Positions 1 to 64,000 of a stretch of DNA of 64,000 bases are shown here, piece by piece. The stretch comes from an uncultured Granulosicoccaceae bacterium. GTDB taxonomy: Bacteria > Pseudomonadota > Gammaproteobacteria > Granulosicoccales > Granulosicoccaceae. Below the pieces are notes generated by a model. That model was given only the letters and a program-made list of their open reading frames with translations, was not told where the DNA came from and searched no databases. Both the position numbers and the translations under genes were made by a program. The stretch lies in assembly GCA_937998875.1 (NCBI GenBank), contig CALLBO010000026.1:1-64000 (forward strand). The letters run 5' to 3'. Every line of letters begins with the position of its first letter. The first letter of the stretch is position 1.

Positions 1-7
1 AATCGCA

Positions 8-265
8 TTGAACGATACAAAAACATCATTTTCATTAATTATGAAGAGAACCGGTCCTATCCACGTTGAAGGGTCCTTGCCCAGGAATGTAGAGGCATTT
101 GTAAGTCGGCTGGAAGAGAAGCGCGAAAGCGCCCACCGACGCTCAGTTGAGGGAGAAATTAAGAACCTCAACAAGAGCGTTGAATTAATTCAGACATACT
201 CCAGAAACTGGGATGAATTTGAGGTTAGTGGGCCTCCAAAGAAAAAAAATAAAAAAGTGAAATAG
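8..265 (+). CDS. Hypothetical protein, possibly 5'-truncated by the window edge
   Basis: I do not recognise this protein. A TTG at position 8 allows an 85-residue product, but the same frame is open back to base 2, so the true start may lie before the window. The product is hydrophilic, with a likely helical middle (residues 30-65, rich in E, K and R) and a very basic tail, PPKKKNKKVK. No signal peptide or membrane segment is visible. Only base composition and the open frame support it. Confidence 0.4.
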   Translation: MNDTKTSFSLIMKRTGPIHVEGSLPRNVEAFVSRLEEKRESAHRRSVEGEIKNLNKSVELIQTYSRNWDEFEVSGPPKKKNKKVK

Positions 266-443
266 TTATAGTAAATGATCAACGACTAATAGTTTTTCTT
301 CGACTGTCTTTACCCAATCACTACACAATCGTATGGTCCGAGTCCGAAACCACCGTACATCCCACCAAATGAGGGTGTCGTTAAAGCCATTGTTGAAATT
401 CTATTCGACTATATTTTAAATACACCTACCCAATGCTAAGTCA

Positions 444-602
444 CTCTCCCTTTGGTTTGGGAGAGTCCAATGCGTTGTTTGCATTGGGAGAGGGATGCTT
501 TGGCAATAATTCAAAGTTTAAGGTCGAAGTCTTTTTGAAAAACTATCCAGACACACCCCTCTTCCGGCGCAAACAACACGCCGGATTCTCCCCAGGGAGA
601 AT
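444..602. repeat. Array of four consecutive inverted repeats in an intergenic region
   Basis: Four small inverted repeats lie head to tail. CTCTCCC (444-450) pairs with GGGAGAG (459-465). CCAATGC (467-473) pairs with GCATTGG (481-487). CCGGCG (564-569) pairs with CGCCGG (579-584). ATTCTCC (585-591) pairs with GGAGAAT (596-602). The region between the first gene and the minus-strand gene ending at 656 has no convincing ORF. The array could be a REP/BIME-like intergenic repeat or a bidirectional termination zone between convergent genes. The pairing is read directly; the function is inference. Confidence 0.5.
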
Positions 603-655
603 GACAAAAGCGGCACTAAACGCCTTTGACGACACCCTCCAAATCAATTATTAGA

Positions 656-1615
656 CTAAAAAGCAACCTGATCACCGCCTTTCAGCGACAAGATTTCACG
701 CGCTTCATCCGGTGTTGCGACGGACAGACCCAGCCCCTCAATTATCTGACGAACCTTTTGCACCTGTTCGGCATTGGAGGTAGCAAGCTCTCCGCGTCCG
801 GCCCAAAGGCTGTCTTCCAGACCGACTCTGACATTACCACCAAGGGCTGCCGCCTGAGCGGCGATACGAAACTGGTTTGCACCGGCCCCCAGCACCGACC
901 ATCGATAGTCTGAACCAAACAGTCGGTCAGCGGTGCGTTTCATGTGCTGAACGTCTTCCGGGTGCGGACCGATGCCACCAAGCAGTCCGAACACCGACTG
1001 TACAAAGAACGGTGCTTTGACCAGATCTCGATCGGCAAAGTGTGCGAGATTATAAAGATGCGAGATGTCATAGCATTCGAATTCAAACCGGGTACCGTTG
1101 CCGTAACAGGTTTCCAGTACGTACTCGATATCCTGAAATGAATTGCGAAACACCAGATCCTTTGAGCCTTCAAGATGCTCGCGCTCCCAGTCGTGTGCAA
1201 ATTCCTTGTATCTGTTTAACATCGGGTACAAGCCGAAGTTTATCGATCCCATGTTGAGTGATGCGACTTCCGGTTGAAGGGTTGCCGCTGGCAGCGCGCG
1301 TTCCTGAACAGTCATATAAGGACTGCCACCGGTGGTGATATTAATCACCGCATCGCTACTTTGCTTAATGCGCGGAAGAAACGCCTTGAACGCGTCAGGT
1401 GTTTGATCCGGTTGACCGGTCTCAGGGTTACGTGCATGCAGGTGCAGAATCGACGCACCGGCTTCTGCAGCCGCAATAGCCTCATTAGCAATCTCGGTTG
1501 CAGTCACCGGAAGGTGAGGCGACATGGACGGCGTATGGATTGCGCCGGTCACCGCACAGGTGATAATGACCTTTCCGGTCTGTGTATTGGATTGCGTCAT
1601 GCTATGTTCCGTCAT
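656..1615 (-). CDS. Beta-keto acid cleavage enzyme (BKACE, DUF849)
   Basis: BKACE enzymes condense a beta-keto acid with acetyl-CoA and cleave it to a CoA ester and acetoacetate; the founding member is 3-keto-5-aminohexanoate cleavage enzyme of lysine fermentation. The 319-residue length is typical. The Zn-binding HLHAR motif sits at residues 58-62, after ITCAVTGAIHTPSMSP, and the late VGLEDSLW segment carries the conserved glutamate. An alternative ATG at 1600 has the better Shine-Dalgarno (GGAACATAGC-ATG). The specific substrate cannot be read from sequence. It lies downstream of the kynurenine operon on the same strand, but a 300-base gap argues against tight coupling. Confidence 0.88.
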   Translation of the reverse strand: MTEHSMTQSNTQTGKVIITCAVTGAIHTPSMSPHLPVTATEIANEAIAAAEAGASILHLHARNPETGQPDQTPDAFKAFLPRIKQSSDAVINITTGGSPYMTVQERALPAATLQPEVASLNMGSINFGLYPMLNRYKEFAHDWEREHLEGSKDLVFRNSFQDIEYVLETCYGNGTRFEFECYDISHLYNLAHFADRDLVKAPFFVQSVFGLLGGIGPHPEDVQHMKRTADRLFGSDYRWSVLGAGANQFRIAAQAAALGGNVRVGLEDSLWAGRGELATSNAEQVQKVRQIIEGLGLSVATPDEAREILSLKGGDQVAF

Positions 1616-1916
1616 TTAAAAAGAGTCAGAAAGTTTCTACATTGCTGTCTACTGCTGGTAATTGTCCGGAAATGTTATGACCAGCATCGGATAGCAGAAA
1701 CGCTACTGTAGCAGCAAATCTTTACTGCTCACCGTACGGCGCATCAATATTTTGTTGAGGTAATCGTCATGCATAGTCTCCAATGTTTTACCGTACGCCT
1801 GTACACGGTATTTTATCAATCCATCCATGCCCGGGCTGTCCACGATACTGGCGCATGTGCGACATGCGTCTGTAGTTCTCAATGTGTCGGGCTTGTCTGT
1901 GCATCCTTGGAGGTTG
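1616..1916. other. Intergenic region, nothing recognised
   Basis: About 300 bases between the formamidase stop and the BKACE start. A short minus-strand reading frame here overlaps the formamidase end, lacks a ribosome binding site and resembles no family I know. I see no strong hairpin; it probably holds the BKACE promoter. Confidence 0.3.
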
Positions 1917-2774
1917 TTAGAGTGCAGTAATCTCTCCTGCACACGGGAAATCAAATAGTGTCTTTAGCAACGGGGAGTTTTTGTCCATTAGTCCGTCAAT
2001 GACATCAAAGTGATGGCGGTCGGGCTCTACTATGCACTGTGTCCATGCGCCAAGGCCGCGCCAGATGTTGGCGAGTAGTTCAGACTGTCTGATGAATTCG
2101 GCCCGTTCTGTGCCACCAACCCAGGTTGATAAACGGCAGTGCTGCATCGGCGACATAAGGGCGGGGCTTAGCTGTCTTGCACTGTGTTCAGTGAGCTTCA
2201 GGTTGTCGTTCATTGTTGTGTTTAACAGCGGACGCAGGTCGTGTACACCTGAAATAGAAACTGTGTGTTTAATGCGTGATTGTGTTTGCGACGGTAGTGA
2301 TGATTCTTCGGTTAGCATTGACGATACAAGATGTCCGCCGGCCGAATGGCCGCTTAGTACAATCGGGCCTGTTATCTGTTGAGCTGCGTGCTGAATTGCC
2401 GACGCAATCATATCTGTAATCTGTCCAATATCGACCTCGGGGCAAAGTACATACGATGGCATGGCAACTGCCCAACCAGTGTCTACAGCACCTTTCGCCA
2501 GGTGTGACCAGTAGCTTTTATCAAGCGCCAGCCAATATCCACCGTGGATGAATACAAATAGTCCCTTTACATTTTCTTCAGGCAGGAACAGATCGTAGCG
2601 ATTGCGTTCATGTGGTCCGTACTCGATCTCTGCTCTCAGTTTGCCTCTGCGTAAAGCGCTTGCACGATAGCTGGCGGCGGGTTCTGTCCAGGCATCTGGC
2701 CAGCGACTGCCATTGGGTATATTGGGACCGTTAGCGTAGGCATTGTCCCAGTCAGTGATGTTGAATCCGGTCAT
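1917..2774 (-). CDS. Kynurenine formamidase-like alpha/beta hydrolase
   Basis: Predicted to hydrolyse N-formylkynurenine to kynurenine plus formate. It is an alpha/beta hydrolase of 285 residues with the oxyanion-hole motif HGGYW (77-81) and the nucleophile elbow GHSAGGH (142-148, Ser144). A C-terminal EPDRHHFDV segment supplies the likely catalytic histidine. This is the AFMID/esterase-type formamidase, not the metal-dependent bacterial KynB fold. It lies 145 bases downstream of the tryptophan dioxygenase on the same strand, which strongly supports the assignment. Confidence 0.85.
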   Translation of the reverse strand: MTGFNITDWDNAYANGPNIPNGSRWPDAWTEPAASYRASALRRGKLRAEIEYGPHERNRYDLFLPEENVKGLFVFIHGGYWLALDKSYWSHLAKGAVDTGWAVAMPSYVLCPEVDIGQITDMIASAIQHAAQQITGPIVLSGHSAGGHLVSSMLTEESSLPSQTQSRIKHTVSISGVHDLRPLLNTTMNDNLKLTEHSARQLSPALMSPMQHCRLSTWVGGTERAEFIRQSELLANIWRGLGAWTQCIVEPDRHHFDVIDGLMDKNSPLLKTLFDFPCAGEITAL

Positions 2775-2919
2775 AGTGTATCCGCTGTCTGATTGATTCC
2801 AGGTGCGATGATTAAGCTACGCTGTGTACATCCTGAGATTACGTTCAACAATCATAACCATGGTGATCGCTGTATATTACGTGGCATCTTGAGTTTTATG
2901 TTGTGACTAAGCACTCTCT

Positions 2920-3780
2920 CTACAAAACGGTCCGTACACGCCACAGCTTGGGGAATAGTTCGGTCTCTAGCATTTTTTTAAGATAGGAAACGCCGCCGGT
3001 ACCGCCTGTGCCACCTTTAAAACCGATAACACGTTCTACTGTGGTGACGTGGTTAAAACGCCAGCGTCTAAAGTAATCTTCGAAGTCGACCAGCTTTTCG
3101 GCCAGCTCATAGTGTGACCAGTATTGCTCTGGAGATTCATAGATCTTTTTCCATGCGGCTTCGACAGTGCTGTGGTTGCTGTGTTTTAAAGACCGGTCGC
3201 GATTGAGTATGTCATCTGATATCTCAAAGCCTGCACGGGAAAGTGCCTGTATTACTTCGTCATACAGGCTGGGTTGTTGAAGTTCTGCCTGCAGCTGCTC
3301 GGCAATGTCCGGCCGATGTGCATGGGGCTTTAACATGGCTTTGTTGCGATTACCAACGGTAAACTCTATTAGCCGGTACTGAAAGGACTGAAACCCGGAT
3401 GACTGCGCCAGGTCATCACGAAACGAGGTGTACTCGCTTGGTGTCATCGTACGGAGCACGTCCCAGGCATTGTTTAGTTGCTCAAAAATTTTAGCAACCC
3501 GGGCCAGCATTTTAAATGCGGGTCTGAAGCTGTCATTGCGGATGGCATTGCGCGCGGCATTCAGTTCATGCAGTGCAAGCTTCATCCATAGTTCAGAAGT
3601 CTGATGTTGAATAATAAACAGCAGTTCGTCGTGTGTGTCGCTAAGTGGTTGCTGTGCGTTGAGCAGGTTGTCGAGACCCAGATAGTCGGAGTAGCTCATT
3701 TTGTCGCTGAAGTTTGTTTCAGCGGTCTGTGCAACGGCACCTTCAGAATCCTGTATGTTTTTGTCGGTCTTGCCAGCCAT
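2920..3780 (-). CDS. kynA: Tryptophan 2,3-dioxygenase
   Basis: This haem enzyme opens the indole ring of L-tryptophan to give N-formylkynurenine. With the start at 3780 the protein has 286 residues. The family signature [13 protein letters not shown] is at about 55-67, and the C-terminal [21 protein letters not shown] region contains the proximal haem histidine and the substrate carboxylate loop. A longer frame starts at 3822, but I prefer 3780 because its ATG overlaps the kynU stop as TGATG, the usual layout of translational coupling. It is the second gene of the kynU-kynA-formamidase operon. Confidence 0.95.
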
Positions 3781-5021
3781 CAGGTCACCGCCGAGCGCTG
3801 TTTGAAAGCAGGTTGATCCCAACGTTGCTCTGACATTATTCTTTCAAGAATCTCCGCTGCTCGCACAACATCTTCTATGTCGAGATAGAGTGGAGTAAAG
3901 CCAAAGCGAAGCACATTGGGTGCACGAAAGTCACCGATGACGCCTTCTGCTATCAGTGCCTGAATGACCGCGTAGCCTTCTTCAAAGGTGAAAGATACCT
4001 GGGAGCCACGCTGTGATGCATCGCGAGGACTGTAAAGCGTGAGCTGTGGACAGCGCTTTTCAACCTCTTTTATAAAGCACTCTGATAACTCTATTGATTT
4101 TTTACGCACATCATCAATTGAAATGTCGTCCCAGACATCGAGTGCGGCATCGAGCGCTGCCATCTGTAGCACCGGCGGTGTGCCGATACGCATACGTTCA
4201 ATAGCGGGGGCGGCCTGATAGTGTCGGTCGAACGCGAAGGGTTCGCTGTGTCCCATCCAGCCGGACAACGCAGGTTCAGCGCTATCTGCAATATCGGGTC
4301 TCACATAGATAAAGGCCGGAGAACCGGGTCCGGCATTCAGGTACTTGTAGGTACAACCTACAGCAAACTCAGCGTTACAGTCAGTAAGATGTACGGGCAG
4401 GGCGCCCGCTGAGTGCGCCAGATCCCACAGGGCAATGGTGCCGTTGTCTTGGGCCTTGCGGGTAAGCGCTGCCATGTCGTGCAGTCGGCCGCTGCGATAG
4501 TCAACCTGCGTCAGCATCATGACCGCAACACTATCGTCGAGATGATCGGCAACCGCTTCCGGCTCTACGACTTTTAATTGCAGGTTGAGCTTGTGGCCAC
4601 GATCAAAGCTTTTAATTAAACCTTCCGCCATGTAGAGGTCTGTTGGAAAGTTACCGCTGTCTGACAAAATGACATTGCGATCAGGGCGCATTTGCAACGC
4701 TGCTGCCAGTGCCTGAAAAACTTTGATAGAAAGCGTATCGCCAATGACAACCGACCCTTTTGCAGCGCCAATGAGTGGCGCCAGTCGATCACCCAGTACC
4801 CGCGGTTGATGATACCAGCCTGCTTTGTTCCAACCGGTGATCAGGAGTTCTTTCCACTCGCGATCGACTGTGTGTTGTACACGGTTGGCTGCAGCCAGTG
4901 GCATCGGGCCAAGCGAATTGCCGTCCAGGTAGATCATGCCATCAGGCAGGTAAAAGCTGTCTTTTTTCACTCGCAATCTCGTGTGCTGTTGATGCGGAGC
5001 CCGGTAACTTTCAGGCTGCAA
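3780..5021 (-). CDS. kynU: Kynureninase
   Basis: This PLP enzyme cleaves kynurenine to anthranilate plus alanine. At 413 residues it is of normal length. Visible family features are YLDGNSLGP near 31-39, NFPTD at 124-128, WDLAHSAG at 199-206 and the PLP-binding Lys226 in [10 protein letters not shown]. The start is a TTG at 5021, because an in-frame TAG lies immediately upstream and the next ATG falls inside the conserved N-terminus; no strong Shine-Dalgarno is seen. It is first in the operon. No anthranilate dioxygenase or 3-hydroxyanthranilate gene is in the window, so the fate of anthranilate is open. Confidence 0.95.
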
Positions 5022-5231
5022 CTAAATGATATGACGCCCGATACTTCGTAGCATTCAACACATTCCCAGCAGCACAATATCAAATCAGGAGGTCTAATGT
5101 TTATTATCCGCCGATCTTCCTTGTCTTATCACTGGCAGAAATAATACAGACACTGGTGAGTGGAGAAGCGTTCATCTGGCGGCGCATCCATTACTTGGAA
5201 CCCGTTTGGAAAACAGGGTTTTACGCTCCAT

Positions 5232-6179
5232 TCAGATCGGTGGAGCTGCGCGCGCTGTGATCAATTGTCCGGCAGTTACTCTCTCCCGGTGGATCATATA
5301 CAGACCGGCACCGATAATAATGGCAATGCCCATAAGGCTCAGCGCGTTAGGAAAATCTTTGAAAACCAGGTAACCGAAAAAGGTCGCTACCGGTAACTCA
5401 AAATATTGCAGCGGAGCCAGCGTGGCCGAGGGCGCAAAAGACAGTGCGTAAGTCATCATCATGTGGCTCAGCGTGGCGAAGAATCCAGCACCAAAGAGCC
5501 ACAGCCAGGCAATTCCTGCAGGCCAAACCGGGTCTAGTAATTCAGAGCCGGAGCCCTGAGACATAAGTAGCACGGGTATGCAAAACAAGCTGGCGATCAG
5601 GCCGGTATGGAATTGCAATGCCACAGGATGCATCCGCTGCGACAGCCTGCGCGTTACAAGAATGTAGAAAGCGAAAGCGACTGCAGTACCAAGCGGGATC
5701 AGCGCCACTGCACCAAAGGCTGCGAAGCTGGGTTGGATCACGAATAAGACGCCAATAAACCCTACAAAGCACGCGCCGATGCGGCGCGGGCCGACATCTT
5801 CGCCCAGGTAAAATTTACCGAATAACAAAACGATAAAAGGTGCCACGAACACAATCGCCAGTGCATCGGCAAGTGGCATCACACGAATCGCAGTGATAAA
5901 ACAAAAGGTGGCAAAAAGCAAAAGTAACGCACGAAAAATCAGCGGCAACCAAAGCTCGCGCGCCACATTCAGGGATAGCCGCATAACCGCGATAACCGGA
6001 GCCATCAACGCGCACTGCACAACAAAGCGCGCCGCTGTAATCTGCCCGACAGGCACGCTTGCGGATGCCAGCTTTGCTGCCACATCCAGTAGTGGAGCAG
6101 TCAGGCAAAAACCTAGCATCAGCGCGACACCGGTAAGAACTTTGTCTGTGGAGCGAGTCGAAGAGGGTGAGTTTTTCAT
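5232..6179 (-). CDS. EamA/DMT-superfamily transporter
   Basis: An inner-membrane protein of 315 residues with about ten hydrophobic segments arranged as two EamA repeats, the second starting near residue 165. The family exports amino acids and other small metabolites, generally by exchange or proton coupling. It lies 210 bases upstream of kynU on the same strand, so a link to tryptophan, kynurenine or anthranilate movement is possible but unproven. The ATG at 6179 is the natural start; the first helix begins near residue 14. Confidence 0.85.
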   Translation of the reverse strand: MKNSPSSTRSTDKVLTGVALMLGFCLTAPLLDVAAKLASASVPVGQITAARFVVQCALMAPVIAVMRLSLNVARELWLPLIFRALLLLFATFCFITAIRVMPLADALAIVFVAPFIVLLFGKFYLGEDVGPRRIGACFVGFIGVLFVIQPSFAAFGAVALIPLGTAVAFAFYILVTRRLSQRMHPVALQFHTGLIASLFCIPVLLMSQGSGSELLDPVWPAGIAWLWLFGAGFFATLSHMMMTYALSFAPSATLAPLQYFELPVATFFGYLVFKDFPNALSLMGIAIIIGAGLYMIHRERVTAGQLITARAAPPI

Positions 6180-6599
6180 GGCTTTTGTTCGCGTTTATCC
6201 CGGAACAAGTTCCACGGAGAATCGGTTCCGCTAAGAATCGACATTTACGCCTTGTTGTCACATCGAAAGCGCAGGTTCGATTTTATCAGAGCTTCACTAC
6301 CCGCTCGCCATGTTTACGTCAATAATTATTGGATGATCTGGCCCAGTCAGTTGCGATGGTTGTTGAGCACCTCTTTGCGTTTTACCAGATCACTTGAAAT
6401 CAATAAAACTTATCCAAACAATCTATCCCGATTGAACGGTTCTTCTATTTCCATCATGCGGTACCAAACGCATGCGATCGTGTGAGCAGGTGCCTTTGGG
6501 AGCAGAAGTTACTAATAGAGCAATGAATCACGTTCACATTTCCTATTTAGCGATGTCTGCTCCCATTGCTTAGAACTAGAATTCTGGTTTATGCGTTTT
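6180..6599. other. Intergenic region, nothing recognised
   Basis: About 420 bases between the EamA start and the LysE-family stop. It must contain the EamA promoter. I found no convincing ORF, RNA gene or strong hairpin. Confidence 0.3.
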
Positions 6600-7232
6600 T
6601 TAAAATGGGTTTTCGTTTAGATTTGCTGACCGAATCAAACTTAAGCCTGCCACCGCAAATAGACCGGCAACGACTCCATCAATCCATCTACGAAGTCTGA
6701 CATAACCATTCATCGCACCACGAGTGGAAAATACCAGTACGTATCCTGAATAAATCAAAAAGCCCAACACCACACACAGCAATGTTGCTGAGATCACTTG
6801 CCAATAACCATTATTGTCTCCGATACCTAACGACAGCGTAGCCATCCATGCCAAAACCGCTTTTGGGTTGGAAAGGTTCAGAAAGAGGCCTCGCCTGAAC
6901 CAGCTTCCATTGGACGTCACAGGAGATATCTGTGGTTTTTTCTGAAGTGCAGAACACATAGAGCGACAGGCCAACCACAAAAGGTAAACTCCACCCAGGA
7001 TTTTGAGTGCGATCAACGTAACACTGGACGCCTGAAGCATGGCGCCCATACCCGTTGCTGCAACCAGCCCCCAGAATGCAAGACCTACAGAAAGACCAGC
7101 ACCAAAGATGAGCCCACTTTGTCGTCCCGAACTCATAGATACTGTTGCCGTAGCCAATGTTGCGGGTCCGGGTGATGCAGCAACTACAAAGAACGCCGCT
7201 CCTACCGTTAATAAGCCTGCTATATCCACCAT
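6600..7232 (-). CDS. LysE/RhtB-family amino-acid exporter
   Basis: An inner-membrane exporter of 210 residues with the LysE/RhtB profile: an N-terminal AASPGPATLATATVSMSSG segment near 20-38, G-rich first helices, and the LNLSNPKAVLAW motif in the middle. Members export lysine, homoserine, threonine or similar compounds. The frame is open to 7280, but the ATG at 7232 gives the standard N-terminus (MVDIAGLLTVGAAFF) and has GGA about ten bases upstream. It is monocistronic in this view, so the substrate cannot be assigned. Confidence 0.88.
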   Translation of the reverse strand: MVDIAGLLTVGAAFFVVAASPGPATLATATVSMSSGRQSGLIFGAGLSVGLAFWGLVAATGMGAMLQASSVTLIALKILGGVYLLWLACRSMCSALQKKPQISPVTSNGSWFRRGLFLNLSNPKAVLAWMATLSLGIGDNNGYWQVISATLLCVVLGFLIYSGYVLVFSTRGAMNGYVRLRRWIDGVVAGLFAVAGLSLIRSANLNENPF

Positions 7233-7455
7233 TTTTAAAAATTCCGTTCTATGAAATCCACTCGCGCCGGCAAACTGCAAAATTTAGTAATTGCTGGTTT
7301 GCGATCCGGACTGTTTACACGAACAATTCCCATTGGAACATGGTTGTTGTGTTTTACGGTACAGGTCATTTCACACAAAATTCCTACTTACCAGATCACG
7401 TGATGCTGTTCTGGTGGAACATCTGGAGGCCCGACTAAAAGCTAAAACCAGGAAT

Positions 7456-8625
7456 TTACAATTCGAGTTTTTCCCAGCTACTGCCATTGCTCGAAGACTT
7501 CACTGCAGCTGTGACAAACGCCACACCGGCCAATCCATCTTCCACTGTTGGCAATATTGAATTAGCAGCACTCTCTTCGTGTTTACCATTGCGATGTGCC
7601 CGAATAACCTCTGCTGCACCGGTATACAAGTTCGCAAAGCCTTCCAGATAGCCCTCTGGATGTCCTGCAGGTATTCGACTGACATCGTTAGCCGCATCAC
7701 TGGCACCGCTGCCAGCTCGAGTTAACAGACGTTTGGGTTCTCCTAACGGGGTATACCAGAGATAATTTGGATCTTCCTGACTCCACTCGAGACCACCTTT
7801 ACTGCCATAAATGCGAACTCTAAGTGCGTTTTCATTTCCGGGGGCTACCTGACTTGACCAGATCATGCCTTTAGCACCACCTGCAAAACGTAACATCACA
7901 TGAGCGTTATCGTCCAGTTCACGCCCTTCAACAAAGGTATCGAGATCAGCGCACAGGGAATCGAGTTTGAGTCCGGTAATAAAGCAGGCAAGATTAAATG
8001 CATGAGTACCAATGTCACCGATTGATCCGCCGAGACCGGAACGATCAGGATCGGTTCGCCAGCCAGCCTGCTTTTGACCCGTGTCTTCAAGCTTGGTGGA
8101 TAACCAGTCTTGAGGATACTCCGCCTGTACCAGCCTGATGTCACCTAGCTCGCCGTTATGTACCATAGATCGTGCCTGTCGCACCATCGGGTAGCCGGTG
8201 TAGTTGTGTGTGAGCACAAACAGCACGTCGGATTTTGATGCTTCAGCTACCAATGCTTTAGCGTCATCTAGAGTAGAGGTAAGTGGCTTATCGCATATTA
8301 CGTGTATACCTTGCTTGAGGAACTCGGTCGCGACGGGTGCATGCATGTGATTGGGCGTGACAATACTTACTGCTTCTATACCATCTTCTCTTGCGGCTTC
8401 TGCAGCTGCCATTGCCTTGTAGTCACTGTATGCGCGATCTGTGCTTATACCGAGATCTGCAGCGGAAGCCAGGGACTTTTCTGCTGTTGAAGAGAATGCA
8501 CCGGCAACCAGGTCATAGTGGTCATCTATGCGTGAAGCGATCCGATGGACGCCACCAATAAAGGCATCTCTGCCACCGCCTACCATACCAAGACGGATAC
8601 GCTCAGGCTTAGCTTGATCGTTCAT
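7456..8625 (-). CDS. Gfo/Idh/MocA-family NAD(P)-dependent oxidoreductase
   Basis: Predicted to oxidise a sugar, inositol or sugar acid. The N-terminal Rossmann motif RLGMVGGGRDAFIGGVHR covers residues 11-28. The CDKPLT segment at 111-116 corresponds to the family EKP motif that carries a catalytic lysine, and SIGDIGTHAFNL near 197-208 carries the catalytic histidine. The length of 389 is normal. Its ATG follows the epimerase stop by one base (TAA-C-ATG), so the two are translated from one message. Confidence 0.9.
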   Translation of the reverse strand: MNDQAKPERIRLGMVGGGRDAFIGGVHRIASRIDDHYDLVAGAFSSTAEKSLASAADLGISTDRAYSDYKAMAAAEAAREDGIEAVSIVTPNHMHAPVATEFLKQGIHVICDKPLTSTLDDAKALVAEASKSDVLFVLTHNYTGYPMVRQARSMVHNGELGDIRLVQAEYPQDWLSTKLEDTGQKQAGWRTDPDRSGLGGSIGDIGTHAFNLACFITGLKLDSLCADLDTFVEGRELDDNAHVMLRFAGGAKGMIWSSQVAPGNENALRVRIYGSKGGLEWSQEDPNYLWYTPLGEPKRLLTRAGSGASDAANDVSRIPAGHPEGYLEGFANLYTGAAEVIRAHRNGKHEESAANSILPTVEDGLAGVAFVTAAVKSSSNGSSWEKLEL

Positions 8626-8626
8626 G

Positions 8627-9685
8627 TTATCCCTCTATGCCTAACATACGGCGATTGGCGGCTTCATCGGTACCCGAATCGGCAAAGTCATCAAAAGCTT
8701 TTTCAGTGACTCGAATAATATGGTCTTTAACAAACTGTGCGCCTTCACGGGCACCATCTTCAGGATGTTTAAGGCAACACTCCCATTCAACAACTGCCCA
8801 GCCGTCAAACCCGCAGGCAGACAATTTTGAAAATATTGCATTGAAGTCAGTCTGACCATCACCAGGGCTGCGAAAACGACCGGCCCGATCTACCCATGGC
8901 TGATAACCGGAGTACACACCCTGTTTGCCTGTGGGGTTAAGCTCCGCGTCCTTAACGTGGAACATTTTTATTCTGTCTTGATAGATATCTATGTTGGCCA
9001 GATAGTCGAGGTGTTGTAGAACATAGTGAGAAGGGTCGTACAACATGTTGCACCTTGCGTGATTGTTTACCCGCTCCAGAAACATCTCGAAGGTTATGCC
9101 GTCATGCAGATCTTCACCCGGGTGTATCTCATAACAAACGTCCACACCACACTCATCGGCTTTATCCAGAATAGGGCGCCACCGCTTTGCCAGTTCGTCA
9201 AACGCTGTTTCTACAAGACCCGCCGGGCGTTGTGGCCACGGATACACGTACGGCCACGCCAACGCACCGGAAAAAGTTGCGTGCGCACCGATGCCCATAT
9301 TTTTTGATGCCTGTAGTGATTTCATCACTTGATCAACTGCCCAGGCCTGCCGGGCAGCGGGATTGCCACGCACTTCGGGAGCTGCGAATCCGTCGAACGC
9401 ATCGTCGTAAGCGGGGTGTACAGCCACAAGTTGACCTTGCAGATGCGTGGAGAGCTCAGTCACCTCAATACCGTTTGAGCTGGCTACCCCTTTGAACTCG
9501 TCGCAGTAGTCTTTTGAGCTGGCAGCTTTGTCCAGGTCTATCAGATTCGCATCCCAGCTAGGCACTTGAACACCAATGTAACCACAATCTGCAGCCCATT
9601 TTGTTATGGAGTCCCAGGAGTTAAATGGTGCCTCGTCTCCACCAAATTGAGCCAGAAACAGTGCAGGTCCTTTGATCGTTTTCAT
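8627..9685 (-). CDS. Sugar phosphate isomerase/epimerase family protein (TIM barrel)
   Basis: A xylose-isomerase-like TIM barrel (AP-endonuclease-2 superfamily) of 352 residues. Metal-ligand segments are visible in order: CYEIHPGEDLHDG, NMLYDPSHYV, MFHVKDAEL and VVEWECCLKHPEDG. Members isomerise or epimerise sugars and inositols or dehydrate inosose. Start 9685 has GAAG nine bases upstream; an ATG at 9694 would place that motif too close. It is the first gene of a pair with the Gfo/Idh dehydrogenase, a common sugar-catabolic arrangement. No transporter or regulator for it lies nearby. Confidence 0.88.
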   Translation of the reverse strand: MKTIKGPALFLAQFGGDEAPFNSWDSITKWAADCGYIGVQVPSWDANLIDLDKAASSKDYCDEFKGVASSNGIEVTELSTHLQGQLVAVHPAYDDAFDGFAAPEVRGNPAARQAWAVDQVMKSLQASKNMGIGAHATFSGALAWPYVYPWPQRPAGLVETAFDELAKRWRPILDKADECGVDVCYEIHPGEDLHDGITFEMFLERVNNHARCNMLYDPSHYVLQHLDYLANIDIYQDRIKMFHVKDAELNPTGKQGVYSGYQPWVDRAGRFRSPGDGQTDFNAIFSKLSACGFDGWAVVEWECCLKHPEDGAREGAQFVKDHIIRVTEKAFDDFADSGTDEAANRRMLGIEG

Positions 9686-10055
9686 GTCAAGCATCTTCAG
9701 ATATTGGGTATTTCAATTACAACAAATCACGATGTCTGTGTACAGAAATACTGAATCTCCAGTTTATGGTACGGTCCCGGGACGATTACCAACCGTCCAA
9801 CAATGCTCCCGTACCAGCAGGTTCTTCATCCACCCGTGAGACAGCCCTAAGTTAGGGGCAAAAAAGGGTTTGCCGCCGTCGAAGAATCATTAAACGAGAC
9901 CGTAGTATGATCTGAGTTAGTGCGTAAGCTTGTAGTAGAGAACACCGATGGAATCATTCACCGACTGTTTTCAGTCTGGATTATCCTTGCTTGAATGCTT
10001 AATCAATTTGGTTACTCATCAATCCGGGAAAGTAATTTTGAGGATTATTTAAACA
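9686..10055. other. Divergent intergenic region with a 10-bp palindrome
   Basis: Between the epimerase start (minus) and the hydroxylase-like gene (plus). It contains the perfect palindrome GTCCCGGGAC at 9774-9783, about 90 bases upstream of the epimerase. A central-CG palindrome of this size would suit a LacI-type operator, but no regulator is adjacent, so that is only a suggestion. Confidence 0.3.
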
Positions 10056-10772
10056 ATGACCGATCTTAATAGTTTGAACAACATTGGCTCCGCCGGTGAT
10101 ACTCAGTTGTTGCCCAGTGACCCTGATGCCCTCCTGGTTAGAAAACTAATAGAGAACCGCCCCGATTCAGAATCAGTAGCCACATTCAAACCGGGGCCGG
10201 GCATCTGCAGGTTGAATTTGAAATTTGATATTCAGGAATTGCAGCTAGCGTTGAATGAGTGCCTGGCTAAACAGTCATATCAAGGCAATATGCAGGATCA
10301 GGGGTTTGCTGCACTACCGCTTACTCAACGCCCGGGCCAGACCGAATGGACTGAGAATGACTTGTCGGGCCGTTATTGGATACGCGGTGATGATCGCTAT
10401 GTTGAAGAGCCACGTGAAAATCTCGTTCCGGAGATTAAATTTTCTGAATTCAATCCAGCGTTCAAGGGAACCTACTTTGAGCATGTGCACGATGAGCTGA
10501 CCAAACGATTTCCGATTGGCCGTACAAGAGTGCTTTCCAAAGGCCAATACAATTGCAATTCGTGGCACCGGGACCCAGAACCGCGAGTGCATATTCCCGT
10601 GATAACAAATCCAGGGTCATTGTTTGTGGTTAATCATCATGTCACGCATCTCCCAGCAGATGGATCGGTGTATTTTACCGATACCCGCGGATATCACACT
10701 GCGCTGAACGGCGGAGATACACAACGTGTTCATATTGTTGCGGCTTTGGCTTACGATCAGGTTACTGACTGA
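10056..10772 (+). CDS. Aspartyl/asparaginyl beta-hydroxylase-like 2-oxoglutarate oxygenase
   Basis: A 238-residue protein whose C-terminal half matches the Asp/Asn beta-hydroxylase pattern of Fe(II)/2-oxoglutarate oxygenases. The metal pair HRD is at 171-173, followed by RVHIPVITN (177-185), then His214 in GYHTALNGG and Arg224 in QRVHIV as the 2-oxoglutarate contact. The N-terminal 120 residues are not recognised. GAGG lies about 12 bases before the ATG. It is monocistronic and divergent from the sugar genes. The substrate is unknown; free amino acid, peptide and small-molecule hydroxylation are all possible in this family. Confidence 0.7.
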   Translation: MTDLNSLNNIGSAGDTQLLPSDPDALLVRKLIENRPDSESVATFKPGPGICRLNLKFDIQELQLALNECLAKQSYQGNMQDQGFAALPLTQRPGQTEWTENDLSGRYWIRGDDRYVEEPRENLVPEIKFSEFNPAFKGTYFEHVHDELTKRFPIGRTRVLSKGQYNCNSWHRDPEPRVHIPVITNPGSLFVVNHHVTHLPADGSVYFTDTRGYHTALNGGDTQRVHIVAALAYDQVTD

Positions 10773-10909
10773 CCAGTTGTATCTAGAGAGCCATTGATAT
10801 CACAAACGTGTAAACCTGAGTTGCCAATATTCCCATCTACGACTGATTTCACCCGCTGGATAAAGTAAAAACTGGTTGCACAGGCTTTTATTTTTGAGTG
10901 GGTAGGATA

Positions 10910-11530
10910 ATGAGTCAAATTTCCAACAATGTAGTGGATATAACCGTAGCGCGCAACACTAAGGATGATGTGGACAAAGCAATCCAGATTGAAAAAATCA
11001 AACGGGTGGCTTTCATATTTGCTGTGATCTTAACGGTGGGATTCGCTGGCTACTTGAATAACACTGACAAAAAAAGGCCGTTGTTGAATGCTCAGATCCC
11101 TTCAACTGCACACCTGGACAATGGTGATGTTGAAGTGACCATAGAGCAGCAGCAGTCAGGGCACTATCTCTTCATCGGGGAGATAAACAGAAAAAAGGTA
11201 AAAATTTTAGTTGATACAGGGGCTACGTATGTCGCCGTCCCACCCGGGATTGCCAGATATCTCGGAATGCCTTTTGAAGAGATTTACTATTCAAACACCG
11301 CAAACGGAAAATCGATGTCTTACAAATCAACAGCCAATCAAATAAAAGTCGGCGGAATTGAAATGTTTGATGTGCAGGCATCGGTTGCTACCGGATTAGA
11401 AGGCGATGTAATTTTACTTGGAATGTCCTTTTTCAAGAACCTTTCGCTAGTGCAAGAAAACGAAACCCTAAAAATTATAAGTAGAAATAAACAGCTGAAT
11501 GTTAGCGAATTTTTTAAAACGTATCGATAG
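10910..11530 (+). CDS. Membrane-anchored retropepsin-like aspartic protease
   Basis: A 206-residue protein with one transmembrane segment (about 33-48) and a retroviral-type aspartic protease fold on its far side. The active-site motif DTGAT is at 102-106 in KILVDTGATYVAVP, followed by a matching DVILLGMSFFKNLSL segment. This matches the TIGR02281-type clan AA proteases of proteobacteria, which carry one active-site motif and so must dimerise. Start 10910 is chosen over an in-frame GTG at 10898 because GGTAGG lies just upstream of the ATG. It is alone in its transcription unit. Targets are unknown. Confidence 0.85.
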   Translation: MSQISNNVVDITVARNTKDDVDKAIQIEKIKRVAFIFAVILTVGFAGYLNNTDKKRPLLNAQIPSTAHLDNGDVEVTIEQQQSGHYLFIGEINRKKVKILVDTGATYVAVPPGIARYLGMPFEEIYYSNTANGKSMSYKSTANQIKVGGIEMFDVQASVATGLEGDVILLGMSFFKNLSLVQENETLKIISRNKQLNVSEFFKTYR

Positions 11531-11701
11531 TACGAATTGAAGTCTCAGTCACCGCTCTTAGTTGCCCCGCCGATCTGTCAAGGACAGTCGTAATGAGATG
11601 GCATAGTAGTTTGAAACTTCCTCCTCAGCTCACACGATTCATTTCTTAACCGTTTGACATCGTTCTAATCAGGCAGCTTCCCCTGTTCCGCACCAACCCG
11701 T

Positions 11702-11717
11702 GGCAACGCAGGTTGAC
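11702..11717 (+). promoter_or_regulatory. Weaker copy of the GTCAAC-N4-GTTGAC upstream module
   Basis: GGCAAC-GCAG-GTTGAC lies 115 bases upstream of the protease start. It differs by one arm base from the perfect inverted repeats found before two minus-strand genes (14243-14258 and 43465-43480). Read in the direction of transcription, each copy ends in TTGACA, a consensus -35 hexamer. The resemblance is read directly; a shared regulator is inference, and this copy is the least certain of the three. Confidence 0.35.
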
Positions 11718-11768
11718 AAAATCAAGCCCATTCCCCACGAGGCGTGCACTGTTCGGTAACTTCTACAC

Positions 11769-11786
11769 ATCCCGACATGACGGGAT
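11769..11786. other. Short hairpin upstream of the protease gene
   Basis: ATCCCG (11769-11774) and CGGGAT (11781-11786) form a six-base-pair stem with a six-base loop, followed by CTTT. It could be an attenuator or the terminator of the preceding gene, although that gene ends 240 bases earlier. Confidence 0.3.
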
Positions 11787-11831
11787 CTTTATCGAAGAGT
11801 TTCAGGCAATTCTAATAGATTGGAGAATGAC

Positions 11832-13040
11832 ATGAGTAAAGTACAAACGCTGGTTTTGATGGTTTCAATGGGATTACTAAATGCATGTGGCTCTGAATCT
11901 GCAGTCTCAGATTACGAGCCTGGCGATCAGAATACTTTGACTGGTAATTCGGTTACGACTTCTACTGAGTCTTCGCAAGTTTCGCGCTTGAACAACACGG
12001 CAATCGGCACACAAGTTACCTCCTCGGATGCTACCGGTGCTGTCACCAGTATTCAAAGTTTATCAGGAAGAGCAAGTACAGGTAATGGTTCTGATAATCA
12101 GAATTTGTGGGACGGTACTATTTTGTATAGCGAACAGGAGCTAAAAGCCGCGAAGCGGCGCATTGTCAATCAATGGTCCTATCTTCAGGATAACGGCTTA
12201 ATAATAGCGTCTATAAGCGTTGACCTGAGTATAAACAGAGTCGTTGTGAATATCGGTGAATCAACCTCAATGTTCGATGGTGATATTCAAGCACTACTCG
12301 GCGATGAGGTGGTATACAAGTATAGCCCAGATACGTTGATTGAAAACAGGATCCGTCCGTATGACCATAATCTATCTGGCCGGCGAGGTGGCGCTACAAT
12401 AACCAATCAATCAGGCGGGATATGTACATCTGGTTTTATGTGGTCAATACACGAAGGAAATAGAGATAACTTTATTACCGCTGCCCATTGCACAGAGACG
12501 GGTGAAGATCTATACAATGGTGATATTTCCTACGCACGGACTTTCGCCTCGTCATTCGGTAGCAATAACAGCTATGACTCAGCACGTGGAGATTGGGCGT
12601 ATGCCGACACGAACTGGGCTGGTACCACGGGGTTACCTCATATCTATGTTGAAGACTATCTATATAGAATGGTGCAGTACTACTGGCCACAAAATCTAAG
12701 CCAGTTGGGTGAGTCAGTTTGCTTCTCTGGTACCACTACCGGAAAAGAAAGTTGTGGTTTTGTGGTACAGAAAGAAGATATGTGTTTGCGAAGTGAAAAC
12801 AGACTTGTTTGTGGTCTGACCTCTGCCACGAACACACAGTACAATACTTCTGGAAAACCAGGTGATAGTGGAGGTCCGGTATATACACGTTTGGCTAACG
12901 GCAATATTGCCGCTGCAGGTATAGTTACCGGTGGTTCAACGACAGAGAGCTCAACGATGTATTACACACCGATATCCGTGATAATGGAAAGTCTGCCCGG
13001 CAGACCCTGGACTTGTACAGAGGCAGGAACCTGTAACTGA
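11832..13040 (+). CDS. Trypsin-like serine protease, lipoprotein
   Basis: A predicted exported lipoprotein of 402 residues. The N-terminus has a short hydrophobic stretch ending in the lipobox LLNAC (Cys19), followed by a Ser/Thr-rich linker to about residue 100. The chymotrypsin-fold domain shows the full triad: His219 in ITAAHC, Asp254 in GDWAY and Ser346 in GKPGDSGGP. Six cysteines are placed to form three disulfides, as in secreted S1 enzymes. ATG 11832 follows GGAG; the frame also allows a TTG at 11820. The residues 100-185 region may be a propeptide. Probably surface or periplasmic. Confidence 0.88.
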   Translation: MSKVQTLVLMVSMGLLNACGSESAVSDYEPGDQNTLTGNSVTTSTESSQVSRLNNTAIGTQVTSSDATGAVTSIQSLSGRASTGNGSDNQNLWDGTILYSEQELKAAKRRIVNQWSYLQDNGLIIASISVDLSINRVVVNIGESTSMFDGDIQALLGDEVVYKYSPDTLIENRIRPYDHNLSGRRGGATITNQSGGICTSGFMWSIHEGNRDNFITAAHCTETGEDLYNGDISYARTFASSFGSNNSYDSARGDWAYADTNWAGTTGLPHIYVEDYLYRMVQYYWPQNLSQLGESVCFSGTTTGKESCGFVVQKEDMCLRSENRLVCGLTSATNTQYNTSGKPGDSGGPVYTRLANGNIAAAGIVTGGSTTESSTMYYTPISVIMESLPGRPWTCTEAGTCN

Positions 13041-13045
13041 ACATT

Positions 13046-13068
13046 TGTCTCCACGTTCTGTGGAGACA
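13046..13068 (+). terminator. Hairpin immediately after the serine protease gene
   Basis: TGTCTCCAC (13046-13054), loop GTTCT, GTGGAGACA (13060-13068): a perfect nine-base-pair stem starting five bases after the stop codon. The following bases (CTTCTCC) are only weakly T-rich, so it is an imperfect intrinsic terminator or a 3'-end stabilising stem. Confidence 0.6.
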
Positions 13069-13686
13069 CTTCTCCGGCAGCTACAGGGCCGCCCGGTGAT
13101 CCAAAATCGGGCTTCTAACCTTACAGAACTCTATTAGGTGATACGGTCCAGTTCAGCATTTGAGGTTCTTGACCACTCCATACAATCGTCGATCGGAAAG
13201 CTAACAATAAACATATACTCTCTGGTTTTCGTGGAACCCTCATTTGCTACACAGACAATCGGTAGCAAAATTGTCTTGTGTGGACCGTGAAGTAATTTCA
13301 GCCTTGCTGTTTTTAAATGAATAGATTTTGTAGCTTCCTGCCAACACTTCACCTAGACATACCAGGGAGAAAGAACTATCCTTCTGTCGTCGCGAGTGTA
13401 TAAGGATATTTCATTGCTGGATGGTCGGTCAGCTTGTGTTTTTCGGCGTTGGACTTTACATTATCCGGAAGTATCACCGTTAGCAAGACCTCTTGACGGC
13501 TGAGTGTCTATCCGTTGTCGCTGGGTGCATGATATTGAGGTGGGAGAGGGCAGATGTTCTATCATAAACGTCGTGTCAATCTCTATCTTTCCATGTTGAT
13601 ATTTTACCATCCGCGTAGAAGGTCATGACACTTGTACGGTTACGCAAGATTGGTTTATATTTATTTTTGGCGCTACAGTGGAAAGA
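13069..13686. other. Long intergenic region, possible gene remnant
   Basis: Over 600 bases between the protease hairpin and the stop of the minus-strand AraC-type gene. A minus-strand frame at 13134-13352 (72 residues, GTG start, no clear ribosome site) looks like the tail of something once coding, but I recognise no family. Nothing else is seen. Confidence 0.3.
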
Positions 13687-14139
13687 CTAGTCCTTTGATC
13701 TCAGCGGTTGATTCTCCCGACAGTACCTGGCCGGTGTTATGCCTTCAATCCTGATGAAGTGCTTGTAGAACACAGACTGGCTATTGAATCCCACGGTGTT
13801 TAGAACATCGACTATTTTCATGTCGCTGCTCATGAACAAGTGTTTAGCCTGTTCAATCCTGATTTCATTAATAAAGTCGTTAAAATTGGAACCACTCACT
13901 CTGTTAATTAGTGACGATAACTCCCTCACCGGTACACCTAATTTACGGGCAAGGTGTTGGATTTTGAGATTTGAATTTAGCGTCCATTCATTTGTTCTTA
14001 TTTTGTCACGGTATTTCTTCAGCCTTCTTTTATCTCCGGCATTGACTGGTAAACACTCTTTACGCTCGCTACATACGGGCGCCAACCAGGGGTGATTGAC
14101 ACTGTGCTCATAGGAAATAACTATTTTCTTTATTTGCAT
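13687..14139 (-). CDS. Short AraC-type DNA-binding protein
   Basis: A 150-residue protein consisting essentially of one AraC/XylS double helix-turn-helix domain (about residues 45-143). LARKLGVPVRELSSLINRVSG is the first recognition region, and the C-terminal signature VLNTVGFNSQSVFYKHFIRIEGITPARYCR is intact. The usual N-terminal ligand-binding domain is missing; about 40 unassigned residues precede the HTH. GAGG lies five bases before the ATG. The upstream region carries a perfect GTCAAC-N4-GTTGAC repeat that recurs before the exported protein at 43311. It could be autoregulatory or a regulator of that gene, which is inference. Confidence 0.8.
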   Translation of the reverse strand: MQIKKIVISYEHSVNHPWLAPVCSERKECLPVNAGDKRRLKKYRDKIRTNEWTLNSNLKIQHLARKLGVPVRELSSLINRVSGSNFNDFINEIRIEQAKHLFMSSDMKIVDVLNTVGFNSQSVFYKHFIRIEGITPARYCRENQPLRSKD

Positions 14140-14242
14140 GGTAGCCTCAGACTCTCAAAGCCCGGTTCGTATAAACGCTGTTACAACGTGTCATCGAACT
14201 TACCGTGTCTTGCTACAGCACTTGCCAATTGAGATAGGTTTT

Positions 14243-14258
14243 GTCAACTGGTGTTGAC
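14243..14258 (-). promoter_or_regulatory. Palindromic site upstream of the AraC-type gene, overlapping a -35-like hexamer
   Basis: GTCAAC-TGGT-GTTGAC, a perfect 6-4-6 inverted repeat about 105 bases before the start codon. In the gene's direction it reads GGTCAACACCAGTTGACAAAA, ending in a consensus TTGACA. The same module, with similar flanks and a matching GAGGCTAC-N-ATG translation start, precedes the gene starting at 43311. Confidence 0.55.
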
Positions 14259-14334
14259 CGGAGATTTAAGGACAGATACTTTTGGATGAGAAGGCAATTC
14301 ATCGAGTATCCATTGCAGCGGAGATAAAGCTGGA

Positions 14335-14619
14335 TCAATTAGGAATAGTTTCGGCTTTTTTCTCGTTTGTTACTTTTTCTGACCGTGTGTTGTCATCCAG
14401 TTCGTTTCTTGAGCATTCACCTGGTACATTTCCTGATCTCGCTTCTTGCGCCTGTTGGCGTTGCTCACGTTGTAGTAAATCAATTTCCCGCTGACCGGGC
14501 AAGGGCAGCATACACCCCAAGGCAGCAATTAGTCTGGTTTTAAACAAAATCACATTGCTGTAGATTGGCTTCGTGAATTGTAGAGTTATCTCAATAAACG
14601 TCTTACGGTGTTCATTCAT
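14335..14619 (-). CDS. Small hypothetical protein
   Basis: A 94-residue frame supported mainly by AGGAG ten bases before its ATG. The middle has a short hydrophobic stretch (TRLIAALGCMLPLPG, about 28-42), followed by a Gln/Glu/Arg-rich helical segment and a charged tail. No family is recognised. It starts upstream of, and on the same strand as, the AraC-type gene, with about 195 bases between them. It may be a real small gene or a chance frame. Confidence 0.4.
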   Translation of the reverse strand: MNEHRKTFIEITLQFTKPIYSNVILFKTRLIAALGCMLPLPGQREIDLLQREQRQQAQEARSGNVPGECSRNELDDNTRSEKVTNEKKAETIPN

Positions 14620-14850
14620 TACGCAGTCGCTCCTGTGATTTGAATTCCGCGGTTTTGGACTACATCGGATTTGCTACCCCAATTGATAAGCGTATGATGT
14701 ATTCACACTAAACAGCGATCGATATAATCAAGGCTATGCAGATCTTTGATCTAAATCTTCCGGAATCAGGTTTCAGGAATATTTTTTAGTCACCCAATTC
14801 CAATACCAGGGTTTCTGCACACAGACTGTTCGCACTATTGACGTTTCGTT

Positions 14851-15309
14851 TTGGAAGGTGGAACCGAGTCTGAATTTACCCGACGAGTAGCACACAATCT
14901 TGAAGCTCTTATCGTTAATGAGGGACCGGATACGATAGCCGGTATACTTGCAGAACGTGTGCAGGACGCTGGTGTTGTAATACCCTCGTCTGCTGGCTAT
15001 TTTGAAGCTATACGTCCTATCTTAAGACAGTACGATAGACCTCTGATGGCGGACGAAGTGATGTGTGGTTTTGATCGCACCGGTTTTATGTGGGGCAGTG
15101 TGAAATTCAACCTGCAACCAGATGCTATTGTTGCCTTCAAGTTCATTACAGCAGGCTACTTTCCAGGGGCTGCAATCATCCTCGATTAAGATTTCAACGA
15201 TGAGTTGCGCTGGGTATCAGAGGCTGCTGAAGAGTTTCCTCATAGGTTTACAACAGGTGGTAATTTGTTAGGCAGTGCCTTCGCTCCCAAATTAATCGAA
15301 ATTCTGTAA
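14851..15309 (+). pseudogene. Remnant of a class III (PLP) aminotransferase
   Basis: The frame from 14851 translates to the middle of a class III aminotransferase: NLEALIVNEGPDTIAGILAE, then AGYFEAIRPILRQYDRPLMADEV (PLP-contacting Asp) and AFKFITAGYFPGAA, where the Lys matches the PLP lysine position. About 190 N-terminal residues are absent. A TAA at 15187-15189 interrupts the frame, which then continues as recognisable sequence (HRFTTGGNLLGSAFAPKLIEIL) to a second stop at 15307-15309. Beyond that the similarity fades. The MarR-regulated cluster follows directly. Confidence 0.8.
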
Positions 15310-15537
15310 AGCTTGTCGGCATGATGTGAGAACAGCGCTTTGGGCGCGGTCCATTTGTATTTTTGGGGCTTGAAAGACTCGAACTAAATTGAACGTCGCT
15401 TTATTAGAGCGCAGCAGATTGCGACTCTATTGCTTGATTGTTTACCGGGAACCAAATGCAAGAGAAGTTGTCGCGCAGGTGGTGTAGCCAATGGAAGTGT
15501 ACTGATGCATTTGCTTGGTTATGTCCGACGCTTTATA

Positions 15538-15552
15538 GTTATATAGTATAGC
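15538..15552 (+). promoter_or_regulatory. Candidate MarR operator, copy 1
   Basis: GTTATATAGTATAGC, an inverted repeat of six-base arms around TAG with one arm mismatch, ends 30 bases before the SDR start. An almost identical site (perfect arms) lies at 21662-21676, and 18 of 20 aligned bases agree over the extended GTTATATAGTATA...ATTA block. MarR proteins bind palindromes of this size, and a marR gene is second in this operon. Confidence 0.65.
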
Positions 15553-15582
15553 AATTAACTAACGTAGAACAGAGGAGCAGAC

Positions 15583-16347
15583 ATGGTTATTGACGGTGTA
15601 ACAGCGGTCGTCACCGGTGGCGGAAGTGGTCTGGGGGCAGCAACAGCGCGGCACCTGGCCAGTTGTGGGGCGAAGGTAGCTGTGCTCGATCTGAATCGGG
15701 AGCATGCAGCGGCAGTTGCTGATGAAATCGGTGGTGTTGCCGTGGTTGCCGATGTGTCGGACGAGAGCGCCGTTAGTGAGGCATTGAAGAACGCGACCGT
15801 GTCACTCGGTGACGCACCCAGGGTTGTTGTCAATTGTGCAGGGATAGGTCTGGCCGCTCGTGTCGTCGGTCGTGAAGGTAAACTATCGATAGATGTGTTT
15901 GAAAAGACGATACGTATAAATTTGATCGGCACATACAATGTGATGAGCCATGCCGCAAACCTGATGACATCTCTGGATCCACATGATAATGGTGAGCGCG
16001 GTGTCATTATTAACACTGCCTCTGTCGCGTGGCAGGATGGCCAGATTGGTCAGTCAGCTTACTCTGCATCCAAAGGTGGTATAGCTGCAATGACACTTCC
16101 GGTTGCCAGAGAGTTTGCAAGAGCCGGAATCCGGGTGATGGCAATCGCACCCGGGTTGTTTAACACTCCTATGATGGAAGGTCTGCCTGAAGAGGTAACT
16201 GCAAAAATAGCCGCGGAAGTACCGTTCCCACAGCGCCTTGGTGAACCACATGAATATGGGCTATTGGTGGCCCAGATAGTTGAAAACCCTTACCTGAATG
16301 GCACAAACATTCGTATAGACGGGGCAGTTCGGTTAGCGCCGAAATAA
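15583..16347 (+). CDS. Short-chain dehydrogenase, 3-hydroxyacyl-CoA dehydrogenase type
   Basis: A 254-residue classical SDR resembling human HSD17B10-type 3-hydroxyacyl-CoA dehydrogenases. It has the TGGGSGLG cofactor loop at 11-18, Ser147 in NTASV, Tyr160 and Lys164 in the YSASK motif, and the C-terminal RIDGAVRLAPK typical of that subgroup. AGAGGAG lies just before the ATG. It is first in the SDR-marR-ligase operon. In this context it would oxidise a 3-hydroxy-3-aryl-propanoyl-CoA to the beta-keto thioester, the step before the amidohydrolase; that role is inferred from neighbours. Confidence 0.85.
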   Translation: MVIDGVTAVVTGGGSGLGAATARHLASCGAKVAVLDLNREHAAAVADEIGGVAVVADVSDESAVSEALKNATVSLGDAPRVVVNCAGIGLAARVVGREGKLSIDVFEKTIRINLIGTYNVMSHAANLMTSLDPHDNGERGVIINTASVAWQDGQIGQSAYSASKGGIAAMTLPVAREFARAGIRVMAIAPGLFNTPMMEGLPEEVTAKIAAEVPFPQRLGEPHEYGLLVAQIVENPYLNGTNIRIDGAVRLAPK

Positions 16348-16355
16348 GATACCGC

Positions 16356-16865
16356 ATGCCACCAACGAAAAAAGCTGATCCGTTTGCACAGCAACAACGA
16401 TTAGACAGTTACGAGCACCCTGCAGCCGCAGACGCTGGACTACGGCGCTTCCTGGGTTATCGGCTTAAACGTGCATACAATACCTTGCGATCAGGCATGC
16501 TTGTGCGGCTGGAGCCACTCGGGCTTCGAATTACTACTTTTTCTGCGCTGTTGTTAATTGTTCATAACCCGGGGCTTCGCCAGTCGGCACTTGCATCTGC
16601 ACTGGATATTAAAACGTCCAACATGGTGGCTATTGTTGATGATCTGGAAGCAAAAGGGTGGATAAAGCGAAAACCAGAACCAACAGATCGTAGAGCACTA
16701 GCCTTGATCGCTACAACGGCCGGTAAAAGTACCTGTAAAAAGGCTGAAGCACTTGCGTTTGAAAATGAAGAAACCCTGCTAAACAACCTTAGTGACGCCG
16801 AACTCAACACTCTCTCTGCGCTTCTGGAAAAAATAGAATCGTCTGCGGAAATATCTCATGGCTAA
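16356..16865 (+). CDS. MarR-family transcriptional regulator
   Basis: A 169-residue winged-helix regulator. The core SALASALDIKTSNMVAIVDDLEAKGWIKRKPEPTDRRALALIATTAG covers the recognition helix and wing, including the family DRR signature. It is eight bases downstream of the SDR and overlaps the acyl-CoA ligase start by eight bases. MarR regulators of hydroxycinnamate genes (CouR, FerC, HcaR) are released by the CoA thioester made by the adjacent ligase; the same logic fits here. The two GTTATATAGTATAAC-type sites are its likely operators. Confidence 0.9.
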   Translation: MPPTKKADPFAQQQRLDSYEHPAAADAGLRRFLGYRLKRAYNTLRSGMLVRLEPLGLRITTFSALLLIVHNPGLRQSALASALDIKTSNMVAIVDDLEAKGWIKRKPEPTDRRALALIATTAGKSTCKKAEALAFENEETLLNNLSDAELNTLSALLEKIESSAEISHG

Positions 16866-18663
16866 AAACAACTACGTGAAGCATCGGGTTGAATCCGCAA
16901 CGCAAGACGACGGTACGTTACTACTGCAGTCAGAAATTCCATTGGGTCCGGTTGCCAGAAACACCGGTGAATGGTTGCATCGCTGGGCGCTGGAAGTACC
17001 TCAGCGAGTCTTTTTGATGGAACGTTCTGGTGTTGGCTGGCGAGAGATTAGCTATAGCGAGACGCTGCAACAGGTGCAAGCGCTGGCAGCATCGCTTCTG
17101 GCTCAAGGGATGGGACCGGATACGCCCGCTGTTGTGCTTTCGGGACCCGGAATTGACCACGGCATACTGATGTTGGCAACTCAGTATATCGGAATGCCAC
17201 TGGTACCGTTGGCAGAGCAGTACTCTCTGATCCCGGAGGCCGCCAACCGACTGGACTATTGTATTAACAAGGTTAAGCCGGCTTTAGTGTATGCATCAGA
17301 CGGACAAAAATTTGCCAACGGTTTAAACAGAGAATCGTTAGCGTCTGTGACCAGATTAGTGAGTTCTAATGTGCCCGACGGAGCACTGAGTTTCGAAGAT
17401 TTGTTACAGGGTAAACCTGGCCGGGAACTGGACGATGCGCATTCCCGTATCGGGCCGGATGCGTTGGCAAAAATACTATTTACCTCAGGCTCTACCGGCA
17501 ACCCCAAAGGCGTCCCGCAATCACAGGAGATGCTAACCGTCAATCAGGCGCAATATCTGAGTTGCTTACCGATGTTTGCGGCACGGCCACCTGTCGTAGT
17601 CGACTGGCTGCCATGGAGTCATGTATTTGCAGGCAACTCGAGTTTTAATCTTGTGTTGTCTAATGGTGGAACATTGATTCTGGATGATGGAAAGCCCGTG
17701 AAGGGGCTGTTTGACCGTACCCTTGAAAATCTGAGAATGCATGTAGGTACACTTAGCTTCAATGTGCCGGTTGCCTATACACTGTTAGTGGATGCTCTTG
17801 CTAAAGACAAGAAGCTCAAAAACCGATTTTTTGCAGATCTCGACTTAATTTTTTACGCCGGCGCGTCTTTACCCGCAGATATTTGGTCCGCGCTTGAGAA
17901 AATGGCAACAGAGGTTACTGGCAAAATTCCGATGATGACCTCAAGCTGGGGCCTTACAGAAACCGCCCCCGCCTGTTTAATACACCATCAGGGTGGGGCG
18001 ACCTCAGGAATGATAGGAGTACCGGCCCCCGCAATTCAAACCAAGTTGATTCCGTATAGTGAAGATCGGTACGAGATACGGGTAAAAGGTCCAAACGTCA
18101 TCACATCTTACTTCGATGCACCGGACGTTGACGCAAAGTCATTTGATGATGAAGGGTATCTAATCACCAACGATGCAGTAAAGTTTGTAGATAAAAGTGA
18201 TCCTGCTGCCGGAGTCCGGTTTGACGGGCGTATTACAGAAGATTTCAAGCTGCTTACCGGCACGAAAGTGCAGGCGGCAGATATCAGGCTGCGGACTTTG
18301 GCCGTTCTGGAAGAGCTGGTTCAGGATGTTGTTGTTACCGGTGCCGATCGCAACGACATTGGTTTGCTGATATTTCCTTCGCCGGCCATTGCACCGGCAA
18401 ACGACGGTGAAATCGTCACTGATAAAGATTACATAGAACAGGTACTAGAACGATTGAAAGGGGTTACCAACCCGGCGGGTGGCTCGTCTACCAGAGTTTC
18501 AAGGATCTTGTTAATGGCACAGATACCATCGATCAAAGATGCTGAAATTACCGCGAAGGGCAGTTTGAATATCGCTGCCATTTTAACCTGCAGGAAACGC
18601 CTGCTTGAGCGACTTTATGATGATTCCGATGAGGCTTCTTTAACTGTCGGCGGTGGGGCTTGA
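16858..18663 (+). CDS. Feruloyl-CoA-synthase-type acyl-CoA ligase
   Basis: An adenylate-forming ligase of 601 residues that would activate a hydroxylated phenylpropanoid with ATP and CoA. The P-loop TSGSTGNPKG is at 209-218, and the A5 motif SSWGLTETAP near 357. The FDGRITEDFKLLTGTKVQ block is characteristic of feruloyl-CoA synthases rather than of fatty acyl-CoA ligases. The EITAKGSLN segment carries the C-terminal catalytic lysine. It is translationally coupled to marR. The exact substrate (ferulate, m- or p-coumarate, hydroxyphenylpropionate) is not readable; the MobA neighbour favours a 3-hydroxylated compound. Confidence 0.88.
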   Translation: MAKNNYVKHRVESATQDDGTLLLQSEIPLGPVARNTGEWLHRWALEVPQRVFLMERSGVGWREISYSETLQQVQALAASLLAQGMGPDTPAVVLSGPGIDHGILMLATQYIGMPLVPLAEQYSLIPEAANRLDYCINKVKPALVYASDGQKFANGLNRESLASVTRLVSSNVPDGALSFEDLLQGKPGRELDDAHSRIGPDALAKILFTSGSTGNPKGVPQSQEMLTVNQAQYLSCLPMFAARPPVVVDWLPWSHVFAGNSSFNLVLSNGGTLILDDGKPVKGLFDRTLENLRMHVGTLSFNVPVAYTLLVDALAKDKKLKNRFFADLDLIFYAGASLPADIWSALEKMATEVTGKIPMMTSSWGLTETAPACLIHHQGGATSGMIGVPAPAIQTKLIPYSEDRYEIRVKGPNVITSYFDAPDVDAKSFDDEGYLITNDAVKFVDKSDPAAGVRFDGRITEDFKLLTGTKVQAADIRLRTLAVLEELVQDVVVTGADRNDIGLLIFPSPAIAPANDGEIVTDKDYIEQVLERLKGVTNPAGGSSTRVSRILLMAQIPSIKDAEITAKGSLNIAAILTCRKRLLERLYDDSDEASLTVGGGA

Positions 18664-18800
18664 TACCAACAAGAACGCCGGTGTCTTGCAGAATCTTTCC
18701 TACTACCGCAAAGTGCCGGCCCATGGCTGACCTCCTATTTGTCTCCGGTATTCCCGCTTGTCGTAAACCATTGTCGTAAACAATTGGCGTAAAAAATTGG

Positions 18801-20702
18801 TTAGGCAATCATGATCGCTTTGAAGAAATCAGCCAACCCGTCGTAATCACCGACAGGCAGCACGGCGGCTATGTATTGATCCGGCCTTACAATAATTAGC
18901 GCACCACTGTTTCTATCGATTCCACGAGTGTCGTAGATATCTGCTGATTGTTTGGCGCAGAAAATCTTCTCGTAATCGATCAGGCCCAATGCCCCTTTTG
19001 GAGGAACCAGCAGAGAAGGCATTGCCTCAATAGCTAACACACGGTGACCGGCTTGAAATACTGCACGAACATCGAAAACGCTATCAATGTCTGCGTCGCT
19101 TGAGGTGTATTTCACTATGGGGCTATTGCTATTGGTTGCTAGAAAACCGCATAGATTTGCGATTGGTTTATCGGCTTGCCCATTGTCACCTGCAGCGGCA
19201 AAAACAATCAGCCGCCAGCGTCCGTCCGCTTTTATAGTGTGTCCGAGCTGTAGGGGCCTGGCGTCACTCAAGCGTATCACCATTTCAGAATGAAACCGCA
19301 TACCCACCTGTAAGCCAGTAGCCAGCTGCTGGTGTTTAGCAGGCTGTGTGATATCAGACGCACTGTATCGTGTTTCTACACCCGCTGTGTATCGAGCATG
19401 TTTTCTGAAATATTGCTGAAAGAGAAGGGCGGTGTCTTCATCTGTGGGCTTGTCGCTAAACAACCTGGCCATGTCTTTGTCAAAGTTGATCAGTTCAAGC
19501 GCTTTGGCTTGCCTTTCCTGCGAGTAGCTGTGCAGTAAGGCAGGGTTGGCCTGGCCCCTAATAACCGCCGCGAGTTTCCAGCCCAGGTTAAAGGCGTCAG
19601 CCATACCAACATTCATGCCCTGACCGGCCTTGGGGCTGTGGGTATGACATGCATCACCGGCAATAAAAGTATCGGGTAGTTGATTATCCCGCTTTTCATT
19701 GGGCACGTTATCAAATACATCGCATACGCGCTGACCTATTTCATAGGCAGACCACCAGACGAGTTGCCTGACGTCTAACGTGTAGGGTGAAAGGATATCG
19801 CGAGCTTTGTCGGCTAAAAACGTTGGGGTTACGTCAATATCGCTGGCTCTTTCATCGCCTTGAAGCTCACGTAGTTCGATATACATACGAACGAGGTATC
19901 CGCCTTCACGAGGGATGATTAACAGGCTTCCATGTTCAGCAGACTGGATAGCGGCCTTCTTTCGAATATCGGGGAAATCGGTTACCGCAAGAATGTCCAT
20001 AACACCCCATAGCTGCCTTGCAGACTCACCTTTTAGTTGCTGCCCGATAGCCTGCCTGACGATACTACGCGCACTATCGCAACCCACTACATACTTTGCG
20101 TTAATGGTTTCTTTTTTATTAGATTCATCAACACAGTTAAGCGTTGCAATTAGCGGGTAGTCACCTGTTTCTGTACGGGATAGCTTTACGAGTTCACGAT
20201 TGTAGTCAGGGACTAACCGGTGTGAACTGTTGACCATTTTCTCAAGGTAAAAGTCATGGACTCTCGCCTGACTGAGTATAACGTGCGGCATTTCGGACAA
20301 GCCATCCTCTACATCTTGAATAACATCAGCACGTTGCAGGCGGGAGTCGTCTAAATCAGCACTGACTGACCCTGTACTGTTGATCGATGGTCGCCAGAAC
20401 GCTACTTCGTTTACATAGTATGCTTCCTTGAGTACCTTCTCTGCGAAACCAAAAGCTTCAAACATCTCAACAGACCGGCAGGCAATGCCATCGGCCTGGC
20501 CCATCTCAAGCCGGCCGGGTTTACGCTCTACAATACGCGTGCGAATATCCGGAAACTCACTGAGCTGGGCCGCGAGCGTTAACCCTGCGGGCCCACAGCC
20601 GATGATAAGCACATCGACACAGTCTGACGTTTCATTTGATGCCGGTGCGCGCTCAATGACAGATGGGTCACCTGCGCGAAAACCATGTAGATGATACTGC
20701 AT
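18801..20702 (-). CDS. mobA: 3-hydroxybenzoate 4-monooxygenase (MobA type)
   Basis: An FAD/NADPH aromatic hydroxylase of 633 residues, the same size as Comamonas MobA. I recognise extended MobA-like blocks: the N-terminus MQYHLHGFRAGDPS, the FAD loop IIGCGPAGLTLAAQL (33-47), MGQADGIACRSVEMFEAFGF, the FAD-ribityl motif FIAGDACHTHSPKAGQG and the thioredoxin-like C-terminal domain ending in GIDRNSGALIIVRPDQYIAAVLP. The reaction is 3-hydroxybenzoate to protocatechuate. It is second in the minus-strand operon behind the crotonase. A related phenol-type hydroxylase specificity cannot be excluded. Confidence 0.88.
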   Translation of the reverse strand: MQYHLHGFRAGDPSVIERAPASNETSDCVDVLIIGCGPAGLTLAAQLSEFPDIRTRIVERKPGRLEMGQADGIACRSVEMFEAFGFAEKVLKEAYYVNEVAFWRPSINSTGSVSADLDDSRLQRADVIQDVEDGLSEMPHVILSQARVHDFYLEKMVNSSHRLVPDYNRELVKLSRTETGDYPLIATLNCVDESNKKETINAKYVVGCDSARSIVRQAIGQQLKGESARQLWGVMDILAVTDFPDIRKKAAIQSAEHGSLLIIPREGGYLVRMYIELRELQGDERASDIDVTPTFLADKARDILSPYTLDVRQLVWWSAYEIGQRVCDVFDNVPNEKRDNQLPDTFIAGDACHTHSPKAGQGMNVGMADAFNLGWKLAAVIRGQANPALLHSYSQERQAKALELINFDKDMARLFSDKPTDEDTALLFQQYFRKHARYTAGVETRYSASDITQPAKHQQLATGLQVGMRFHSEMVIRLSDARPLQLGHTIKADGRWRLIVFAAAGDNGQADKPIANLCGFLATNSNSPIVKYTSSDADIDSVFDVRAVFQAGHRVLAIEAMPSLLVPPKGALGLIDYEKIFCAKQSADIYDTRGIDRNSGALIIVRPDQYIAAVLPVGDYDGLADFFKAIMIA

Positions 20703-20794
20703 TAGTGTCTATCCTTTGCAGTTTCCAACTGCAGGCAGCATAAAGCTGCAACTCTGTTTGTCACTCGTTTAAATCGAGTTTCAAAAACTTAAGG

Positions 20795-21577
20795 TCAGTT
20801 GAACTTAGGTGGACGCTTTTCTAAAAAAGCACGCAAGCCTTCTTTTGCGCCGTCAGTGGTTTGCGACATAGAAGCGGCAAGACTCTCAGTAAATAGTCCG
20901 TCACTGCGAGACATGTCATTGATACGTGGCAGGGCCTGAATCATTAAGTAGTTGGAGAATGGCGCGTTGTCAGCGATTTTTCTGGCAAGTTTGTGTGCTA
21001 ACGGTAAAGCTTCATCCTCACCTACTGCGTAGTGTGCAAGGCCGAGATCAACTCCGTCTTCGGACCCGTAGCTTCGACCGGTGAGCATCATTTCCCGCAT
21101 CCGGTCTGCACCGAGAATACGACCCATTCGCACTGTCGCGCCACCGCCGACAAATATACCGCGACGACCCTCTGGCAACTGGAAACGCACTGAAGGCTCG
21201 GCTATTCGAACGTGGGTAGAAGCGGCAATTTCAAGGCCGCCACCGATTACCGCACCGGTAAGTGCAGAAATGACTGGTAAACCACCGAACTCAATTACCT
21301 CGGATACCCGGTGCCAGTTACGTGAGTGGTAGACACCTTCCACAGGCTCTCTTTGTTCATGCTCTTCAAGGTCGAGCCCGGCACAGAAATGCCCGCCGCT
21401 GCCAGTGAGGATAACGGCCTTGGCTTCTTTAGGAGGTTTTGAAAAAAACCGATCCAGCTCATCGATCAGCGCATCGTTCATTGCGTTGCGTTTTTCCGGC
21501 CGGTTAATCGTGACGGTGACTATGTCGGCATCTGTCTCCACTAGAATCATCTTATAAGGCTGACTACTATCTGACAT
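20795..21577 (-). CDS. Enoyl-CoA hydratase/isomerase (crotonase) family protein
   Basis: A 260-residue crotonase fold. The oxyanion-hole segments are GGHFCAGLDLEEH (near 65-77) and AVIGGGLEIAASTHVRIAE (near 108-126); PEGRRGIFVGGGATVRM supplies the second half of the active site. In this locus it is the likely hydratase converting a cinnamoyl-type CoA to the 3-hydroxy-3-aryl-propanoyl-CoA. A retro-aldol hydroxycinnamoyl-CoA lyase role is also possible, but the SDR and amidohydrolase favour the beta-oxidative version. It is first gene of the minus-strand operon, whose promoter region contains operator copy 2. Confidence 0.85.
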   Translation of the reverse strand: MSDSSQPYKMILVETDADIVTVTINRPEKRNAMNDALIDELDRFFSKPPKEAKAVILTGSGGHFCAGLDLEEHEQREPVEGVYHSRNWHRVSEVIEFGGLPVISALTGAVIGGGLEIAASTHVRIAEPSVRFQLPEGRRGIFVGGGATVRMGRILGADRMREMMLTGRSYGSEDGVDLGLAHYAVGEDEALPLAHKLARKIADNAPFSNYLMIQALPRINDMSRSDGLFTESLAASMSQTTDGAKEGLRAFLEKRPPKFN

Positions 21578-21661
21578 GGCGTGTCTCTCAATGACGGTAC
21601 TGGGTATGGCGGAATCCGGAGGTTCCAGGCAGGTACTTTAACGATGGCGCTGAAATTATTT

Positions 21662-21676
21662 GTTATATAGTATAAC
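21662..21676. promoter_or_regulatory. Candidate MarR operator, copy 2, in a divergent promoter region
   Basis: GTTATA-TAG-TATAAC, a perfect inverted repeat, lies between the divergent crotonase-mobA operon (start 21577) and the amidohydrolase operon (start 21728). It almost duplicates the site before the SDR-marR-ligase operon. One site here could control both divergent operons. Confidence 0.7.
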
Positions 21677-21727
21677 GATTACTGTGTCTGACAAAATCCA
21701 GATTGAAACTTAAGGAACAGCACCGGA

Positions 21728-22615
21728 ATGGTAGATTTCGCGAAAGTCAAAGCAATCGATTTCCACACCCATGCGGAAGAGCCGTGCAATGAGTGTCGCG
21801 ACGACGGCTACAACGAATTTCAGACCGGTATGGCGGCTTATTTTAAAAACCCCGCTGGCGCTGAAGGAATGTTGCCAACAGTGCAGGACACGGCAGCTTA
21901 TTACCGTGAACGCAATATAGCGGCCGTGATATTCCCGGTAGATGCCGAACGGGAAACCGGGTTTAAACGTTATTCAAACGAAGAAGTAGCAAGCCTTTGC
22001 GCAGAAAACGATGACATCTTAATACCGTTTGCGTCTATTGACCCACACAAAGGCAAAGCGGGGGCTCGCGAAGTCAAAAGGCTGGTAAGAGACTTTGGCG
22101 TTAAGGGCTTTAAGTTCCATCCAACCATGCAAGGCTTTTTTCCGAACGACAGGGAAGCCTGTTACACGGTGCTTGAAGCCTGCGCTGAAGAAGGGGTAAT
22201 CACCCTTTTTCACACCGGGCAAACCGGCGTTGGTTCCGGTATGCGCGGTGGCATGGGTATGCGACTCAAGTATTCCAACCCGATGCATCTGGATGATGTC
22301 GCTGTTGATTTCCCTGACATGCCAATTATCCTGGCGCACCCGTCATTTCCGTGGACTGAAGAAGGACTGGCGGTAGCGCAGCATAAGCCGAACGTGTACT
22401 ACGATATGTCTGGCTGGTCGCCTAAGTATTTTCCGGAAACCTTTATACGCTACGCAAACTCTATTCTAAAAAAGAAGATGCTGTTTGGATCAGACTGGCC
22501 GGCGATTACCCCTGACCGCTGGCTTGCAGACTTTGAGAACGCACCGTTCAAAGATGAAGTAAGACCATTAATTCTTAAAGAAAACGCACTTCGATTGTTG
22601 AATCCAAACGATTGA
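21728..22615 (+). CDS. Amidohydrolase-family protein, likely aryl beta-ketoacyl-CoA hydrolase
   Basis: A 295-residue amidohydrolase-2 (ACMSD-type) TIM barrel. The metal pair is His13/His15 in DFHTHAEEP; later ligand segments are GFKFHPTMQGF, TLFHTGQTG, ILAHPSFPW and the aspartate of LFGSDWPAI. ACMSD relatives are decarboxylases, but the closest functional precedent for this gene set is the CouO-type hydrolase of p-coumarate catabolism, which splits an aryl beta-ketoacyl-CoA to hydroxybenzoate. That role fits the SDR, crotonase and ligase nearby and is inferred. It is first in the plus-strand operon. Confidence 0.8.
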   Translation: MVDFAKVKAIDFHTHAEEPCNECRDDGYNEFQTGMAAYFKNPAGAEGMLPTVQDTAAYYRERNIAAVIFPVDAERETGFKRYSNEEVASLCAENDDILIPFASIDPHKGKAGAREVKRLVRDFGVKGFKFHPTMQGFFPNDREACYTVLEACAEEGVITLFHTGQTGVGSGMRGGMGMRLKYSNPMHLDDVAVDFPDMPIILAHPSFPWTEEGLAVAQHKPNVYYDMSGWSPKYFPETFIRYANSILKKKMLFGSDWPAITPDRWLADFENAPFKDEVRPLILKENALRLLNPND

Positions 22616-22669
22616 GCGTTGGGTGCAATCGATTTTTAAGCGTAACCAGCCCGGCAAGATACGGACACT

Positions 22670-24202
22670 ATGACCCCATTCAAAGCACCACTTGAGGATA
22701 TTCTGTTTTCCCTGCGCTTGGTTGCACAAGCCGATGAAGAGTGGGATGAGACAACAGCTACAGACATATTGGGTCACTTTAGCGCTTTTGCCGAGAATGC
22801 TCTGGCACCACTTAACGCCACGGGTGATCGGGAAGGCGCGCAGCTGATTGATGGCAGGGTGCAAATGCCCAAAGGCTTTAAAGAAGCCTACAAGCAGCTG
22901 ATAGAAGATGGCTGGCAAGGGTTAAGTGCACCGGAAGAGTTTGGTGGCGCTGGCGTTTCCAGGCTTATTGCTGCCGGTGTATCGGAAATCTTTTCCGGTG
23001 CTAATCACGCCATGCAAATGGTCTGCAATCTGGTACCCGGGGCAATCACAACCCTGCGTCTGTTTGGCACGGCAGAACAACAAGCCCGCTGGATTCCGAA
23101 ACTCGCTTCCGGTGAATGTTTATCGACCATGTGTTTAACCGAACCTGCAGCAGGTTCTGATCTCTCTGCGATCAAGTGTCGGGCAGAGCAGGCAGGTGAA
23201 AGTTGGGTTATTAACGGTGAGAAAATATTTATATCAGGCGGAGATCAGAATTTATCAAAAGATATCCTGCACCTCGTGCTGGCTCGCTCAGGCGGGCCGG
23301 GTATAAAAGGGCTGTCACTTTTTCTTTGTCCGGCTCAACCGGAAGTCACTATCACGCGAATTGAAAGTAAGCTCGGCTTGCATGCATCTCCTACCTGCCA
23401 AATGCTGTTTAGTGATGCCGGGGCAGAGTTAGTAGGTGAAGAGGGGGCAGGGCTGCTGGCTATGTTCAAGTTAATGAATCATGCACGTATAGATGTAGCG
23501 CTTCAGGGTGTCGCCCATGCATCTAATGCCGCTTATCAATCTTATCACTATGCGTGCGATCGCAAGCAGGGCCGAGGCCCTGACGGTCAAACTGCACGCT
23601 TGAGTGATCATGCAGATGTGCAGCGCATGCTGGATGAACAGAAGATACTGGCAATAGGCGCGCGAGCCATGTGCCATATCGCTCTTAAAGAATCAATGAA
23701 AGGTCAAAGGCCAGCTCTTGTCGAGATACTGACCTCACTGTGTAAAGTGACTGGCTCAGAAGCAGGTATTCGAGCCGCTGATCTCGGTATTCAGATTATG
23801 GGAGGATATGGATACCTTACCGAGTACGGCGTGGACCAGATTTGGCGCGATGCTAGAATTACAGCAATCTATGAAGGTGCGAATGGTATTCATGAGCGCA
23901 CTATCGTGACCAGAGGCTTGCAATCCGGCACTGGCGCGGAAGATTTCGCTGACCTGATGAATGAGCTGGCAGATGGTGATTCAATAATTAAAGAGGGTAC
24001 CGACCGCTGGTTAGGTGTAGTGCAGCAGTTAAGGTCTGCAAAAGACCCCACTTCACAGGCGCATAATTTTTGTAATCTTACACGGGAGCTTTTTCAGCAA
24101 GCTACCTGGGTGCGGATTGCCGCGGTTGCAGATCATCATCCAGACACTGACGAGTTAAAACGTTTTTGCAAAAGCGTTTTAACTCCTGATAAGTTGTCTT
24201 GA
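22670..24202 (+). CDS. Acyl-CoA dehydrogenase
   Basis: An FAD enzyme of 510 residues. The fold signatures are CLTEPAAGSDLSAIKCRA (near 155-172) and IQIMGGYGYLTEYGVDQIWRDARITAIYEGANGIHERT, with the catalytic glutamate in the YEGANGI segment. It belongs to the long FadE/DmdC-like branch, though it is shorter than the usual 580-600 residues at the C-terminus. In the cluster it could desaturate an aryl-propanoyl-CoA to the cinnamoyl-CoA, letting saturated phenylpropionates enter. It is 54 bases downstream of the amidohydrolase. Confidence 0.88.
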   Translation: MTPFKAPLEDILFSLRLVAQADEEWDETTATDILGHFSAFAENALAPLNATGDREGAQLIDGRVQMPKGFKEAYKQLIEDGWQGLSAPEEFGGAGVSRLIAAGVSEIFSGANHAMQMVCNLVPGAITTLRLFGTAEQQARWIPKLASGECLSTMCLTEPAAGSDLSAIKCRAEQAGESWVINGEKIFISGGDQNLSKDILHLVLARSGGPGIKGLSLFLCPAQPEVTITRIESKLGLHASPTCQMLFSDAGAELVGEEGAGLLAMFKLMNHARIDVALQGVAHASNAAYQSYHYACDRKQGRGPDGQTARLSDHADVQRMLDEQKILAIGARAMCHIALKESMKGQRPALVEILTSLCKVTGSEAGIRAADLGIQIMGGYGYLTEYGVDQIWRDARITAIYEGANGIHERTIVTRGLQSGTGAEDFADLMNELADGDSIIKEGTDRWLGVVQQLRSAKDPTSQAHNFCNLTRELFQQATWVRIAAVADHHPDTDELKRFCKSVLTPDKLS

Positions 24203-24264
24203 TTAACGCGGCTGGTAGAAAGCGATGCCTGACACAACTAAAAATTGTTCTTTACCGCTGATCT

Positions 24265-24645
24265 GTGCAAAAACTGAAGACAGACATACCGCGAATTGTT
24301 GTAGCTGCGCGTGACTACCTCGTATTGGCTGTTGCCGGTGGTGTTGTTGAGGAAGCAGGAACTTTTTCACAGGTGCTTAGAAATTTTCATACCGTTTGGC
24401 TAAAAGCGAAGCCATCCAAACACATGGAGCGGGTGCGCGCACAAGGTGATCTGCGCCCGATGGCCGGAAACCCCCAAGCCATGGAACAATTACGCAAAAT
24501 ACTAGTGGCTAGAGAGTCCAGCTACTGTCAGGCAGAATACCATCTGGATACCAGTGACAAAAAGATAGATATATCATTGATCGAACTGTGCGAATTAATT
24601 CGTTCGCTCGGAATTCTTTTGGACAGTAACACGATATCAAAATGA
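24265..24645 (+). pseudogene. Orphan C-terminal half of a BoxR/BzdR-type regulator (shikimate-kinase-like domain)
   Basis: The 126-residue frame (GTG start) matches the end of BoxR/BzdR regulators, which fuse an XRE helix-turn-helix to a shikimate-kinase-like domain that binds benzoyl-CoA. Visible blocks are AVAGGVVEEAGTFSQVLRNFHTVWLKAKPSKHM, VRAQGDLRPMAG and MEQLRKILVARESSYCQAEYHLDTS. The DNA-binding domain and the Walker-A P-loop are missing, and the preceding 60 bases do not encode them. It is either a decayed regulator or a retained stand-alone domain. It sits between the acyl-CoA dehydrogenase and the FadB-like gene. Confidence 0.75.
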
Positions 24646-24670
24646 CAGTAACAACAATCAGAGCTTTGTT

Positions 24671-26728
24671 ATGAGCGTAACCACACGTCGTGAAGGCAGT
24701 GTTGGCTATGTAGAGATCGACAATGCGCCTGTAAACGCCATTGGTCTATCGGTGCGTAGTGGTTTACAACAGGCAGTGGATTGGGCCGAACGTGAAAACC
24801 TTGAACGCGTCATAGTTAGTGGTAAAGGTGGTATGTTTGCCGCCGGTGCGGATGCCAAAGAGTTTGACAGTGCACCGGTCGAACCACATCTGCCGGATGT
24901 ACTTAATGCTATCGAGGATAGTTACGTCCCATGGATAGCGGCTATTGAAGGTGTGGCGCTTGGTGGCGGTGCGGAAATAGCGCTGGCGTGTCCTATGCGG
25001 ATTATGGCCCCAAAGGCCCGTATTGGATTTCCTGAAGTCACTCTTGGTGTTATCCCTGGTGCGGGTGGCACGCAACGACTACCGCGCCTGATTGGTCTTT
25101 CCAATGCGCTGAATGCAGTCACTGGTGGAAAACCACTGAATGCGCAGACAGCTTTAAAGATGGGGTTAGTACAAGCTGTGAAAAGCGAGCCTGTCGAGGC
25201 GGCCTTTATGGTCAATAGCGAAGCGCTCGTTACTATTGTGCCGGTATCCGAGCTGCCGGAACCCGCTATCGATCTGGAAGTTCTAAACACTGCACGCAAG
25301 ACCGTAAACACGAAACAAGCTGGCCAGATTGCACCACTTCGGGCCATAGAAGTTATGGAGGCGGGTTTGAGTTTACCGTTTCGGGAGGGGCTGGCATTAG
25401 AGCGTCAGGCATTCCTGGAGTTACGAAGTTCAGATCAGGCTAAGGCCCTGCGACATATCTTTTTTGCTGAGCGCGCTGCCAAAACACCCTCCAACATCAT
25501 CGCAGAGCCAGTGGTACCAGAACATATAGCGGTAGTGGGTGGCGGCACAATGGGTTCGGGTATTGCCTATGCGGTACTGAACGCGGGCTTTCGAGTCACC
25601 GTTTTAGAAACCGATAGTGAAGGCGTTAAACGTGCCCGTGAGAATGTAGAGAAGGTAGTAGAGGCAAGCCTTAAGCGTGGGCTAATTGATGAGAACAAAG
25701 CTAACGAGCGCCGTGCGCTTTTTTCAGCGAGCACAAACTACGCAGATGTTTCTGATGCAACACTTGCCATTGAAGCCGCGTTTGAAAGCATGGCGGTAAA
25801 GTGCCAGGTATTTGCAGCATTGGAGCAATCGCTTCCTGCCGGAGCGATTATCGCAAGCAACACGTCCTATCTTGATATAAACGAGATAGCTGATTCTTTA
25901 TCAGATCCTGCAAGAGTTATAGGACTTCATTTTTTTGCTCCTGCTCACATCATGAAACTGCTGGAAATAGTACGCGGAAATAAAACATCGGATATTGCGA
26001 TTACAACGGCTTTTGCATTGGCAAAACGGCTTCGCAAGGTGCCGGTCGTAGTCGGTGTCTGCGACGGGTTTGTCGGTAACCGGATACTTGCCCGTTATCG
26101 CGAAGCAGCAGATACTTTATTAATAGATGGCTCAACCCCGTGGGAGATCGATGAAGCAATGGTTGAATTCGGCTACGCCATGGGCCCATACGCTGCGCAA
26201 GACCTGTCGGGACTCGACATAGCTCATGCAAATCGACGCAGACAGGATGCAACACGTGACCCGGCACGTCGCTATATACCAATCGCTGACCGTATGGTTG
26301 AGTTAGGCAAATTAGGTCGGAAAACAGGCGCAGGGTGGTATCGTTACCCGGGTGGTAACGGCAGAGTGGAAGATCCTGTCGTTGCGGATCTTGGTATTGA
26401 AGAGGCGCACTTCGCCGGTATAGAACGAGTCGAGTACTCAGCAGATGAGATCCGTGAGCGCTTGACGCTGGCTATGATAAACGAAGCTTCAGATATTCTC
26501 CACGAGGGGATAGCGCAAAGCGCTGCTGATATTGATCTCGTTACTGTCTTTGGCTACGGGTTTCCCCGATGGCGTGGTGGTTTGATGCACTATGCTGACA
26601 CACTGGGTGCTAAAGAAATTGTCTCGAGGCTTACGAGGTTAGGAAATGAAGATGCCATAGCCTGGAAGATAAGCCCGTTGTTATCGCACTGCTCAGAAAA
26701 TGGAATTCCTTTGTGCGACGTCGGCTAA
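24671..26728 (+). CDS. FadB/FadJ-like enoyl-CoA hydratase / 3-hydroxyacyl-CoA dehydrogenase
   Basis: A bifunctional beta-oxidation protein of 685 residues. The N-terminal crotonase domain (about 1-190) shows GGMFAAGADAKEF and GVALGGGAEIALACPMRI. A linker leads to the NAD-binding motif VVGGGTMGSGIAYAV (near 290), and the dehydrogenase carries the catalytic HFFAPAHIMKLLEIV and GVCDGFVGNRI segments. It duplicates activities of the separate crotonase and SDR, so it may handle a different chain or complete beta-oxidation. It starts 25 bases after the BoxR-like remnant. Confidence 0.92.
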   Translation: MSVTTRREGSVGYVEIDNAPVNAIGLSVRSGLQQAVDWAERENLERVIVSGKGGMFAAGADAKEFDSAPVEPHLPDVLNAIEDSYVPWIAAIEGVALGGGAEIALACPMRIMAPKARIGFPEVTLGVIPGAGGTQRLPRLIGLSNALNAVTGGKPLNAQTALKMGLVQAVKSEPVEAAFMVNSEALVTIVPVSELPEPAIDLEVLNTARKTVNTKQAGQIAPLRAIEVMEAGLSLPFREGLALERQAFLELRSSDQAKALRHIFFAERAAKTPSNIIAEPVVPEHIAVVGGGTMGSGIAYAVLNAGFRVTVLETDSEGVKRARENVEKVVEASLKRGLIDENKANERRALFSASTNYADVSDATLAIEAAFESMAVKCQVFAALEQSLPAGAIIASNTSYLDINEIADSLSDPARVIGLHFFAPAHIMKLLEIVRGNKTSDIAITTAFALAKRLRKVPVVVGVCDGFVGNRILARYREAADTLLIDGSTPWEIDEAMVEFGYAMGPYAAQDLSGLDIAHANRRRQDATRDPARRYIPIADRMVELGKLGRKTGAGWYRYPGGNGRVEDPVVADLGIEEAHFAGIERVEYSADEIRERLTLAMINEASDILHEGIAQSAADIDLVTVFGYGFPRWRGGLMHYADTLGAKEIVSRLTRLGNEDAIAWKISPLLSHCSENGIPLCDVG

Positions 26729-27031
26729 GTCGGAATGAAGTATTTACAAACAACTATAAAACAGGAAATTCGTCGCTGTGCGCAACGCAGAGTAGATTTC
26801 AGTTGAACAAGATTGCAGATTTCTGCAGAAGATCAGCTCAGACTCATCTGAACGTTGTGCAGTCAGCCGACAGGCCGCTCTCAAACAGAAAATGGCGCGA
26901 AAAGGTTTCTCTGAAGGGTTAAAACTAAGTTATAGTCGGAGAGAGGGCTCTATCGTTCCGGTGGCGCTCAGAAGTATGCGGGACAAGCCCTGCTTTACCG
27001 TTTACTGCATTACTTAACTGGAGGAAAAAAT
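26729..27031. other. Intergenic region before the peptide ABC operon
   Basis: About 300 bases with no supported gene. It should hold the promoter of the substrate-binding protein; GGAGG lies seven bases before the ATG at 27032. I see no strong palindrome. Confidence 0.3.
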
Positions 27032-28642
27032 ATGGGATTCTCTGGAATTACCAGAATAAAGCGAGCTAAAGGTTTGCTGAGAGCATCTGTGTTGGCCATT
27101 GCGGCAACTGCGATGATGCAAGCGCCGATGGCACAGGCCGAAGACAGCGTTTTAACAGTCAACATGCATTCGGATTTGAAAATTGTTGATCCAATCTGGA
27201 CCACAGCATACATGTCTCGTAACTACGGTTACATGGTGTATGACACTCTGTTTGCAATGAATACCAAAGGCGAAGTATTGCCGCAAATGGTCGATACTTT
27301 CAAGATCGCAGATGACGGCTTAACCTATGATTTCACTTTGCGGGAAGGCTTGAAGTTTCACGACGATGCACCTGTTACCAGTGAAGATGTCATTGCATCA
27401 CTGCAGCGCTGGGGGCAGAAAGATGCAATGGGTCAAAAGATGTTGACCTTCGTGGCTGAAATGACAGCTACCGGCGACAATTCATTCCAGTTTAAAATGA
27501 ACGAGCCAACCGGCATGGTTATCCAGGCGCTCGGTAAACCCTCTTCTAATGTGCCGTTCATCATGCCGGCAAGAATCGCCGCCACCCCACCAGGTGATCA
27601 AATAACTGAATACATCGGAAGCGGTCCATTTGTATTCCTGGAAGATGAATGGAAGCCTGGTGATAAAGCAGAATTTGCAAAGTTCGAAGGCTACGTTCCG
27701 CGTTCGGAACCTGCCGACGGTCTGGCGGGTGGTAAGGAAGTATTTGTCGACAAAGTCGTATGGAAAGTCATCCGCGATCAACAAACCAAGATGAATGCGT
27801 TATCAAAAGGTGAGCTGGATGTTATTGAGCAGCCTGCGCACGACTTACTGCCACTCATGGAGCAAGACGAGAATATCAAACTGATCGATCTGAACCCGTT
27901 CGGCAGTCAGTACACGTTCCGGTTTAATGTTCTCCATCCTCCGTTTGACAACCCCAAAATTCGTCAGGCATTAATGTATGCATTCGATCAGGAAGAGTTT
28001 CTGTTCGCAGCTGTAGGAGATGAGGCATATTTCAAAACCTGTAAGGCGATGTTTATTTGCGGTACTCCAATTGCCACCGAAAAGGGTTTTGAAGACATGC
28101 TTTCCGGCAATATCGAGAAAGCGAAAGAGATGATCAAAGAGGCAGGCTACGACGGTACGCCGGTATTGCTCATGCATCCAACTGACCTAACTATTCTTGA
28201 GCCGCTTCCACCTGTAGCGAAAGCAATCATGGAAGATATCGGCTTGGTAGTAGATATGCAGGCAATGGATTGGCAAACATTGGTCGGACGCCGAAACAAG
28301 CAGGAACCTGTGGCCGAGGGTGGTTGGAATGCCTTTATCACTGCCTGGAATTCCGTTGATAATGCAAGCCCGCTTACTACGCCGTTTTTAAACGCTGGTT
28401 GCGACAAGGCTTTGTTTGGTTGGCCGTGCGATGAGCAGATTCAGTCTCTACGTGATGAGTTCTCACGCGAACCTGATCCTGCCAAGCAACTCGCCATCGT
28501 TGAGAAGCTGCAAATGCGTGTTGCTGAGTATCCAACGCACATTCACCTGGGTCAGTATTTACAGCCTCACGCAATGGGAAAAAATATTTCCGGGGCACCG
28601 GTGTCTCCAGTACCTGCTTTCTGGGGATACAAGAAAGACTAG
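27032..28642 (+). CDS. Peptide/dipeptide-type ABC transporter substrate-binding protein (family 5)
   Basis: A periplasmic solute receptor of 536 residues. The signal peptide is basic (RIKRAKGLLRAS), then hydrophobic, with cleavage likely after AQA near residue 36. The mature protein has the SBP_bac_5 order: a DPIWTTAYMSRNYGYMVYDTL start, then YDFTLREGLKFHDDAPVTSEDVIASLQRW and the later NNPKIRQALMYAFD-type segment. Family members bind di- and oligopeptides, glutathione, opines or nickel chelates. It is first of a complete four-gene transporter operon. Confidence 0.92.
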   Translation: MGFSGITRIKRAKGLLRASVLAIAATAMMQAPMAQAEDSVLTVNMHSDLKIVDPIWTTAYMSRNYGYMVYDTLFAMNTKGEVLPQMVDTFKIADDGLTYDFTLREGLKFHDDAPVTSEDVIASLQRWGQKDAMGQKMLTFVAEMTATGDNSFQFKMNEPTGMVIQALGKPSSNVPFIMPARIAATPPGDQITEYIGSGPFVFLEDEWKPGDKAEFAKFEGYVPRSEPADGLAGGKEVFVDKVVWKVIRDQQTKMNALSKGELDVIEQPAHDLLPLMEQDENIKLIDLNPFGSQYTFRFNVLHPPFDNPKIRQALMYAFDQEEFLFAAVGDEAYFKTCKAMFICGTPIATEKGFEDMLSGNIEKAKEMIKEAGYDGTPVLLMHPTDLTILEPLPPVAKAIMEDIGLVVDMQAMDWQTLVGRRNKQEPVAEGGWNAFITAWNSVDNASPLTTPFLNAGCDKALFGWPCDEQIQSLRDEFSREPDPAKQLAIVEKLQMRVAEYPTHIHLGQYLQPHAMGKNISGAPVSPVPAFWGYKKD

Positions 28643-28655
28643 TAAATCTGTTGCC

Positions 28656-28681
28656 GGCTGCATCCGATAGTGGATGCAGCC
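28656..28681 (+). terminator. Hairpin between the binding-protein and permease genes
   Basis: GGCTGCATCC (28656-28665), loop GATAGT, GGATGCAGCC (28672-28681): a perfect ten-base-pair stem 14 bases after the binding-protein stop. It lacks a T tract, so it more likely blocks 3' exonuclease or attenuates, giving more binding protein than permease. Confidence 0.65.
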
Positions 28682-28754
28682 AGCGTGTTTACCTATCACA
28701 GGCTGCATTCTACATTTTGGCAATCGATAACAAAGGCAATACTAACGACTAGCT

Positions 28755-29696
28755 ATGTGGCCTTATTTACTAAAAAGAATATTGGCCACAATACCTGTAG
28801 TACTGGTTGTTATGGTTATTGTGTTTTTGATGTTACGCCTGACTCCAGGTGACCCTGCTGCCAATATTGCCGGTGATGCGGCTACCTCTGAAGATATAGC
28901 AGAATTGCGAGTCAAGCTCGGCCTGGAAGAGCCGCTGCCGGTGCAGTTTGCCATCTATGCCAAAAATCTACTTAAGGGTGATTTCGGCGAATCATTCTAT
29001 TACAAGCGGCCAGTGATGAGCATGGTTGCAGATGGTATTGAACCAACGTTGTCGCTTGCGCTTTTTACCATTGTAATTGCCTGCCTGATTGCGGTACCAC
29101 TCGGTACGCTTGCAGCTTTCAAGCAAGGCTCATGGGTTGACAGGTTGATTATGGCTTTTTCTGTCATCGGCTTTTCGGTGCCGGTATTCGTAATCGGGTA
29201 CGTCCTGATTTATTTTCTGGCCGTCAAACTGGAGTGGTTTCCAGTACAGGGTTACCAGCGGATTGGTGATGGTGTTGCTGGCTGGGCTTATCGATTAATC
29301 CTGCCAGCCACCGCATTATCGGTAATATTTATCGCATTGATTGCCCGCATGACCCGCACCAGCGTGCTGGAAGTGCTGAATGAAGACTATATAAGAACCG
29401 CACGCGCCAAAGGTCTGCCGCAAAGTAAAGTGCTGCTGAAGCACGCGCTGCGAAATGCCGCGGTACCGATTGTTACTGTCATCGGGATTGCAATTGCAAT
29501 TCTAATCAGCGGTGTGGTTGTTACAGAAAGTGTTTTTGTTATACCCGGGTTGGGGTTGCTGACGCTTGATGCGATTCAGGGCAGGGACTATCCCACGGTG
29601 CAGGCACTGATACTGCTGTTTTCACTGGTGTACATTATAGTTAATCTATTGATTGATGTCGCCTATACGCTACTCGATCCGCGCATCCGATACTGA
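28755..29696 (+). CDS. ABC transporter permease, DppB type
   Basis: The first inner-membrane subunit of the importer, 313 residues. It has the DppB N-terminal helix with LKRILATIPVVLVVMVIVFLMLRLTPGDPA, six hydrophobic segments, and the cytoplasmic EAA loop around NEDYIRTARAKGLPQSKVLLKHALRNA that contacts the ATPase. The next gene starts two bases after its stop. Confidence 0.93.
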   Translation: MWPYLLKRILATIPVVLVVMVIVFLMLRLTPGDPAANIAGDAATSEDIAELRVKLGLEEPLPVQFAIYAKNLLKGDFGESFYYKRPVMSMVADGIEPTLSLALFTIVIACLIAVPLGTLAAFKQGSWVDRLIMAFSVIGFSVPVFVIGYVLIYFLAVKLEWFPVQGYQRIGDGVAGWAYRLILPATALSVIFIALIARMTRTSVLEVLNEDYIRTARAKGLPQSKVLLKHALRNAAVPIVTVIGIAIAILISGVVVTESVFVIPGLGLLTLDAIQGRDYPTVQALILLFSLVYIIVNLLIDVAYTLLDPRIRY

Positions 29697-29697
29697 T

Positions 29698-30627
29698 ATG
29701 AGCGACAACATCATTTCAGAAGAGTCTGCGGAGTCAGTTGACTATAGCCATCAACCGTCTGTCTGGTCGCGCCTGATGCGTAACCCGAGTGTGATCATTG
29801 GCGGCTTGTTGATTGCGCTTATCGTTTCTTTAGTACCCGCCGCTCCATTCCTGACACCGCTGGATCCTACCGATATTTCACCACGGAATCGCAATAAGGT
29901 GCCCGGTTTTGAAACCATCCATAAGGATGATCAAGGCAACAGGTACACACAGGTTGCCCACATGGGTACCGACAAGTTAGGGCGCGATGTCTTTGCCCGG
30001 GTTATCTATGGTGCACGGGTTTCATTGATGGTCGGGCTGCTTGTTGCTGTAATTGCGGTATCTATTGGTCTGTTTATCGGGTTAATAGCAGGGTACTTCC
30101 GTCTCGTTGATGCGGTGGTTATGCGTGTGATGGATGGATTAATGGCTATACCGGCCATTCTGCTGGCAATCGCTTTGGTGTCTTTATCCGGTGCTACCTT
30201 GTTTACTGTCATCATGGCGATTGTTATTCCGGAAATTCCCAGAGTCGTGCGTCTGGTGAGGTCCATTGTGCTCGCCATAAGAGAAGAACCCTATGTTGAG
30301 GCAGCCATTTCTGTAGGTACGCCAACACCAAAAATATTGTACCGTCATGTGCTGCCGAACACTATCGCGCCTTTAATTGTCCAGGGTACCTTCATCTGTG
30401 GTTCCGCTATTTTGCTTGAAGCGATTCTAAGTTTTCTGGGGGTGGGGGTACCACCGGAGATACCAACCTGGGGGAACATCATGGCGCAAGGCCGGGACCT
30501 TTTTCAAATCTACCCACACAGTATTTTTTATCCGGGTATTTTTCTGACGTTGACAGTGCTTGCAATCAATATGCTCGGTGACGGTTTACGTGATGCCATT
30601 GATCCGCGTATGTCCAAGGAGATCTAG
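29698..30627 (+). CDS. ABC transporter permease, DppC type
   Basis: The second permease, 309 residues from ATG 29698. The frame is open to 29653, but that would overlap dppB by 44 bases, so 29698 is preferred. DppC features are the N-terminal SRLMRNPSVIIGGLLIALI helix, HMGTDKLGRDVFARVIYGARVSL, and the EAA loop EPYVEAAISVGTPTPKILYRHVLPN. It pairs with the upstream DppB-type subunit to form the channel. Confidence 0.93.
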   Translation: MSDNIISEESAESVDYSHQPSVWSRLMRNPSVIIGGLLIALIVSLVPAAPFLTPLDPTDISPRNRNKVPGFETIHKDDQGNRYTQVAHMGTDKLGRDVFARVIYGARVSLMVGLLVAVIAVSIGLFIGLIAGYFRLVDAVVMRVMDGLMAIPAILLAIALVSLSGATLFTVIMAIVIPEIPRVVRLVRSIVLAIREEPYVEAAISVGTPTPKILYRHVLPNTIAPLIVQGTFICGSAILLEAILSFLGVGVPPEIPTWGNIMAQGRDLFQIYPHSIFYPGIFLTLTVLAINMLGDGLRDAIDPRMSKEI

Positions 30628-30629
30628 CG

Positions 30630-32267
30630 GTGCCCCTTGATCAACACAATGTGTTGTCGGTAAAAAACCTGACTATAGATTTACCCCGCAATGCCGATCG
30701 TAAACACGCCGTGCGTGACGTCTCGTTTGACGTCGCGCCAGGGGAAGTGGTTTGTCTGGTAGGAGAGTCAGGATCGGGTAAATCAGTTATTGCCTTCTCG
30801 GTAATGGGCTTGCTGGCCAAAGCACTGAACGTGAGCGCTGGCTCGATCGAATTGGAGGGCGAGCATCTGGTTGATGTAACAGAAGACCGGCTACGTGAGT
30901 TGCGGTGTACTCGAATGGGGATGATATTTCAGGAACCGATGACCGCATTGAACCCGGTTATGCGTTGTGGCGATCAGATTGACGAAGTGTTGCAGGAGCA
31001 TACAAAGCTATCGTCAGATCAGCGTCGCCAGAAAGTGCTCGACATGATTGAGCAAGTGCATTTGCCAGACCCGCAGCGCATGTACTCGTCATACCCACAT
31101 CAGTTATCGGGTGGTCAGCGACAGCGCATCATGATTGCCATGGCTCTGATTCTGGAGCCGGTATTACTAATTGCAGATGAACCTACGACTGCTCTGGATG
31201 TCACCACGCAAGCACAGATTCTGCATTTGATTCGCGAATTACAGAGCGAAAAGCAAACCGGTGTACTGTTCATCACACACGATTTTGGCGTGGTGGCTGA
31301 GTTAGGTGACCGCGTAGCAGTGTTAAAGCAGGGTGAACTGGTTGAATTCGGTACTACCCGGCAAGTACTGTCAGCACCGCAGCATCCGTATACCCAAATG
31401 CTAATTTCATCGGTTCCGCGTCATGAGCCCCCGGATCGAAAACCGCTGGCGCATGATGCACCTGTTGTTTTGCGCACAGAGAAACTTAAAAAACAATACT
31501 TTAGTTTTTCTCTTGGTAAACGGCGCAATGTGGTCGACGCAGCTGTCGATATCTCGGTAGAGATTCGCAAAGGTGAGACGCTTGGTGTCGTCGGTGAATC
31601 TGGCTCTGGTAAATCAACTGTTGCGCGTTGTATAACCTGGCTGATCGAAAGCACAGACGGAAAAATCTATTTGTCTGGTGACAACATCGCACAACTTAAC
31701 AGCAAAGAGTTAAGAAAGCTGAGACGCAAAGTACAAATCATTTTTCAGGACCCGTATCGTTCTCTTAATCCTCGCCGCACAGTGGGTCAGTCAATTATCG
31801 AAGGGCCAATGAACTACGGTGAGAGCAAAGCTGATGCGATACAACATGCACGCGAATTAATGGAACTGGTACAGCTCAATCCTGACGGACTCGATCGTTA
31901 CCCGCACCAGTTTTCAGGCGGGCAACGGCAGCGCGTATGCATAGCACGGGCGCTGGCTATGAGACCCGAGCTGCTGGTTGCAGATGAAGCAGTGTCTGCG
32001 CTGGATGTATCTGTACAAGCACAGGTGTTAACGTTGCTTGAAGAGATCCGTGATCGCATGCAACTGGCAATGTTGTTTATCACGCACGATCTGCGAGTCG
32101 CCGCTCAAGTATGCGATACCGTCGCAGTGATGTCCAAAGGACGGGTAGTGGAGTACGGGTCTGCAAAAGAGATGTTCCAGAACCCTCAGCATGAGTACAC
32201 CAAGGCGCTGTTTGAAGCCGCACCCGGCAGAGATTTTGTTTTTGGCGGCAATCCTAACTCAATGTAG
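30630..32267 (+). CDS. Fused dipeptide ABC transporter ATPase (DppD-DppF)
   Basis: A 545-residue protein with two complete ATPase domains, so one gene replaces the usual DppD and DppF. Domain 1 has Walker A GESGSGKS (near 46-53), signature LSGGQRQR and Walker B LLIADEPT. Domain 2 has Walker A GESGSGKS near 320, signature FSGGQRQR and LLVADEAVSALD, where DEA replaces the usual DEP. The start is a GTG at 30630 with AAGGAG upstream. The 3' end overlaps the convergent M20 gene in its restored frame by 14 bases. Confidence 0.93.
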   Translation: MPLDQHNVLSVKNLTIDLPRNADRKHAVRDVSFDVAPGEVVCLVGESGSGKSVIAFSVMGLLAKALNVSAGSIELEGEHLVDVTEDRLRELRCTRMGMIFQEPMTALNPVMRCGDQIDEVLQEHTKLSSDQRRQKVLDMIEQVHLPDPQRMYSSYPHQLSGGQRQRIMIAMALILEPVLLIADEPTTALDVTTQAQILHLIRELQSEKQTGVLFITHDFGVVAELGDRVAVLKQGELVEFGTTRQVLSAPQHPYTQMLISSVPRHEPPDRKPLAHDAPVVLRTEKLKKQYFSFSLGKRRNVVDAAVDISVEIRKGETLGVVGESGSGKSTVARCITWLIESTDGKIYLSGDNIAQLNSKELRKLRRKVQIIFQDPYRSLNPRRTVGQSIIEGPMNYGESKADAIQHARELMELVQLNPDGLDRYPHQFSGGQRQRVCIARALAMRPELLVADEAVSALDVSVQAQVLTLLEEIRDRMQLAMLFITHDLRVAAQVCDTVAVMSKGRVVEYGSAKEMFQNPQHEYTKALFEAAPGRDFVFGGNPNSM

Positions 32268-33383
32268 AGAGGAGTCCGGCCATTAGTTTGCCGCGTGTAG
32301 CGAGGCTGTCTATTTCTATATGTTCGTTCAATGTGTGCAATCCCGCTCCCTGCACACCGAGTGAATCCAGAGAAGGAATACCCATAGCACCGGTGAAGTT
32401 GGCATCTGATCCCCCCCTGCCATGTGAGAAGGAAGCTCCTGGCCGAGCTCTTTAGCAAGCTTAACCGCGTGCTCGTATAATGCCTTGGTGCCGTTATCCG
32501 GCTCCCAGACCGGTCTTGTTACACCACGTCTAACGCTAAATTTAACGTCCGATTCATCATCGTTGAGGGCCATCATTGCCGCAACACCTTTGTCGAGATC
32601 CTGTTGATTCCGGGCCATCGACAGTGCTTGCGCCTTGCAGCTTGATGGCACACAGTTAACCCATTGGCCACCACTAACTACACTGACTGAAAAGGTGCAA
32701 TCATCTGTGGTCATGTCTTCTATCTGGATTAGTCTGTGCGCCATTTCTTTCACTGCTGATTTACCCAGGCGCGGATCGACACCAGCATGAACAGGTACAC
32801 CATGCGTTTCCAGGTGATATCGTGCAATAGCGTAGCGTCCCCAGACCACACCGCCATCATTCATTGCTGGCTCAGGCACCAACACGTACTTGTGCGCTTT
32901 AGCTGTGGCTTCTATCAGGCCACGAGCGGATGGAGTTCCGATCTCTTCGTCGGGTGTGAAGAGCACAGTGAGAGGCAGTGGTGTAGTAAACCCCGATTGC
33001 TGTATTTGTCTTATCGCTTCGAGTGATAGATAGTTACCGCCTTTCATGTCTTGAATGCCAGGGCCCCAGCACTTGTTGCCTTTACGATGAAACGGCAAGG
33101 CCTCTAAGGTACCAATCGGATGAACGGTATCCATGTGACCCGCGATCAGGATACCGGGTTGACCCTGATTCGGGTGTGGCAGTGTTGCCCGTACGCTGTC
33201 ACCAATTCCGGGTTGACCCGGGATACGTTCGAGTGATGCGCCTAGCTCCGCTAAGTCAATACTCGCAAGATCCATCATGCGATTTACTGCTGTTGCGTCA
33301 TAGGTGGGGCTTTCGCATTCTATCCAGGGTTTCAACCCTTCGAGCATTCGGTCGGTATCAAACGGTAGACGGGTGAAGTCCAT
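32254..33383 (-). pseudogene. M20-family peptidase/deacylase with a frameshift near the 3' end
   Basis: A Zn-dependent M20 (ArgE/DapE/CPG2-type) hydrolase: ILIAGHMDTVHPIG, GIQDMKGGNYLSLEA and TPDEEIGTPS carry the metal and catalytic residues. The frame ends abnormally in MAGGDQMPTSPVLWVF at 32328. Moving by one base at a run of seven G (plus-strand C tract 32411-32417) restores the family ending SDANFTGAMGIPSLDSLG then HTLNEHIEIDSLATRG, with a stop at 32254. Eight G would restore GGGSDAN. It is a recent frameshift, a slippage site or a sequencing error. The gene is last in the minus-strand hydrolase operon. Confidence 0.8.
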
Positions 33384-33425
33384 AGCTGTTCTCGAGAGTG
33401 GCTGCTTGTTGTGAATACTGATGTT

Positions 33426-34595
33426 CTATAATACTTGTTCCGGTGCTGTCCGTTGTTCAATGAGTCTGGCGTAAATAGAGGCCCCCACCGGAAGTATGCT
33501 CTCATCCAGAAAAAAGCCATCATTATGCAGTGGCAGCGAACCTTCATGACCCACTGTGCAATATGCGCCAGGTATTACATGGAGCATATCCGCAAAATCT
33601 TCCGAACCGGTCTGCAGTTCTTCTGTTATGTTTGAGTTTTGCTTGCCAACAACATCGGATGCAACATCCAGCATCGCATGAGACAAAGTTTCATCATTAA
33701 CGAGAACACTAAAAATCTCGCGGTTATCAAATTCAATTTTGGCACCAAAGCCGATTGCCATACCGGCGCACAAATCTGTGATTCTTTGACGTACCTTGTC
33801 CGCAAGAGCGGAGTCAAAGAATCGCATCGTGCCCGAGATGGTGCAATCCGACGGTATTACATTGTATGCGGCACCGGCATGGATTTGAGTTACTGACAAC
33901 ACCAGCGGGTCCGTAGGTGATACGTTGCGACTGACTATGGTCTGAAGTTGCTGTACCAGATTGGCACCGATAATAATTGGATCAACAGATTCTTGTGGCC
34001 TCGCCGCATGAGAACCGGAGGCAGTGATGCGTATATCAAAAAAATCAGCACCGGCCATTGCCTGACCGGGCTTTACTCCCACGGTACCGGGTTGTCCATT
34101 TGGAATGTTATACATGCCGTAGATTTCATCGCAGGGAAATCTATCAAACAATGCATCGTCCAGCATGGCTCTGGCGCCACCCAACCCTTCCTCTGCGGGT
34201 TGAAAAATAAACACCGCTTTGCCAGAGAAATTTTTTGATGCGGCGAGATATCGAGCTGCACCCAATAACATGGTGGTATGAGCATCGTGACCACAGGCGT
34301 GCATAACACCGGGAGTCTTCGAAGCGAATGGCAGGTTGGTTTTTTCTTCTATAGGGAGTGCGTCCATGTCTGCACGCAGTCCGATGGTGCGACCCGGGCC
34401 GTTACCATTGAGCACACCAACCACACCGGTTTTACCAATACCCGTGTGCACTTCGATGCCCCATTGATTAAGCAGATCTGAGACAATGCCAGAGGTGCGG
34501 ACCTCCTCCATGCCAAGCTCAGGGTGCTCGTGAAAGTCACGTCTTATTGCAATCAGGTCATCGGTGAACGATTCGATCTCGGGTATAACTGGCAT
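33426..34595 (-). CDS. M20D amidohydrolase (hippurate hydrolase/N-acyl amino acid type)
   Basis: A metal-dependent amidohydrolase of 389 residues. The N-terminus reads IAIRRDFHEHPELGMEE. The metal site is ACGHDAHT near 102-109 with PAEEGLGGA near 136-144; the dimerisation-domain segment ASGSHAARPQESVDP is intact. The closest functional classes are HipO and N-acyl-L-amino acid amidohydrolases, cytoplasmic enzymes releasing an acyl or aroyl group from an amino acid. It is third in the operon, downstream of the C45-family gene by 20 bases. Confidence 0.9.
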   Translation of the reverse strand: MPVIPEIESFTDDLIAIRRDFHEHPELGMEEVRTSGIVSDLLNQWGIEVHTGIGKTGVVGVLNGNGPGRTIGLRADMDALPIEEKTNLPFASKTPGVMHACGHDAHTTMLLGAARYLAASKNFSGKAVFIFQPAEEGLGGARAMLDDALFDRFPCDEIYGMYNIPNGQPGTVGVKPGQAMAGADFFDIRITASGSHAARPQESVDPIIIGANLVQQLQTIVSRNVSPTDPLVLSVTQIHAGAAYNVIPSDCTISGTMRFFDSALADKVRQRITDLCAGMAIGFGAKIEFDNREIFSVLVNDETLSHAMLDVASDVVGKQNSNITEELQTGSEDFADMLHVIPGAYCTVGHEGSLPLHNDGFFLDESILPVGASIYARLIEQRTAPEQVL

Positions 34596-34615
34596 GGTTT
34601 ACTCCGGAAAATTAT

Positions 34616-35737
34616 TCAATTGAGCTTGTGCTCGGTAAAGTCTGTTATGGACGGTTGTGCAGCACTTACCCACAACGTTTTCTCTGTCAGGTTCATGGCC
34701 ACAGCCACAACGGTCTCTATTTGTGCAATTTCCGGCAGGCTGTCATTTGCAAAGCGACAAATAGATTCGAGCCCGTTAGATGTATCGCACAGTAACTTTT
34801 TTATGTCTGAAAAATTCCTGATCGCAGAAAGGTGTTTTTGTGCTGTCTCCAGGCGATTAACTGTTGAGGTATTGCCTGCAATACCCGCGTCGTCGGAAGC
34901 GAAAGCCTGATTTAGAAAATGGTTGGTATGGCATAGCTGCCCACCGTTTGACGGAAGTACTTTGCAACCGGCTGGCGAAATCTCAAGGCTCGCTATATCC
35001 CCACTTTCATCTGCGATCATGATGTTGCTTGAGCTTGCGTAGGGCAATTGCTGCGCAAATTCGCAAGCCTCTCTCACGGTGCCGCACTCCAATAATGCAC
35101 GCAATAGAAAATGCACTGGCATACCTTCGGACTGACCATCGGTATGGGAACGCAGGATGTTTAGACTCACGCCAAAACCTTGATCATTTATGCCAATTTT
35201 TGCAAGCATCCCGGCTTCGGTAACCGTGATGTAGGCGGGAGCATTGTCTGGTACGGCATGTAAGACAATAAGACCTTGACGCTGCAGACTTACCCAGTCC
35301 CAGTTCTGTGCAAGCCAGACAGGTGATTTTTCACGAGCTATGGCGAGCGATGTACATTCGTTGGCATGAGTGTCGACACTGTCATCTACATTGTGCCCGT
35401 CACTGGCCATTGCATGCTGTAGGAAGTCGGGTGGCAAAATCTCTGTGCGGCAATTCAGTGCGAGTAGCGAGTCGTCTTGTACGCCACTGCCCGTTGCAAT
35501 ACCATGCAACTCGTCAAGTAGGTGAGGTGTATATTTATTGAGCACATTTTCATGCACACGAGCTTTTTTGATTGCATCAGGCCAACTGATATCGCAGAGC
35601 TCGAAGGTTTTTTTATAGGTCGCAAGTGAATGTTGGATGCGCTCACTGCTGAGTTGTCCGGTCATTGTTCCGCAGGCAGCATTATCCCCTCGGACACATA
35701 CCAGTGGCAATGGAGTATGTTGAGTTTTCTGACTCAT
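34616..35737 (-). CDS. C45-family autoproteolytic acyltransferase/hydrolase
   Basis: A 373-residue Ntn-hydrolase-fold protein of the peptidase C45 (isopenicillin N acyltransferase-like) family. The nucleophile after self-cleavage would be Cys128 in NECTSLAI. The preceding ATGSGVQDDSLLALNCRTEI and following WLAQNWDWVSLQRQGLIVLHA are typical of the family. No signal peptide is visible, so it is probably cytoplasmic. In bacteria these enzymes cleave or transfer N-acyl groups on amino acids or peptides. It lies between an M24 and an M20D gene, suggesting joint processing of an acylated or modified peptide. Substrate unknown. Confidence 0.85.
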   Translation of the reverse strand: MSQKTQHTPLPLVCVRGDNAACGTMTGQLSSERIQHSLATYKKTFELCDISWPDAIKKARVHENVLNKYTPHLLDELHGIATGSGVQDDSLLALNCRTEILPPDFLQHAMASDGHNVDDSVDTHANECTSLAIAREKSPVWLAQNWDWVSLQRQGLIVLHAVPDNAPAYITVTEAGMLAKIGINDQGFGVSLNILRSHTDGQSEGMPVHFLLRALLECGTVREACEFAQQLPYASSSNIMIADESGDIASLEISPAGCKVLPSNGGQLCHTNHFLNQAFASDDAGIAGNTSTVNRLETAQKHLSAIRNFSDIKKLLCDTSNGLESICRFANDSLPEIAQIETVVAVAMNLTEKTLWVSAAQPSITDFTEHKLN

Positions 35738-35827
35738 TGGATGCTTCGTCTTTGGCCTCTGACCCCAACACCATCATGTCAGAGGAATACCGCTACGGCA
35801 ACTATAGAAATGATAGTGCGCCCGTGA

Positions 35828-36985
35828 TCAACCAACCACCAGAAGATCCAGGGGCGAACGACTCAGGCGTTCAACGCCATTGTTATTCACCAACACGGAG
35901 TGCCCCCAACACATCGCATGGCCGTTGTCGCTGTCCATTAAAATCATATGTAAAAAGTAGACGTTGCCAGCGTTCATCAGGAGCGGGTTGTCTTCATAGA
36001 ACATCGGAAAGTCTACCCAGATCGGATTAAATACTGCACCCATACCATAACCACAAGCCTGCATACGTGCATGCTTTAGCCCATGCGCATCAAATACATT
36101 TTTATGCGCGGTGTATACGTCACCCATAGGTTTACCGGGCCGAATCGCCTCTTCACAAGCAATCAGTGCTTCGGTAGCCGCTGCGTGCATAGCGCGATGT
36201 TTATCAGTGGCCTTACCAACGAGAACTGTTCGCATCATTGCTGCCTGATAGCGAAAGTATGCCCCGGACCATTCCAATGTGAGTTGATCTTGCGCTGAAA
36301 GGTGTCGCGGTGCTGACTGGTAGCGGCAAAGCAGTGCCGCTTCATTGGAACCGATGATAAACTCATTGCCTGCGTAACCACCTCCACCTTTGAATACCGC
36401 ACCCTGCATGGCGGCGAGTATGTCACCTTCAAATGCGCCCGGGCACGTGATCTCCAGTGCGGCGTCAAGTGCATCGTCGCTAAGATTGGCGGCTTTTCTA
36501 TGGTATTTAATTTCCTGTTCGCTCTTGTCGCGACGCAGATGTCTTATCAGGTTTGATGCGTCAGTCAATTGAGTGTCTGTAAGTGCTTCGTAAACAAGGT
36601 TTCCGCTATGAGCTGTGAGTCCTGCCGTTTGTGTTTCGATCCCAAGGTGGCCACCCACTAGTTTCATCTCAGCCAGAAGCAACGCCAGGTGAGATGCCGG
36701 GTTTGCTCCTTCGACCTCAGTCCAGATATGAATTTGATCATCAGTTAGGGTAGATGTTTGCTGCGCCTGGCGCAGATCAGGTAAGCGAGTAAGTAACGCG
36801 ATTTCGCCATCGGCACGCAGCACCATGCATTGGAACATGGCGAAACCAAATGTATCGTAACCGGTAAGGTAGTAGTGGCTTTCAGGCGCGAACAACAACA
36901 TACCGTCAAGGCTGGCTTCCTTTATTGCTGTGGTAGCGCGGCCACATCGGGTTGCGAATTCGTCTGGGCTAAAGTGTACAGCCAT
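35828..36985 (-). CDS. M24-family (Xaa-Pro peptidase / creatinase-like) hydrolase
   Basis: A two-domain creatinase/prolidase fold of 385 residues. The N-terminal domain (about 1-150) carries FAPESHYYLTGYD. The pita-bread domain includes LTLEWSGAYFRYQAAMMRTVLVG, the central His segment, YGMGAVFNPIWVDFPMFYEDNP and VYFLHMILMDSDNGHAMCWGHSVLV. I cannot see the complete five-ligand metal set of true Xaa-Pro aminopeptidases, so it may be nearer to creatinase or ectoine-hydrolase-like enzymes. Start 36985 has GGAAG upstream; a longer frame reaches 37024. It is first in the hydrolase operon. Confidence 0.85.
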   Translation of the reverse strand: MAVHFSPDEFATRCGRATTAIKEASLDGMLLFAPESHYYLTGYDTFGFAMFQCMVLRADGEIALLTRLPDLRQAQQTSTLTDDQIHIWTEVEGANPASHLALLLAEMKLVGGHLGIETQTAGLTAHSGNLVYEALTDTQLTDASNLIRHLRRDKSEQEIKYHRKAANLSDDALDAALEITCPGAFEGDILAAMQGAVFKGGGGYAGNEFIIGSNEAALLCRYQSAPRHLSAQDQLTLEWSGAYFRYQAAMMRTVLVGKATDKHRAMHAAATEALIACEEAIRPGKPMGDVYTAHKNVFDAHGLKHARMQACGYGMGAVFNPIWVDFPMFYEDNPLLMNAGNVYFLHMILMDSDNGHAMCWGHSVLVNNNGVERLSRSPLDLLVVG

Positions 36986-37600
36986 GGTTTTTCTTCCGGG
37001 AACGATTTGGTGGCAGTTGGACAATCGGTGTGAGTCTGCTCTAAATCTTACAGCTAAACTTAGTCAGAGATTGTCCGAATGCAACGAAAATAGTGTTAAG
37101 TATAAGAACCTCAACGCAGCGCACCGGATAATGATCCATTGAACATAGGCTAAGAATCAAAGATTCCTCATTCAAAACAGGCATTTGCATGTGCGGTACA
37201 CTCTAATTACAGTGACTTTAGTGTAGGTAGAGTCTAGTTGTAAGATCCATTTAGGTTGATAAATTGCTGATGTACGGAGACTAAAATTTCCACCCCTGAC
37301 AACCTATTTGTTAAGTACTTATATTTGGAAAATGCGATTTGCTTAAGAACCCTGGAAAAACTCTGTGCAACTATACAATCTGAATGCCACGGCAAATAAG
37401 CGCTGGCGTGCTACGGATTGTTACCGAAACACAACTCAATAGTGCATATGTGTAATAGACATTTAGCAATCGCTGTGGTGATCTTGCCCATGCCGTTACA
37501 CAAGGGCGACTCTTGTGGTCCTGTCAATCGCATTTGGAATACGTGATTTAGTTGCGAATTAGCTTGATGCTTTTTGCTCTTGGTTTAAAGGAAAAATGCA
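36986..37600. other. Long divergent intergenic region, nothing recognised
   Basis: About 600 bases between the divergently transcribed M24 and DUF2235 genes. Short frames exist but have no ribosome sites or recognisable products. No strong palindrome or RNA-like structure was found by eye. Both promoters must lie here. Confidence 0.3.
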
Positions 37601-38770
37601 ATGAAAAAAGTAGTACGAAATTACTTCAGCTTTACCATTATAACACTCGCGCTCACTCTCGCGACTCAATTAGCTTACGCAAAAACTATTGTTATCAGTA
37701 TTGATGGGACGAATAATGATCCAGGCGATGCCACAGATAGATACAATGAAGTAGGAATGCTTGAAGATGCCAGTATTAGCAACGTTTTCAAGCTTCATCT
37801 TTATGCTGGTGGGCTAATGGACAATACTGCATTTGAAGTAAACGCTAACAAAGTTGCATTTTATTACATGGGTGTAGGTAATAGAGACAAAGAAAAAGTA
37901 CTTGGTAGATTCAGAAGCAAATTTTCAGCAGCGGTTGCCGTTCTCGAGCCAGAGAAAATTGAAGCCGAGGTGGATAAGGATCTTGCCAAACACTGTAATC
38001 CTTGTGACGACCTCTATATTTTTGGTTTTAGTAGAGGTGCGGCGACAGCAAGAAAAATAGCGCAAAAAATTGCTACACGGGGAGTAACCATCAATGGAGA
38101 AAATCAGAAACCTACAGTGAAATTTCTCGGTGTTTGGGACACGGTGGCAGCATTTGGGTTCAGTGGTGACTTGGTAGACCCAAATAAGTACCCAAGTTCA
38201 ACAATCCTTGACGACATCGACGGTCTGATTGCAGGCAACATAGAGCAGGCTTATCACCTAGTGTCGATTGATGATCCACGTCTGGCATTCAGGCCGACAT
38301 TAGTGGGGCCGCAAAGCAGACCAGATTTTCAATCCAGCAGGGTGCAAGAAATATGGTTTCCCGGTGTACACAGTGATATTGGGGGAGGATATGAAAAAGA
38401 CGGCTTATCTGACGTAACATTACAGTTCATGATCAATCGCGCAAAGGACGCAGGACTGAGTTTTCGAACACTAGAAGAGATCAGATCAGATGATCGAATT
38501 GATATTACTGCAGACAGACTGAACATTTCACCCAACGCAACAGATGGGAAGCTACATTTTGAGCCGGTGGTGGACGAAAAAGGATTTGCACCGAAGGTCC
38601 TAAAGTTACTACACGAGAGGGAACTATTTGTGTCCGATGGAGATCATAAAATCGCTCAAAAACCGGTTCTACATCACACCGTACTTACGCGAATGAATAC
38701 TCGTGCGGATTACGAACCAGGCCCAATCACGAAACTCCAAGGGTCATATATGATAGATGAAAGAGATTGA
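37601..38770 (+). CDS. Exported DUF2235 (Tle1-like alpha/beta hydrolase) protein
   Basis: A 389-residue protein with a clear signal peptide (MKKVVRNYF, a hydrophobic core, likely cleavage after AYA at 27). The mature part is DUF2235: VISIDGTNND at 31-40, the nucleophile elbow GFSRGA at 142-147, then VKFLGVWDTVAAFG and IWFPGVHSDIGGGY. DUF2235 includes type VI lipase effectors of the Tle1 family, but those lack Sec signals. No VgrG, Hcp or immunity-like gene is adjacent, so a periplasmic or secreted lipase/esterase is more likely. Substrate unknown. AAAGGA precedes the ATG. Confidence 0.85.
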   Translation: MKKVVRNYFSFTIITLALTLATQLAYAKTIVISIDGTNNDPGDATDRYNEVGMLEDASISNVFKLHLYAGGLMDNTAFEVNANKVAFYYMGVGNRDKEKVLGRFRSKFSAAVAVLEPEKIEAEVDKDLAKHCNPCDDLYIFGFSRGAATARKIAQKIATRGVTINGENQKPTVKFLGVWDTVAAFGFSGDLVDPNKYPSSTILDDIDGLIAGNIEQAYHLVSIDDPRLAFRPTLVGPQSRPDFQSSRVQEIWFPGVHSDIGGGYEKDGLSDVTLQFMINRAKDAGLSFRTLEEIRSDDRIDITADRLNISPNATDGKLHFEPVVDEKGFAPKVLKLLHERELFVSDGDHKIAQKPVLHHTVLTRMNTRADYEPGPITKLQGSYMIDERD

Positions 38771-38851
38771 TGTAGAAGCCGATCTCGTATCATCCAACCA
38801 CGCGGGTATATACCTGTTCAGCAATTCCCTTATTGTAGTAGCAGGTGGTTT

Positions 38852-39889
38852 ATGAATTTACTATGCTGGGAAGGCTACGAGTCAGAAAATATACTCGGTG
38901 AGTTTTCGCGCCAACGCAATATACAGTGCTCAGCACGGACATTGTTGAGCGATGCGAGGACAGCACATGGATTACTCGCTGGTGAATACAAAAACTATGA
39001 CGCACTGAATATTAATAATCCCTGGTGTCGGGATCTGCTTTGTCATCATGGTCTCATCAAAACACTTGACGAAAACAGATTTGCGCACACGCTTGAAAAT
39101 CTGTTACCAGAGTTTGATCGACTCTCGCGCTGGGCGCGTAACGATTCCGGTGAACTGATCGGCCTTTGCCAGCGTTTCGGTGCGTTTAATCTTGTCGTCA
39201 ATACAGATCGCGTGGATCAGACCACGGCAGAGGATCAGGGATTCAACCTGACGAGCTCTAAAAGTGTGCGCTTCGGTATACTTGCTTACGACGATTTCAA
39301 TATAATGCATATTTGCATAGGCGCAGGTATAAATCCTTTTGATCAACTTGACCCATCATCTTTGCAAAAATTCAGCAACACAGCGAATGACTGGCACAGA
39401 CGTTCAGCATTGGTTTGTGATGATCACAATGTACTCAATCGCGCATTACTCGACGGGAAAATTGATTTTTATATAAGCGGGGGTATATACACTGTCTCGA
39501 CAGCAAGGCTTGAAGGTTACGGTAACCTTCGCGCTATCACTCCAGCGAATAGCGGTACAGAGATCCCTGATGGCATTGTGTTCGCCGAAATAACATCCGT
39601 GTTGCAGCAAGCGCAATCCTCAGCTGATGCAATAGAATTTCTGGAGTTTATCAACCGCCCTGAAATCGCGATACGTGCCGCCATGACTCCGAACACACTC
39701 AACCCGGTGGCGCAGATGGGAGACCCACGGGTATTTTCGCAATTTTCAACACAACAGTTGCAGGCGCTGCAGTGGGATTCACTTTCCGAGGATATCTCAC
39801 GTTGCGACATGTATCAGATTCCCCCGAACCATACCGATCTTCTACAAAGACTACAGGGTGCAAGAAGTTATTCTGTACTTAATGGATAA
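38852..39889 (+). CDS. PotD-like solute-binding protein without a signal peptide
   Basis: A 345-residue protein with the fold signature of polyamine-type extracellular solute-binding proteins. It starts LLCWEGYESENILGEFSRQ and has the later GQRFGAFNLVVNTD-like, AYDDFNIMHICIGAGINP and EFLEFINRPEIAIRAAM segments. Unusually, the fold begins at residue 2 with no Sec signal or lipobox. AGGTGG sits five bases before the ATG, so the start is well supported. No permease or ATPase gene is adjacent. It may be a cytoplasmic ligand sensor or an enzyme-like derivative; function unknown. Confidence 0.7.
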   Translation: MNLLCWEGYESENILGEFSRQRNIQCSARTLLSDARTAHGLLAGEYKNYDALNINNPWCRDLLCHHGLIKTLDENRFAHTLENLLPEFDRLSRWARNDSGELIGLCQRFGAFNLVVNTDRVDQTTAEDQGFNLTSSKSVRFGILAYDDFNIMHICIGAGINPFDQLDPSSLQKFSNTANDWHRRSALVCDDHNVLNRALLDGKIDFYISGGIYTVSTARLEGYGNLRAITPANSGTEIPDGIVFAEITSVLQQAQSSADAIEFLEFINRPEIAIRAAMTPNTLNPVAQMGDPRVFSQFSTQQLQALQWDSLSEDISRCDMYQIPPNHTDLLQRLQGARSYSVLNG

Positions 39890-40104
39890 GGGCTAAGCTT
39901 GAGCTGAATGGTCTTGTTAGAACATCATGAATCTTCATTGGGAATGTTTCTGTACGTAATATTTTGAACCACAGGTCGCGAGATTAATTGCACTGCGAGT
40001 AGATGCCAAAAGACAGTACCACACCAATCTAAAACGATTTCGTCGGAGTGTTGAACTACGCCATTCATAAATGACTTACAGGTTAAAGGAGAACTTTAGG
40101 TAGA

Positions 40105-40150
40105 ACCGGACTTATGAGAAACGAGTAGTCGTTAAATCTTTAAGTCCGGT
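40105..40150. terminator. Large inverted repeat between convergent genes
   Basis: ACCGGACTTA (40105-40114) pairs perfectly with TAAGTCCGGT (40141-40150), ten base pairs. The 26-base loop holds a second stem, AACGA/TCGTT (40120-40124 with 40129-40133). It lies between the ends of the convergent PotD-like and SPW-type genes and could terminate both. A small structured RNA is less likely. Confidence 0.5.
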
Positions 40151-40171
40151 ATTGTGACTGCATCAAATAGC

Positions 40172-40531
40172 TTATGATGTTTCGGGTTCCGGCTTATGTA
40201 GTCCTACCACGAGCAGTACTGTGATACCAAGAATCAGATAGTAACCCAGGTCTAAGCCTTTAAATCCGAGTATAAATGGCGCAACCACGAACAAAAGACC
40301 GACCAGAAAATCTACCGCTAAATGCAGTTTGTATGGTAACACCCGAATCACACCCAGTTTATGATCTGTGAGTAGCGTGAGTATAAATGCTGCAACACCG
40401 ATAAACACAGACAGGTTTCTTGCGAAAGGATTGGTAACACCCAGCGATAATATGAATGGTGCGGCTATCAGTAGTATCGCAACAGGATAGTCCAGATAGG
40501 CGTGCATGGTTTTGGTGAATAATTTAGGCAT
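40172..40531 (-). CDS. Small four-helix membrane protein (SPW-repeat type)
   Basis: A 119-residue integral membrane protein with two copies of a two-helix unit: LDYPVAILLIAAPFIL near 13-28 and LAVDFLVGLLFVVAPFIL near 71-88, each followed by another helix. This repeated pattern is usually annotated as an SPW-repeat protein; function unknown. It is third in the glutaredoxin-DUF417 operon next to an AraC regulator, so a role in redox or oxidant stress is inferred. Confidence 0.7.
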   Translation of the reverse strand: MPKLFTKTMHAYLDYPVAILLIAAPFILSLGVTNPFARNLSVFIGVAAFILTLLTDHKLGVIRVLPYKLHLAVDFLVGLLFVVAPFILGFKGLDLGYYLILGITVLLVVGLHKPEPETS

Positions 40532-40634
40532 TTCTTAGTTTCCTTTTTTGATTTTGCGAGACCAGTACTGGCACTCACTGTTGATATATTTATGGCTGTG
40601 GTTGGTTATAAATATTGATTAAGTAGTTGCGGCG

Positions 40635-41135
40635 CTATCGATTCAAAGCCTTACCCAGCAGAGTTACTGCCGCTGCCAGAAGTACTACATCCTTTAGAAG
40701 GAACTGGCCTGGTACTACTGAAAGAGCTGGAAAGCCACCCAGACTTGCTTCCCAGCCAGGCGCTGTAAACAAGAAGCTCGATGTAACTGTGAACGTTGCC
40801 ACGGCTGCTAAAGCACCTAAAATGGCAGCACTTTTATAGCGTATGCCAATCAAAAGCGTTACAGCTGTTACGATCTCAATTGAGCCGATAAGATTGGATG
40901 TTCCTTGAAGACTTAATACCGAATATAGCCACGATACCAATGGACTTGACGCAACAAGTCCTTCAATGGCTCCAGCTTCATACGCTGTAAACTTCATTGC
41001 CCCAATCCAGCCGAGCACCAGTACGGTGGAGAATAATGTGGCGTGTTCTCCGAGTGCTGACACACGCTGCCCGATTGCTTGTCCGGAAGACTGTGCGTTC
41101 CATTCGTTGTTTGCTGATTGCGTTATGGTGTTCAT
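40635..41135 (-). CDS. DUF417 (RclC/YkgB-like) membrane protein
   Basis: A 166-residue inner-membrane protein with four hydrophobic helices. The core FSTVLVLGWIGAMKFTAYEAGAIEGLVASSPLVSWLY is the DUF417 hallmark. E. coli RclC, a member of this family, belongs to the reactive-chlorine-induced rcl locus controlled by the AraC-type RclR. Here the gene is flanked by a glutaredoxin and is divergent from an RclR-like gene, so a similar oxidant-stress role is likely. Confidence 0.85.
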   Translation of the reverse strand: MNTITQSANNEWNAQSSGQAIGQRVSALGEHATLFSTVLVLGWIGAMKFTAYEAGAIEGLVASSPLVSWLYSVLSLQGTSNLIGSIEIVTAVTLLIGIRYKSAAILGALAAVATFTVTSSFLFTAPGWEASLGGFPALSVVPGQFLLKDVVLLAAAVTLLGKALNR

Positions 41136-41191
41136 GTTATTGATTCCTGTGTTGTGTGTTGAATTTGAAGGTTGGAGTACGTAGTGGCTCT

Positions 41192-41491
41192 CTATCTGAG
41201 TTCCGTTGAAATATTTTCGCCAGACATGTTCTGCTCGACAATTGCCAGCATGGAATTTAATTTGCCGTTGTTATCAGCAGCCACCAGATCATCGCTGCCA
41301 CCAACATGCTGGCCGTTAATGAATATCTGGGGCACGGTTCGTCTTTGGCTACGTTGCTCCATCTGAGCGCGCTGCAGTGCATTAATTGATATGTCAATTT
41401 CATGATATTTCACACCCTTTTTATCCATCAGGGCTTTGGCGCGGTGGCAGTATGGGCAATTTGGTTTTGTGTAAATCTCAATAGTTTTCAT
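41192..41491 (-). CDS. grxC: Glutaredoxin 3-type
   Basis: A 99-residue dithiol glutaredoxin. The active site CPYC is at 12-15, the cis-proline segment is RRTVPQIFINGQHVGGSDDL, and the GG pair that binds glutathione is present. It reduces disulfides and glutathione mixed disulfides. Start 41491 is chosen because it gives the standard MKTIEIYTKPNCPYC N-terminus; the frame is open to 41551. It is first in the operon with DUF417 and the SPW-type protein, 130 bases from the divergent regulator. Confidence 0.92.
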   Translation of the reverse strand: MKTIEIYTKPNCPYCHRAKALMDKKGVKYHEIDISINALQRAQMEQRSQRRTVPQIFINGQHVGGSDDLVAADNNGKLNSMLAIVEQNMSGENISTELR

Positions 41492-41620
41492 GTGATGTTT
41501 TTTTCCTGTGTTGAGAACATGTGTCTGTATAATAGAGTTATAATTATTCACGAACAGTTACTGATATACTCAAAAACATATACCCATCGTCTACATATAT
41601 GTCTATTATGGTTACTATTA

Positions 41621-42487
41621 ATGTCTGCTGACATTCTCTCGGATGTGCTTCGTTCTCTCAGGGCTACCGGCACGGTGTACTTTTGCGATCAGCTCGTGGC
41701 ACCCTGGACAAAGGATTACCCGGGCGAATCAATGGCGAGCTTTCACCATGTTCGACGTGGTGGGTGCTGGTTTACCTCAGAAGGGGTAGAGGAATATCTG
41801 GGGCCGGGTGATATGGTGTTTATAGAGCCCCGGCGTGCCCACCAACTCGCCGACAAAACAATCCGTGACAGTGAGAACAATGCTCAGTCCACCACGTTGT
41901 TGTTATGTGGGTACTGCGAATTTGATGAATCGTTGGCAGTGCCGCTTTCTTCGCTTTTTCCCAGGATCAGCATCATCCGTGATGAACAATTGCAAGAGCA
42001 TGCCTGGCTGAGAACACTGTTAGACACGTTAAGTTCAGAACACATGTCGAACCGTCCCGGTACCGCAATGGTGGTGAATAAACTAACGGAAGTGTTACTG
42101 GTTGAGTTAATACGAATTAACTTCGGACATGGGACTAATCGGCCTTTGCTGCGGGCTCTATCAGATAAGCAGATCGGACATGCGCTGCAGCTGTTACACA
42201 ACAGGCCCGAAAAAGCGTGGTCACTGGAAACCTTATCTACAGATGTCGGAATGTCCAGAGCAAGCTTTGCCAAGCGATTTAAAAGTCTCGTAGAGCTGAC
42301 TATGTTTGACTATCTAACTCAGCTTAGGTTACAGCGCGCTTGTGAACTGCTAACTAATACCAGTCAATCGCTTTATGAAATAGCCAATAGCGTAGGGTAC
42401 GAGTCTGACTTGTCTTTTACTCGAACTTTTAAGAAAAAACTAGGAGTAACGCCAACGCACTATCGTAAGCAAAGTCTGGAGTTGTAA
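41621..42487 (+). CDS. AraC-family regulator with cupin domain (RclR-like)
   Basis: A 288-residue regulator. The N-terminal cupin-type AraC_binding domain includes GGCWFTSEGVEEYLGPGDMVFIEPRRAHQL. The C-terminal AraC domain runs from WSLETLSTDVGMSRASFAKRFKSL to YEIANSVGYESDLSFTRTFKKKLGVTPTHYRK. Cys22 and the LLCGYC pair sit where RclR has its hypochlorite-sensing cysteine region. Start 41621 gives the normal N-terminus; an upstream extension to 41402 is open but encodes an unlikely hydrophobic segment and overlaps grxC. Divergent from grxC, its probable target. Confidence 0.85.
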   Translation: MSADILSDVLRSLRATGTVYFCDQLVAPWTKDYPGESMASFHHVRRGGCWFTSEGVEEYLGPGDMVFIEPRRAHQLADKTIRDSENNAQSTTLLLCGYCEFDESLAVPLSSLFPRISIIRDEQLQEHAWLRTLLDTLSSEHMSNRPGTAMVVNKLTEVLLVELIRINFGHGTNRPLLRALSDKQIGHALQLLHNRPEKAWSLETLSTDVGMSRASFAKRFKSLVELTMFDYLTQLRLQRACELLTNTSQSLYEIANSVGYESDLSFTRTFKKKLGVTPTHYRKQSLEL

Positions 42488-42747
42488 CCTGACAGGTTCA
42501 AATCCTGGTCCATGCATCAACAAGCGAACCGCCGGAAGAAGAGGGCAGACAGGCCATACTGATAAAAGTGAAAAATTTCATTCTTCAGACCCATTAATGG
42601 AAACTGGAAATCTACGATAGCCAGTGCCGGGCGAACTATTGTACGAAGTCAATTAGTCAAAACGCACTTCTGTTTTTGAACATCAACTGATTTTTAAGGT
42701 TGATCACCAGATAGTTAGACCCGGCGCTTAGTCGAGAGATTCGAGCA

Positions 42748-43311
42748 CTACTGGCTTAACGAATAGTGTCTGGTAGTCACATCTGTGGTGAACTTAGATT
42801 CACTCGGCGCCGTGTAGATGCCGTCTGTAATACTGAAGTCCAGAAGATCCTTATTTTTTGCTACGCTCCAGATCTCTCCTTTATCGGGATTAAGTCGCAA
42901 CATAGCTCTCACTACCCCATTTGGTTTAGTAATAAAAAAAACTGCCAACTCTGAAGCCGGTTCTCCGGTCAAATATTCACCGTATCGGATGACGGTCTCG
43001 TTCTGTTCCACTACAATGTGAAATGTAGCCTTGTTACCCTTTACACCTATAGGGTTATACCTTTCCCCGTCACCCAGATCACAAAGTACCTGGCTGATCA
43101 ACAGTTGCTGACTAATAATTTTCTCATTGTAGTAGGCTAAGAATTTGTAAAGATATTTAGACGACAATTCAATCGGCCGTTGAATCTGCCGACAATTCTC
43201 CTGCTTTATATCTTTAACGGGAGTTGGTTTTTCCTGCGCGAAACCGCTACCGGAAAATGGCAAGTACATAATCACGTGCAAAAGACATAAAGATGTTTTA
43301 AACATTGTCAT
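42748..43311 (-). CDS. Exported protein of unknown function
   Basis: A 187-residue protein with a signal peptide (MTMFKTSLCLLHVIMYL, likely cleavage after GFA near 26). I do not recognise the mature domain. It has two cysteines (in QENCRQIQRP and QVLCDLGDGE) that could form a disulfide, and a beta-rich second half. Start 43311 is chosen over 43332 because GAGGCTACT-ATG exactly matches the start region of the AraC-type gene at 14139, and the two genes also share an upstream palindrome. It may belong to the same control circuit. Confidence 0.7.
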   Translation of the reverse strand: MTMFKTSLCLLHVIMYLPFSGSGFAQEKPTPVKDIKQENCRQIQRPIELSSKYLYKFLAYYNEKIISQQLLISQVLCDLGDGERYNPIGVKGNKATFHIVVEQNETVIRYGEYLTGEPASELAVFFITKPNGVVRAMLRLNPDKGEIWSVAKNKDLLDFSITDGIYTAPSESKFTTDVTTRHYSLSQ

Positions 43312-43647
43312 AGTAGCCTCGGCTTCTGTCATTAGGTTAAAGGATTGATCTTTCGATTTAGAAAGCCCGATCCAGACATTGATAAAGCACCTAGTTATTT
43401 AGTAACGACGGCACCTTCAACCATACAGAGTTCTCTCAGGCAATATGGATGTGGGTACGAAATTGTCAACCGGTGTTGACCGCGACCAGCCACCACAGCC
43501 AGGCCATTTCACCTATCGACTAAGTGATGTTGCAATCCTTCCCGTAGAACGGTACAGGTCCGAATCCGGAAAAAGTTCAGGGGCGGCGGCCAGAATCCGC
43601 AGAGTGTTAAAAGCGAGCCGATGGCTAACCAGATGAACAGGCGGTAT
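43312..43647. other. Intergenic region carrying the shared upstream module
   Basis: No gene is supported here. It contains the palindrome at 43465-43480 and, in the minus direction, a CGGGCTTT block also found before the AraC-type gene at 14139. The rest is unassigned, ending at the Rieske ferredoxin stop. Confidence 0.35.
43465..43480 (-). promoter_or_regulatory. Palindromic site upstream of the exported protein, overlapping a -35-like hexamer
   Basis: GTCAAC-CGGT-GTTGAC, a perfect 6-4-6 inverted repeat about 155 bases before the start codon. In the gene's direction it reads GGTCAACACCGGTTGACA. An ATATTG 17 bases after TTGACA could be a -10. Its twin lies before the AraC-type gene, 29 kb away. 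Confidence 0.55.
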
Positions 43648-43977
43648 TCAGATTGTCAACGCTTTAACGGGCATCTTAACCTGCACGAAATCACCCTGTT
43701 TTCGCGCCTGGAATGTTGCAAGCGAGCGCGTGGCAGGTGCTTCGAGCGGACTACCATCACGGATATCAAAACAGCCTTGATGCAAGGGGCACTCGATGAC
43801 GTTTCCGTCGAGATATCCGTCACATAGGTCGGCACCTCCATGAGTACAGCGGGCAGCTGTAACATAGACACCATCAGGTCGATCGTAAACCGCCAGTCGC
43901 CTTTTGCCGATACGGGCAGGGGTAACGTCGTCAGGTTCAAGGTCAGCCAGCGGTATGAGATTTTGCCATTCGCTCAT
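43648..43977 (-). CDS. Rieske-type [2Fe-2S] ferredoxin
   Basis: A 109-residue single-domain Rieske ferredoxin. The cluster ligands are Cys44/His46 in RCTHGG and Cys63/His66 in CPLHQG. Proteins of this size pass electrons from a reductase to an oxygenase. It is third in the operon behind the Rieske oxygenase and the desaturase, 21 bases after the latter, and is the obvious electron donor to either. No flavin reductase gene is adjacent. Confidence 0.92.
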   Translation of the reverse strand: MSEWQNLIPLADLEPDDVTPARIGKRRLAVYDRPDGVYVTAARCTHGGADLCDGYLDGNVIECPLHQGCFDIRDGSPLEAPATRSLATFQARKQGDFVQVKMPVKALTI

Positions 43978-43998
43978 ATGTAAACCTACGATGGCACT

Positions 43999-44937
43999 TT
44001 ACGATTGAGCTCGCACACGTTGCAATATATCTCTATGAGCATTGATGTAGCCTTTCGGTTCGACATATACACGGTCTTTTATTTTCTCGTGCAAGTCCCT
44101 CAATCTGTAAAAGGGAACAGAAGCAGCATAATGATGTGCGGCATGGTAGTTCATATTCCACGCAAGAAATCGCCATAGTGAAGAGACAATGTTTGTACGC
44201 GTATTACGTGTCATGTCAGCGACGGTCGGGCGACCGGCATGTTCCGTCATCCTGATAAAGCGCATGACGGGCTCACTAAGCATTACCGGCAACCACCAAT
44301 ACAGTAGTGGAGCCCACCAGCTGAGCGTTAAAACCAGCGCGATAATTAAAAGGTAACCCAAAATCATCAGCTGAGATTCGAGCACTACTTTTTTTACTTC
44401 AGAGCGAGGCACAAACTTCAGTTCCCCTTTGGTTAATTTACCTGTTGCCCGCCTGAACATACCGCCGAACTGCGACGACCAGTAAGGAATTGTGCTCAGG
44501 TACCAGAGATAGGCACGGCGATTCTCCGGTAACGGGATCATTTCCGGGTCTTTGTCATGCTGGTTGGTATAGGTATGGTGATCACAGTGCTCGTAGCGAA
44601 AGAACAGAGGTGGAATAACAAGTAAAAAACCACAATAAGACGCGAGAAACTTGCACAATTTGCGTGAACGAAATGCGGTGTAGTGAGTACACTCATGCTG
44701 TAGCGCGAAGTGATGCACCATAACGACACCATGAATGAACATAGCAGGAGCAAGTAACCACGATGTGTCTGTGGTAAACCAGATAAGTGATCCGGTAAAA
44801 GTGAGCAGTACCATCCACAAGAACAGGTGAACTAAACCCGGAACGTTTGATCGTTTCATCAGCAGCTTTAATTCGCGGCGGGGCACAAGTGCATTGTCAC
44901 CCAGGGCCTGGGTGAGAGGTGTCAGTGCCTGTTTCAT
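43999..44937 (-). CDS. Membrane fatty-acid-desaturase-family protein
   Basis: A 312-residue di-iron membrane enzyme. The three histidine boxes are present: HECTH (near 77-81), HCDHH (near 116-120) and HAAHH near the C-terminus, between paired hydrophobic helices. The family includes acyl-lipid desaturases, alkane hydroxylases and carotenoid ketolases/hydroxylases. Start 44937 follows AGGA; a longer frame reaches 45018. It sits between a Rieske oxygenase and a Rieske ferredoxin, suggesting a joint oxidative pathway rather than general lipid desaturation. Substrate unknown. Confidence 0.88.
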   Translation of the reverse strand: MKQALTPLTQALGDNALVPRRELKLLMKRSNVPGLVHLFLWMVLLTFTGSLIWFTTDTSWLLAPAMFIHGVVMVHHFALQHECTHYTAFRSRKLCKFLASYCGFLLVIPPLFFRYEHCDHHTYTNQHDKDPEMIPLPENRRAYLWYLSTIPYWSSQFGGMFRRATGKLTKGELKFVPRSEVKKVVLESQLMILGYLLIIALVLTLSWWAPLLYWWLPVMLSEPVMRFIRMTEHAGRPTVADMTRNTRTNIVSSLWRFLAWNMNYHAAHHYAASVPFYRLRDLHEKIKDRVYVEPKGYINAHRDILQRVRAQS

Positions 44938-45095
44938 TGTAAAATTCCTGCGGTACGTAGACCCGTTGCATAGTGGAATACAGGCCGGTAAAAATTGCTT
45001 TAATAGCCCTTCCTGCAACGTTACATAAACGTTTTTAGTAAATGATTATGGCCGTTGTACAGCAAGCCAGCAACACCACGCGATCATTGCCACGA

Positions 45096-46448
45096 TTATG
45101 CCTGTTTTGTCGCGACCCATTCTTTAACACGTTTTTCAATCTCCACCGGCCGTGCCTCCCATGAAAACAGTAGCGTGTCTTTGACAATCTCACCGACAAT
45201 TTTACCCGCCTCTTTTTGAAGCGCAATGTCATCTTCAACTTCGGCCACCTGAACGATAACATCACCTGCCAGTGTGGGTACTACACCATCAGCATTCAAC
45301 CTGGGGGCGGCGGGCATTTTACCATTGGCGGTATCGCGAACGGCATTTCGTAGCAGTTTGCGATACCCCATCACGCCAACATCCGTTCGGCCAAGCATCT
45401 CGTCAGCGTGAACGGTGATTTTCCCCTGTGAAATTTGCGCCTCGTAGTCTCCGGGCATACGTTGACCTTCTTCATAGGTTCTCTCTGTACCTGTCTGGCC
45501 GACAAAATCCACTCTGCCAAGGCCCACTTTTGAGCGATCACCGCGACCGTCGAGATCGAGCGTCTCGTTAAAGTGACGCCAGGCGATAATACGGCAATGG
45601 GTATCATTAACCGGCACCGTCCACTTGGTGATTCCAACGCGTGGAAAGAACTTTTCAGTTTCTGCGTTCTGGTAAATATCAGGTGGCTGCGCTATGGCGG
45701 GTAAAAATATTTCAGCAGTTCGCACCCAGAGAAATTCTTTCCAACGGCGGGTATTCGTCAGAAAAATCCCAACGTTGTCATCCATGCTGTGCCATTCGAC
45801 TACCGGCATTGCACCCCACGCAGGATTGAAGTGCGCACGCGTCACACGGGTATGCAGGAACACACTATGAAAAGGGTCCATCGGATTTTCAGCCACCTGT
45901 AGCCAGTTGCATGGATAATCGATTGAATAGGGAACCAATTCGTTATCTGACTGGTGCAATGTGTCAAAGGCCGGAAATTCAGCCATCTCGTCAGGCGGGC
46001 CCATCCACGCAAATACCAACCCTTTGAATTCTTTCACCGGATACGCACCGTGACAGAGCTTTTTAGGTATTGGGCTATTTTCAGGCTCACCGGGTACTTC
46101 GAGGATAGTCCCGTCTACATCGAACAACCACCCGTGATAGCAGCAACGGATGCCGTTTTCGGAAATAATGCCGTATTCAAGGGAGGCGCGACGGTGACTA
46201 CAGTGCTTATGCAACAAGCCCAGCTGGCCACTGAGATCACGAAACAGTACCAGCTCTTCACCGAGAATTTCCAATGCCAGTGGAAGCTCACCAACTTGTT
46301 CGACCATGGCTACTGGTTGCCAGAAGCGACGAAAATACTCACCAGCAGGCGTACTGGGTCCGGTATGGGTTAGCTCACCATCTTCAGAAGATTTGGCCGA
46401 CCGATAGTAACCGTTGAACGGTTTCCGTTTGAGTTTGATATCTGCCAT
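45096..46448 (-). CDS. Rieske non-haem iron oxygenase, alpha subunit
   Basis: A 450-residue oxygenase. The N-terminal Rieske domain has Cys83/His85 (KHCSHRRASLEYG) and Cys102/His105 (RCCYHGW). The mononuclear iron region follows at ENPMDPFHSVFLHTRV with two histidines. Sequence style is that of phthalate/phenoxybenzoate-dioxygenase-type alpha subunits, which act with a reductase and no beta subunit; none is seen here. It is first gene of the operon with the desaturase and Rieske ferredoxin. Substrate unknown: aromatic hydroxylation, O-demethylation and other oxidations are all known for the family. Confidence 0.9.
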   Translation of the reverse strand: MADIKLKRKPFNGYYRSAKSSEDGELTHTGPSTPAGEYFRRFWQPVAMVEQVGELPLALEILGEELVLFRDLSGQLGLLHKHCSHRRASLEYGIISENGIRCCYHGWLFDVDGTILEVPGEPENSPIPKKLCHGAYPVKEFKGLVFAWMGPPDEMAEFPAFDTLHQSDNELVPYSIDYPCNWLQVAENPMDPFHSVFLHTRVTRAHFNPAWGAMPVVEWHSMDDNVGIFLTNTRRWKEFLWVRTAEIFLPAIAQPPDIYQNAETEKFFPRVGITKWTVPVNDTHCRIIAWRHFNETLDLDGRGDRSKVGLGRVDFVGQTGTERTYEEGQRMPGDYEAQISQGKITVHADEMLGRTDVGVMGYRKLLRNAVRDTANGKMPAAPRLNADGVVPTLAGDVIVQVAEVEDDIALQKEAGKIVGEIVKDTLLFSWEARPVEIEKRVKEWVATKQA

Positions 46449-46621
46449 TTGTCTTCACCAAAAATAACTAGTTCTCAGCGCCTCGTTTGCTTCTATCAAG
46501 GGTACAAAATCTCTGTAGCGCGAGTGTACCTGTTATTGAGAATCGTTGGGCTATTCGTATGAAACCAGCTTAAAACCTTTGCCATTAGTAGTACCTTTTC
46601 TTCAATGCCTGTCTCGATTTG

Positions 46622-46996
46622 TTATGCAGAAATCAACGAACTAATATCTACCAGGGTGCCATCCGGATCACGTAAGAGCATTCTCCTTTGACCGTAAGGC
46701 ATATTCCTAGGTGTCTCTATAATTTGAATACCCAGATTGATGGCCTTCTCATGAATACTGTCGCAATCATCAACCACAAATGTAATCATAATTCCAGTTG
46801 GCGGATTGCGCGCACATTCCGGTACAAACTTATGGTCTCGGCTAAGTATGCCCAGCTCAAGGTTTTCATTCGATTTATGGGTAAGTACCACAAACCAGTC
46901 AGAATCAAATTGGCGATGCATTGCCAAAATCTGTTCATAAAATTCGGCTGTCTTTCTAACATTACCACTGAGTATATTGGTGAAACATCTTTGCAT
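46622..46996 (-). CDS. VOC (glyoxalase/bleomycin-resistance) family protein
   Basis: A 124-residue VOC domain with paired beta-alpha-beta-beta-beta modules: RCFTNILSGNVRKTAEFYEQIL at the start and GQRRMLLRDPDGTLVDISS near the end, with a possible metal-ligand glutamate in NLELGIL. Members are lyases, dioxygenases, epimerases or drug binders. It is the last gene of the TauE-VOC-VOC operon, 60 bases behind the second VOC gene, and may act with it. Function not assignable. Confidence 0.8.
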   Translation of the reverse strand: MQRCFTNILSGNVRKTAEFYEQILAMHRQFDSDWFVVLTHKSNENLELGILSRDHKFVPECARNPPTGIMITFVVDDCDSIHEKAINLGIQIIETPRNMPYGQRRMLLRDPDGTLVDISSLISA

Positions 46997-47055
46997 GGTG
47001 ATTTTCCGCCATTGTTGTGTTCTATGTCTTTTTCATTCCAAATAGACTGAAATAG

Positions 47056-47496
47056 CTAATTGTCCGAAAACCGCGACCATTCTTCCCTTAAAGAGCACCG
47101 GTTACCATCGGGATCAACAAAATCCCCAACCGTGCCCCACGGTTCTATTCTAATAATTACACGCACTCCTTTTGACATTAGTATTCGTGCGTATTTGTCG
47201 ACAGATGTTACGTTGAAACGTAAAACAACCGGGTTTTCATTTAACATTTTTGGCGCAGAAGAAAAGTCTCCCCCTGTTTCAATCATAAGGTAACCGTCAT
47301 GACCAAAACGTAACACCGTTAACTTTGAATACTGATCATCAAGCATTTCAAGAATCGGTAGCTCCATTATATTTGAGTAGAACGCGACGCATTGATCGTA
47401 TAACTCTGTGCAGAGTACTAAGCCGGTTCTCGTATAGTTCAACGTTACACCCTCAGTTTCTTTTGTGGAAATAATTGGAAGCGTCGTGGCTTTCAT
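47056..47496 (-). CDS. VOC family protein
   Basis: A 146-residue VOC domain preceded by about 20 extra residues. Module 1 starts GLVLCTELYDQCVAFYSNIM; a potential metal-ligand glutamate lies in YLMIETGG; the module 2 end reads GDFVDPDGNRCSLREEW. Its ATG overlaps the TauE stop as TGATG, so the two are translationally coupled. Together with the other VOC protein it may form one catalytic pair for a compound whose product or anion is handled by TauE. Confidence 0.8.
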   Translation of the reverse strand: MKATTLPIISTKETEGVTLNYTRTGLVLCTELYDQCVAFYSNIMELPILEMLDDQYSKLTVLRFGHDGYLMIETGGDFSSAPKMLNENPVVLRFNVTSVDKYARILMSKGVRVIIRIEPWGTVGDFVDPDGNRCSLREEWSRFSDN

Positions 47497-48260
47497 CAGG
47501 CAGGTGTAAGTACTTTCACAAAGTGCACTATGGAAAGCACTAATCCAAAGGCCACAATGCCAGTTCGCAGATATTTCTCATTGATAAGTCGTGCATAGCG
47601 TCCACCAAGGTACCCACCCGCCGTGCTTCCTATCATCATCGTTAGCGCTTCAGGCCAGGCTATGACGCCACCAACGCCGAAGACCACGATGCTAAGCAAC
47701 GTAAAGCTGGTTGCAAGCAGATTTTTCAGACTGTTCGCAACATGAAATGATGTAAAGCCCATAATCTGCACGATTGCCAACAGGACGATTCCCAGGCCAG
47801 CCCCAAAATATCCGCCATAAATCGATAACAAAAAGAGAAGGGCATAAAGCATCCGTGTTGACGCTCGACCGGAAAGTTGAGTTTGCATTAAAGAACTAAT
47901 TCTCGAACCAAATGCAAACAACAATGTAGCGCAAAGAATCAGGAACGGTATTAGTACCTCAAACAATGATTCCCGGGAAACAAGAAGCAACAAAGAACCG
48001 GTGATTGCGCCGAGGCCTGAAACAAGCATAAGCGGTATTATCTTGCGTCCCACTGCTTTTAGCTCACGAGTGTATGCCGGTAGAGCCGCCGCATTAGACG
48101 GCAACATAGCCAGATAGTTGGTGGCGTTGGCAACTATTGGTGGAAGACCAACTGCAATAAGTGCCGGAAAGGTAAACAGGGTTGCACCTCCTGCGACTGC
48201 GTTCCATGCACCTCCGAAGAGTCCGACAGTTACCAGAAATACTGTTGCTTCAATTGTCAT
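47496..48260 (-). CDS. TauE/SafE-family anion exporter
   Basis: A 254-residue inner-membrane protein with about eight hydrophobic segments and the TauE/SafE duplicated layout. It has the GGAWNAVAGGATLFTFPALIAVGLPPIVANATNYLAMLPSN N-terminal block and the matching second-half GGYFGAGLGIVLL segment. Family members move sulfite, sulfoacetate, sulfolactate and other organic anions. It leads the operon with two VOC genes and is divergent from a LysR regulator. The substrate is unknown, though a sulfonate or carboxylate is plausible. Confidence 0.88.
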   Translation of the reverse strand: MTIEATVFLVTVGLFGGAWNAVAGGATLFTFPALIAVGLPPIVANATNYLAMLPSNAAALPAYTRELKAVGRKIIPLMLVSGLGAITGSLLLLVSRESLFEVLIPFLILCATLLFAFGSRISSLMQTQLSGRASTRMLYALLFLLSIYGGYFGAGLGIVLLAIVQIMGFTSFHVANSLKNLLATSFTLLSIVVFGVGGVIAWPEALTMMIGSTAGGYLGGRYARLINEKYLRTGIVAFGLVLSIVHFVKVLTPA

Positions 48261-48336
48261 TAACCAGTCTCGAAGGATTTCGTCAGACTGTAGATAGGTT
48301 TTTGGTAATTATGAAATTCAAAGATATAATGGCGCC

Positions 48337-49206
48337 ATGAACAAAAGTGAACGCATGGTTTGTAACAGCCACCTTCTACGTACCTTTGTAGCGGTGGCGG
48401 AGAGTCAAAGCATCACTCGGGCGGCGGAAATGTTGGGGCGGACTCAATCCGCAATCAGTGTTCAGGCAAAAACGCTTGAAGAGACACTGGAGGTTGCTCT
48501 GTTTGTCAGGCAATCGACAGGCATGTTACTCACCGCAGAGGGGGAAAAACTATTGCCGGTTGCCAGACAAATTGTATCCGAATTGACCCAGGTAGGGATA
48601 ATGTTTGACGATCCGCTTCGAGGATGTATTCGCGTAGGTATCCCTGATGACTATATGGATTCTGTATTGCAGAACGTATTGCTTCAATTCGCAAATCACC
48701 ACCCGAATGTTGAAGTGACAGCCCACTTCGGATGTACATCTAAGTTTCCAGAGGCTATTAGGAATAACACGCTGGATGTCGCAGTTGTTGCTGAACGAAA
48801 TGTGAAAGCTACCAACCGTCTTGCATCAGAGCCCAACGTTTGGTTGAGTAGCCCTAAAATGAAAATAGGCCCTGAAGATACCGTGCCACTCGCGATTCTC
48901 GATCGGGATTGTGATTGGCGAAATTTTGGTTCTGATGCACTGAGTGCTAGCGGCCGAAGTTGGCGAATCGCTTACGCAAGTGAAAATTTCTCGGGTGTAA
49001 AATCGGCTATACGTTCCGGCTTGGCGGTTAGCATTTTGCCCCGGCTTTTAAAAGACACAACAATGATTGAGTTGGGAGAGGAGGTTGGGTTTCCTGCGCT
49101 TCCATCGACAAGGCGTGGAATTCTCGCATCAGAAAATGCACCAGACGACATAGTGAAAGCAATGGTTGAGTCAATAAAAACTGCTACTCAAACCAAAAAA
49201 AGGTAG
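48337..49206 (+). CDS. LysR-family transcriptional regulator
   Basis: A 289-residue LysR regulator. The winged HTH is FVAVAESQSITRAAEMLGRTQSAISVQAKTLEE (near 15-47), followed by the co-inducer domain from GCIRVGIPDDYMDSVL. It is transcribed away from the TauE-VOC-VOC operon with 76 bases between starts, the standard layout for a LysR protein controlling a divergent operon. An ATTAT...ATAAT inverted pair around 48308-48330 could be a binding site but is AT-rich and weak. Confidence 0.9.
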   Translation: MNKSERMVCNSHLLRTFVAVAESQSITRAAEMLGRTQSAISVQAKTLEETLEVALFVRQSTGMLLTAEGEKLLPVARQIVSELTQVGIMFDDPLRGCIRVGIPDDYMDSVLQNVLLQFANHHPNVEVTAHFGCTSKFPEAIRNNTLDVAVVAERNVKATNRLASEPNVWLSSPKMKIGPEDTVPLAILDRDCDWRNFGSDALSASGRSWRIAYASENFSGVKSAIRSGLAVSILPRLLKDTTMIELGEEVGFPALPSTRRGILASENAPDDIVKAMVESIKTATQTKKR

Positions 49207-49335
49207 CCAGTTGTTTACTAGCACAATAGTCTTAGCGACAAGCTCCCACGCACACTGGGGGCTTGTAAATTGACTCAAGCTCTTTGTTCTATTCGGTGGT
49301 GGTGCATTCCTTGACATTCAAAGTAATAGAGTAGC

Positions 49336-49941
49336 GTGCGTATTCTGGCATTCAGCGATTTGCACTGCGATCGTGAAGCGGCGAAAGCTATAGTTGATAA
49401 AAGCTCCAGCGCAGATATTGTCCTTGGAGCAGGGGACTTTGGAATTCGCGGGGAACGCAGCACCGAGCTATTCGATATTTTGCAGGAAATTAAAGTACCG
49501 TTGCTTATCGTATCTGGAAATCATGATCGACGCTCTGAGTTAGCATCTTATTGCGCAACACAAGAACATATCTATTTCCTTGATGGCAGCTCGCAGGAGA
49601 TTAATGGAGTTACCATATTCGGGCTCGGTGGAGAAATACCCTCTCGCAGTGACGCTGATTGGAATGAGACCTTAGAAGAAGCTGAGGCGGCCAGTCAGCT
49701 GTTACGTGCAAAAACACATCACGTGCTTCTTACCCACACACCTCCTTACGGTTTTTGTGATCTTCAGAAGGATGGAGCCCACGAGGGCAGTGAAGCGATC
49801 ACCGATGCCATCAGACGCAATACTCCATCATTATGCTTGTGCGGTCACATACACCATTCATGGGGAAGGATACAGCAGCTGGAGAAAACGACTGTTCATA
49901 ATCTCGGGCCAATGCCATGCTGGCACACGGTGCAAATATAG
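49336..49941 (+). CDS. Calcineurin-like metallophosphoesterase
   Basis: A 201-residue phosphoesterase domain starting at a GTG. All five motif blocks are visible: AFSDLHCD (5-12), GAGDFG, SGNHDRR, LLTHTPPYG and CGHIHHSWG. Small YfcE/MPPE proteins like this hydrolyse phosphodiesters or phosphomonoesters with Mn or Fe; the substrate is not predictable. A standalone gene; no partner is adjacent. Confidence 0.88.
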   Translation: MRILAFSDLHCDREAAKAIVDKSSSADIVLGAGDFGIRGERSTELFDILQEIKVPLLIVSGNHDRRSELASYCATQEHIYFLDGSSQEINGVTIFGLGGEIPSRSDADWNETLEEAEAASQLLRAKTHHVLLTHTPPYGFCDLQKDGAHEGSEAITDAIRRNTPSLCLCGHIHHSWGRIQQLEKTTVHNLGPMPCWHTVQI

Positions 49942-50437
49942 AAGTGCAATGAGCTCAAATCATCTGTTAGATGAAAGCTTGTAAACTAAATTGTGGGAGG
50001 CCTGGATTTAGAAGAAAATTAGAAGCCTGCCAGATTAGATAGGTGGAGCCGGGCAACCTACATTTTTTGGATGTCGAAAACACTTGTTTTTCAAAACATC
50101 CAGCATCGTGAAATTTTGGTCAATATCCGTTGAGTCGGTTCCTGAAAACATAACAGTCTTTCACCCAACACGGGTCGCCCGGACGTATCAGTTTAAGTTC
50201 TTTTCGCCGCAAGTGCTCCTATGCTGTTAGCTTTCTCAAGGCTATCTGATAATTTTTTTCAAATTGTAAACTTGGCGTTCCATCTATTGCTTTTTCGGGT
50301 CATGACGTTATTATTGCATCTGTTATTTTTGCCGTGAGTTTTCTCTGTTCTGAATAAGCGCAGTCGAATCTGGCATAGAGATCATGGGTGCTGACATACA
50401 GGGCTCTGCTGCGCTGGCGCATTTACAGGTATTAATT
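49942..50437. other. Intergenic region before the repeat protein
   Basis: About 500 bases with no supported gene. GGTCAATATCCGTTGAGT at 50118-50135 resembles the GGTCAACACCGGTTGACA module (13 of 18 bases) but is too diverged and too far (300 bases) from the next start to call. AGGT lies about 11 bases before the ATG at 50438. Confidence 0.3.
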
Positions 50438-52141
50438 ATGAAGTCATGGATAAAACCAGTGCCGACCACGATTTGCAATAGATTCGCTGCGATGTTAATC
50501 GCGCTATTTTGCGGGGCTGGTCTACAGGCACAAACGCAATATGATTTCACCATAGAGCCCAGTATCAACGCCTACTGTGAGGACACTGTTCCGCTTGGTG
50601 ACGGATTTGGATGGAATGGCACATGTGGGTGCGATGTGGTGCCGGTATGGGAAGAGTTTGGGCGACGGGTAGCAGCATCAAACGGCATTCTGGCAATTGC
50701 CGCGAAAAACACACCGGAGAACTGTCCGGGAATCACGGCTACTGTTTCCATCTATGAGAAAAACTCATCTGGTCAATGGATAAAAGCTACAGAAGTTCCC
50801 GGGACCAGTGCTTCCATGGTCGACGATATGGTGCTAGTGAATTCCAATGCCTATCGCAAAATAAATAACGAATGGCAAGAACTGCGCTTAATCGATAACG
50901 ATGAGTATCAATTTAAAGCCATTGACGGATTGCCAGGTACCGTGGTCTCTACTAATTCTGCAACAAGAGCTTTGCGATTTTCAACCCGGGACATCAATGG
51001 TGTGGAAGTTACTCACAATGAAATACAGGCCTTACGAGGTGAGCGCTTTACCCACATCGTCATATCCGGTGATATCGCTGGTGCAAAGAATACTAATTGG
51101 ATAAACGAGGTAGGGCGGCCACCAATTGGTGTGGTGCTGTTTCACAGGGATAGCAACGGTATATGGCAACGTGGTGAAACCATCGGCGCTGATGTGGATG
51201 ATCCTGTCAACCATTTATTTACCGTGAATAACTCAGTAGTTTGGATTCCTCGCCTTGAAGATACTTTGAACACATGGACGTACACTGATGCAAATGGGTG
51301 GGAACAGACTTCCAGATACCAAGTGCAGGATTTGCCAAGATATAGAGACACCGAGGGCTTCTCGTCTGATAAGTTTTTGTTGTTTTTTTCAGCCGGTTGG
51401 GGTGAGCGAAGCAGGTTAAGAACCTACTCCCATGACTATGGCAGAAACTGGGTAGAACATGATCGATTCGAATTTGATCAATCAGGGTCGCAGTTGGAAG
51501 ACACAGGTCATGGCATACAGAGTAGAAATATCGCCTTTGACGGTGAACATATTTTATTTGGCTACAAAAGGGAAAACGTAGTCCAGGGGCTGACGGTTTC
51601 CGCTGACGGAAAAATAAGCCAACAGCTCGAAGGCTCATGCGACTACACCACCGCAGACCAATACGATGGTTACGGATGGAACCCGGTGACTCAAGAGTCT
51701 TGCCCGCCATTGGAAGGTACAGAGACGCAACGCCCTGTTATTGATCAACCCTTAGCCTGCATTGACTCTGACGGTGATGGTTTTGGCTGGAACGGTGTAG
51801 AAACTTGTGTTCCAGGCGGAGGTGAGCTGCTTCCGGTTGCAAACCCACCTTTAGCATGTATAGACCGTGATGGTGATGGGTATGGCTGGAACGGTGTAGA
51901 TACCTGTGTTCCAGACGAAGGTGAGGCGACATTGCCGGTAGAACAATCGTTCGCTTGCATAGACACCGACGGAGATGGTTTTGGATGGAACGGGATTGAT
52001 ACCTGTGTTCCAGACGGGGGCCAACCGCCACCGGTAGTAGATCAATCACTTGTATGTATAGATTCAGACGGAGACGGTTATGGCTGGACAGGTACACAGT
52101 CTTGTCGTGTTGATGCCCAGGGAAACATCATTATCCTTTAG
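50438..52141 (+). CDS. Secreted protein with C-terminal DGDGxGWNG repeats
   Basis: A 567-residue exported protein. The signal peptide runs to about residue 33 (FAAMLIALFCGAGLQAQ). The first 400 residues, with WxW-rich repeated strands, may form a beta-propeller-like domain (VWEEFGRRVAASNGILAIAAKN, ISGDIAGAKNTNW, FLLFFSAGWGERSRLRTYSHDYG). The tail has four copies of a unit CID-x-DGDGxGWNG-xx-TCVP, exactly 33 residues apart (Cys codons at 51758, 51857, 51956, 52055), plus two diverged copies, one near the N-terminus. The acidic DxDGDG loops suggest calcium binding. Function unknown. Start 50438 is preferred over 50384 for the signal peptide. Confidence 0.8.
   Translation: MKSWIKPVPTTICNRFAAMLIALFCGAGLQAQTQYDFTIEPSINAYCEDTVPLGDGFGWNGTCGCDVVPVWEEFGRRVAASNGILAIAAKNTPENCPGITATVSIYEKNSSGQWIKATEVPGTSASMVDDMVLVNSNAYRKINNEWQELRLIDNDEYQFKAIDGLPGTVVSTNSATRALRFSTRDINGVEVTHNEIQALRGERFTHIVISGDIAGAKNTNWINEVGRPPIGVVLFHRDSNGIWQRGETIGADVDDPVNHLFTVNNSVVWIPRLEDTLNTWTYTDANGWEQTSRYQVQDLPRYRDTEGFSSDKFLLFFSAGWGERSRLRTYSHDYGRNWVEHDRFEFDQSGSQLEDTGHGIQSRNIAFDGEHILFGYKRENVVQGLTVSADGKISQQLEGSCDYTTADQYDGYGWNPVTQESCPPLEGTETQRPVIDQPLACIDSDGDGFGWNGVETCVPGGGELLPVANPPLACIDRDGDGYGWNGVDTCVPDEGEATLPVEQSFACIDTDGDGFGWNGIDTCVPDGGQPPPVVDQSLVCIDSDGDGYGWTGTQSCRVDAQGNIIIL
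51750..52115 (+). repeat. Tandem 99-bp coding repeat, four units
   Basis: Four consecutive 99-base units encode the CIDxDGDGxGWNG repeats in the secreted protein. The nucleotide copies are alike but not identical, so the array is not a fresh expansion. Confidence 0.85.
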
Positions 52142-52230
52142 CTCGACTAACGTCAGAAAAGTTTGGCTATTCTGATATGCCCCATATTCTGTTTAAACTT
52201 CGGTACAACTGCGTGACTGGCGAACGCTGA

Positions 52231-53172
52231 TTAGCTCTTTTTGAGCGTAGTGCCAGCCAGATGTTTAAGTACTAATAAAACCCCGCACAGGGTGTAGTAG
52301 CCGGAACTGTGTCCATGCTGTATGAGTGTTCCGATTGCTTGCTCAAGTTGTGACTTTATTGGTTGTACTTTTTCTGTTTGATCTTTTAACGACCCCTCAG
52401 TATTGAGATCTGACCGGTTCATTCGGATAGTCAATAAGTTGAGCATGGCATGCAAGTGTTCAATGGCTTGCCCTTCACACGCGGCCAGCAGATGTGCGTA
52501 GCTAATTTGACTGGTGTTGATCTCGGCGTGTTGTTTAAGCCATGTAACTAAACAGTCTGCAAGTTTAGGCAGGTCAAAATGGAAAGCTGCGATTAGCACA
52601 CCGAGTAGAATATCGTCGCCTGCCGGTGTCAGGCCGTCACCACAACCCAGCAAGCCGGTAAGTTCTGAAGGAACCGTATATTGCTCAGTCTCTCCGGGTG
52701 AGAGCAGACTTTTCGCAATCAGTGTCTGATAATAATTCAGACGTTGCAATGTTAGAGAATTGGTAACTCCTGGCAGGGTGTTTCTGATATGGCCTTCTGC
52801 CAGTAACCTGCTTTCTATTAGTGTTATACAGTCGGTAAATGCGGGGCCAGGGTTGAGTGTGCGTGATAAGCTGACTTTCGCTGGCAGGCTCCACAGGCGG
52901 GCCTTAGTATTGTCGCAATTGTACAATTGCCCCAGAGTTAGTCTGTTGTTTGTATAACTCCAGGTATCGCCTACACGGAGCGCAGATAAATTGCTCAAGC
53001 GGGTGCGAATATTAACTGGCCCGTTAACGAGTGATTCTACTCCCAGACAACATAGCGAATCACCGCCATTCAGATAAACGCTATTGTCGAACACGGCAAT
53101 TATATTGCCATGTTTATAGTTCAAAACAATCTGTGCCAGTGATCCGTATTCCAGTACAGCAGACCTGATCAT
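52231..53172 (-). CDS. allH: DUF2877 protein, oxamate carbamoyltransferase subunit AllH
   Basis: A 313-residue DUF2877 protein like E. coli YlbF (AllH). The diagnostic segment GLLGCGDGLTPAGDDILLGVLIAAF is near 192-216. Together with FdrA (AllF) and YlbE (AllG) it forms the enzyme that phosphorolyses oxalurate to oxamate and carbamoyl phosphate. It is last gene of the ureide operon, 31 bases behind fdrA. Confidence 0.85.
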   Translation of the reverse strand: MIRSAVLEYGSLAQIVLNYKHGNIIAVFDNSVYLNGGDSLCCLGVESLVNGPVNIRTRLSNLSALRVGDTWSYTNNRLTLGQLYNCDNTKARLWSLPAKVSLSRTLNPGPAFTDCITLIESRLLAEGHIRNTLPGVTNSLTLQRLNYYQTLIAKSLLSPGETEQYTVPSELTGLLGCGDGLTPAGDDILLGVLIAAFHFDLPKLADCLVTWLKQHAEINTSQISYAHLLAACEGQAIEHLHAMLNLLTIRMNRSDLNTEGSLKDQTEKVQPIKSQLEQAIGTLIQHGHSSGYYTLCGVLLVLKHLAGTTLKKS

Positions 53173-53203
53173 GCTTATTCAATTAGCGCTATAGAGTGAT
53201 AGG

Positions 53204-54730
53204 TCAGGATTGTTGGTTAATAACTTCCGCGGCCAGTTCTGCTGCAGCAACATTGCAGTTGCAAACCGTTATACCACTTGCCGTGAGTGCGTCACGTTGT
53301 TGATGCAGGCCTTGTGGATCGAATTCTGTGCCACAGACCGAGGCGATCACCACTGGTTTGTCTTTTGTATCGGTGACTTGCTGCATACTGTTTACGATCG
53401 CTTCGGCAGGGTTCTCATGCGCACCATAGCCAAGGACCACATCAAGCAATATCACCGCAATGGACGGATCATCCAGCGATTGCTCGAACTCACTGACACG
53501 TACCAAAGGCTCCATCATCGGGTGCGGTCTGCCAACAGTGTACTCATCAGCGCCAAGATCAATAATCCTGTGAGCCGTTTCGCTGTCAGATGCTGAGGAT
53601 CCCGGTGCGGGTGCATTAGATGTCGTTTTAATACCTGCGCGATTTAGAATCAGTTGTGACTCTGTGCAAAGAGTGCCACCGGTATAAAGTCCCACCAGTT
53701 TTCTACGTGAAGCAGATAAAGATCCCGTAAGTTCCTGCGCTAACTGCTGGGTATCGTGTCGGTCCAGGGTTTCACCGCTTGCAAGCTCTGCTGCGTTGCG
53801 TAAATCGCTGGCGTACCGAATACCCGTGACTTCTGAATCACTGGCCTGGTTGAATACACACGCAACCACGGGCTTACCGCAGGCTGCAAGTTTTTCGAAC
53901 ACCAGGTTCGCCGTGTCTGGCCCTGGTGGTTTTGAGATCAACACTATCTGGTCAACGTTTTTATCATTGGCCAGAAGATCGATAGCGGTCAGAGTTGAGA
54001 GTCCGCCAACAGCATCGCTTAGGTCGCGACCACCCACACCAATACCATGGGTAAGTTTCCCTCCAAGCCGCGTCAGTAGTACCGCGAACTCTTGAAGTCC
54101 GGTACCTGAAGCGGCTATCGCTGCGGTACGCGTTGCATCGGCAGAATTACCACCGTCAGGGGCCAATGCATTGGCAAATGCCAGCGGTACGCTATCAATA
54201 TAAGCAGTGCCGCAGTCAGGGCCCATCACAATCAAGTCGTTCTGCCGAGCCAGATTTTTGAGTGAAGATTCCTGTTCAAGGCTGACATTATCACTGAAGA
54301 TCATTACATTCAGGCCCAGTTCCAGCGCTGTTCGCGCTTCGCGTGCAGCATAGGTACCCGGTGTTGAGATCAATGCCAGATTTGCTTCGGGATAGGCAGT
54401 CAGACTACCGCGTAAGGTGCGCGCACGTGCTTCACTGGTGCTGGATTTCAGAGCCCCACCTTCCAGCGACTTATTGGCATGCGCCAGCGCCCGATTCGCA
54501 TTCGATTTACCATCCGCACGCAAAGCGATCACCAGATCATTCGGGCTGGCAGATTCGCCTGTGGAATCAAGTACACCGGCATCCTGCATAATTTGCAGGT
54601 TTGACGGTGTGCCAATCATAAGTACTGCTTCTTCTATACCACCCATCGATGTTATTTCAGCAGACAAACGCATCAGCGCGACTGAGTCCAGGTAGAACCC
54701 CTTGCGCACTTCGTTAACAACCGTACTCAT
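53204..54730 (-). CDS. fdrA: FdrA/AllF, oxamate carbamoyltransferase large subunit
   Basis: A 508-residue FdrA protein with acyl-CoA-synthetase-like folds. The N-terminus reads KGFYLDSVALMRLSAEI. A CoA-ligase-type segment DLIVMGPDCGTAYIDSVPLAFAN is near 162-184, and GIGVGGRDLSDAVGG and the C-terminal DVVLGYGAHENPAEA follow. It is the large subunit of the AllFGH complex. It begins ten bases after the DUF1116 gene. No substitution was noticed in the conserved blocks. Confidence 0.9.
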   Translation of the reverse strand: MSTVVNEVRKGFYLDSVALMRLSAEITSMGGIEEAVLMIGTPSNLQIMQDAGVLDSTGESASPNDLVIALRADGKSNANRALAHANKSLEGGALKSSTSEARARTLRGSLTAYPEANLALISTPGTYAAREARTALELGLNVMIFSDNVSLEQESSLKNLARQNDLIVMGPDCGTAYIDSVPLAFANALAPDGGNSADATRTAAIAASGTGLQEFAVLLTRLGGKLTHGIGVGGRDLSDAVGGLSTLTAIDLLANDKNVDQIVLISKPPGPDTANLVFEKLAACGKPVVACVFNQASDSEVTGIRYASDLRNAAELASGETLDRHDTQQLAQELTGSLSASRRKLVGLYTGGTLCTESQLILNRAGIKTTSNAPAPGSSASDSETAHRIIDLGADEYTVGRPHPMMEPLVRVSEFEQSLDDPSIAVILLDVVLGYGAHENPAEAIVNSMQQVTDTKDKPVVIASVCGTEFDPQGLHQQRDALTASGITVCNCNVAAAELAAEVINQQS

Positions 54731-54740
54731 AATTTAGCAC

Positions 54741-56165
54741 TCACGAGGAAGATAACCTTTCAGATAGTGCAACGCAGGCTTTTTCAAAACATGCCAGCGG
54801 TGCGTTCACAACGCCGGCGCCTACCTGACCGATACCGGGCTCACGATGGGCTATGCCGGTATTTATGGTCGGCGTAATACCACTGTTAACTACTTTGCGG
54901 ATATCGATTCCGGACGGGACGCCGGCAAAATCCATTGCCGGTATAGTCCATTCCGGATTGCGGGAGTAGGAAATCTCGGCCATTGAGTTGGTATACGCCA
55001 TTGCATCAGCGGCTCCACCGGCCCCCACAAACCCGGCTACTGCCGGAGAGGCTGCCATCGCAAATCCTCCCAGACCAATGGTTTCAACAATCGTTGAGTC
55101 GCCCATATCCGGGTTAGCGTCTTTTTCACTGAAGCCCGGAAAATACAATCCACGTGGCATCTCTACCGGTGCTGTAAACCACTCATCGCCACAGCCGCTA
55201 ACGCGTATACCAAAGTCGGTTCCATTGCGCGACATCGCGGTGACAATTGATGAGCCATTAATATCCCGTACCGGATCCATGATCGCTTTACCCATTGCCA
55301 TCGCGATATTCAGAAAAAACTGATCGTTACCGGCAATGAATTTCAATACTTCATATGCCGTTTCCGGCTCGGCAACGCGTGCCATAGTGGGGGCGAGTTC
55401 GCGCAGGATTAAACTGGTGCAGGCAACATTGCGCTGATGCATTTCATCACCCATCGATAAGCCACGGGCGATAATGTTTTTCAGTCCGATGCCATCGCAT
55501 GCCAGTAGCGTATCTGCCAAAAGCGGCCCCAGTGTAGACTCCAGCCAGCGTAAGCGGTCGAGCACGGAATCATCATTGCCACCGAAGCGCATAACTTTGC
55601 CAAGTCCTTCATTGATGGCACAGTAACTCTTATTGCCGAAGGTTTTATTTTCAACCACCATTAGCGGCATCGACCGGGAAGTCATGCCAGTCATAGGGCC
55701 TACAGCACTGTGGTGGTGATTTGGTTCGAACTCTACTTTGCCACTGCCGGCCAGTGTCGCTGCAGCCTGAAGATCTTTTGCCCAGCCCTCCAGCACAATG
55801 ACTCCGCAAATAGCGCCCTGCATAGGGCCACACATGTTTTCCCACTCGACTGGCGGGCCGGCATGCAATATTTTATGGTCGCCAAGACCTTCTATAACAT
55901 CACCCGCCAACTGCACGTCGACCAACATAGGCTCGGCAGTATGCATTCTCGTGATTGCCTGGTCATTGGCCTCGGCGATCATTTTATCGAGATTGCCGGA
56001 GCTCAATGACTCGGCGGCGGCGAGTACGTTCAGATCTTTCGAGGCTGGTGGGCGCCAATCGACAGCAACCGCCTGTTGGCCCTGGGAATTAAGATCATCA
56101 ATGAAACCTTGCAATCCCACTCCGATCACGCGGGGCCCGTTCTTTATAAGATCGTTGGCAGACAT
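54741..56165 (-). CDS. allG: DUF1116 protein, oxamate carbamoyltransferase subunit AllG
   Basis: A 474-residue DUF1116 protein like E. coli YlbE (AllG). Conserved blocks include VDVQLAGDVIEGLGDHKILHAGPPVEWENMCGPMQGA, EFEPNHHHSAVGPMTGM and FGIRVSGCGDEWFTAPVE. It is a subunit of the complex with FdrA and DUF2877. The gene order AllG-FdrA-AllH differs from E. coli (fdrA-ylbE-ylbF), but the three remain contiguous. Confidence 0.88.
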   Translation of the reverse strand: MSANDLIKNGPRVIGVGLQGFIDDLNSQGQQAVAVDWRPPASKDLNVLAAAESLSSGNLDKMIAEANDQAITRMHTAEPMLVDVQLAGDVIEGLGDHKILHAGPPVEWENMCGPMQGAICGVIVLEGWAKDLQAAATLAGSGKVEFEPNHHHSAVGPMTGMTSRSMPLMVVENKTFGNKSYCAINEGLGKVMRFGGNDDSVLDRLRWLESTLGPLLADTLLACDGIGLKNIIARGLSMGDEMHQRNVACTSLILRELAPTMARVAEPETAYEVLKFIAGNDQFFLNIAMAMGKAIMDPVRDINGSSIVTAMSRNGTDFGIRVSGCGDEWFTAPVEMPRGLYFPGFSEKDANPDMGDSTIVETIGLGGFAMAASPAVAGFVGAGGAADAMAYTNSMAEISYSRNPEWTIPAMDFAGVPSGIDIRKVVNSGITPTINTGIAHREPGIGQVGAGVVNAPLACFEKACVALSERLSSS

Positions 56166-56240
56166 AGTTGACCTGAATTGTTTGAGCTGGATTGTTAAGC
56201 TGGGGCGTACCGATGAGGACGCGAATAATCAAAGAGAAGA

Positions 56241-57470
56241 CTAAGCGGTTTTATTGTATACCGCTAATGCCGCATCCACCCCGGCACCAGCCGGTGCGCT
56301 GTGACCGTTGCGTCGCAGCGTCATTTCCAGTGCCGACAGGCAGGCCAGTACGTTATCTTTGCGACAGCCAAAACCCATCGTACCGATGCGCCATATCTTA
56401 CCGTGTAACGGGCCAAATGAGGTACCAATCTCGATACCGAAATCATTCAGCATTTCGCCACGGACCTTATCGCCCTCTACGGTTTTTGGAATATAAACAC
56501 CGGTGACATTAGGCATTTTGTTGGAGAGATCACCGAATACTTCCAGATCCATTGCTTGCAGTCCATTCACGAGTGCGGTGCTTGTTTGTGCATGGCGCTC
56601 GAAACGATTCTCCCAGCCTTCTTTCAAGACAATGCGTGCGCACTCCCGCGCGGCGTATAACATTGAAGTGGCTTCTGTGTGGTGGTTTAGTCGCGATTCA
56701 CTCCAGTAATCCATAATCATCGATAGATCAAAGTAGTTGGACTGTATCATCTCGCCGTCCGCAGCCTGATAGTCATCCGGCCGAATACCTTCCTCAATAT
56801 GCTTTCTGGAGCGAACCAGTTCAGCAATACGTTCATTGATGGTTATCGGTGCGATACCCGGTGGTCCGGACAAACACTTTTGCAGTCCGGCAGTGACGCC
56901 ATCGATTTGCCAGTCGTCGGTATCGAGTGGCATTCCGGTGATTGAAGCCGTAGCGTCAACGCAGATAAGCACATCATGAGCGCGACATATTTTGCCTATC
57001 TCGGCCAATGGCTGAGCCATAGTGGTCGATGTATCTCCCTGCACACAAGCGACAACTTTTGGTCGGTGTTTTTTTATTGCATCTTCAATTTGTTGCGGTT
57101 CAAATACAGTTCCCCATTCAGTTTCAATGGTGATGACTTCAGCGTGGCAGCGAGTGGCAATCTCAGAGAGCAGATGTCCAAAACGTCCGAAGACAGGAAC
57201 CAGTATTTTATCACCCGGGCTCAGGACCGATACCATTACCGATTCAATTCCAGCGCGTGCGGTGCCATCTATAAGCATGGTCCACTGGTTTTTTGTGCAG
57301 AAAATACCGCGATAGAGCGACATTACTTCATTCATGTACTCTGTAAAATGCGGATCGAACTGACCCAGCATAGGCATTGACATAGCGTTTAAAACCCGTG
57401 GATCAACTTCAACCGGGCCCGGTCCCATCAGGCGTCGTACCGGCGGGTTTAAATCATCAAAAATATGCAT
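56241..57470 (-). CDS. pucG: (S)-ureidoglycine-glyoxylate aminotransferase, PucG type
   Basis: A class V PLP aminotransferase of 409 residues from ATG 57470; a longer frame reaches 57554. MHIFDDLNPPVRRLMGPGP is the standard N-terminus and the PLP lysine lies in AGLQKCLSGPPGIAPIT. The SNYFDLSMI, YWSESRLNHHTEATSMLYA and IEIGTSFGPLHGKIWRIGTMG blocks mark PucG rather than alanine-glyoxylate transaminases. It converts ureidoglycine plus glyoxylate to oxalurate plus glycine. In this operon it links AllC to the AllFGH complex. Confidence 0.9.
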   Translation of the reverse strand: MHIFDDLNPPVRRLMGPGPVEVDPRVLNAMSMPMLGQFDPHFTEYMNEVMSLYRGIFCTKNQWTMLIDGTARAGIESVMVSVLSPGDKILVPVFGRFGHLLSEIATRCHAEVITIETEWGTVFEPQQIEDAIKKHRPKVVACVQGDTSTTMAQPLAEIGKICRAHDVLICVDATASITGMPLDTDDWQIDGVTAGLQKCLSGPPGIAPITINERIAELVRSRKHIEEGIRPDDYQAADGEMIQSNYFDLSMIMDYWSESRLNHHTEATSMLYAARECARIVLKEGWENRFERHAQTSTALVNGLQAMDLEVFGDLSNKMPNVTGVYIPKTVEGDKVRGEMLNDFGIEIGTSFGPLHGKIWRIGTMGFGCRKDNVLACLSALEMTLRRNGHSAPAGAGVDAALAVYNKTA

Positions 57471-57633
57471 AAGATATTTACCTGGAGGGCCTGCTATCGA
57501 TAAAAGTATCGGTTGTCGGGCATCATAATACGAAGTGCTGTTGGTTTGAACCATGAACGGGTATATGAAAGCCGTGCTGAGGAAGAGGCATGTAACTCAT
57601 TTCGCTAATCATAGTTCGCAGCCGATTTAGGTT

Positions 57634-58608
57634 TTAGCGTGTTATCTGGGTACCGGCAGTGCCAGCCAGCGCGGCGACTGCATCATCAAGGTGCGCAATA
57701 ATGACGCGCTGCCCGCCGCCTTGTAAAAAGCCAATCGCAGCTTCTAATTTCGGCCCCATGCTGCCTTCGGCAAACTCACCGCCGGCCTGTAGTTTTTCCA
57801 TTTCGTCCAACGATACGTCTGTTAATGCGCATTGGTTATCCTGTCCGAAATTAAGGTAGACCTTATCGACGGCTGTGAGGATCATCAAGGTTTCAATTCC
57901 CAGTACATTAGCCATATGCGCTGAGCTTAGATCTTTATCGATCACAGCCTCCACACCGTGGCGAGTGCCGTCTTCATTGCGAACTACCGGAATGCCTCCA
58001 CCGCCACCCGCTATCACGACAGCACCACTGCGGGCAATGGTTTCTATGAGCGATATATCAACGATGTGTTTTGGTCTCGGTGATGGCACCACATAACGCC
58101 AGCCGCGCCCGGAATCGTCTCGCATGGTCCAGCCAAGTTTCTTTTCGATATCGCGTGCATCTGCTTCACTATAAAAAGAACCGACCGGCTTAGTCGGATT
58201 ATTGAAAGCCGGATCTTCCGGATCTACCTCTACCTGCGTCAGTAAACACACAACGTGACGAGAATTTCCTACATTTCGAAGTGCGTTTTCGAGGTTTTGC
58301 ATCATCAGATAAGCAATGCCGCCCTGACTATGTGCAACGCACACATCCATGCTCATTGGCGGTATTGTGTCGCGCGAGAGAATTTGCCGCATTAAAATTT
58401 TTCCCACCACCGGCCCATTGCCGTGAGTGATCACTAATTCGTTATCGCTCTCAAGAATAGGCAGCAGCGCGTTGCCGGTTCTGACTGCAAACTCAATCTG
58501 CTGTTCGACAGTACCGGGACGCCGGGTCGGATGAATTGCATTACCACCAACCGCAATCAGTATGCGATCTTTGGGGGAATTACCTGTTGTGTTATTTTCA
58601 CCGGACAT
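57634..58608 (-). CDS. Carbamate kinase (AllK/ArcC type)
   Basis: A 324-residue amino-acid-kinase-fold enzyme making ATP from carbamoyl phosphate and ADP. Signature segments are ILIAVGGNAIHPTRRPGTVEQQ (near 16-37), ITHGNGPVVGKILMRQ, GGGGGIPVV and DKVYLNFGQ. In this ureide operon it would use the carbamoyl phosphate released by AllFGH, as AllK (YbcF) does. It is second in the operon, 48 bases after allC. Confidence 0.93.
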   Translation of the reverse strand: MSGENNTTGNSPKDRILIAVGGNAIHPTRRPGTVEQQIEFAVRTGNALLPILESDNELVITHGNGPVVGKILMRQILSRDTIPPMSMDVCVAHSQGGIAYLMMQNLENALRNVGNSRHVVCLLTQVEVDPEDPAFNNPTKPVGSFYSEADARDIEKKLGWTMRDDSGRGWRYVVPSPRPKHIVDISLIETIARSGAVVIAGGGGGIPVVRNEDGTRHGVEAVIDKDLSSAHMANVLGIETLMILTAVDKVYLNFGQDNQCALTDVSLDEMEKLQAGGEFAEGSMGPKLEAAIGFLQGGGQRVIIAHLDDAVAALAGTAGTQITR

Positions 58609-58656
58609 GTAGGTACAGCCTTAATTATTTATAGTAGACAAAGCTGGCGGACTATT

Positions 58657-59922
58657 TTATCCAGCCGCACCCGGTTGCGGGTCTGACAAATCAGCCTGCA
58701 ATAAAAGATTCATCAGTACCTTTGCCGTGGCAGCAGCATCTTCTCTGGTAATGCTTTCATCCGGATGATGGCTCAATCCGTCTTTGCATCGCACAAACAG
58801 CATCGCGATGCGCGTCAGGTCTGCCAGTGCCATCGCATCATGCCCCGCACCACTTGGCAGTGTAAGCAGGCGATAGCCGCTACTTTTTATTGCGCTGGCT
58901 AACTGGTTGCTTAACCAACTGTCGCAAGTTCTGCCTTCGGCCTGGTAAGTTCGCATCGGTTTAACAGCAACTCCGCGACGTTGGCTAATACGTTCCAGTG
59001 CACTGAACACTTTTGCTTCGGCATCGTCTCGTGTGCTGTCTTTGCTTGAACGCAGATCGAGTGAAAAATTGACCTGACCCGGTATTACATTGCCTGCACC
59101 GGGTAGTGCGTCAATCATCCCCACCGTGCCAACAACATCAGGCAGCTGCGTGCATATATCTTCAATTGCAAGAATGCACTCCGAGGCTGCCGTCAACGCG
59201 TCCTCGCGCAGATTCATTGGTACAGTTCCAGCGTGTCCGGCTTTGCCTGTAACTTCAATTTGGTAGCGGGATGCACCTGAAATCGCCGTCACCAGCCCTA
59301 CTGGTAAATCCTCGAGTTCCAGAACCGGCCCTTGTTCGATGTGAATTTCTACAAATCCGATAAAATCCTCGCTATGACGCCTGGCGGTTTGGAGTTGATC
59401 AGGGTCTTGTCCGAATTCACGAAGTGCCTCTGCGATACTGATTCCTGATGCATCGCATTCCTGCAGTGTCTCTTCATCAAGCGTTCCAGCTATTGCCCGT
59501 GAACCAAGCAGCGTCGACGGGAAACGTACGCCTTCTTCATCGCAAAAACCGACAATCTCGATCGGAAATGGAAGTTTTTTCTGTTGTTTATGTAGTATTT
59601 CCACACAAATTATAGGTATCACTACCCCCAACATGCCATCGTAGCGGCCGCCGTTGCGAACCGTATCGAGGTGGGAGCCGATCAGTAGCGCAGGTCCTTC
59701 TTTGCTGCCTTCGTAACGGCCAATAATATTGCCAATGGCATCGGTATGTACCTGCATTCCACACGCAGTCATCCACTCACCAACCAGACTGTTTGCCTGC
59801 TTATGCTGCTCGCTCAGTGAAACACGAGTCAAGTGATCGGTGCTTTCGGAGATTGCTGAGAGAGCTTCTATACAGCTCATTATTCGCGATGCAATATCCA
59901 GGTCTGGAGTAGAGTCATTCAT
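58657..59922 (-). CDS. allC: Allantoate amidohydrolase (M20 Zn hydrolase)
   Basis: A 421-residue M20 hydrolase of the hydantoinase/carbamoylase branch. Metal and substrate motifs are GSHLDTVRNGGRYDGMLGV (near 82-100), CDEEGVRFPSTLLGSRA and EIHIEQGPVLE, with SGAGHDAM late. AllC converts allantoate to ureidoglycine, ammonia and CO2. A beta-ureidopropionase or N-carbamoylase specificity is possible from sequence alone, but the ureide context favours AllC. It is first gene of the six-gene minus-strand operon. Confidence 0.88.
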   Translation of the reverse strand: MNDSTPDLDIASRIMSCIEALSAISESTDHLTRVSLSEQHKQANSLVGEWMTACGMQVHTDAIGNIIGRYEGSKEGPALLIGSHLDTVRNGGRYDGMLGVVIPIICVEILHKQQKKLPFPIEIVGFCDEEGVRFPSTLLGSRAIAGTLDEETLQECDASGISIAEALREFGQDPDQLQTARRHSEDFIGFVEIHIEQGPVLELEDLPVGLVTAISGASRYQIEVTGKAGHAGTVPMNLREDALTAASECILAIEDICTQLPDVVGTVGMIDALPGAGNVIPGQVNFSLDLRSSKDSTRDDAEAKVFSALERISQRRGVAVKPMRTYQAEGRTCDSWLSNQLASAIKSSGYRLLTLPSGAGHDAMALADLTRIAMLFVRCKDGLSHHPDESITREDAAATAKVLMNLLLQADLSDPQPGAAG

Positions 59923-60271
59923 CTGGTTTTTAAATCATCGGCAGTAGGCATGTGACGTAGTGATCTGAGAAAAATCCCGGTTTTGTGCAATTCGATCGGC
60001 CGAAAATGACATGATAGTCTGAATCCTTATTGAATACCGAAAAGATATTTTTCACGACCTCTTGCGATCTTGATACCCACTGGGGTTTGAAAGCCTCGCT
60101 TGTGAATGCAGCAGGCGAAACGCTGGAATCAACTTTGCAGCAGCAGCGAAAGCATTGCGCAACAATCAATATATTGGAATCAATGTAGCTAACAACGGCT
60201 GCAAAAGATATTGTTCGCACGAGGCACATATAGTTAAAATTACTCGAAGGTATCCTATGTAGCTGGCAGCA
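59923..60271. other. Intergenic region between the ureide operon and the GntR gene
   Basis: About 350 bases. A 99-residue minus-strand frame at 59930-60229 has no family match or ribosome site. The ureide operon promoter is expected here, but no copy of the 14-bp palindrome at 61028 was found. Confidence 0.3.
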
Positions 60272-60985
60272 CTAGCCCTTCGAGAACAAGCTGACGAAAT
60301 CAACACTATCGTTCGCCGGTGCATTTAAATTAATATGATCGAGAATTTTATTTAAGTGCGCATGCATCAGGCTTTCTGCAAGGTCTATATTTTGTTTGCG
60401 GAATGCCTCCAGTAGATCAGTATGATCATCGTCTCTGCAGCTTGATACACCTGGTGCACCGTATACACTGATGATAAGTGATGATCTGGCGACCAGTTCT
60501 TTGACCGTTCGTATCATCACATCATTGTTGGCGATTTCTGCGAGTAATATGTGAAAGCTTCCCGACAATCGAATAGCCTCATGTCGATTGTCGTTATCAT
60601 GCGCGGCGTGTTCTTTTTTCAGGTGCTTTTCAAGACGAATTAAATCTTCTGCATTTGCACGTTCTACCGCCAGCTTCACAACACTCGGCTCCACGGCTAA
60701 TCGCGCTTCAAACACATCGCGGGATTGTTTCTCAGTGGGTGAAGCGATATAAGCGCCGCGATTAGAGATTATTTCAACCACCTCACGACTGGCGAGTATT
60801 AAGAGTGCTCTGCGGACGTGCATTCGCCCGACATCAAAGGCTTCACAAAGTGCAGCCTCGGACAGCTTGGTACCGGGTTGCAGGCGCTGATCAACGACTG
60901 CTTCGAAGATCTGCTCAACAACCCTTTCTTCTGTTGCTCTCTCGCTGCTTTCAGTAATTTTTACAGGATCTTTCAAACTATGCAT
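60272..60985 (-). CDS. GntR-family regulator, FCD subfamily
   Basis: A 237-residue regulator. The N-terminal winged helix has TEERVVEQIFEAVVDQRLQPGTKLSEAALCEAFDVGRMHVRRALLILAS, followed by the FCD domain with a metal-type Asp-x(3)-His-like pattern (FEARLAVEPSVVKLA and HEAIRLSGSFHILLAEIA). It is divergent from the ABC operon and upstream of the ureide operon on the same strand. It probably controls one or both. The palindrome at 61028-61041 is its best operator candidate. Confidence 0.88.
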   Translation of the reverse strand: MHSLKDPVKITESSERATEERVVEQIFEAVVDQRLQPGTKLSEAALCEAFDVGRMHVRRALLILASREVVEIISNRGAYIASPTEKQSRDVFEARLAVEPSVVKLAVERANAEDLIRLEKHLKKEHAAHDNDNRHEAIRLSGSFHILLAEIANNDVMIRTVKELVARSSLIISVYGAPGVSSCRDDDHTDLLEAFRKQNIDLAESLMHAHLNKILDHINLNAPANDSVDFVSLFSKG

Positions 60986-61027
60986 TTGGTTTGGGACTCA
61001 TCTCGCTCTCGATAATTGTGCGCTCTA

Positions 61028-61041
61028 CATTGTTAACAATG
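61028..61041. promoter_or_regulatory. 14-bp perfect palindrome, candidate GntR operator
   Basis: CATTGTTAACAATG is fully self-complementary. It lies 43 bases upstream of the GntR start and 260 bases upstream of the binding-protein gene. FCD-type GntR regulators bind palindromes of this form (TTGT-ACAA family). Confidence 0.6.
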
Positions 61042-61300
61042 CAAACGCAACTAATAAACAATAAGATATTAAATCATTGACAATCAAATTCAAACTTGGT
61101 TGTATGAGGACGAGATATCCGAAGATTCGGGAGAATTGGCGCCCTAGCACTTAGCGCTGCTAAAAAGTACGCGCTCTGAGTTAAAACTAGCGGCATACAT
61201 CTTTTGTCTGTCTGGATACTGTTTGCCGTCCGTTTACAACAGCAGAGCCTGGCAAATGAAATATCTCATACCGGAAGGTCAATTACTTGGAGGATTAACA

Positions 61301-62488
61301 ATGATAAGACGTGATTTTATCAAGTCAGTCAGCATTCTTGCTGCGGCGACAATGTTCAGTGCCGGGTCGGCGTTGGCAGCCAACGACGTACTGAAAATCG
61401 GTTTCGTGGGCGTCACTAGTGGTCCTGCGGCCGCCTGGGGTATTTCCAATCAACGCTCAATGGAAGCACGTGCAGCGTGGATTAACGAAACTGGTGGTTA
61501 TGAAATCGATGGCAAAATGTATGACATCGAGATTGTAGCGTTTGATGATCAGAAAGATCCAAAGCGTGCCATCGCCGGAATGGAAAAAATGGCTCAAGAG
61601 GGCATTCACTATGTTGTTGGCCCTAATGTAGATGATGGCGCAGCGGCAGTGCGACCAGTTGCCGAGCAGAACGGTATTATGTATTTCCCGTATGCATTCC
61701 CCAAGGCGTTGTATACAGCACCGGCATCCAATGCCGTACTGGGCATGGTAGCAAACTACCAGTCTGGCCCCGCAATTTACGAGCACCTGATGAAAAGCGA
61801 AGGTGTAGAGAAGATTGCTTTTGTGGCTGCCAATGAATCCGATCCACTAAGTCAACGCGACAGCGGTGTTGAAGCAGCTAAAGCACTTGGTCTGGAAGTA
61901 GTATCAGATTCAGTGACCTATCAAGTCGACACTACTGACTTCACGCCAGTGATCTTGCCGGTATTGAAGACGCAGCCCGATTTACTGGTTCTGTCTGGTG
62001 TATCTCCGGCTAACGCACCACAGCTTATTCGTTCAGCACGTGAGCTTGGCTACACCGGTTTAATGTCCACTGAAACTGCTCAGGATGCAAAAGTATTGCA
62101 AGAGGGCGCAGGTGATCTGGCCAATGGCTTTATTTCTGTAGGTGGCGCATCAACTGAAGAGCTCGCCTCGGATATGATGCGTGAATTTGTTGATCGTTAC
62201 ACCAAGATGTTTGGTGAGTACAATGATGAGTCCAATACAAAGGTATATGCCCTCGAGTATATTCTGGAAACAATCAAAGCTGATCCTGCGGGTATGACAG
62301 ATGTAGAAGCATTCAAAACCGCCATGGACACTTTTGAAGCACCGAACCCTTATATGGTTGGTGATGCAAAACTGAGCTATGTTGGCAGTACGTCGTTCGG
62401 TCAGAAACGTCAGGTGGCAGTGCCTCTTGTAGTTAATGTATTTAAAGACGGTGAATTCGAAACACTTTTCGTAGCAAAAGTAGACTAA
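61301..62488 (+). CDS. Liv-type (branched-chain/urea/amide) ABC substrate-binding protein
   Basis: A 395-residue periplasmic binding protein with a twin-arginine-like signal (MIRRDFIKSVSILAAATMF, cleavage after ALA near 27). The mature N-terminus LKIGFVGVTSGPAAAWG and the type-I fold segments (NQRSMEARAAWINETGGYE, VVGPNVDDGAAAV, ETAQDAKVLQEGAGD) fit the Leu/Ile/Val-urea-amide branch. Start 61301 follows GGAGG; the frame extends to 61223. Its position beside the ureide operon suggests uptake of allantoin, allantoate, urea or another amide, which is inference. Confidence 0.88.
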   Translation: MIRRDFIKSVSILAAATMFSAGSALAANDVLKIGFVGVTSGPAAAWGISNQRSMEARAAWINETGGYEIDGKMYDIEIVAFDDQKDPKRAIAGMEKMAQEGIHYVVGPNVDDGAAAVRPVAEQNGIMYFPYAFPKALYTAPASNAVLGMVANYQSGPAIYEHLMKSEGVEKIAFVAANESDPLSQRDSGVEAAKALGLEVVSDSVTYQVDTTDFTPVILPVLKTQPDLLVLSGVSPANAPQLIRSARELGYTGLMSTETAQDAKVLQEGAGDLANGFISVGGASTEELASDMMREFVDRYTKMFGEYNDESNTKVYALEYILETIKADPAGMTDVEAFKTAMDTFEAPNPYMVGDAKLSYVGSTSFGQKRQVAVPLVVNVFKDGEFETLFVAKVD

Positions 62489-62510
62489 CTCTGCTCACAC
62501 CGTATCGCTA

Positions 62511-62535
62511 GAGCCGGGGAGGGGTACCTCGGCTC
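62511..62535 (+). terminator. Hairpin between the binding-protein and permease genes
   Basis: GAGCCGGGG (62511-62519) pairs with CCTCGGCTC (62527-62535) over nine positions with one G-T wobble. It lies 23 bases after the binding-protein stop. No T tract follows, so it probably stabilises the upstream message or attenuates, like the hairpin at 28656. Confidence 0.6.
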
Positions 62536-62569
62536 AGCTTTAGCACTACCTTCTGGAATTACAAATTCA

Positions 62570-63439
62570 ATGGAACAGATACTGGCCAATGGGCTCTATC
62601 TTGGAGCGCAATATGCGCTGATAGCACTTGGTTTAACCCTAATATTTTCACTGATGAACGTACTGAATTTTGCCCACGGGCAGATGTATGTATTTGGTGG
62701 TTTCGTTACTTACACAGTCGTTGCTCAATTAGGCCTGCCGTTTGTTGTCGGTTTGTTTGTCTCGGCCATGACTCTGGCGGTTATGGGAGCTTTTATAGAA
62801 AAGTTTCTGTTTCGTCCGGTGATAAAAAAATCAACCCGTGAAGAGTCAACCATGCTTTTAGCAGCTGGCATCGCATTTTTTCTTGATGCGGTAATTCTTT
62901 TGATTTTTGGTGAAAAACAACGCGGCGTACCCAAAATCATCGACGGTGTGCTCAATTGGGATTTTAGAATTATTATGCCGTATGACCGGATCCTGATCGG
63001 TTGCCTTGCAGTTGCGATGATCATTGCGTTTATTTTGTTTATGCAGTATTCCAAAACAGGTCGTGCGATGCGCGCATTGGCGCAAGACCGAGTTGCGGCG
63101 CAGTTAATGGGAGTGGAAGTAGATCGTTACTCGATGATTGGCTTCGCACTTGGCGCTATGCTGGCAGGGCTTGTCGGTGGACTACTCGTCACCATTACCG
63201 GTGTCAACTTGGGCATGGGCGGGCCGACATCTATCAAGGCATTTTTGATGATAATGATCGGCGGAGCAGGTGTTATCTCGGGCGCTATTGCCGGTGGATT
63301 TATTTTAGGCATGATGGAGTCAATCGGGCTAACTGCACTTTCCTCTTATGGTGATATAACTTATCTGGTTATCTTCGCAACCTTGATGGTATTTCTGGCT
63401 ATAAGGCCGCAAGGCCTCATGGGCAAGCCCTGGGGCTGA
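62570..63439 (+). CDS. Liv-type ABC permease, LivH family
   Basis: A 289-residue inner-membrane permease. The N-terminus LANGLYLGAQYALIALGLTLIFSLMNVLNFAHGQMYVFGG is diagnostic for LivH/UrtB permeases. The EAA-type loop MRALAQDRVAAQLMGVEVDRYSMIGFALGAMLAGL and the C-terminal IGGAGVISGAIAGGFILGMMES follow. It is second gene of the operon with the binding protein and the LivM-type permease. Confidence 0.93.
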   Translation: MEQILANGLYLGAQYALIALGLTLIFSLMNVLNFAHGQMYVFGGFVTYTVVAQLGLPFVVGLFVSAMTLAVMGAFIEKFLFRPVIKKSTREESTMLLAAGIAFFLDAVILLIFGEKQRGVPKIIDGVLNWDFRIIMPYDRILIGCLAVAMIIAFILFMQYSKTGRAMRALAQDRVAAQLMGVEVDRYSMIGFALGAMLAGLVGGLLVTITGVNLGMGGPTSIKAFLMIMIGGAGVISGAIAGGFILGMMESIGLTALSSYGDITYLVIFATLMVFLAIRPQGLMGKPWG

Positions 63440-63443
63440 TGAA

Positions 63444-64000
63444 GTGAACATAAAACAGATAGTCGGGGTGGTTGTTTTCCTGCTGCTAGTCTTTATAGCG
63501 GTACCCTGGGCAATTGCCAGTTCAGGCAGGTGGGATTTCTATTACACGTTAACCTCGGTAGCCCTGCTATCAATTGCATCAGCAGGTGTATGGCTAACGT
63601 TCTATATCGGCCGCATCAATATCGGGCAGGGCGCCTATGCATTAGCAGGCGGCTACGTGTCAGCTGTACTGATTATGCAGGTCGGTATGAACTTCTGGTT
63701 TACAATTCCACTGGCAGGTATTTTTTGCGCTTTGCTGAGCGTCCTGATTGGTGTACCCATTCTTCGATTGCGTGGTGTGTACTTCGCGATGGTAACACTG
63801 GTGCTTACTGAAGTTATGCGCCTGGCTGCATTGGCGTTGCCCATTACTAATGGCGCTAAAGGTATTACCTCTATTCCTTTACCACAAGAACTATCACTAT
63901 TCGGCCTGACGTTGATACCGGATTTCAGTACGTTGGAAAACCCGAAGTTAGCGTTCTACTTTGCAGCAGTCAGCATAATGGTGATCTGTTATGCCGTGTT
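63444..64000 (+). CDS. Liv-type ABC permease, LivM family (cut by window edge)
   Basis: The frame from GTG 63444 stays open to the window end, giving the first 185 or so residues of a LivM/UrtC permease. It has an N-terminal helix (VVVFLLLVFIAVPWAIA), then WLTFYIGRINIGQGAYALAGGYVSAVL and VPILRLRGVYFAMVTLVLTEVMRLAALALP, the family core. It starts five bases after the LivH stop. The ATPase genes (LivG/LivF type) are expected beyond the edge. Confidence 0.9.
   Translation, partial: MNIKQIVGVVVFLLLVFIAVPWAIASSGRWDFYYTLTSVALLSIASAGVWLTFYIGRINIGQGAYALAGGYVSAVLIMQVGMNFWFTIPLAGIFCALLSVLIGVPILRLRGVYFAMVTLVLTEVMRLAALALPITNGAKGITSIPLPQELSLFGLTLIPDFSTLENPKLAFYFAAVSIMVICYAV

Follow-up and report, generated by a model that had tools for sequence, protein, structure and literature searches.

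The side-chain chemistry relevant to the locus described here, CoA-dependent beta-oxidative deacetylation, is already known from Agrobacterium fabrum atu1415-1422, the Rhodococcus cou genes and the Corynebacterium phd genes. According to the portion of the A. fabrum report available (PMC7797058), atu1415-atu1422 of strain SpG8-1b encode a side-chain route for hydroxycinnamates, and in the accessible text on Corynebacterium glutamicum (PMC5479773, PMC7593625) the MarR-type regulator PhdR is released by CoA esters. The excerpt of PMC9618137 describes HpeF of Rhodococcus GD02 as 95% identical to CouO and located after hpeCBA, hpeD and hpeE.

The window, which is the whole stretch of 64,000 nucleotides analysed, contains clustered genes which by family and order correspond to an aryl-CoA ligase, an enoyl-CoA hydratase, a 3-hydroxyacyl-CoA dehydrogenase and a beta-keto-ester hydrolase. 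We consider it probable (roughly 0.6) that positions of about 15508-24202 form one transferable catabolic cassette, with three gene groups and two promoter regions carrying the same MarR operator, functioning in phenylpropanoid shortening followed by MobA.

Gene content, predicted operators and conservation

All genes named in the initial annotation were found, as seven genes at positions 15583-24202 (Table 1), arranged in three groups (SDR, MarR and ligase; MobA and crotonase; amidohydrolase and acyl-CoA dehydrogenase, ACAD) which may represent the operons. Using NCBIfam models, MobA matched PRK08294 ('phenol 2-monooxygenase') with 925 bits (cut-off 560) and the crotonase matched PRK08150 with 337 bits (cut-off 232), while the ligase reached 584 bits with PRK12582 ('acyl-CoA synthetase'), under the cut-off of 777, the MarR protein 69.5 bits with the Saro_0803 family, under the cut-off of 200, and no NCBIfam family matched the amidohydrolase. 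The best solved relatives of the ligase are malonyl-CoA synthetases, which, like its score under the cut-off, weighs against the proposed role. The assembly encodes no second ligase of this type, the next best having 28% identity.

Table 1. Positions of genes and predicted operators in the window
Feature	Position	Strand	Evidence
Predicted MarR operator 1, GTTATATAGTATAGC	15538-15552	.	30 nt before SDR start; 1/1000 resamplings reaches score
SDR, probable 3-hydroxyacyl-CoA dehydrogenase, 254 aa	15583-16347	+	Pfam adh_short 3.9e-42; motifs TGGGSGLG and YSASK
MarR-type regulator, 169 aa	16356-16865	+	Pfam MarR_2 5.5e-14; best solved relative CouR 6c28, E 1.3e-15
Feruloyl-CoA-synthase-type aryl-CoA ligase, 601 aa	16858-18663	+	AMP-binding 2.6e-45; PRK12582, below cut-off
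MobA, 3-hydroxybenzoate 4-hydroxylase homologue, 633 aa	18801-20702	-	2dkh 752 bits, 56% identity
Crotonase, probable aryl-enoyl-CoA hydratase, 260 aa	20795-21577	-	ECH_1 2.7e-43; PRK08150 above cut-off
Predicted MarR operator 2, GTTATATAGTATAAC	21662-21676	.	Divergent promoter crotonase/amidohydrolase; exact palindrome; 0/1000 resamplings reach score
Amidohydrolase-2 protein of 295 aa, proposed to hydrolyse aryl-beta-ketopropionyl-CoA	21728-22615	+	Amidohydro_2 1.7e-47; TIM-barrel model; cou-like and hpe-like gene context
ACAD, 510 aa, with a proposed role on saturated side chains	22670-24202	+	Three Acyl-CoA_dh domains; last gene of conserved block
3' remnant of boxR, outside unit	24265-24645	+	PRK08154 model positions 202-305 of 314 alone
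FadJ-like hydratase/3-hydroxyacyl-CoA dehydrogenase, 685 aa, outside unit	24671-26728	+	77% identical homologue after intact boxR in G012

The predicted structure of the amidohydrolase is a TIM-barrel, the fold of which matched mainly decarboxylases and uncharacterised proteins rather than beta-keto-ester hydrolases, which speaks against the proposed reaction. From its family and fold, and from two types of genomic neighbourhood, we propose that the protein is CouO-like. The gene types found here recur in Rhizobium sp. Q54, with the amidohydrolase annotated as 4-hydroxyphenyl-beta-ketoacyl-CoA hydrolase, and on a P. putida plasmid a 60% identical amidohydrolase lies in an hpe-like cluster, preceded by biotin carboxylase genes and a gene for a HAD hydrolase, a placing resembling that of HpeF in the available description of Rhodococcus GD02.

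The presence of one MarR gene with two matching operators was confirmed at the sequence level, as one palindrome (GTTATA-N3-TATARC) precedes two promoters, and the sites at 15538 and 21662 are the sole perfect matches to GTTATATAGTATARC across the whole 5.2 Mb assembly. The combination of a MarR gene within the cluster and inverted repeats at the presumed controlled promoters is as in CouR/HcaR/PhdR-type repressors. Scores were tested against 1000 dinucleotide resamplings, in which dinucleotide frequencies are kept only on average. Searches for GTTATATAGTATARC at ≤2 mismatches gave 8 sites in the assembly versus 9 for a reversed-pattern control, and GTTATANNNTATARC at 2 mismatches was found 8 times in the window alone versus 6.8 expected, and hence only the exact sites carry weight. 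All 12 arm bases of operator 2 are also present in L029, L041 and L175, and L175 retains the arms of operator 1 with an altered spacer. In the named, mostly alphaproteobacterial loci, taken from the best 80 of at least 550 amidohydrolase relatives, 36/77 amidohydrolase promoters had a site at p≤0.05 (17 at 0.01, 41 not; 200 resamplings each), with scores of 9-11 of 12 (8 in L114). No operator site was detected within a 200-nt window (7 of 12) for the amidohydrolase promoters of L030 and L033 or the SDR of L041, and the L030 site (11 of 12) is located >200 nt away, near the crotonase (250-nt window). Since these loci are related, the recurrence of the operator is only suggestive.

Conserved synteny in other genomes, put forward in the initial annotation as a check, was indeed found, including a full seven-gene block in another family (G213), which is collinear over 8.65 kb with window positions 15508-24163, has 81% DNA identity, and retains gene order and both operators. 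Four-fold degenerate sites in this block are 51-59% in agreement, making it closer than the alphaproteobacterial loci, yet its transfer is probably not recent either. Matches at E≤1e-60 occurred in 7/274 genomes of the class, the present one included; this rarity, together with a host from another family and flanking regions that are unrelated, suggests transfer of the block. The amidohydrolase is 94-96% identical in five alphaproteobacterial loci (L043, L045, L046, L049 and L055), where four-fold degenerate sites agree at only 27-33%; a recent transfer of this gene between Rhodobacteraceae and the host, which the protein identity had suggested, is therefore not supported, and strong purifying selection would explain the identity. 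Besides the amidohydrolase, these five loci share the crotonase, SDR, ligase and ACAD with the cluster described here (the ACAD of L049 is partial), but differ in having a TRAP transporter, DUF3237 and, in many cases, a P450 with a further flavin hydroxylase; their ligases are only 35-39% identical, and MobA is in L046 alone. At least 550 amidohydrolase relatives were confirmed in one scan, and the 80 named loci are the best of these and thus a non-random set; most of them are from Rhodobacteraceae, where this cluster type is common. Neighbour genes were counted by tblastn in 61 of these best 80, as 19 loci shorter than 18 kb were left out, and the ligase, crotonase, amidohydrolase and SDR were found together in 34/61.

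MobA and the candidate substrate

The initial identification of MobA held down to the substrate-contacting residues. The alignment with Comamonas testosteroni MobA (2dkh) covers residues 1-631 of 633, with identity calculated over 621 aligned positions, a Phe_hydrox_dim dimerisation domain is present, and 6/6 substrate-contacting residues of 2dkh are kept (Asp75, His135, Lys247, Leu258, Ile260 and Tyr271; roles as given in the available part of the review PMC3546652). A sink for protocatechuate was likewise found, in the form of protocatechuate 4,5-cleavage (lig) genes; the genome also encodes a separate PobA, away from the cluster.

In the proposed pathway, the ligase would convert a hydroxyphenylpropanoid acid into its CoA ester, which ACAD would desaturate when the side chain is saturated, followed by hydration of the enoyl-CoA ester by the crotonase, oxidation to the beta-keto ester by the SDR, and cleavage by the amidohydrolase into free hydroxybenzoate and acetyl-CoA. 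MobA would then convert 3-hydroxybenzoate to protocatechuate, feeding the 4,5-cleavage pathway encoded outside the cluster, and the MarR protein would repress until an aryl-CoA ester, the predicted inducer, appears. At least one natural substrate is expected to carry a meta-hydroxyl group, with 3-hydroxyphenylpropionate or m-coumarate being plausible, and p-coumarate or ferulate may be handled by this enzyme set as well, because there is one ligase of its kind and a PobA in the genome. We tentatively suggest, at slightly under even odds, that the cassette spreads horizontally and is dedicated to meta-hydroxylated phenylpropanoids (3-hydroxyphenylpropionate and m-coumarate), that it removes the side chain before attacking the ring, and that it belongs to a set of plug-in clusters with an unusually conserved amidohydrolase and exchangeable ligases and ring enzymes (MobA, PobA, or P450 plus flavin hydroxylase) that reveal the phenol consumed. 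In the Mhp route, ring hydroxylation comes first. If the meta reading is true, it would provide a route in which 3-hydroxyphenylpropionate and m-coumarate lose the side chain first, as well as a simple genomic rule linking the ring hydroxylase of a cluster to the hydroxylation pattern of its substrate, and would aid annotation of a cluster type common in Rhodobacteraceae. The cassette also supplies MarR operator and inducer predictions open to direct testing.

MobA lies within the amidohydrolase cluster or next to it in four genomes (G005, G006, G011 and G213) and in seven named loci of the best 80 of at least 550 (L041 is that of G011). It takes several different positions, and these MobA-bearing clusters are found in both Gamma- and Alphaproteobacteria. 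In G001 and G013 MobA is on contigs other than that of the cluster, and the amidohydrolase clusters of G008, G084 and G131 had no MobA in the stretch examined; together with the lack of MobA in most related clusters, this counts against the proposed cassette function. Ligase subtype was rejected as a marker for MobA, since L033 and L046 pair MobA with the 35-37% ligase type. MobA and PobA were also not accepted as exclusive alternatives, as their joint occurrence in 0/61 loci (from the best 80 of at least 550) says little with only 6 and 13 carriers, respectively.

These distributions bear on a second, rather unlikely reading, a general hydroxycinnamate cluster for p-coumarate, ferulate and caffeate, in which MobA would be a passenger salvaging 3-hydroxybenzoate of other origin and 4-hydroxybenzoate would go to PobA elsewhere. 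The varied positions of MobA in related clusters, its retention in the G213 block and the divergent operator-bearing promoter it shares with the crotonase speak against a passenger, whereas the single ligase, the PobA in the same genome, the absence of MobA from most related clusters (present in 6/61, with PobA nearby in 13/61) and the para-hydroxylated acids used by characterised relatives, as far as the available texts describe them, are in its favour. Quite improbable is another ring pattern with a 3-hydroxyl group (for example isoferulate to isovanillate), or hydroxylation of the intact phenylpropanoid by MobA before shortening. Many related loci have a P450 (16/61) or another flavin hydroxylase (18/61; loci from the best 80 of at least 550), and substituted rings are therefore likely for the cluster type, but the conserved block showed no P450, and the kept carboxylate anchors His135 and Lys247 of MobA fit benzoate over a longer acid.

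Right border of the unit

The initial annotation extended the locus to 26728, which is approximately 2.5 kb too long; the unit ends at ACAD, as the borders of about 15508-24202 are set by the collinear G213 block, and the existence of an intact boxR-fadJ pair in the relative G012 places 26728 too far. The excess contains two ORFs which had been left unnamed (the last two entries of Table 1), the first of which lacks the N-terminal HTH and a complete shikimate-kinase-like domain of BoxR. The FadJ-like gene, which is missing from the L175 block, goes with the boxR remnant and not with the seven-gene unit, judging from gene order. A larger functional unit including the FadJ-like gene, and perhaps the downstream peptide-type ABC transporter, is very improbable, since despite the short gaps, the strand shared with ACAD and the FadJ-type genes near the amidohydrolase in 4/61 loci (L098, L100, L109 and L110; from the best 80 of at least 550), the G213 block stops at ACAD, the closest relative of the window FadJ stands behind an intact boxR in G012, the boxR tail at the border is truncated, and a search of the whole assembly placed no exact operator copy there. 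The G213 borders and the G012 pair thus ruled out the FadJ-like gene, the boxR remnant and the ABC transporter as members.

Comparison with described side-chain systems

According to the available part of PMC7797058, A. fabrum has, as found here, a feruloyl-CoA synthase, an enoyl-CoA hydratase, a phenylhydroxypropionyl-CoA dehydrogenase and the beta-keto-ester-cleaving Atu1421, with a MarR repressor (HcaR) governing both transcription units of the first part. Atu1421 is termed a beta-keto-thiolase there, and is likened to the amidohydrolase by role only. In contrast with our locus, the aromatic-acid step is performed by the O-demethylase Atu1420, acting on vanillate, with a GntR regulator, instead of MobA, and that portion of the text names no ACAD. 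In Rhodococcus jostii RHA1, beta-oxidative deacetylation is likewise finished by an amidohydrolase (CouO), and several promoters carry inverted-repeat boxes for the MarR repressor CouR, but the box is cATTGA-N5-TCAATg versus GTTATA-N3-TATAAC here, and the substrates are p-hydroxycinnamates, with MobA not mentioned in the accessible sections of PMC4737184. The C. glutamicum phd genes, compared by description, similarly provide a ligase, hydratase, 3-hydroxyacyl-CoA dehydrogenase and 3-oxoacyl-CoA ketohydrolase, again with no mention of MobA in the excerpts of PMC5479773 and PMC7593625. The C. testosteroni MobA (2dkh) is homologous over its full length, and its available description does not mention a side-chain cluster beside the gene. 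In the open-access literature searched, no title or abstract joined MobA with a side-chain-shortening cluster. What is new here is the pairing of MobA with a known trimming route, and the occurrence of the seven genes as a single block in a distant relative.

Borders of the cassette and its counterpart in another family

The seven genes of the initial annotation were borne out by Pfam and NCBIfam (table), in a host assembly of 5.2 Mb and 121 contigs; that the host is marine is a guess. A check for conserved synteny recovered the whole set in the genome G213, from a different family of the same class, where all seven genes have the same order and orientation within a collinear block of 81% DNA identity, and the proteins are 92% (SDR), 90% (MarR), 89% (ligase), 81% (MobA), 97% (crotonase), 99.7% (amidohydrolase) and 83% (acyl-CoA dehydrogenase, ACAD) identical. 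Comparison of the window with 18 kb of G213 (blastn, E ≤1e-5) gave no other similarity outside this block, the left border of which is located 30 nt upstream of operator 1.

The ORF at the right border is the last third of boxR, without the HTH and P-loop part. In the related genome G012, boxR is intact and a FadJ homologue comes directly after it, sharing 77% identity with the FadJ-like protein of the window; similarity to this locus begins at 24322 (DNA) or approximately 24266 (protein). The intact pair in G012, together with the boxR tail at the border, places the FadJ-like gene in an older boxR neighbourhood, and the cassette end previously set at 26728 thus lies approximately 2.5 kb too far. 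The simplest history would be that boxR lost its front part as the cassette arrived. The gene fragments on the left flank suggest decayed DNA adjoining the cassette, and genes similar to those of the downstream ABC transporter (permease and ATPase, 35–47%) recur at approximately 77.7–83 kb of the same contig.

Features of the cassette and its flanks (window positions)
Feature	Position	Strand	Remark
AraC-type HTH piece	13687-14139		left flank
Class III aminotransferase piece	14851-15189		left flank
Block collinear with G213	15508-24163
Predicted operator 1	15538-15552		30 nt upstream of SDR
SDR		+	Pfam / NCBIfam
marR		+	Pfam / NCBIfam
Ligase		+	Pfam / NCBIfam
MobA		-	Pfam / NCBIfam
Crotonase		-	Pfam / NCBIfam
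Predicted operator 2	21662-21676		within divergent crotonase/amidohydrolase promoter, 51 nt upstream of amidohydrolase
Amidohydrolase	21728-22615	+	Pfam
Acyl-CoA dehydrogenase		+	Pfam / NCBIfam
17-nt inverted repeat	24152-24185		arms without gap, in last ACAD codons near right border
boxR remnant	24265-24645		right border of cassette; PRK08154 match from position 202 of 314 onward only
Peptide-type ABC transporter	27032-32267		downstream of FadJ-like gene; binding protein, permease, fused ATPase

MarR regulator and predicted operators

The score of the palindrome GTTATATAGTATARC was reached in 1/1000 resamplings of the SDR promoter and 0/1000 of the crotonase/amidohydrolase promoter. A pattern search of the assembly found no exact copies beyond these two sites, and allowing ≤2 mismatches gave 8 sites, with 9 for the reversed-pattern control, hence no excess. 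Among loci with amidohydrolase homologues, the crotonase/amidohydrolase promoter has 12/12 arm bases in L029, L041 and L175 (the G213 block), 11 in L030 and 10 in L035, and L033, which has a different gene order, carries a 12/12 site upstream of its SDR/ligase pair. In L030, 10/12 bases are present at the SDR promoter (score matched in 31/1000 resamplings), and the SDR promoter of L175 combines unchanged arms with a spacer altered from TAG to ACA, which fits a candidate site bound by a dimer. The MarR regulon proposed initially stands in part, with the MarR gene and two matching predicted operators at two promoter regions. The closest solved relative of the MarR protein is CouR (6c28, E 1.3e-15; 5cyv, E 1.5e-10). 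The CouR boxes of R. jostii overlap the -35 elements, and p-coumaroyl-CoA causes CouR release (excerpts of PMC4737184), and CoA-activated phenylpropanoids release PhdR (excerpts of PMC7593625); since both respond to CoA esters, an aryl-CoA ester is by analogy the expected inducer of the cassette MarR.

MobA and the amidohydrolase in related clusters

MobA aligns over residues 1–631 with the Comamonas 3-hydroxybenzoate hydroxylase (752 bits; 56% identity over 621 positions). According to the excerpted review PMC3546652, Asp75 and Tyr271 of that enzyme contact the substrate, Leu258 and Ile260 act in stacking, and His135 and Lys247 are carboxylate anchors that phenol hydroxylase lacks. In an alignment of this enzyme (2dkh) with 14 proteins, including the window MobA, all six were kept in 11/11 proteins covering all six positions; the MobA of L030 and L035 stop after His135 and keep both residues covered, and the L132 fragment keeps 4/4. 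This homology and the kept contact residues uphold the MobA assignment and make conversion of 3-hydroxybenzoate to protocatechuate well founded by sequence.

The amidohydrolase was detected at E <1e-60 in 7/14 genomes of the genus. MobA lies within or adjoins the cluster in the window, in G005, in G006 (truncated at a contig end) and in G011, where it accompanies the cluster on C115 and also adjoins a broken copy on C156. That second copy of the window-type arrangement (L035:16384-17818) comprises a 39-residue amidohydrolase piece, a crotonase detected as separate pieces and a MobA that extends almost to the end of the contig. MobA was not found on the 6.8-kb G008 contig, where the crotonase directly follows the ligase, within 20 kb of the G013 cluster or over 9.5 kb downstream of the truncated amidohydrolase in G001; in G013 and G001 it is on another contig. 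Four genomes of the class had their neighbourhoods examined, and MobA was present in the G213 block and not found in those of G084, G131 and G247. Seven of the best 80 of at least 550 homologue loci had a full-length MobA, and L058 and L093 had short pieces. In the window and G213 the gene lies between ligase and crotonase, in G005 and G006 it is 3′ of ACAD, and in L041 amidohydrolase and ACAD enclose it. It separates ligase from TRAP permease in L046 and L062, is divergent from the amidohydrolase in L083, and lies 2–5 kb downstream of the amidohydrolase in L086, L087 and L092. Such differing places in one cluster type would argue for a functional pairing with the cluster.

Among the 61 of these best 80 loci with ≥18 kb, we counted crotonase in 57, ligase in 46, MarR in 42, SDR in 40, TRAP permease in 37, ACAD in 28, a second flavin hydroxylase in 18, P450 in 16, PobA in 13 and MobA in 6; ligase, crotonase, amidohydrolase, SDR, MarR and ACAD occurred together in 17. 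Many related clusters have a P450 directly 3′ of the amidohydrolase and a PRK07538-type flavin hydroxylase after ACAD (e.g. L046:9751-10938 and L043:13588-14853).

The amidohydrolase is 94–97% identical between the window and eight loci of Gamma- and Alphaproteobacteria (L029, L030, L041, L043, L045, L046, L049, L055), with four-fold degenerate sites agreeing at only 27–38%. It is far more conserved there than most cassette neighbours: crotonase 77–91%, SDR 55–82%, MobA 54–64%, ligase 35–75% (two ligases left out) and ACAD 41–74%, the lowest being the partial L049 gene. Identity is 70–89% in L033, L085, L086, L106 and L119, and in L033 barely exceeds that of crotonase and SDR. Across 21 sequences of the amidohydrolase, residues D11, H13, H15, H162, H204 and D256 do not vary. 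The predicted model (pLDDT 82) falls among TIM-barrel amidohydrolases, with 3irs (uncharacterised) as best match, followed by dihydroxybenzoate and 5-carboxyvanillate decarboxylases and a probable pyrone-dicarboxylate hydrolase; in this model the matches show the fold, not the reaction.

Substrate and described pathways

We give a probability of approximately 0.6 to the cassette shortening the side chain of at least one meta-hydroxylated phenylpropanoid to 3-hydroxybenzoate, which MobA would convert to protocatechuate. One run on contig C41 of the assembly encodes both protocatechuate 4,5-dioxygenase subunits (alpha and beta), LigK aldolase and 4-oxalomesaconate tautomerase. A general hydroxycinnamate route, in which MobA would be a passenger, is at odds with the pairing argued for by the position of MobA and appears rather unlikely; in its favour, the assembly has no second ligase of this kind, so that substrates of para type might share the cassette, with their product leaving to PobA, which scores over its cut-off on C47. 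A confident substrate call is hampered by the ligase itself, which scores under the PRK12582 cut-off and, among solved structures, comes closest to malonyl-CoA synthetases (65 bits). Among the side-chain enzymes, glycine and YxxxK motifs are present in the SDR and two glutamates of hydratase type in the crotonase, with their roles assumed here; the 510-residue ACAD would open a route to saturated side chains.

The genes correspond to the beta-oxidative deacetylation pathway known, from the excerpts cited, in A. fabrum (Atu1416, Atu1417, Atu1415, Atu1421 and the MarR repressor HcaR; PMC7797058), R. jostii (including amidohydrolase CouO; PMC4737184) and C. glutamicum (PhdA, PhdE, PhdB, PhdC; PMC5479773). 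By annotation, a plasmid of Rhizobium sp. Q54 has the same gene kinds: acyl-CoA dehydrogenase, 3-hydroxy-2-methylbutyryl-CoA dehydrogenase, feruloyl-CoA synthase (37% identical to the window ligase), enoyl-CoA hydratase, MarR regulator and a 4-hydroxyphenyl-beta-ketoacyl-CoA hydrolase 76% identical to the window amidohydrolase. A 60% identical amidohydrolase encoded on a P. putida plasmid is preceded by genes for acetoacetate-CoA ligase, biotin carboxylase and a HAD hydrolase, a context closely resembling the hpe cluster of Rhodococcus GD02, in which the product of the final gene, hpeF, shares 95% identity with CouO and is assigned as hydroxyphenyl-beta-ketopropionyl-CoA hydrolase (excerpts of PMC9618137). 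By analogy, the plasmid context may be a second pointer to the same amidohydrolase reaction.
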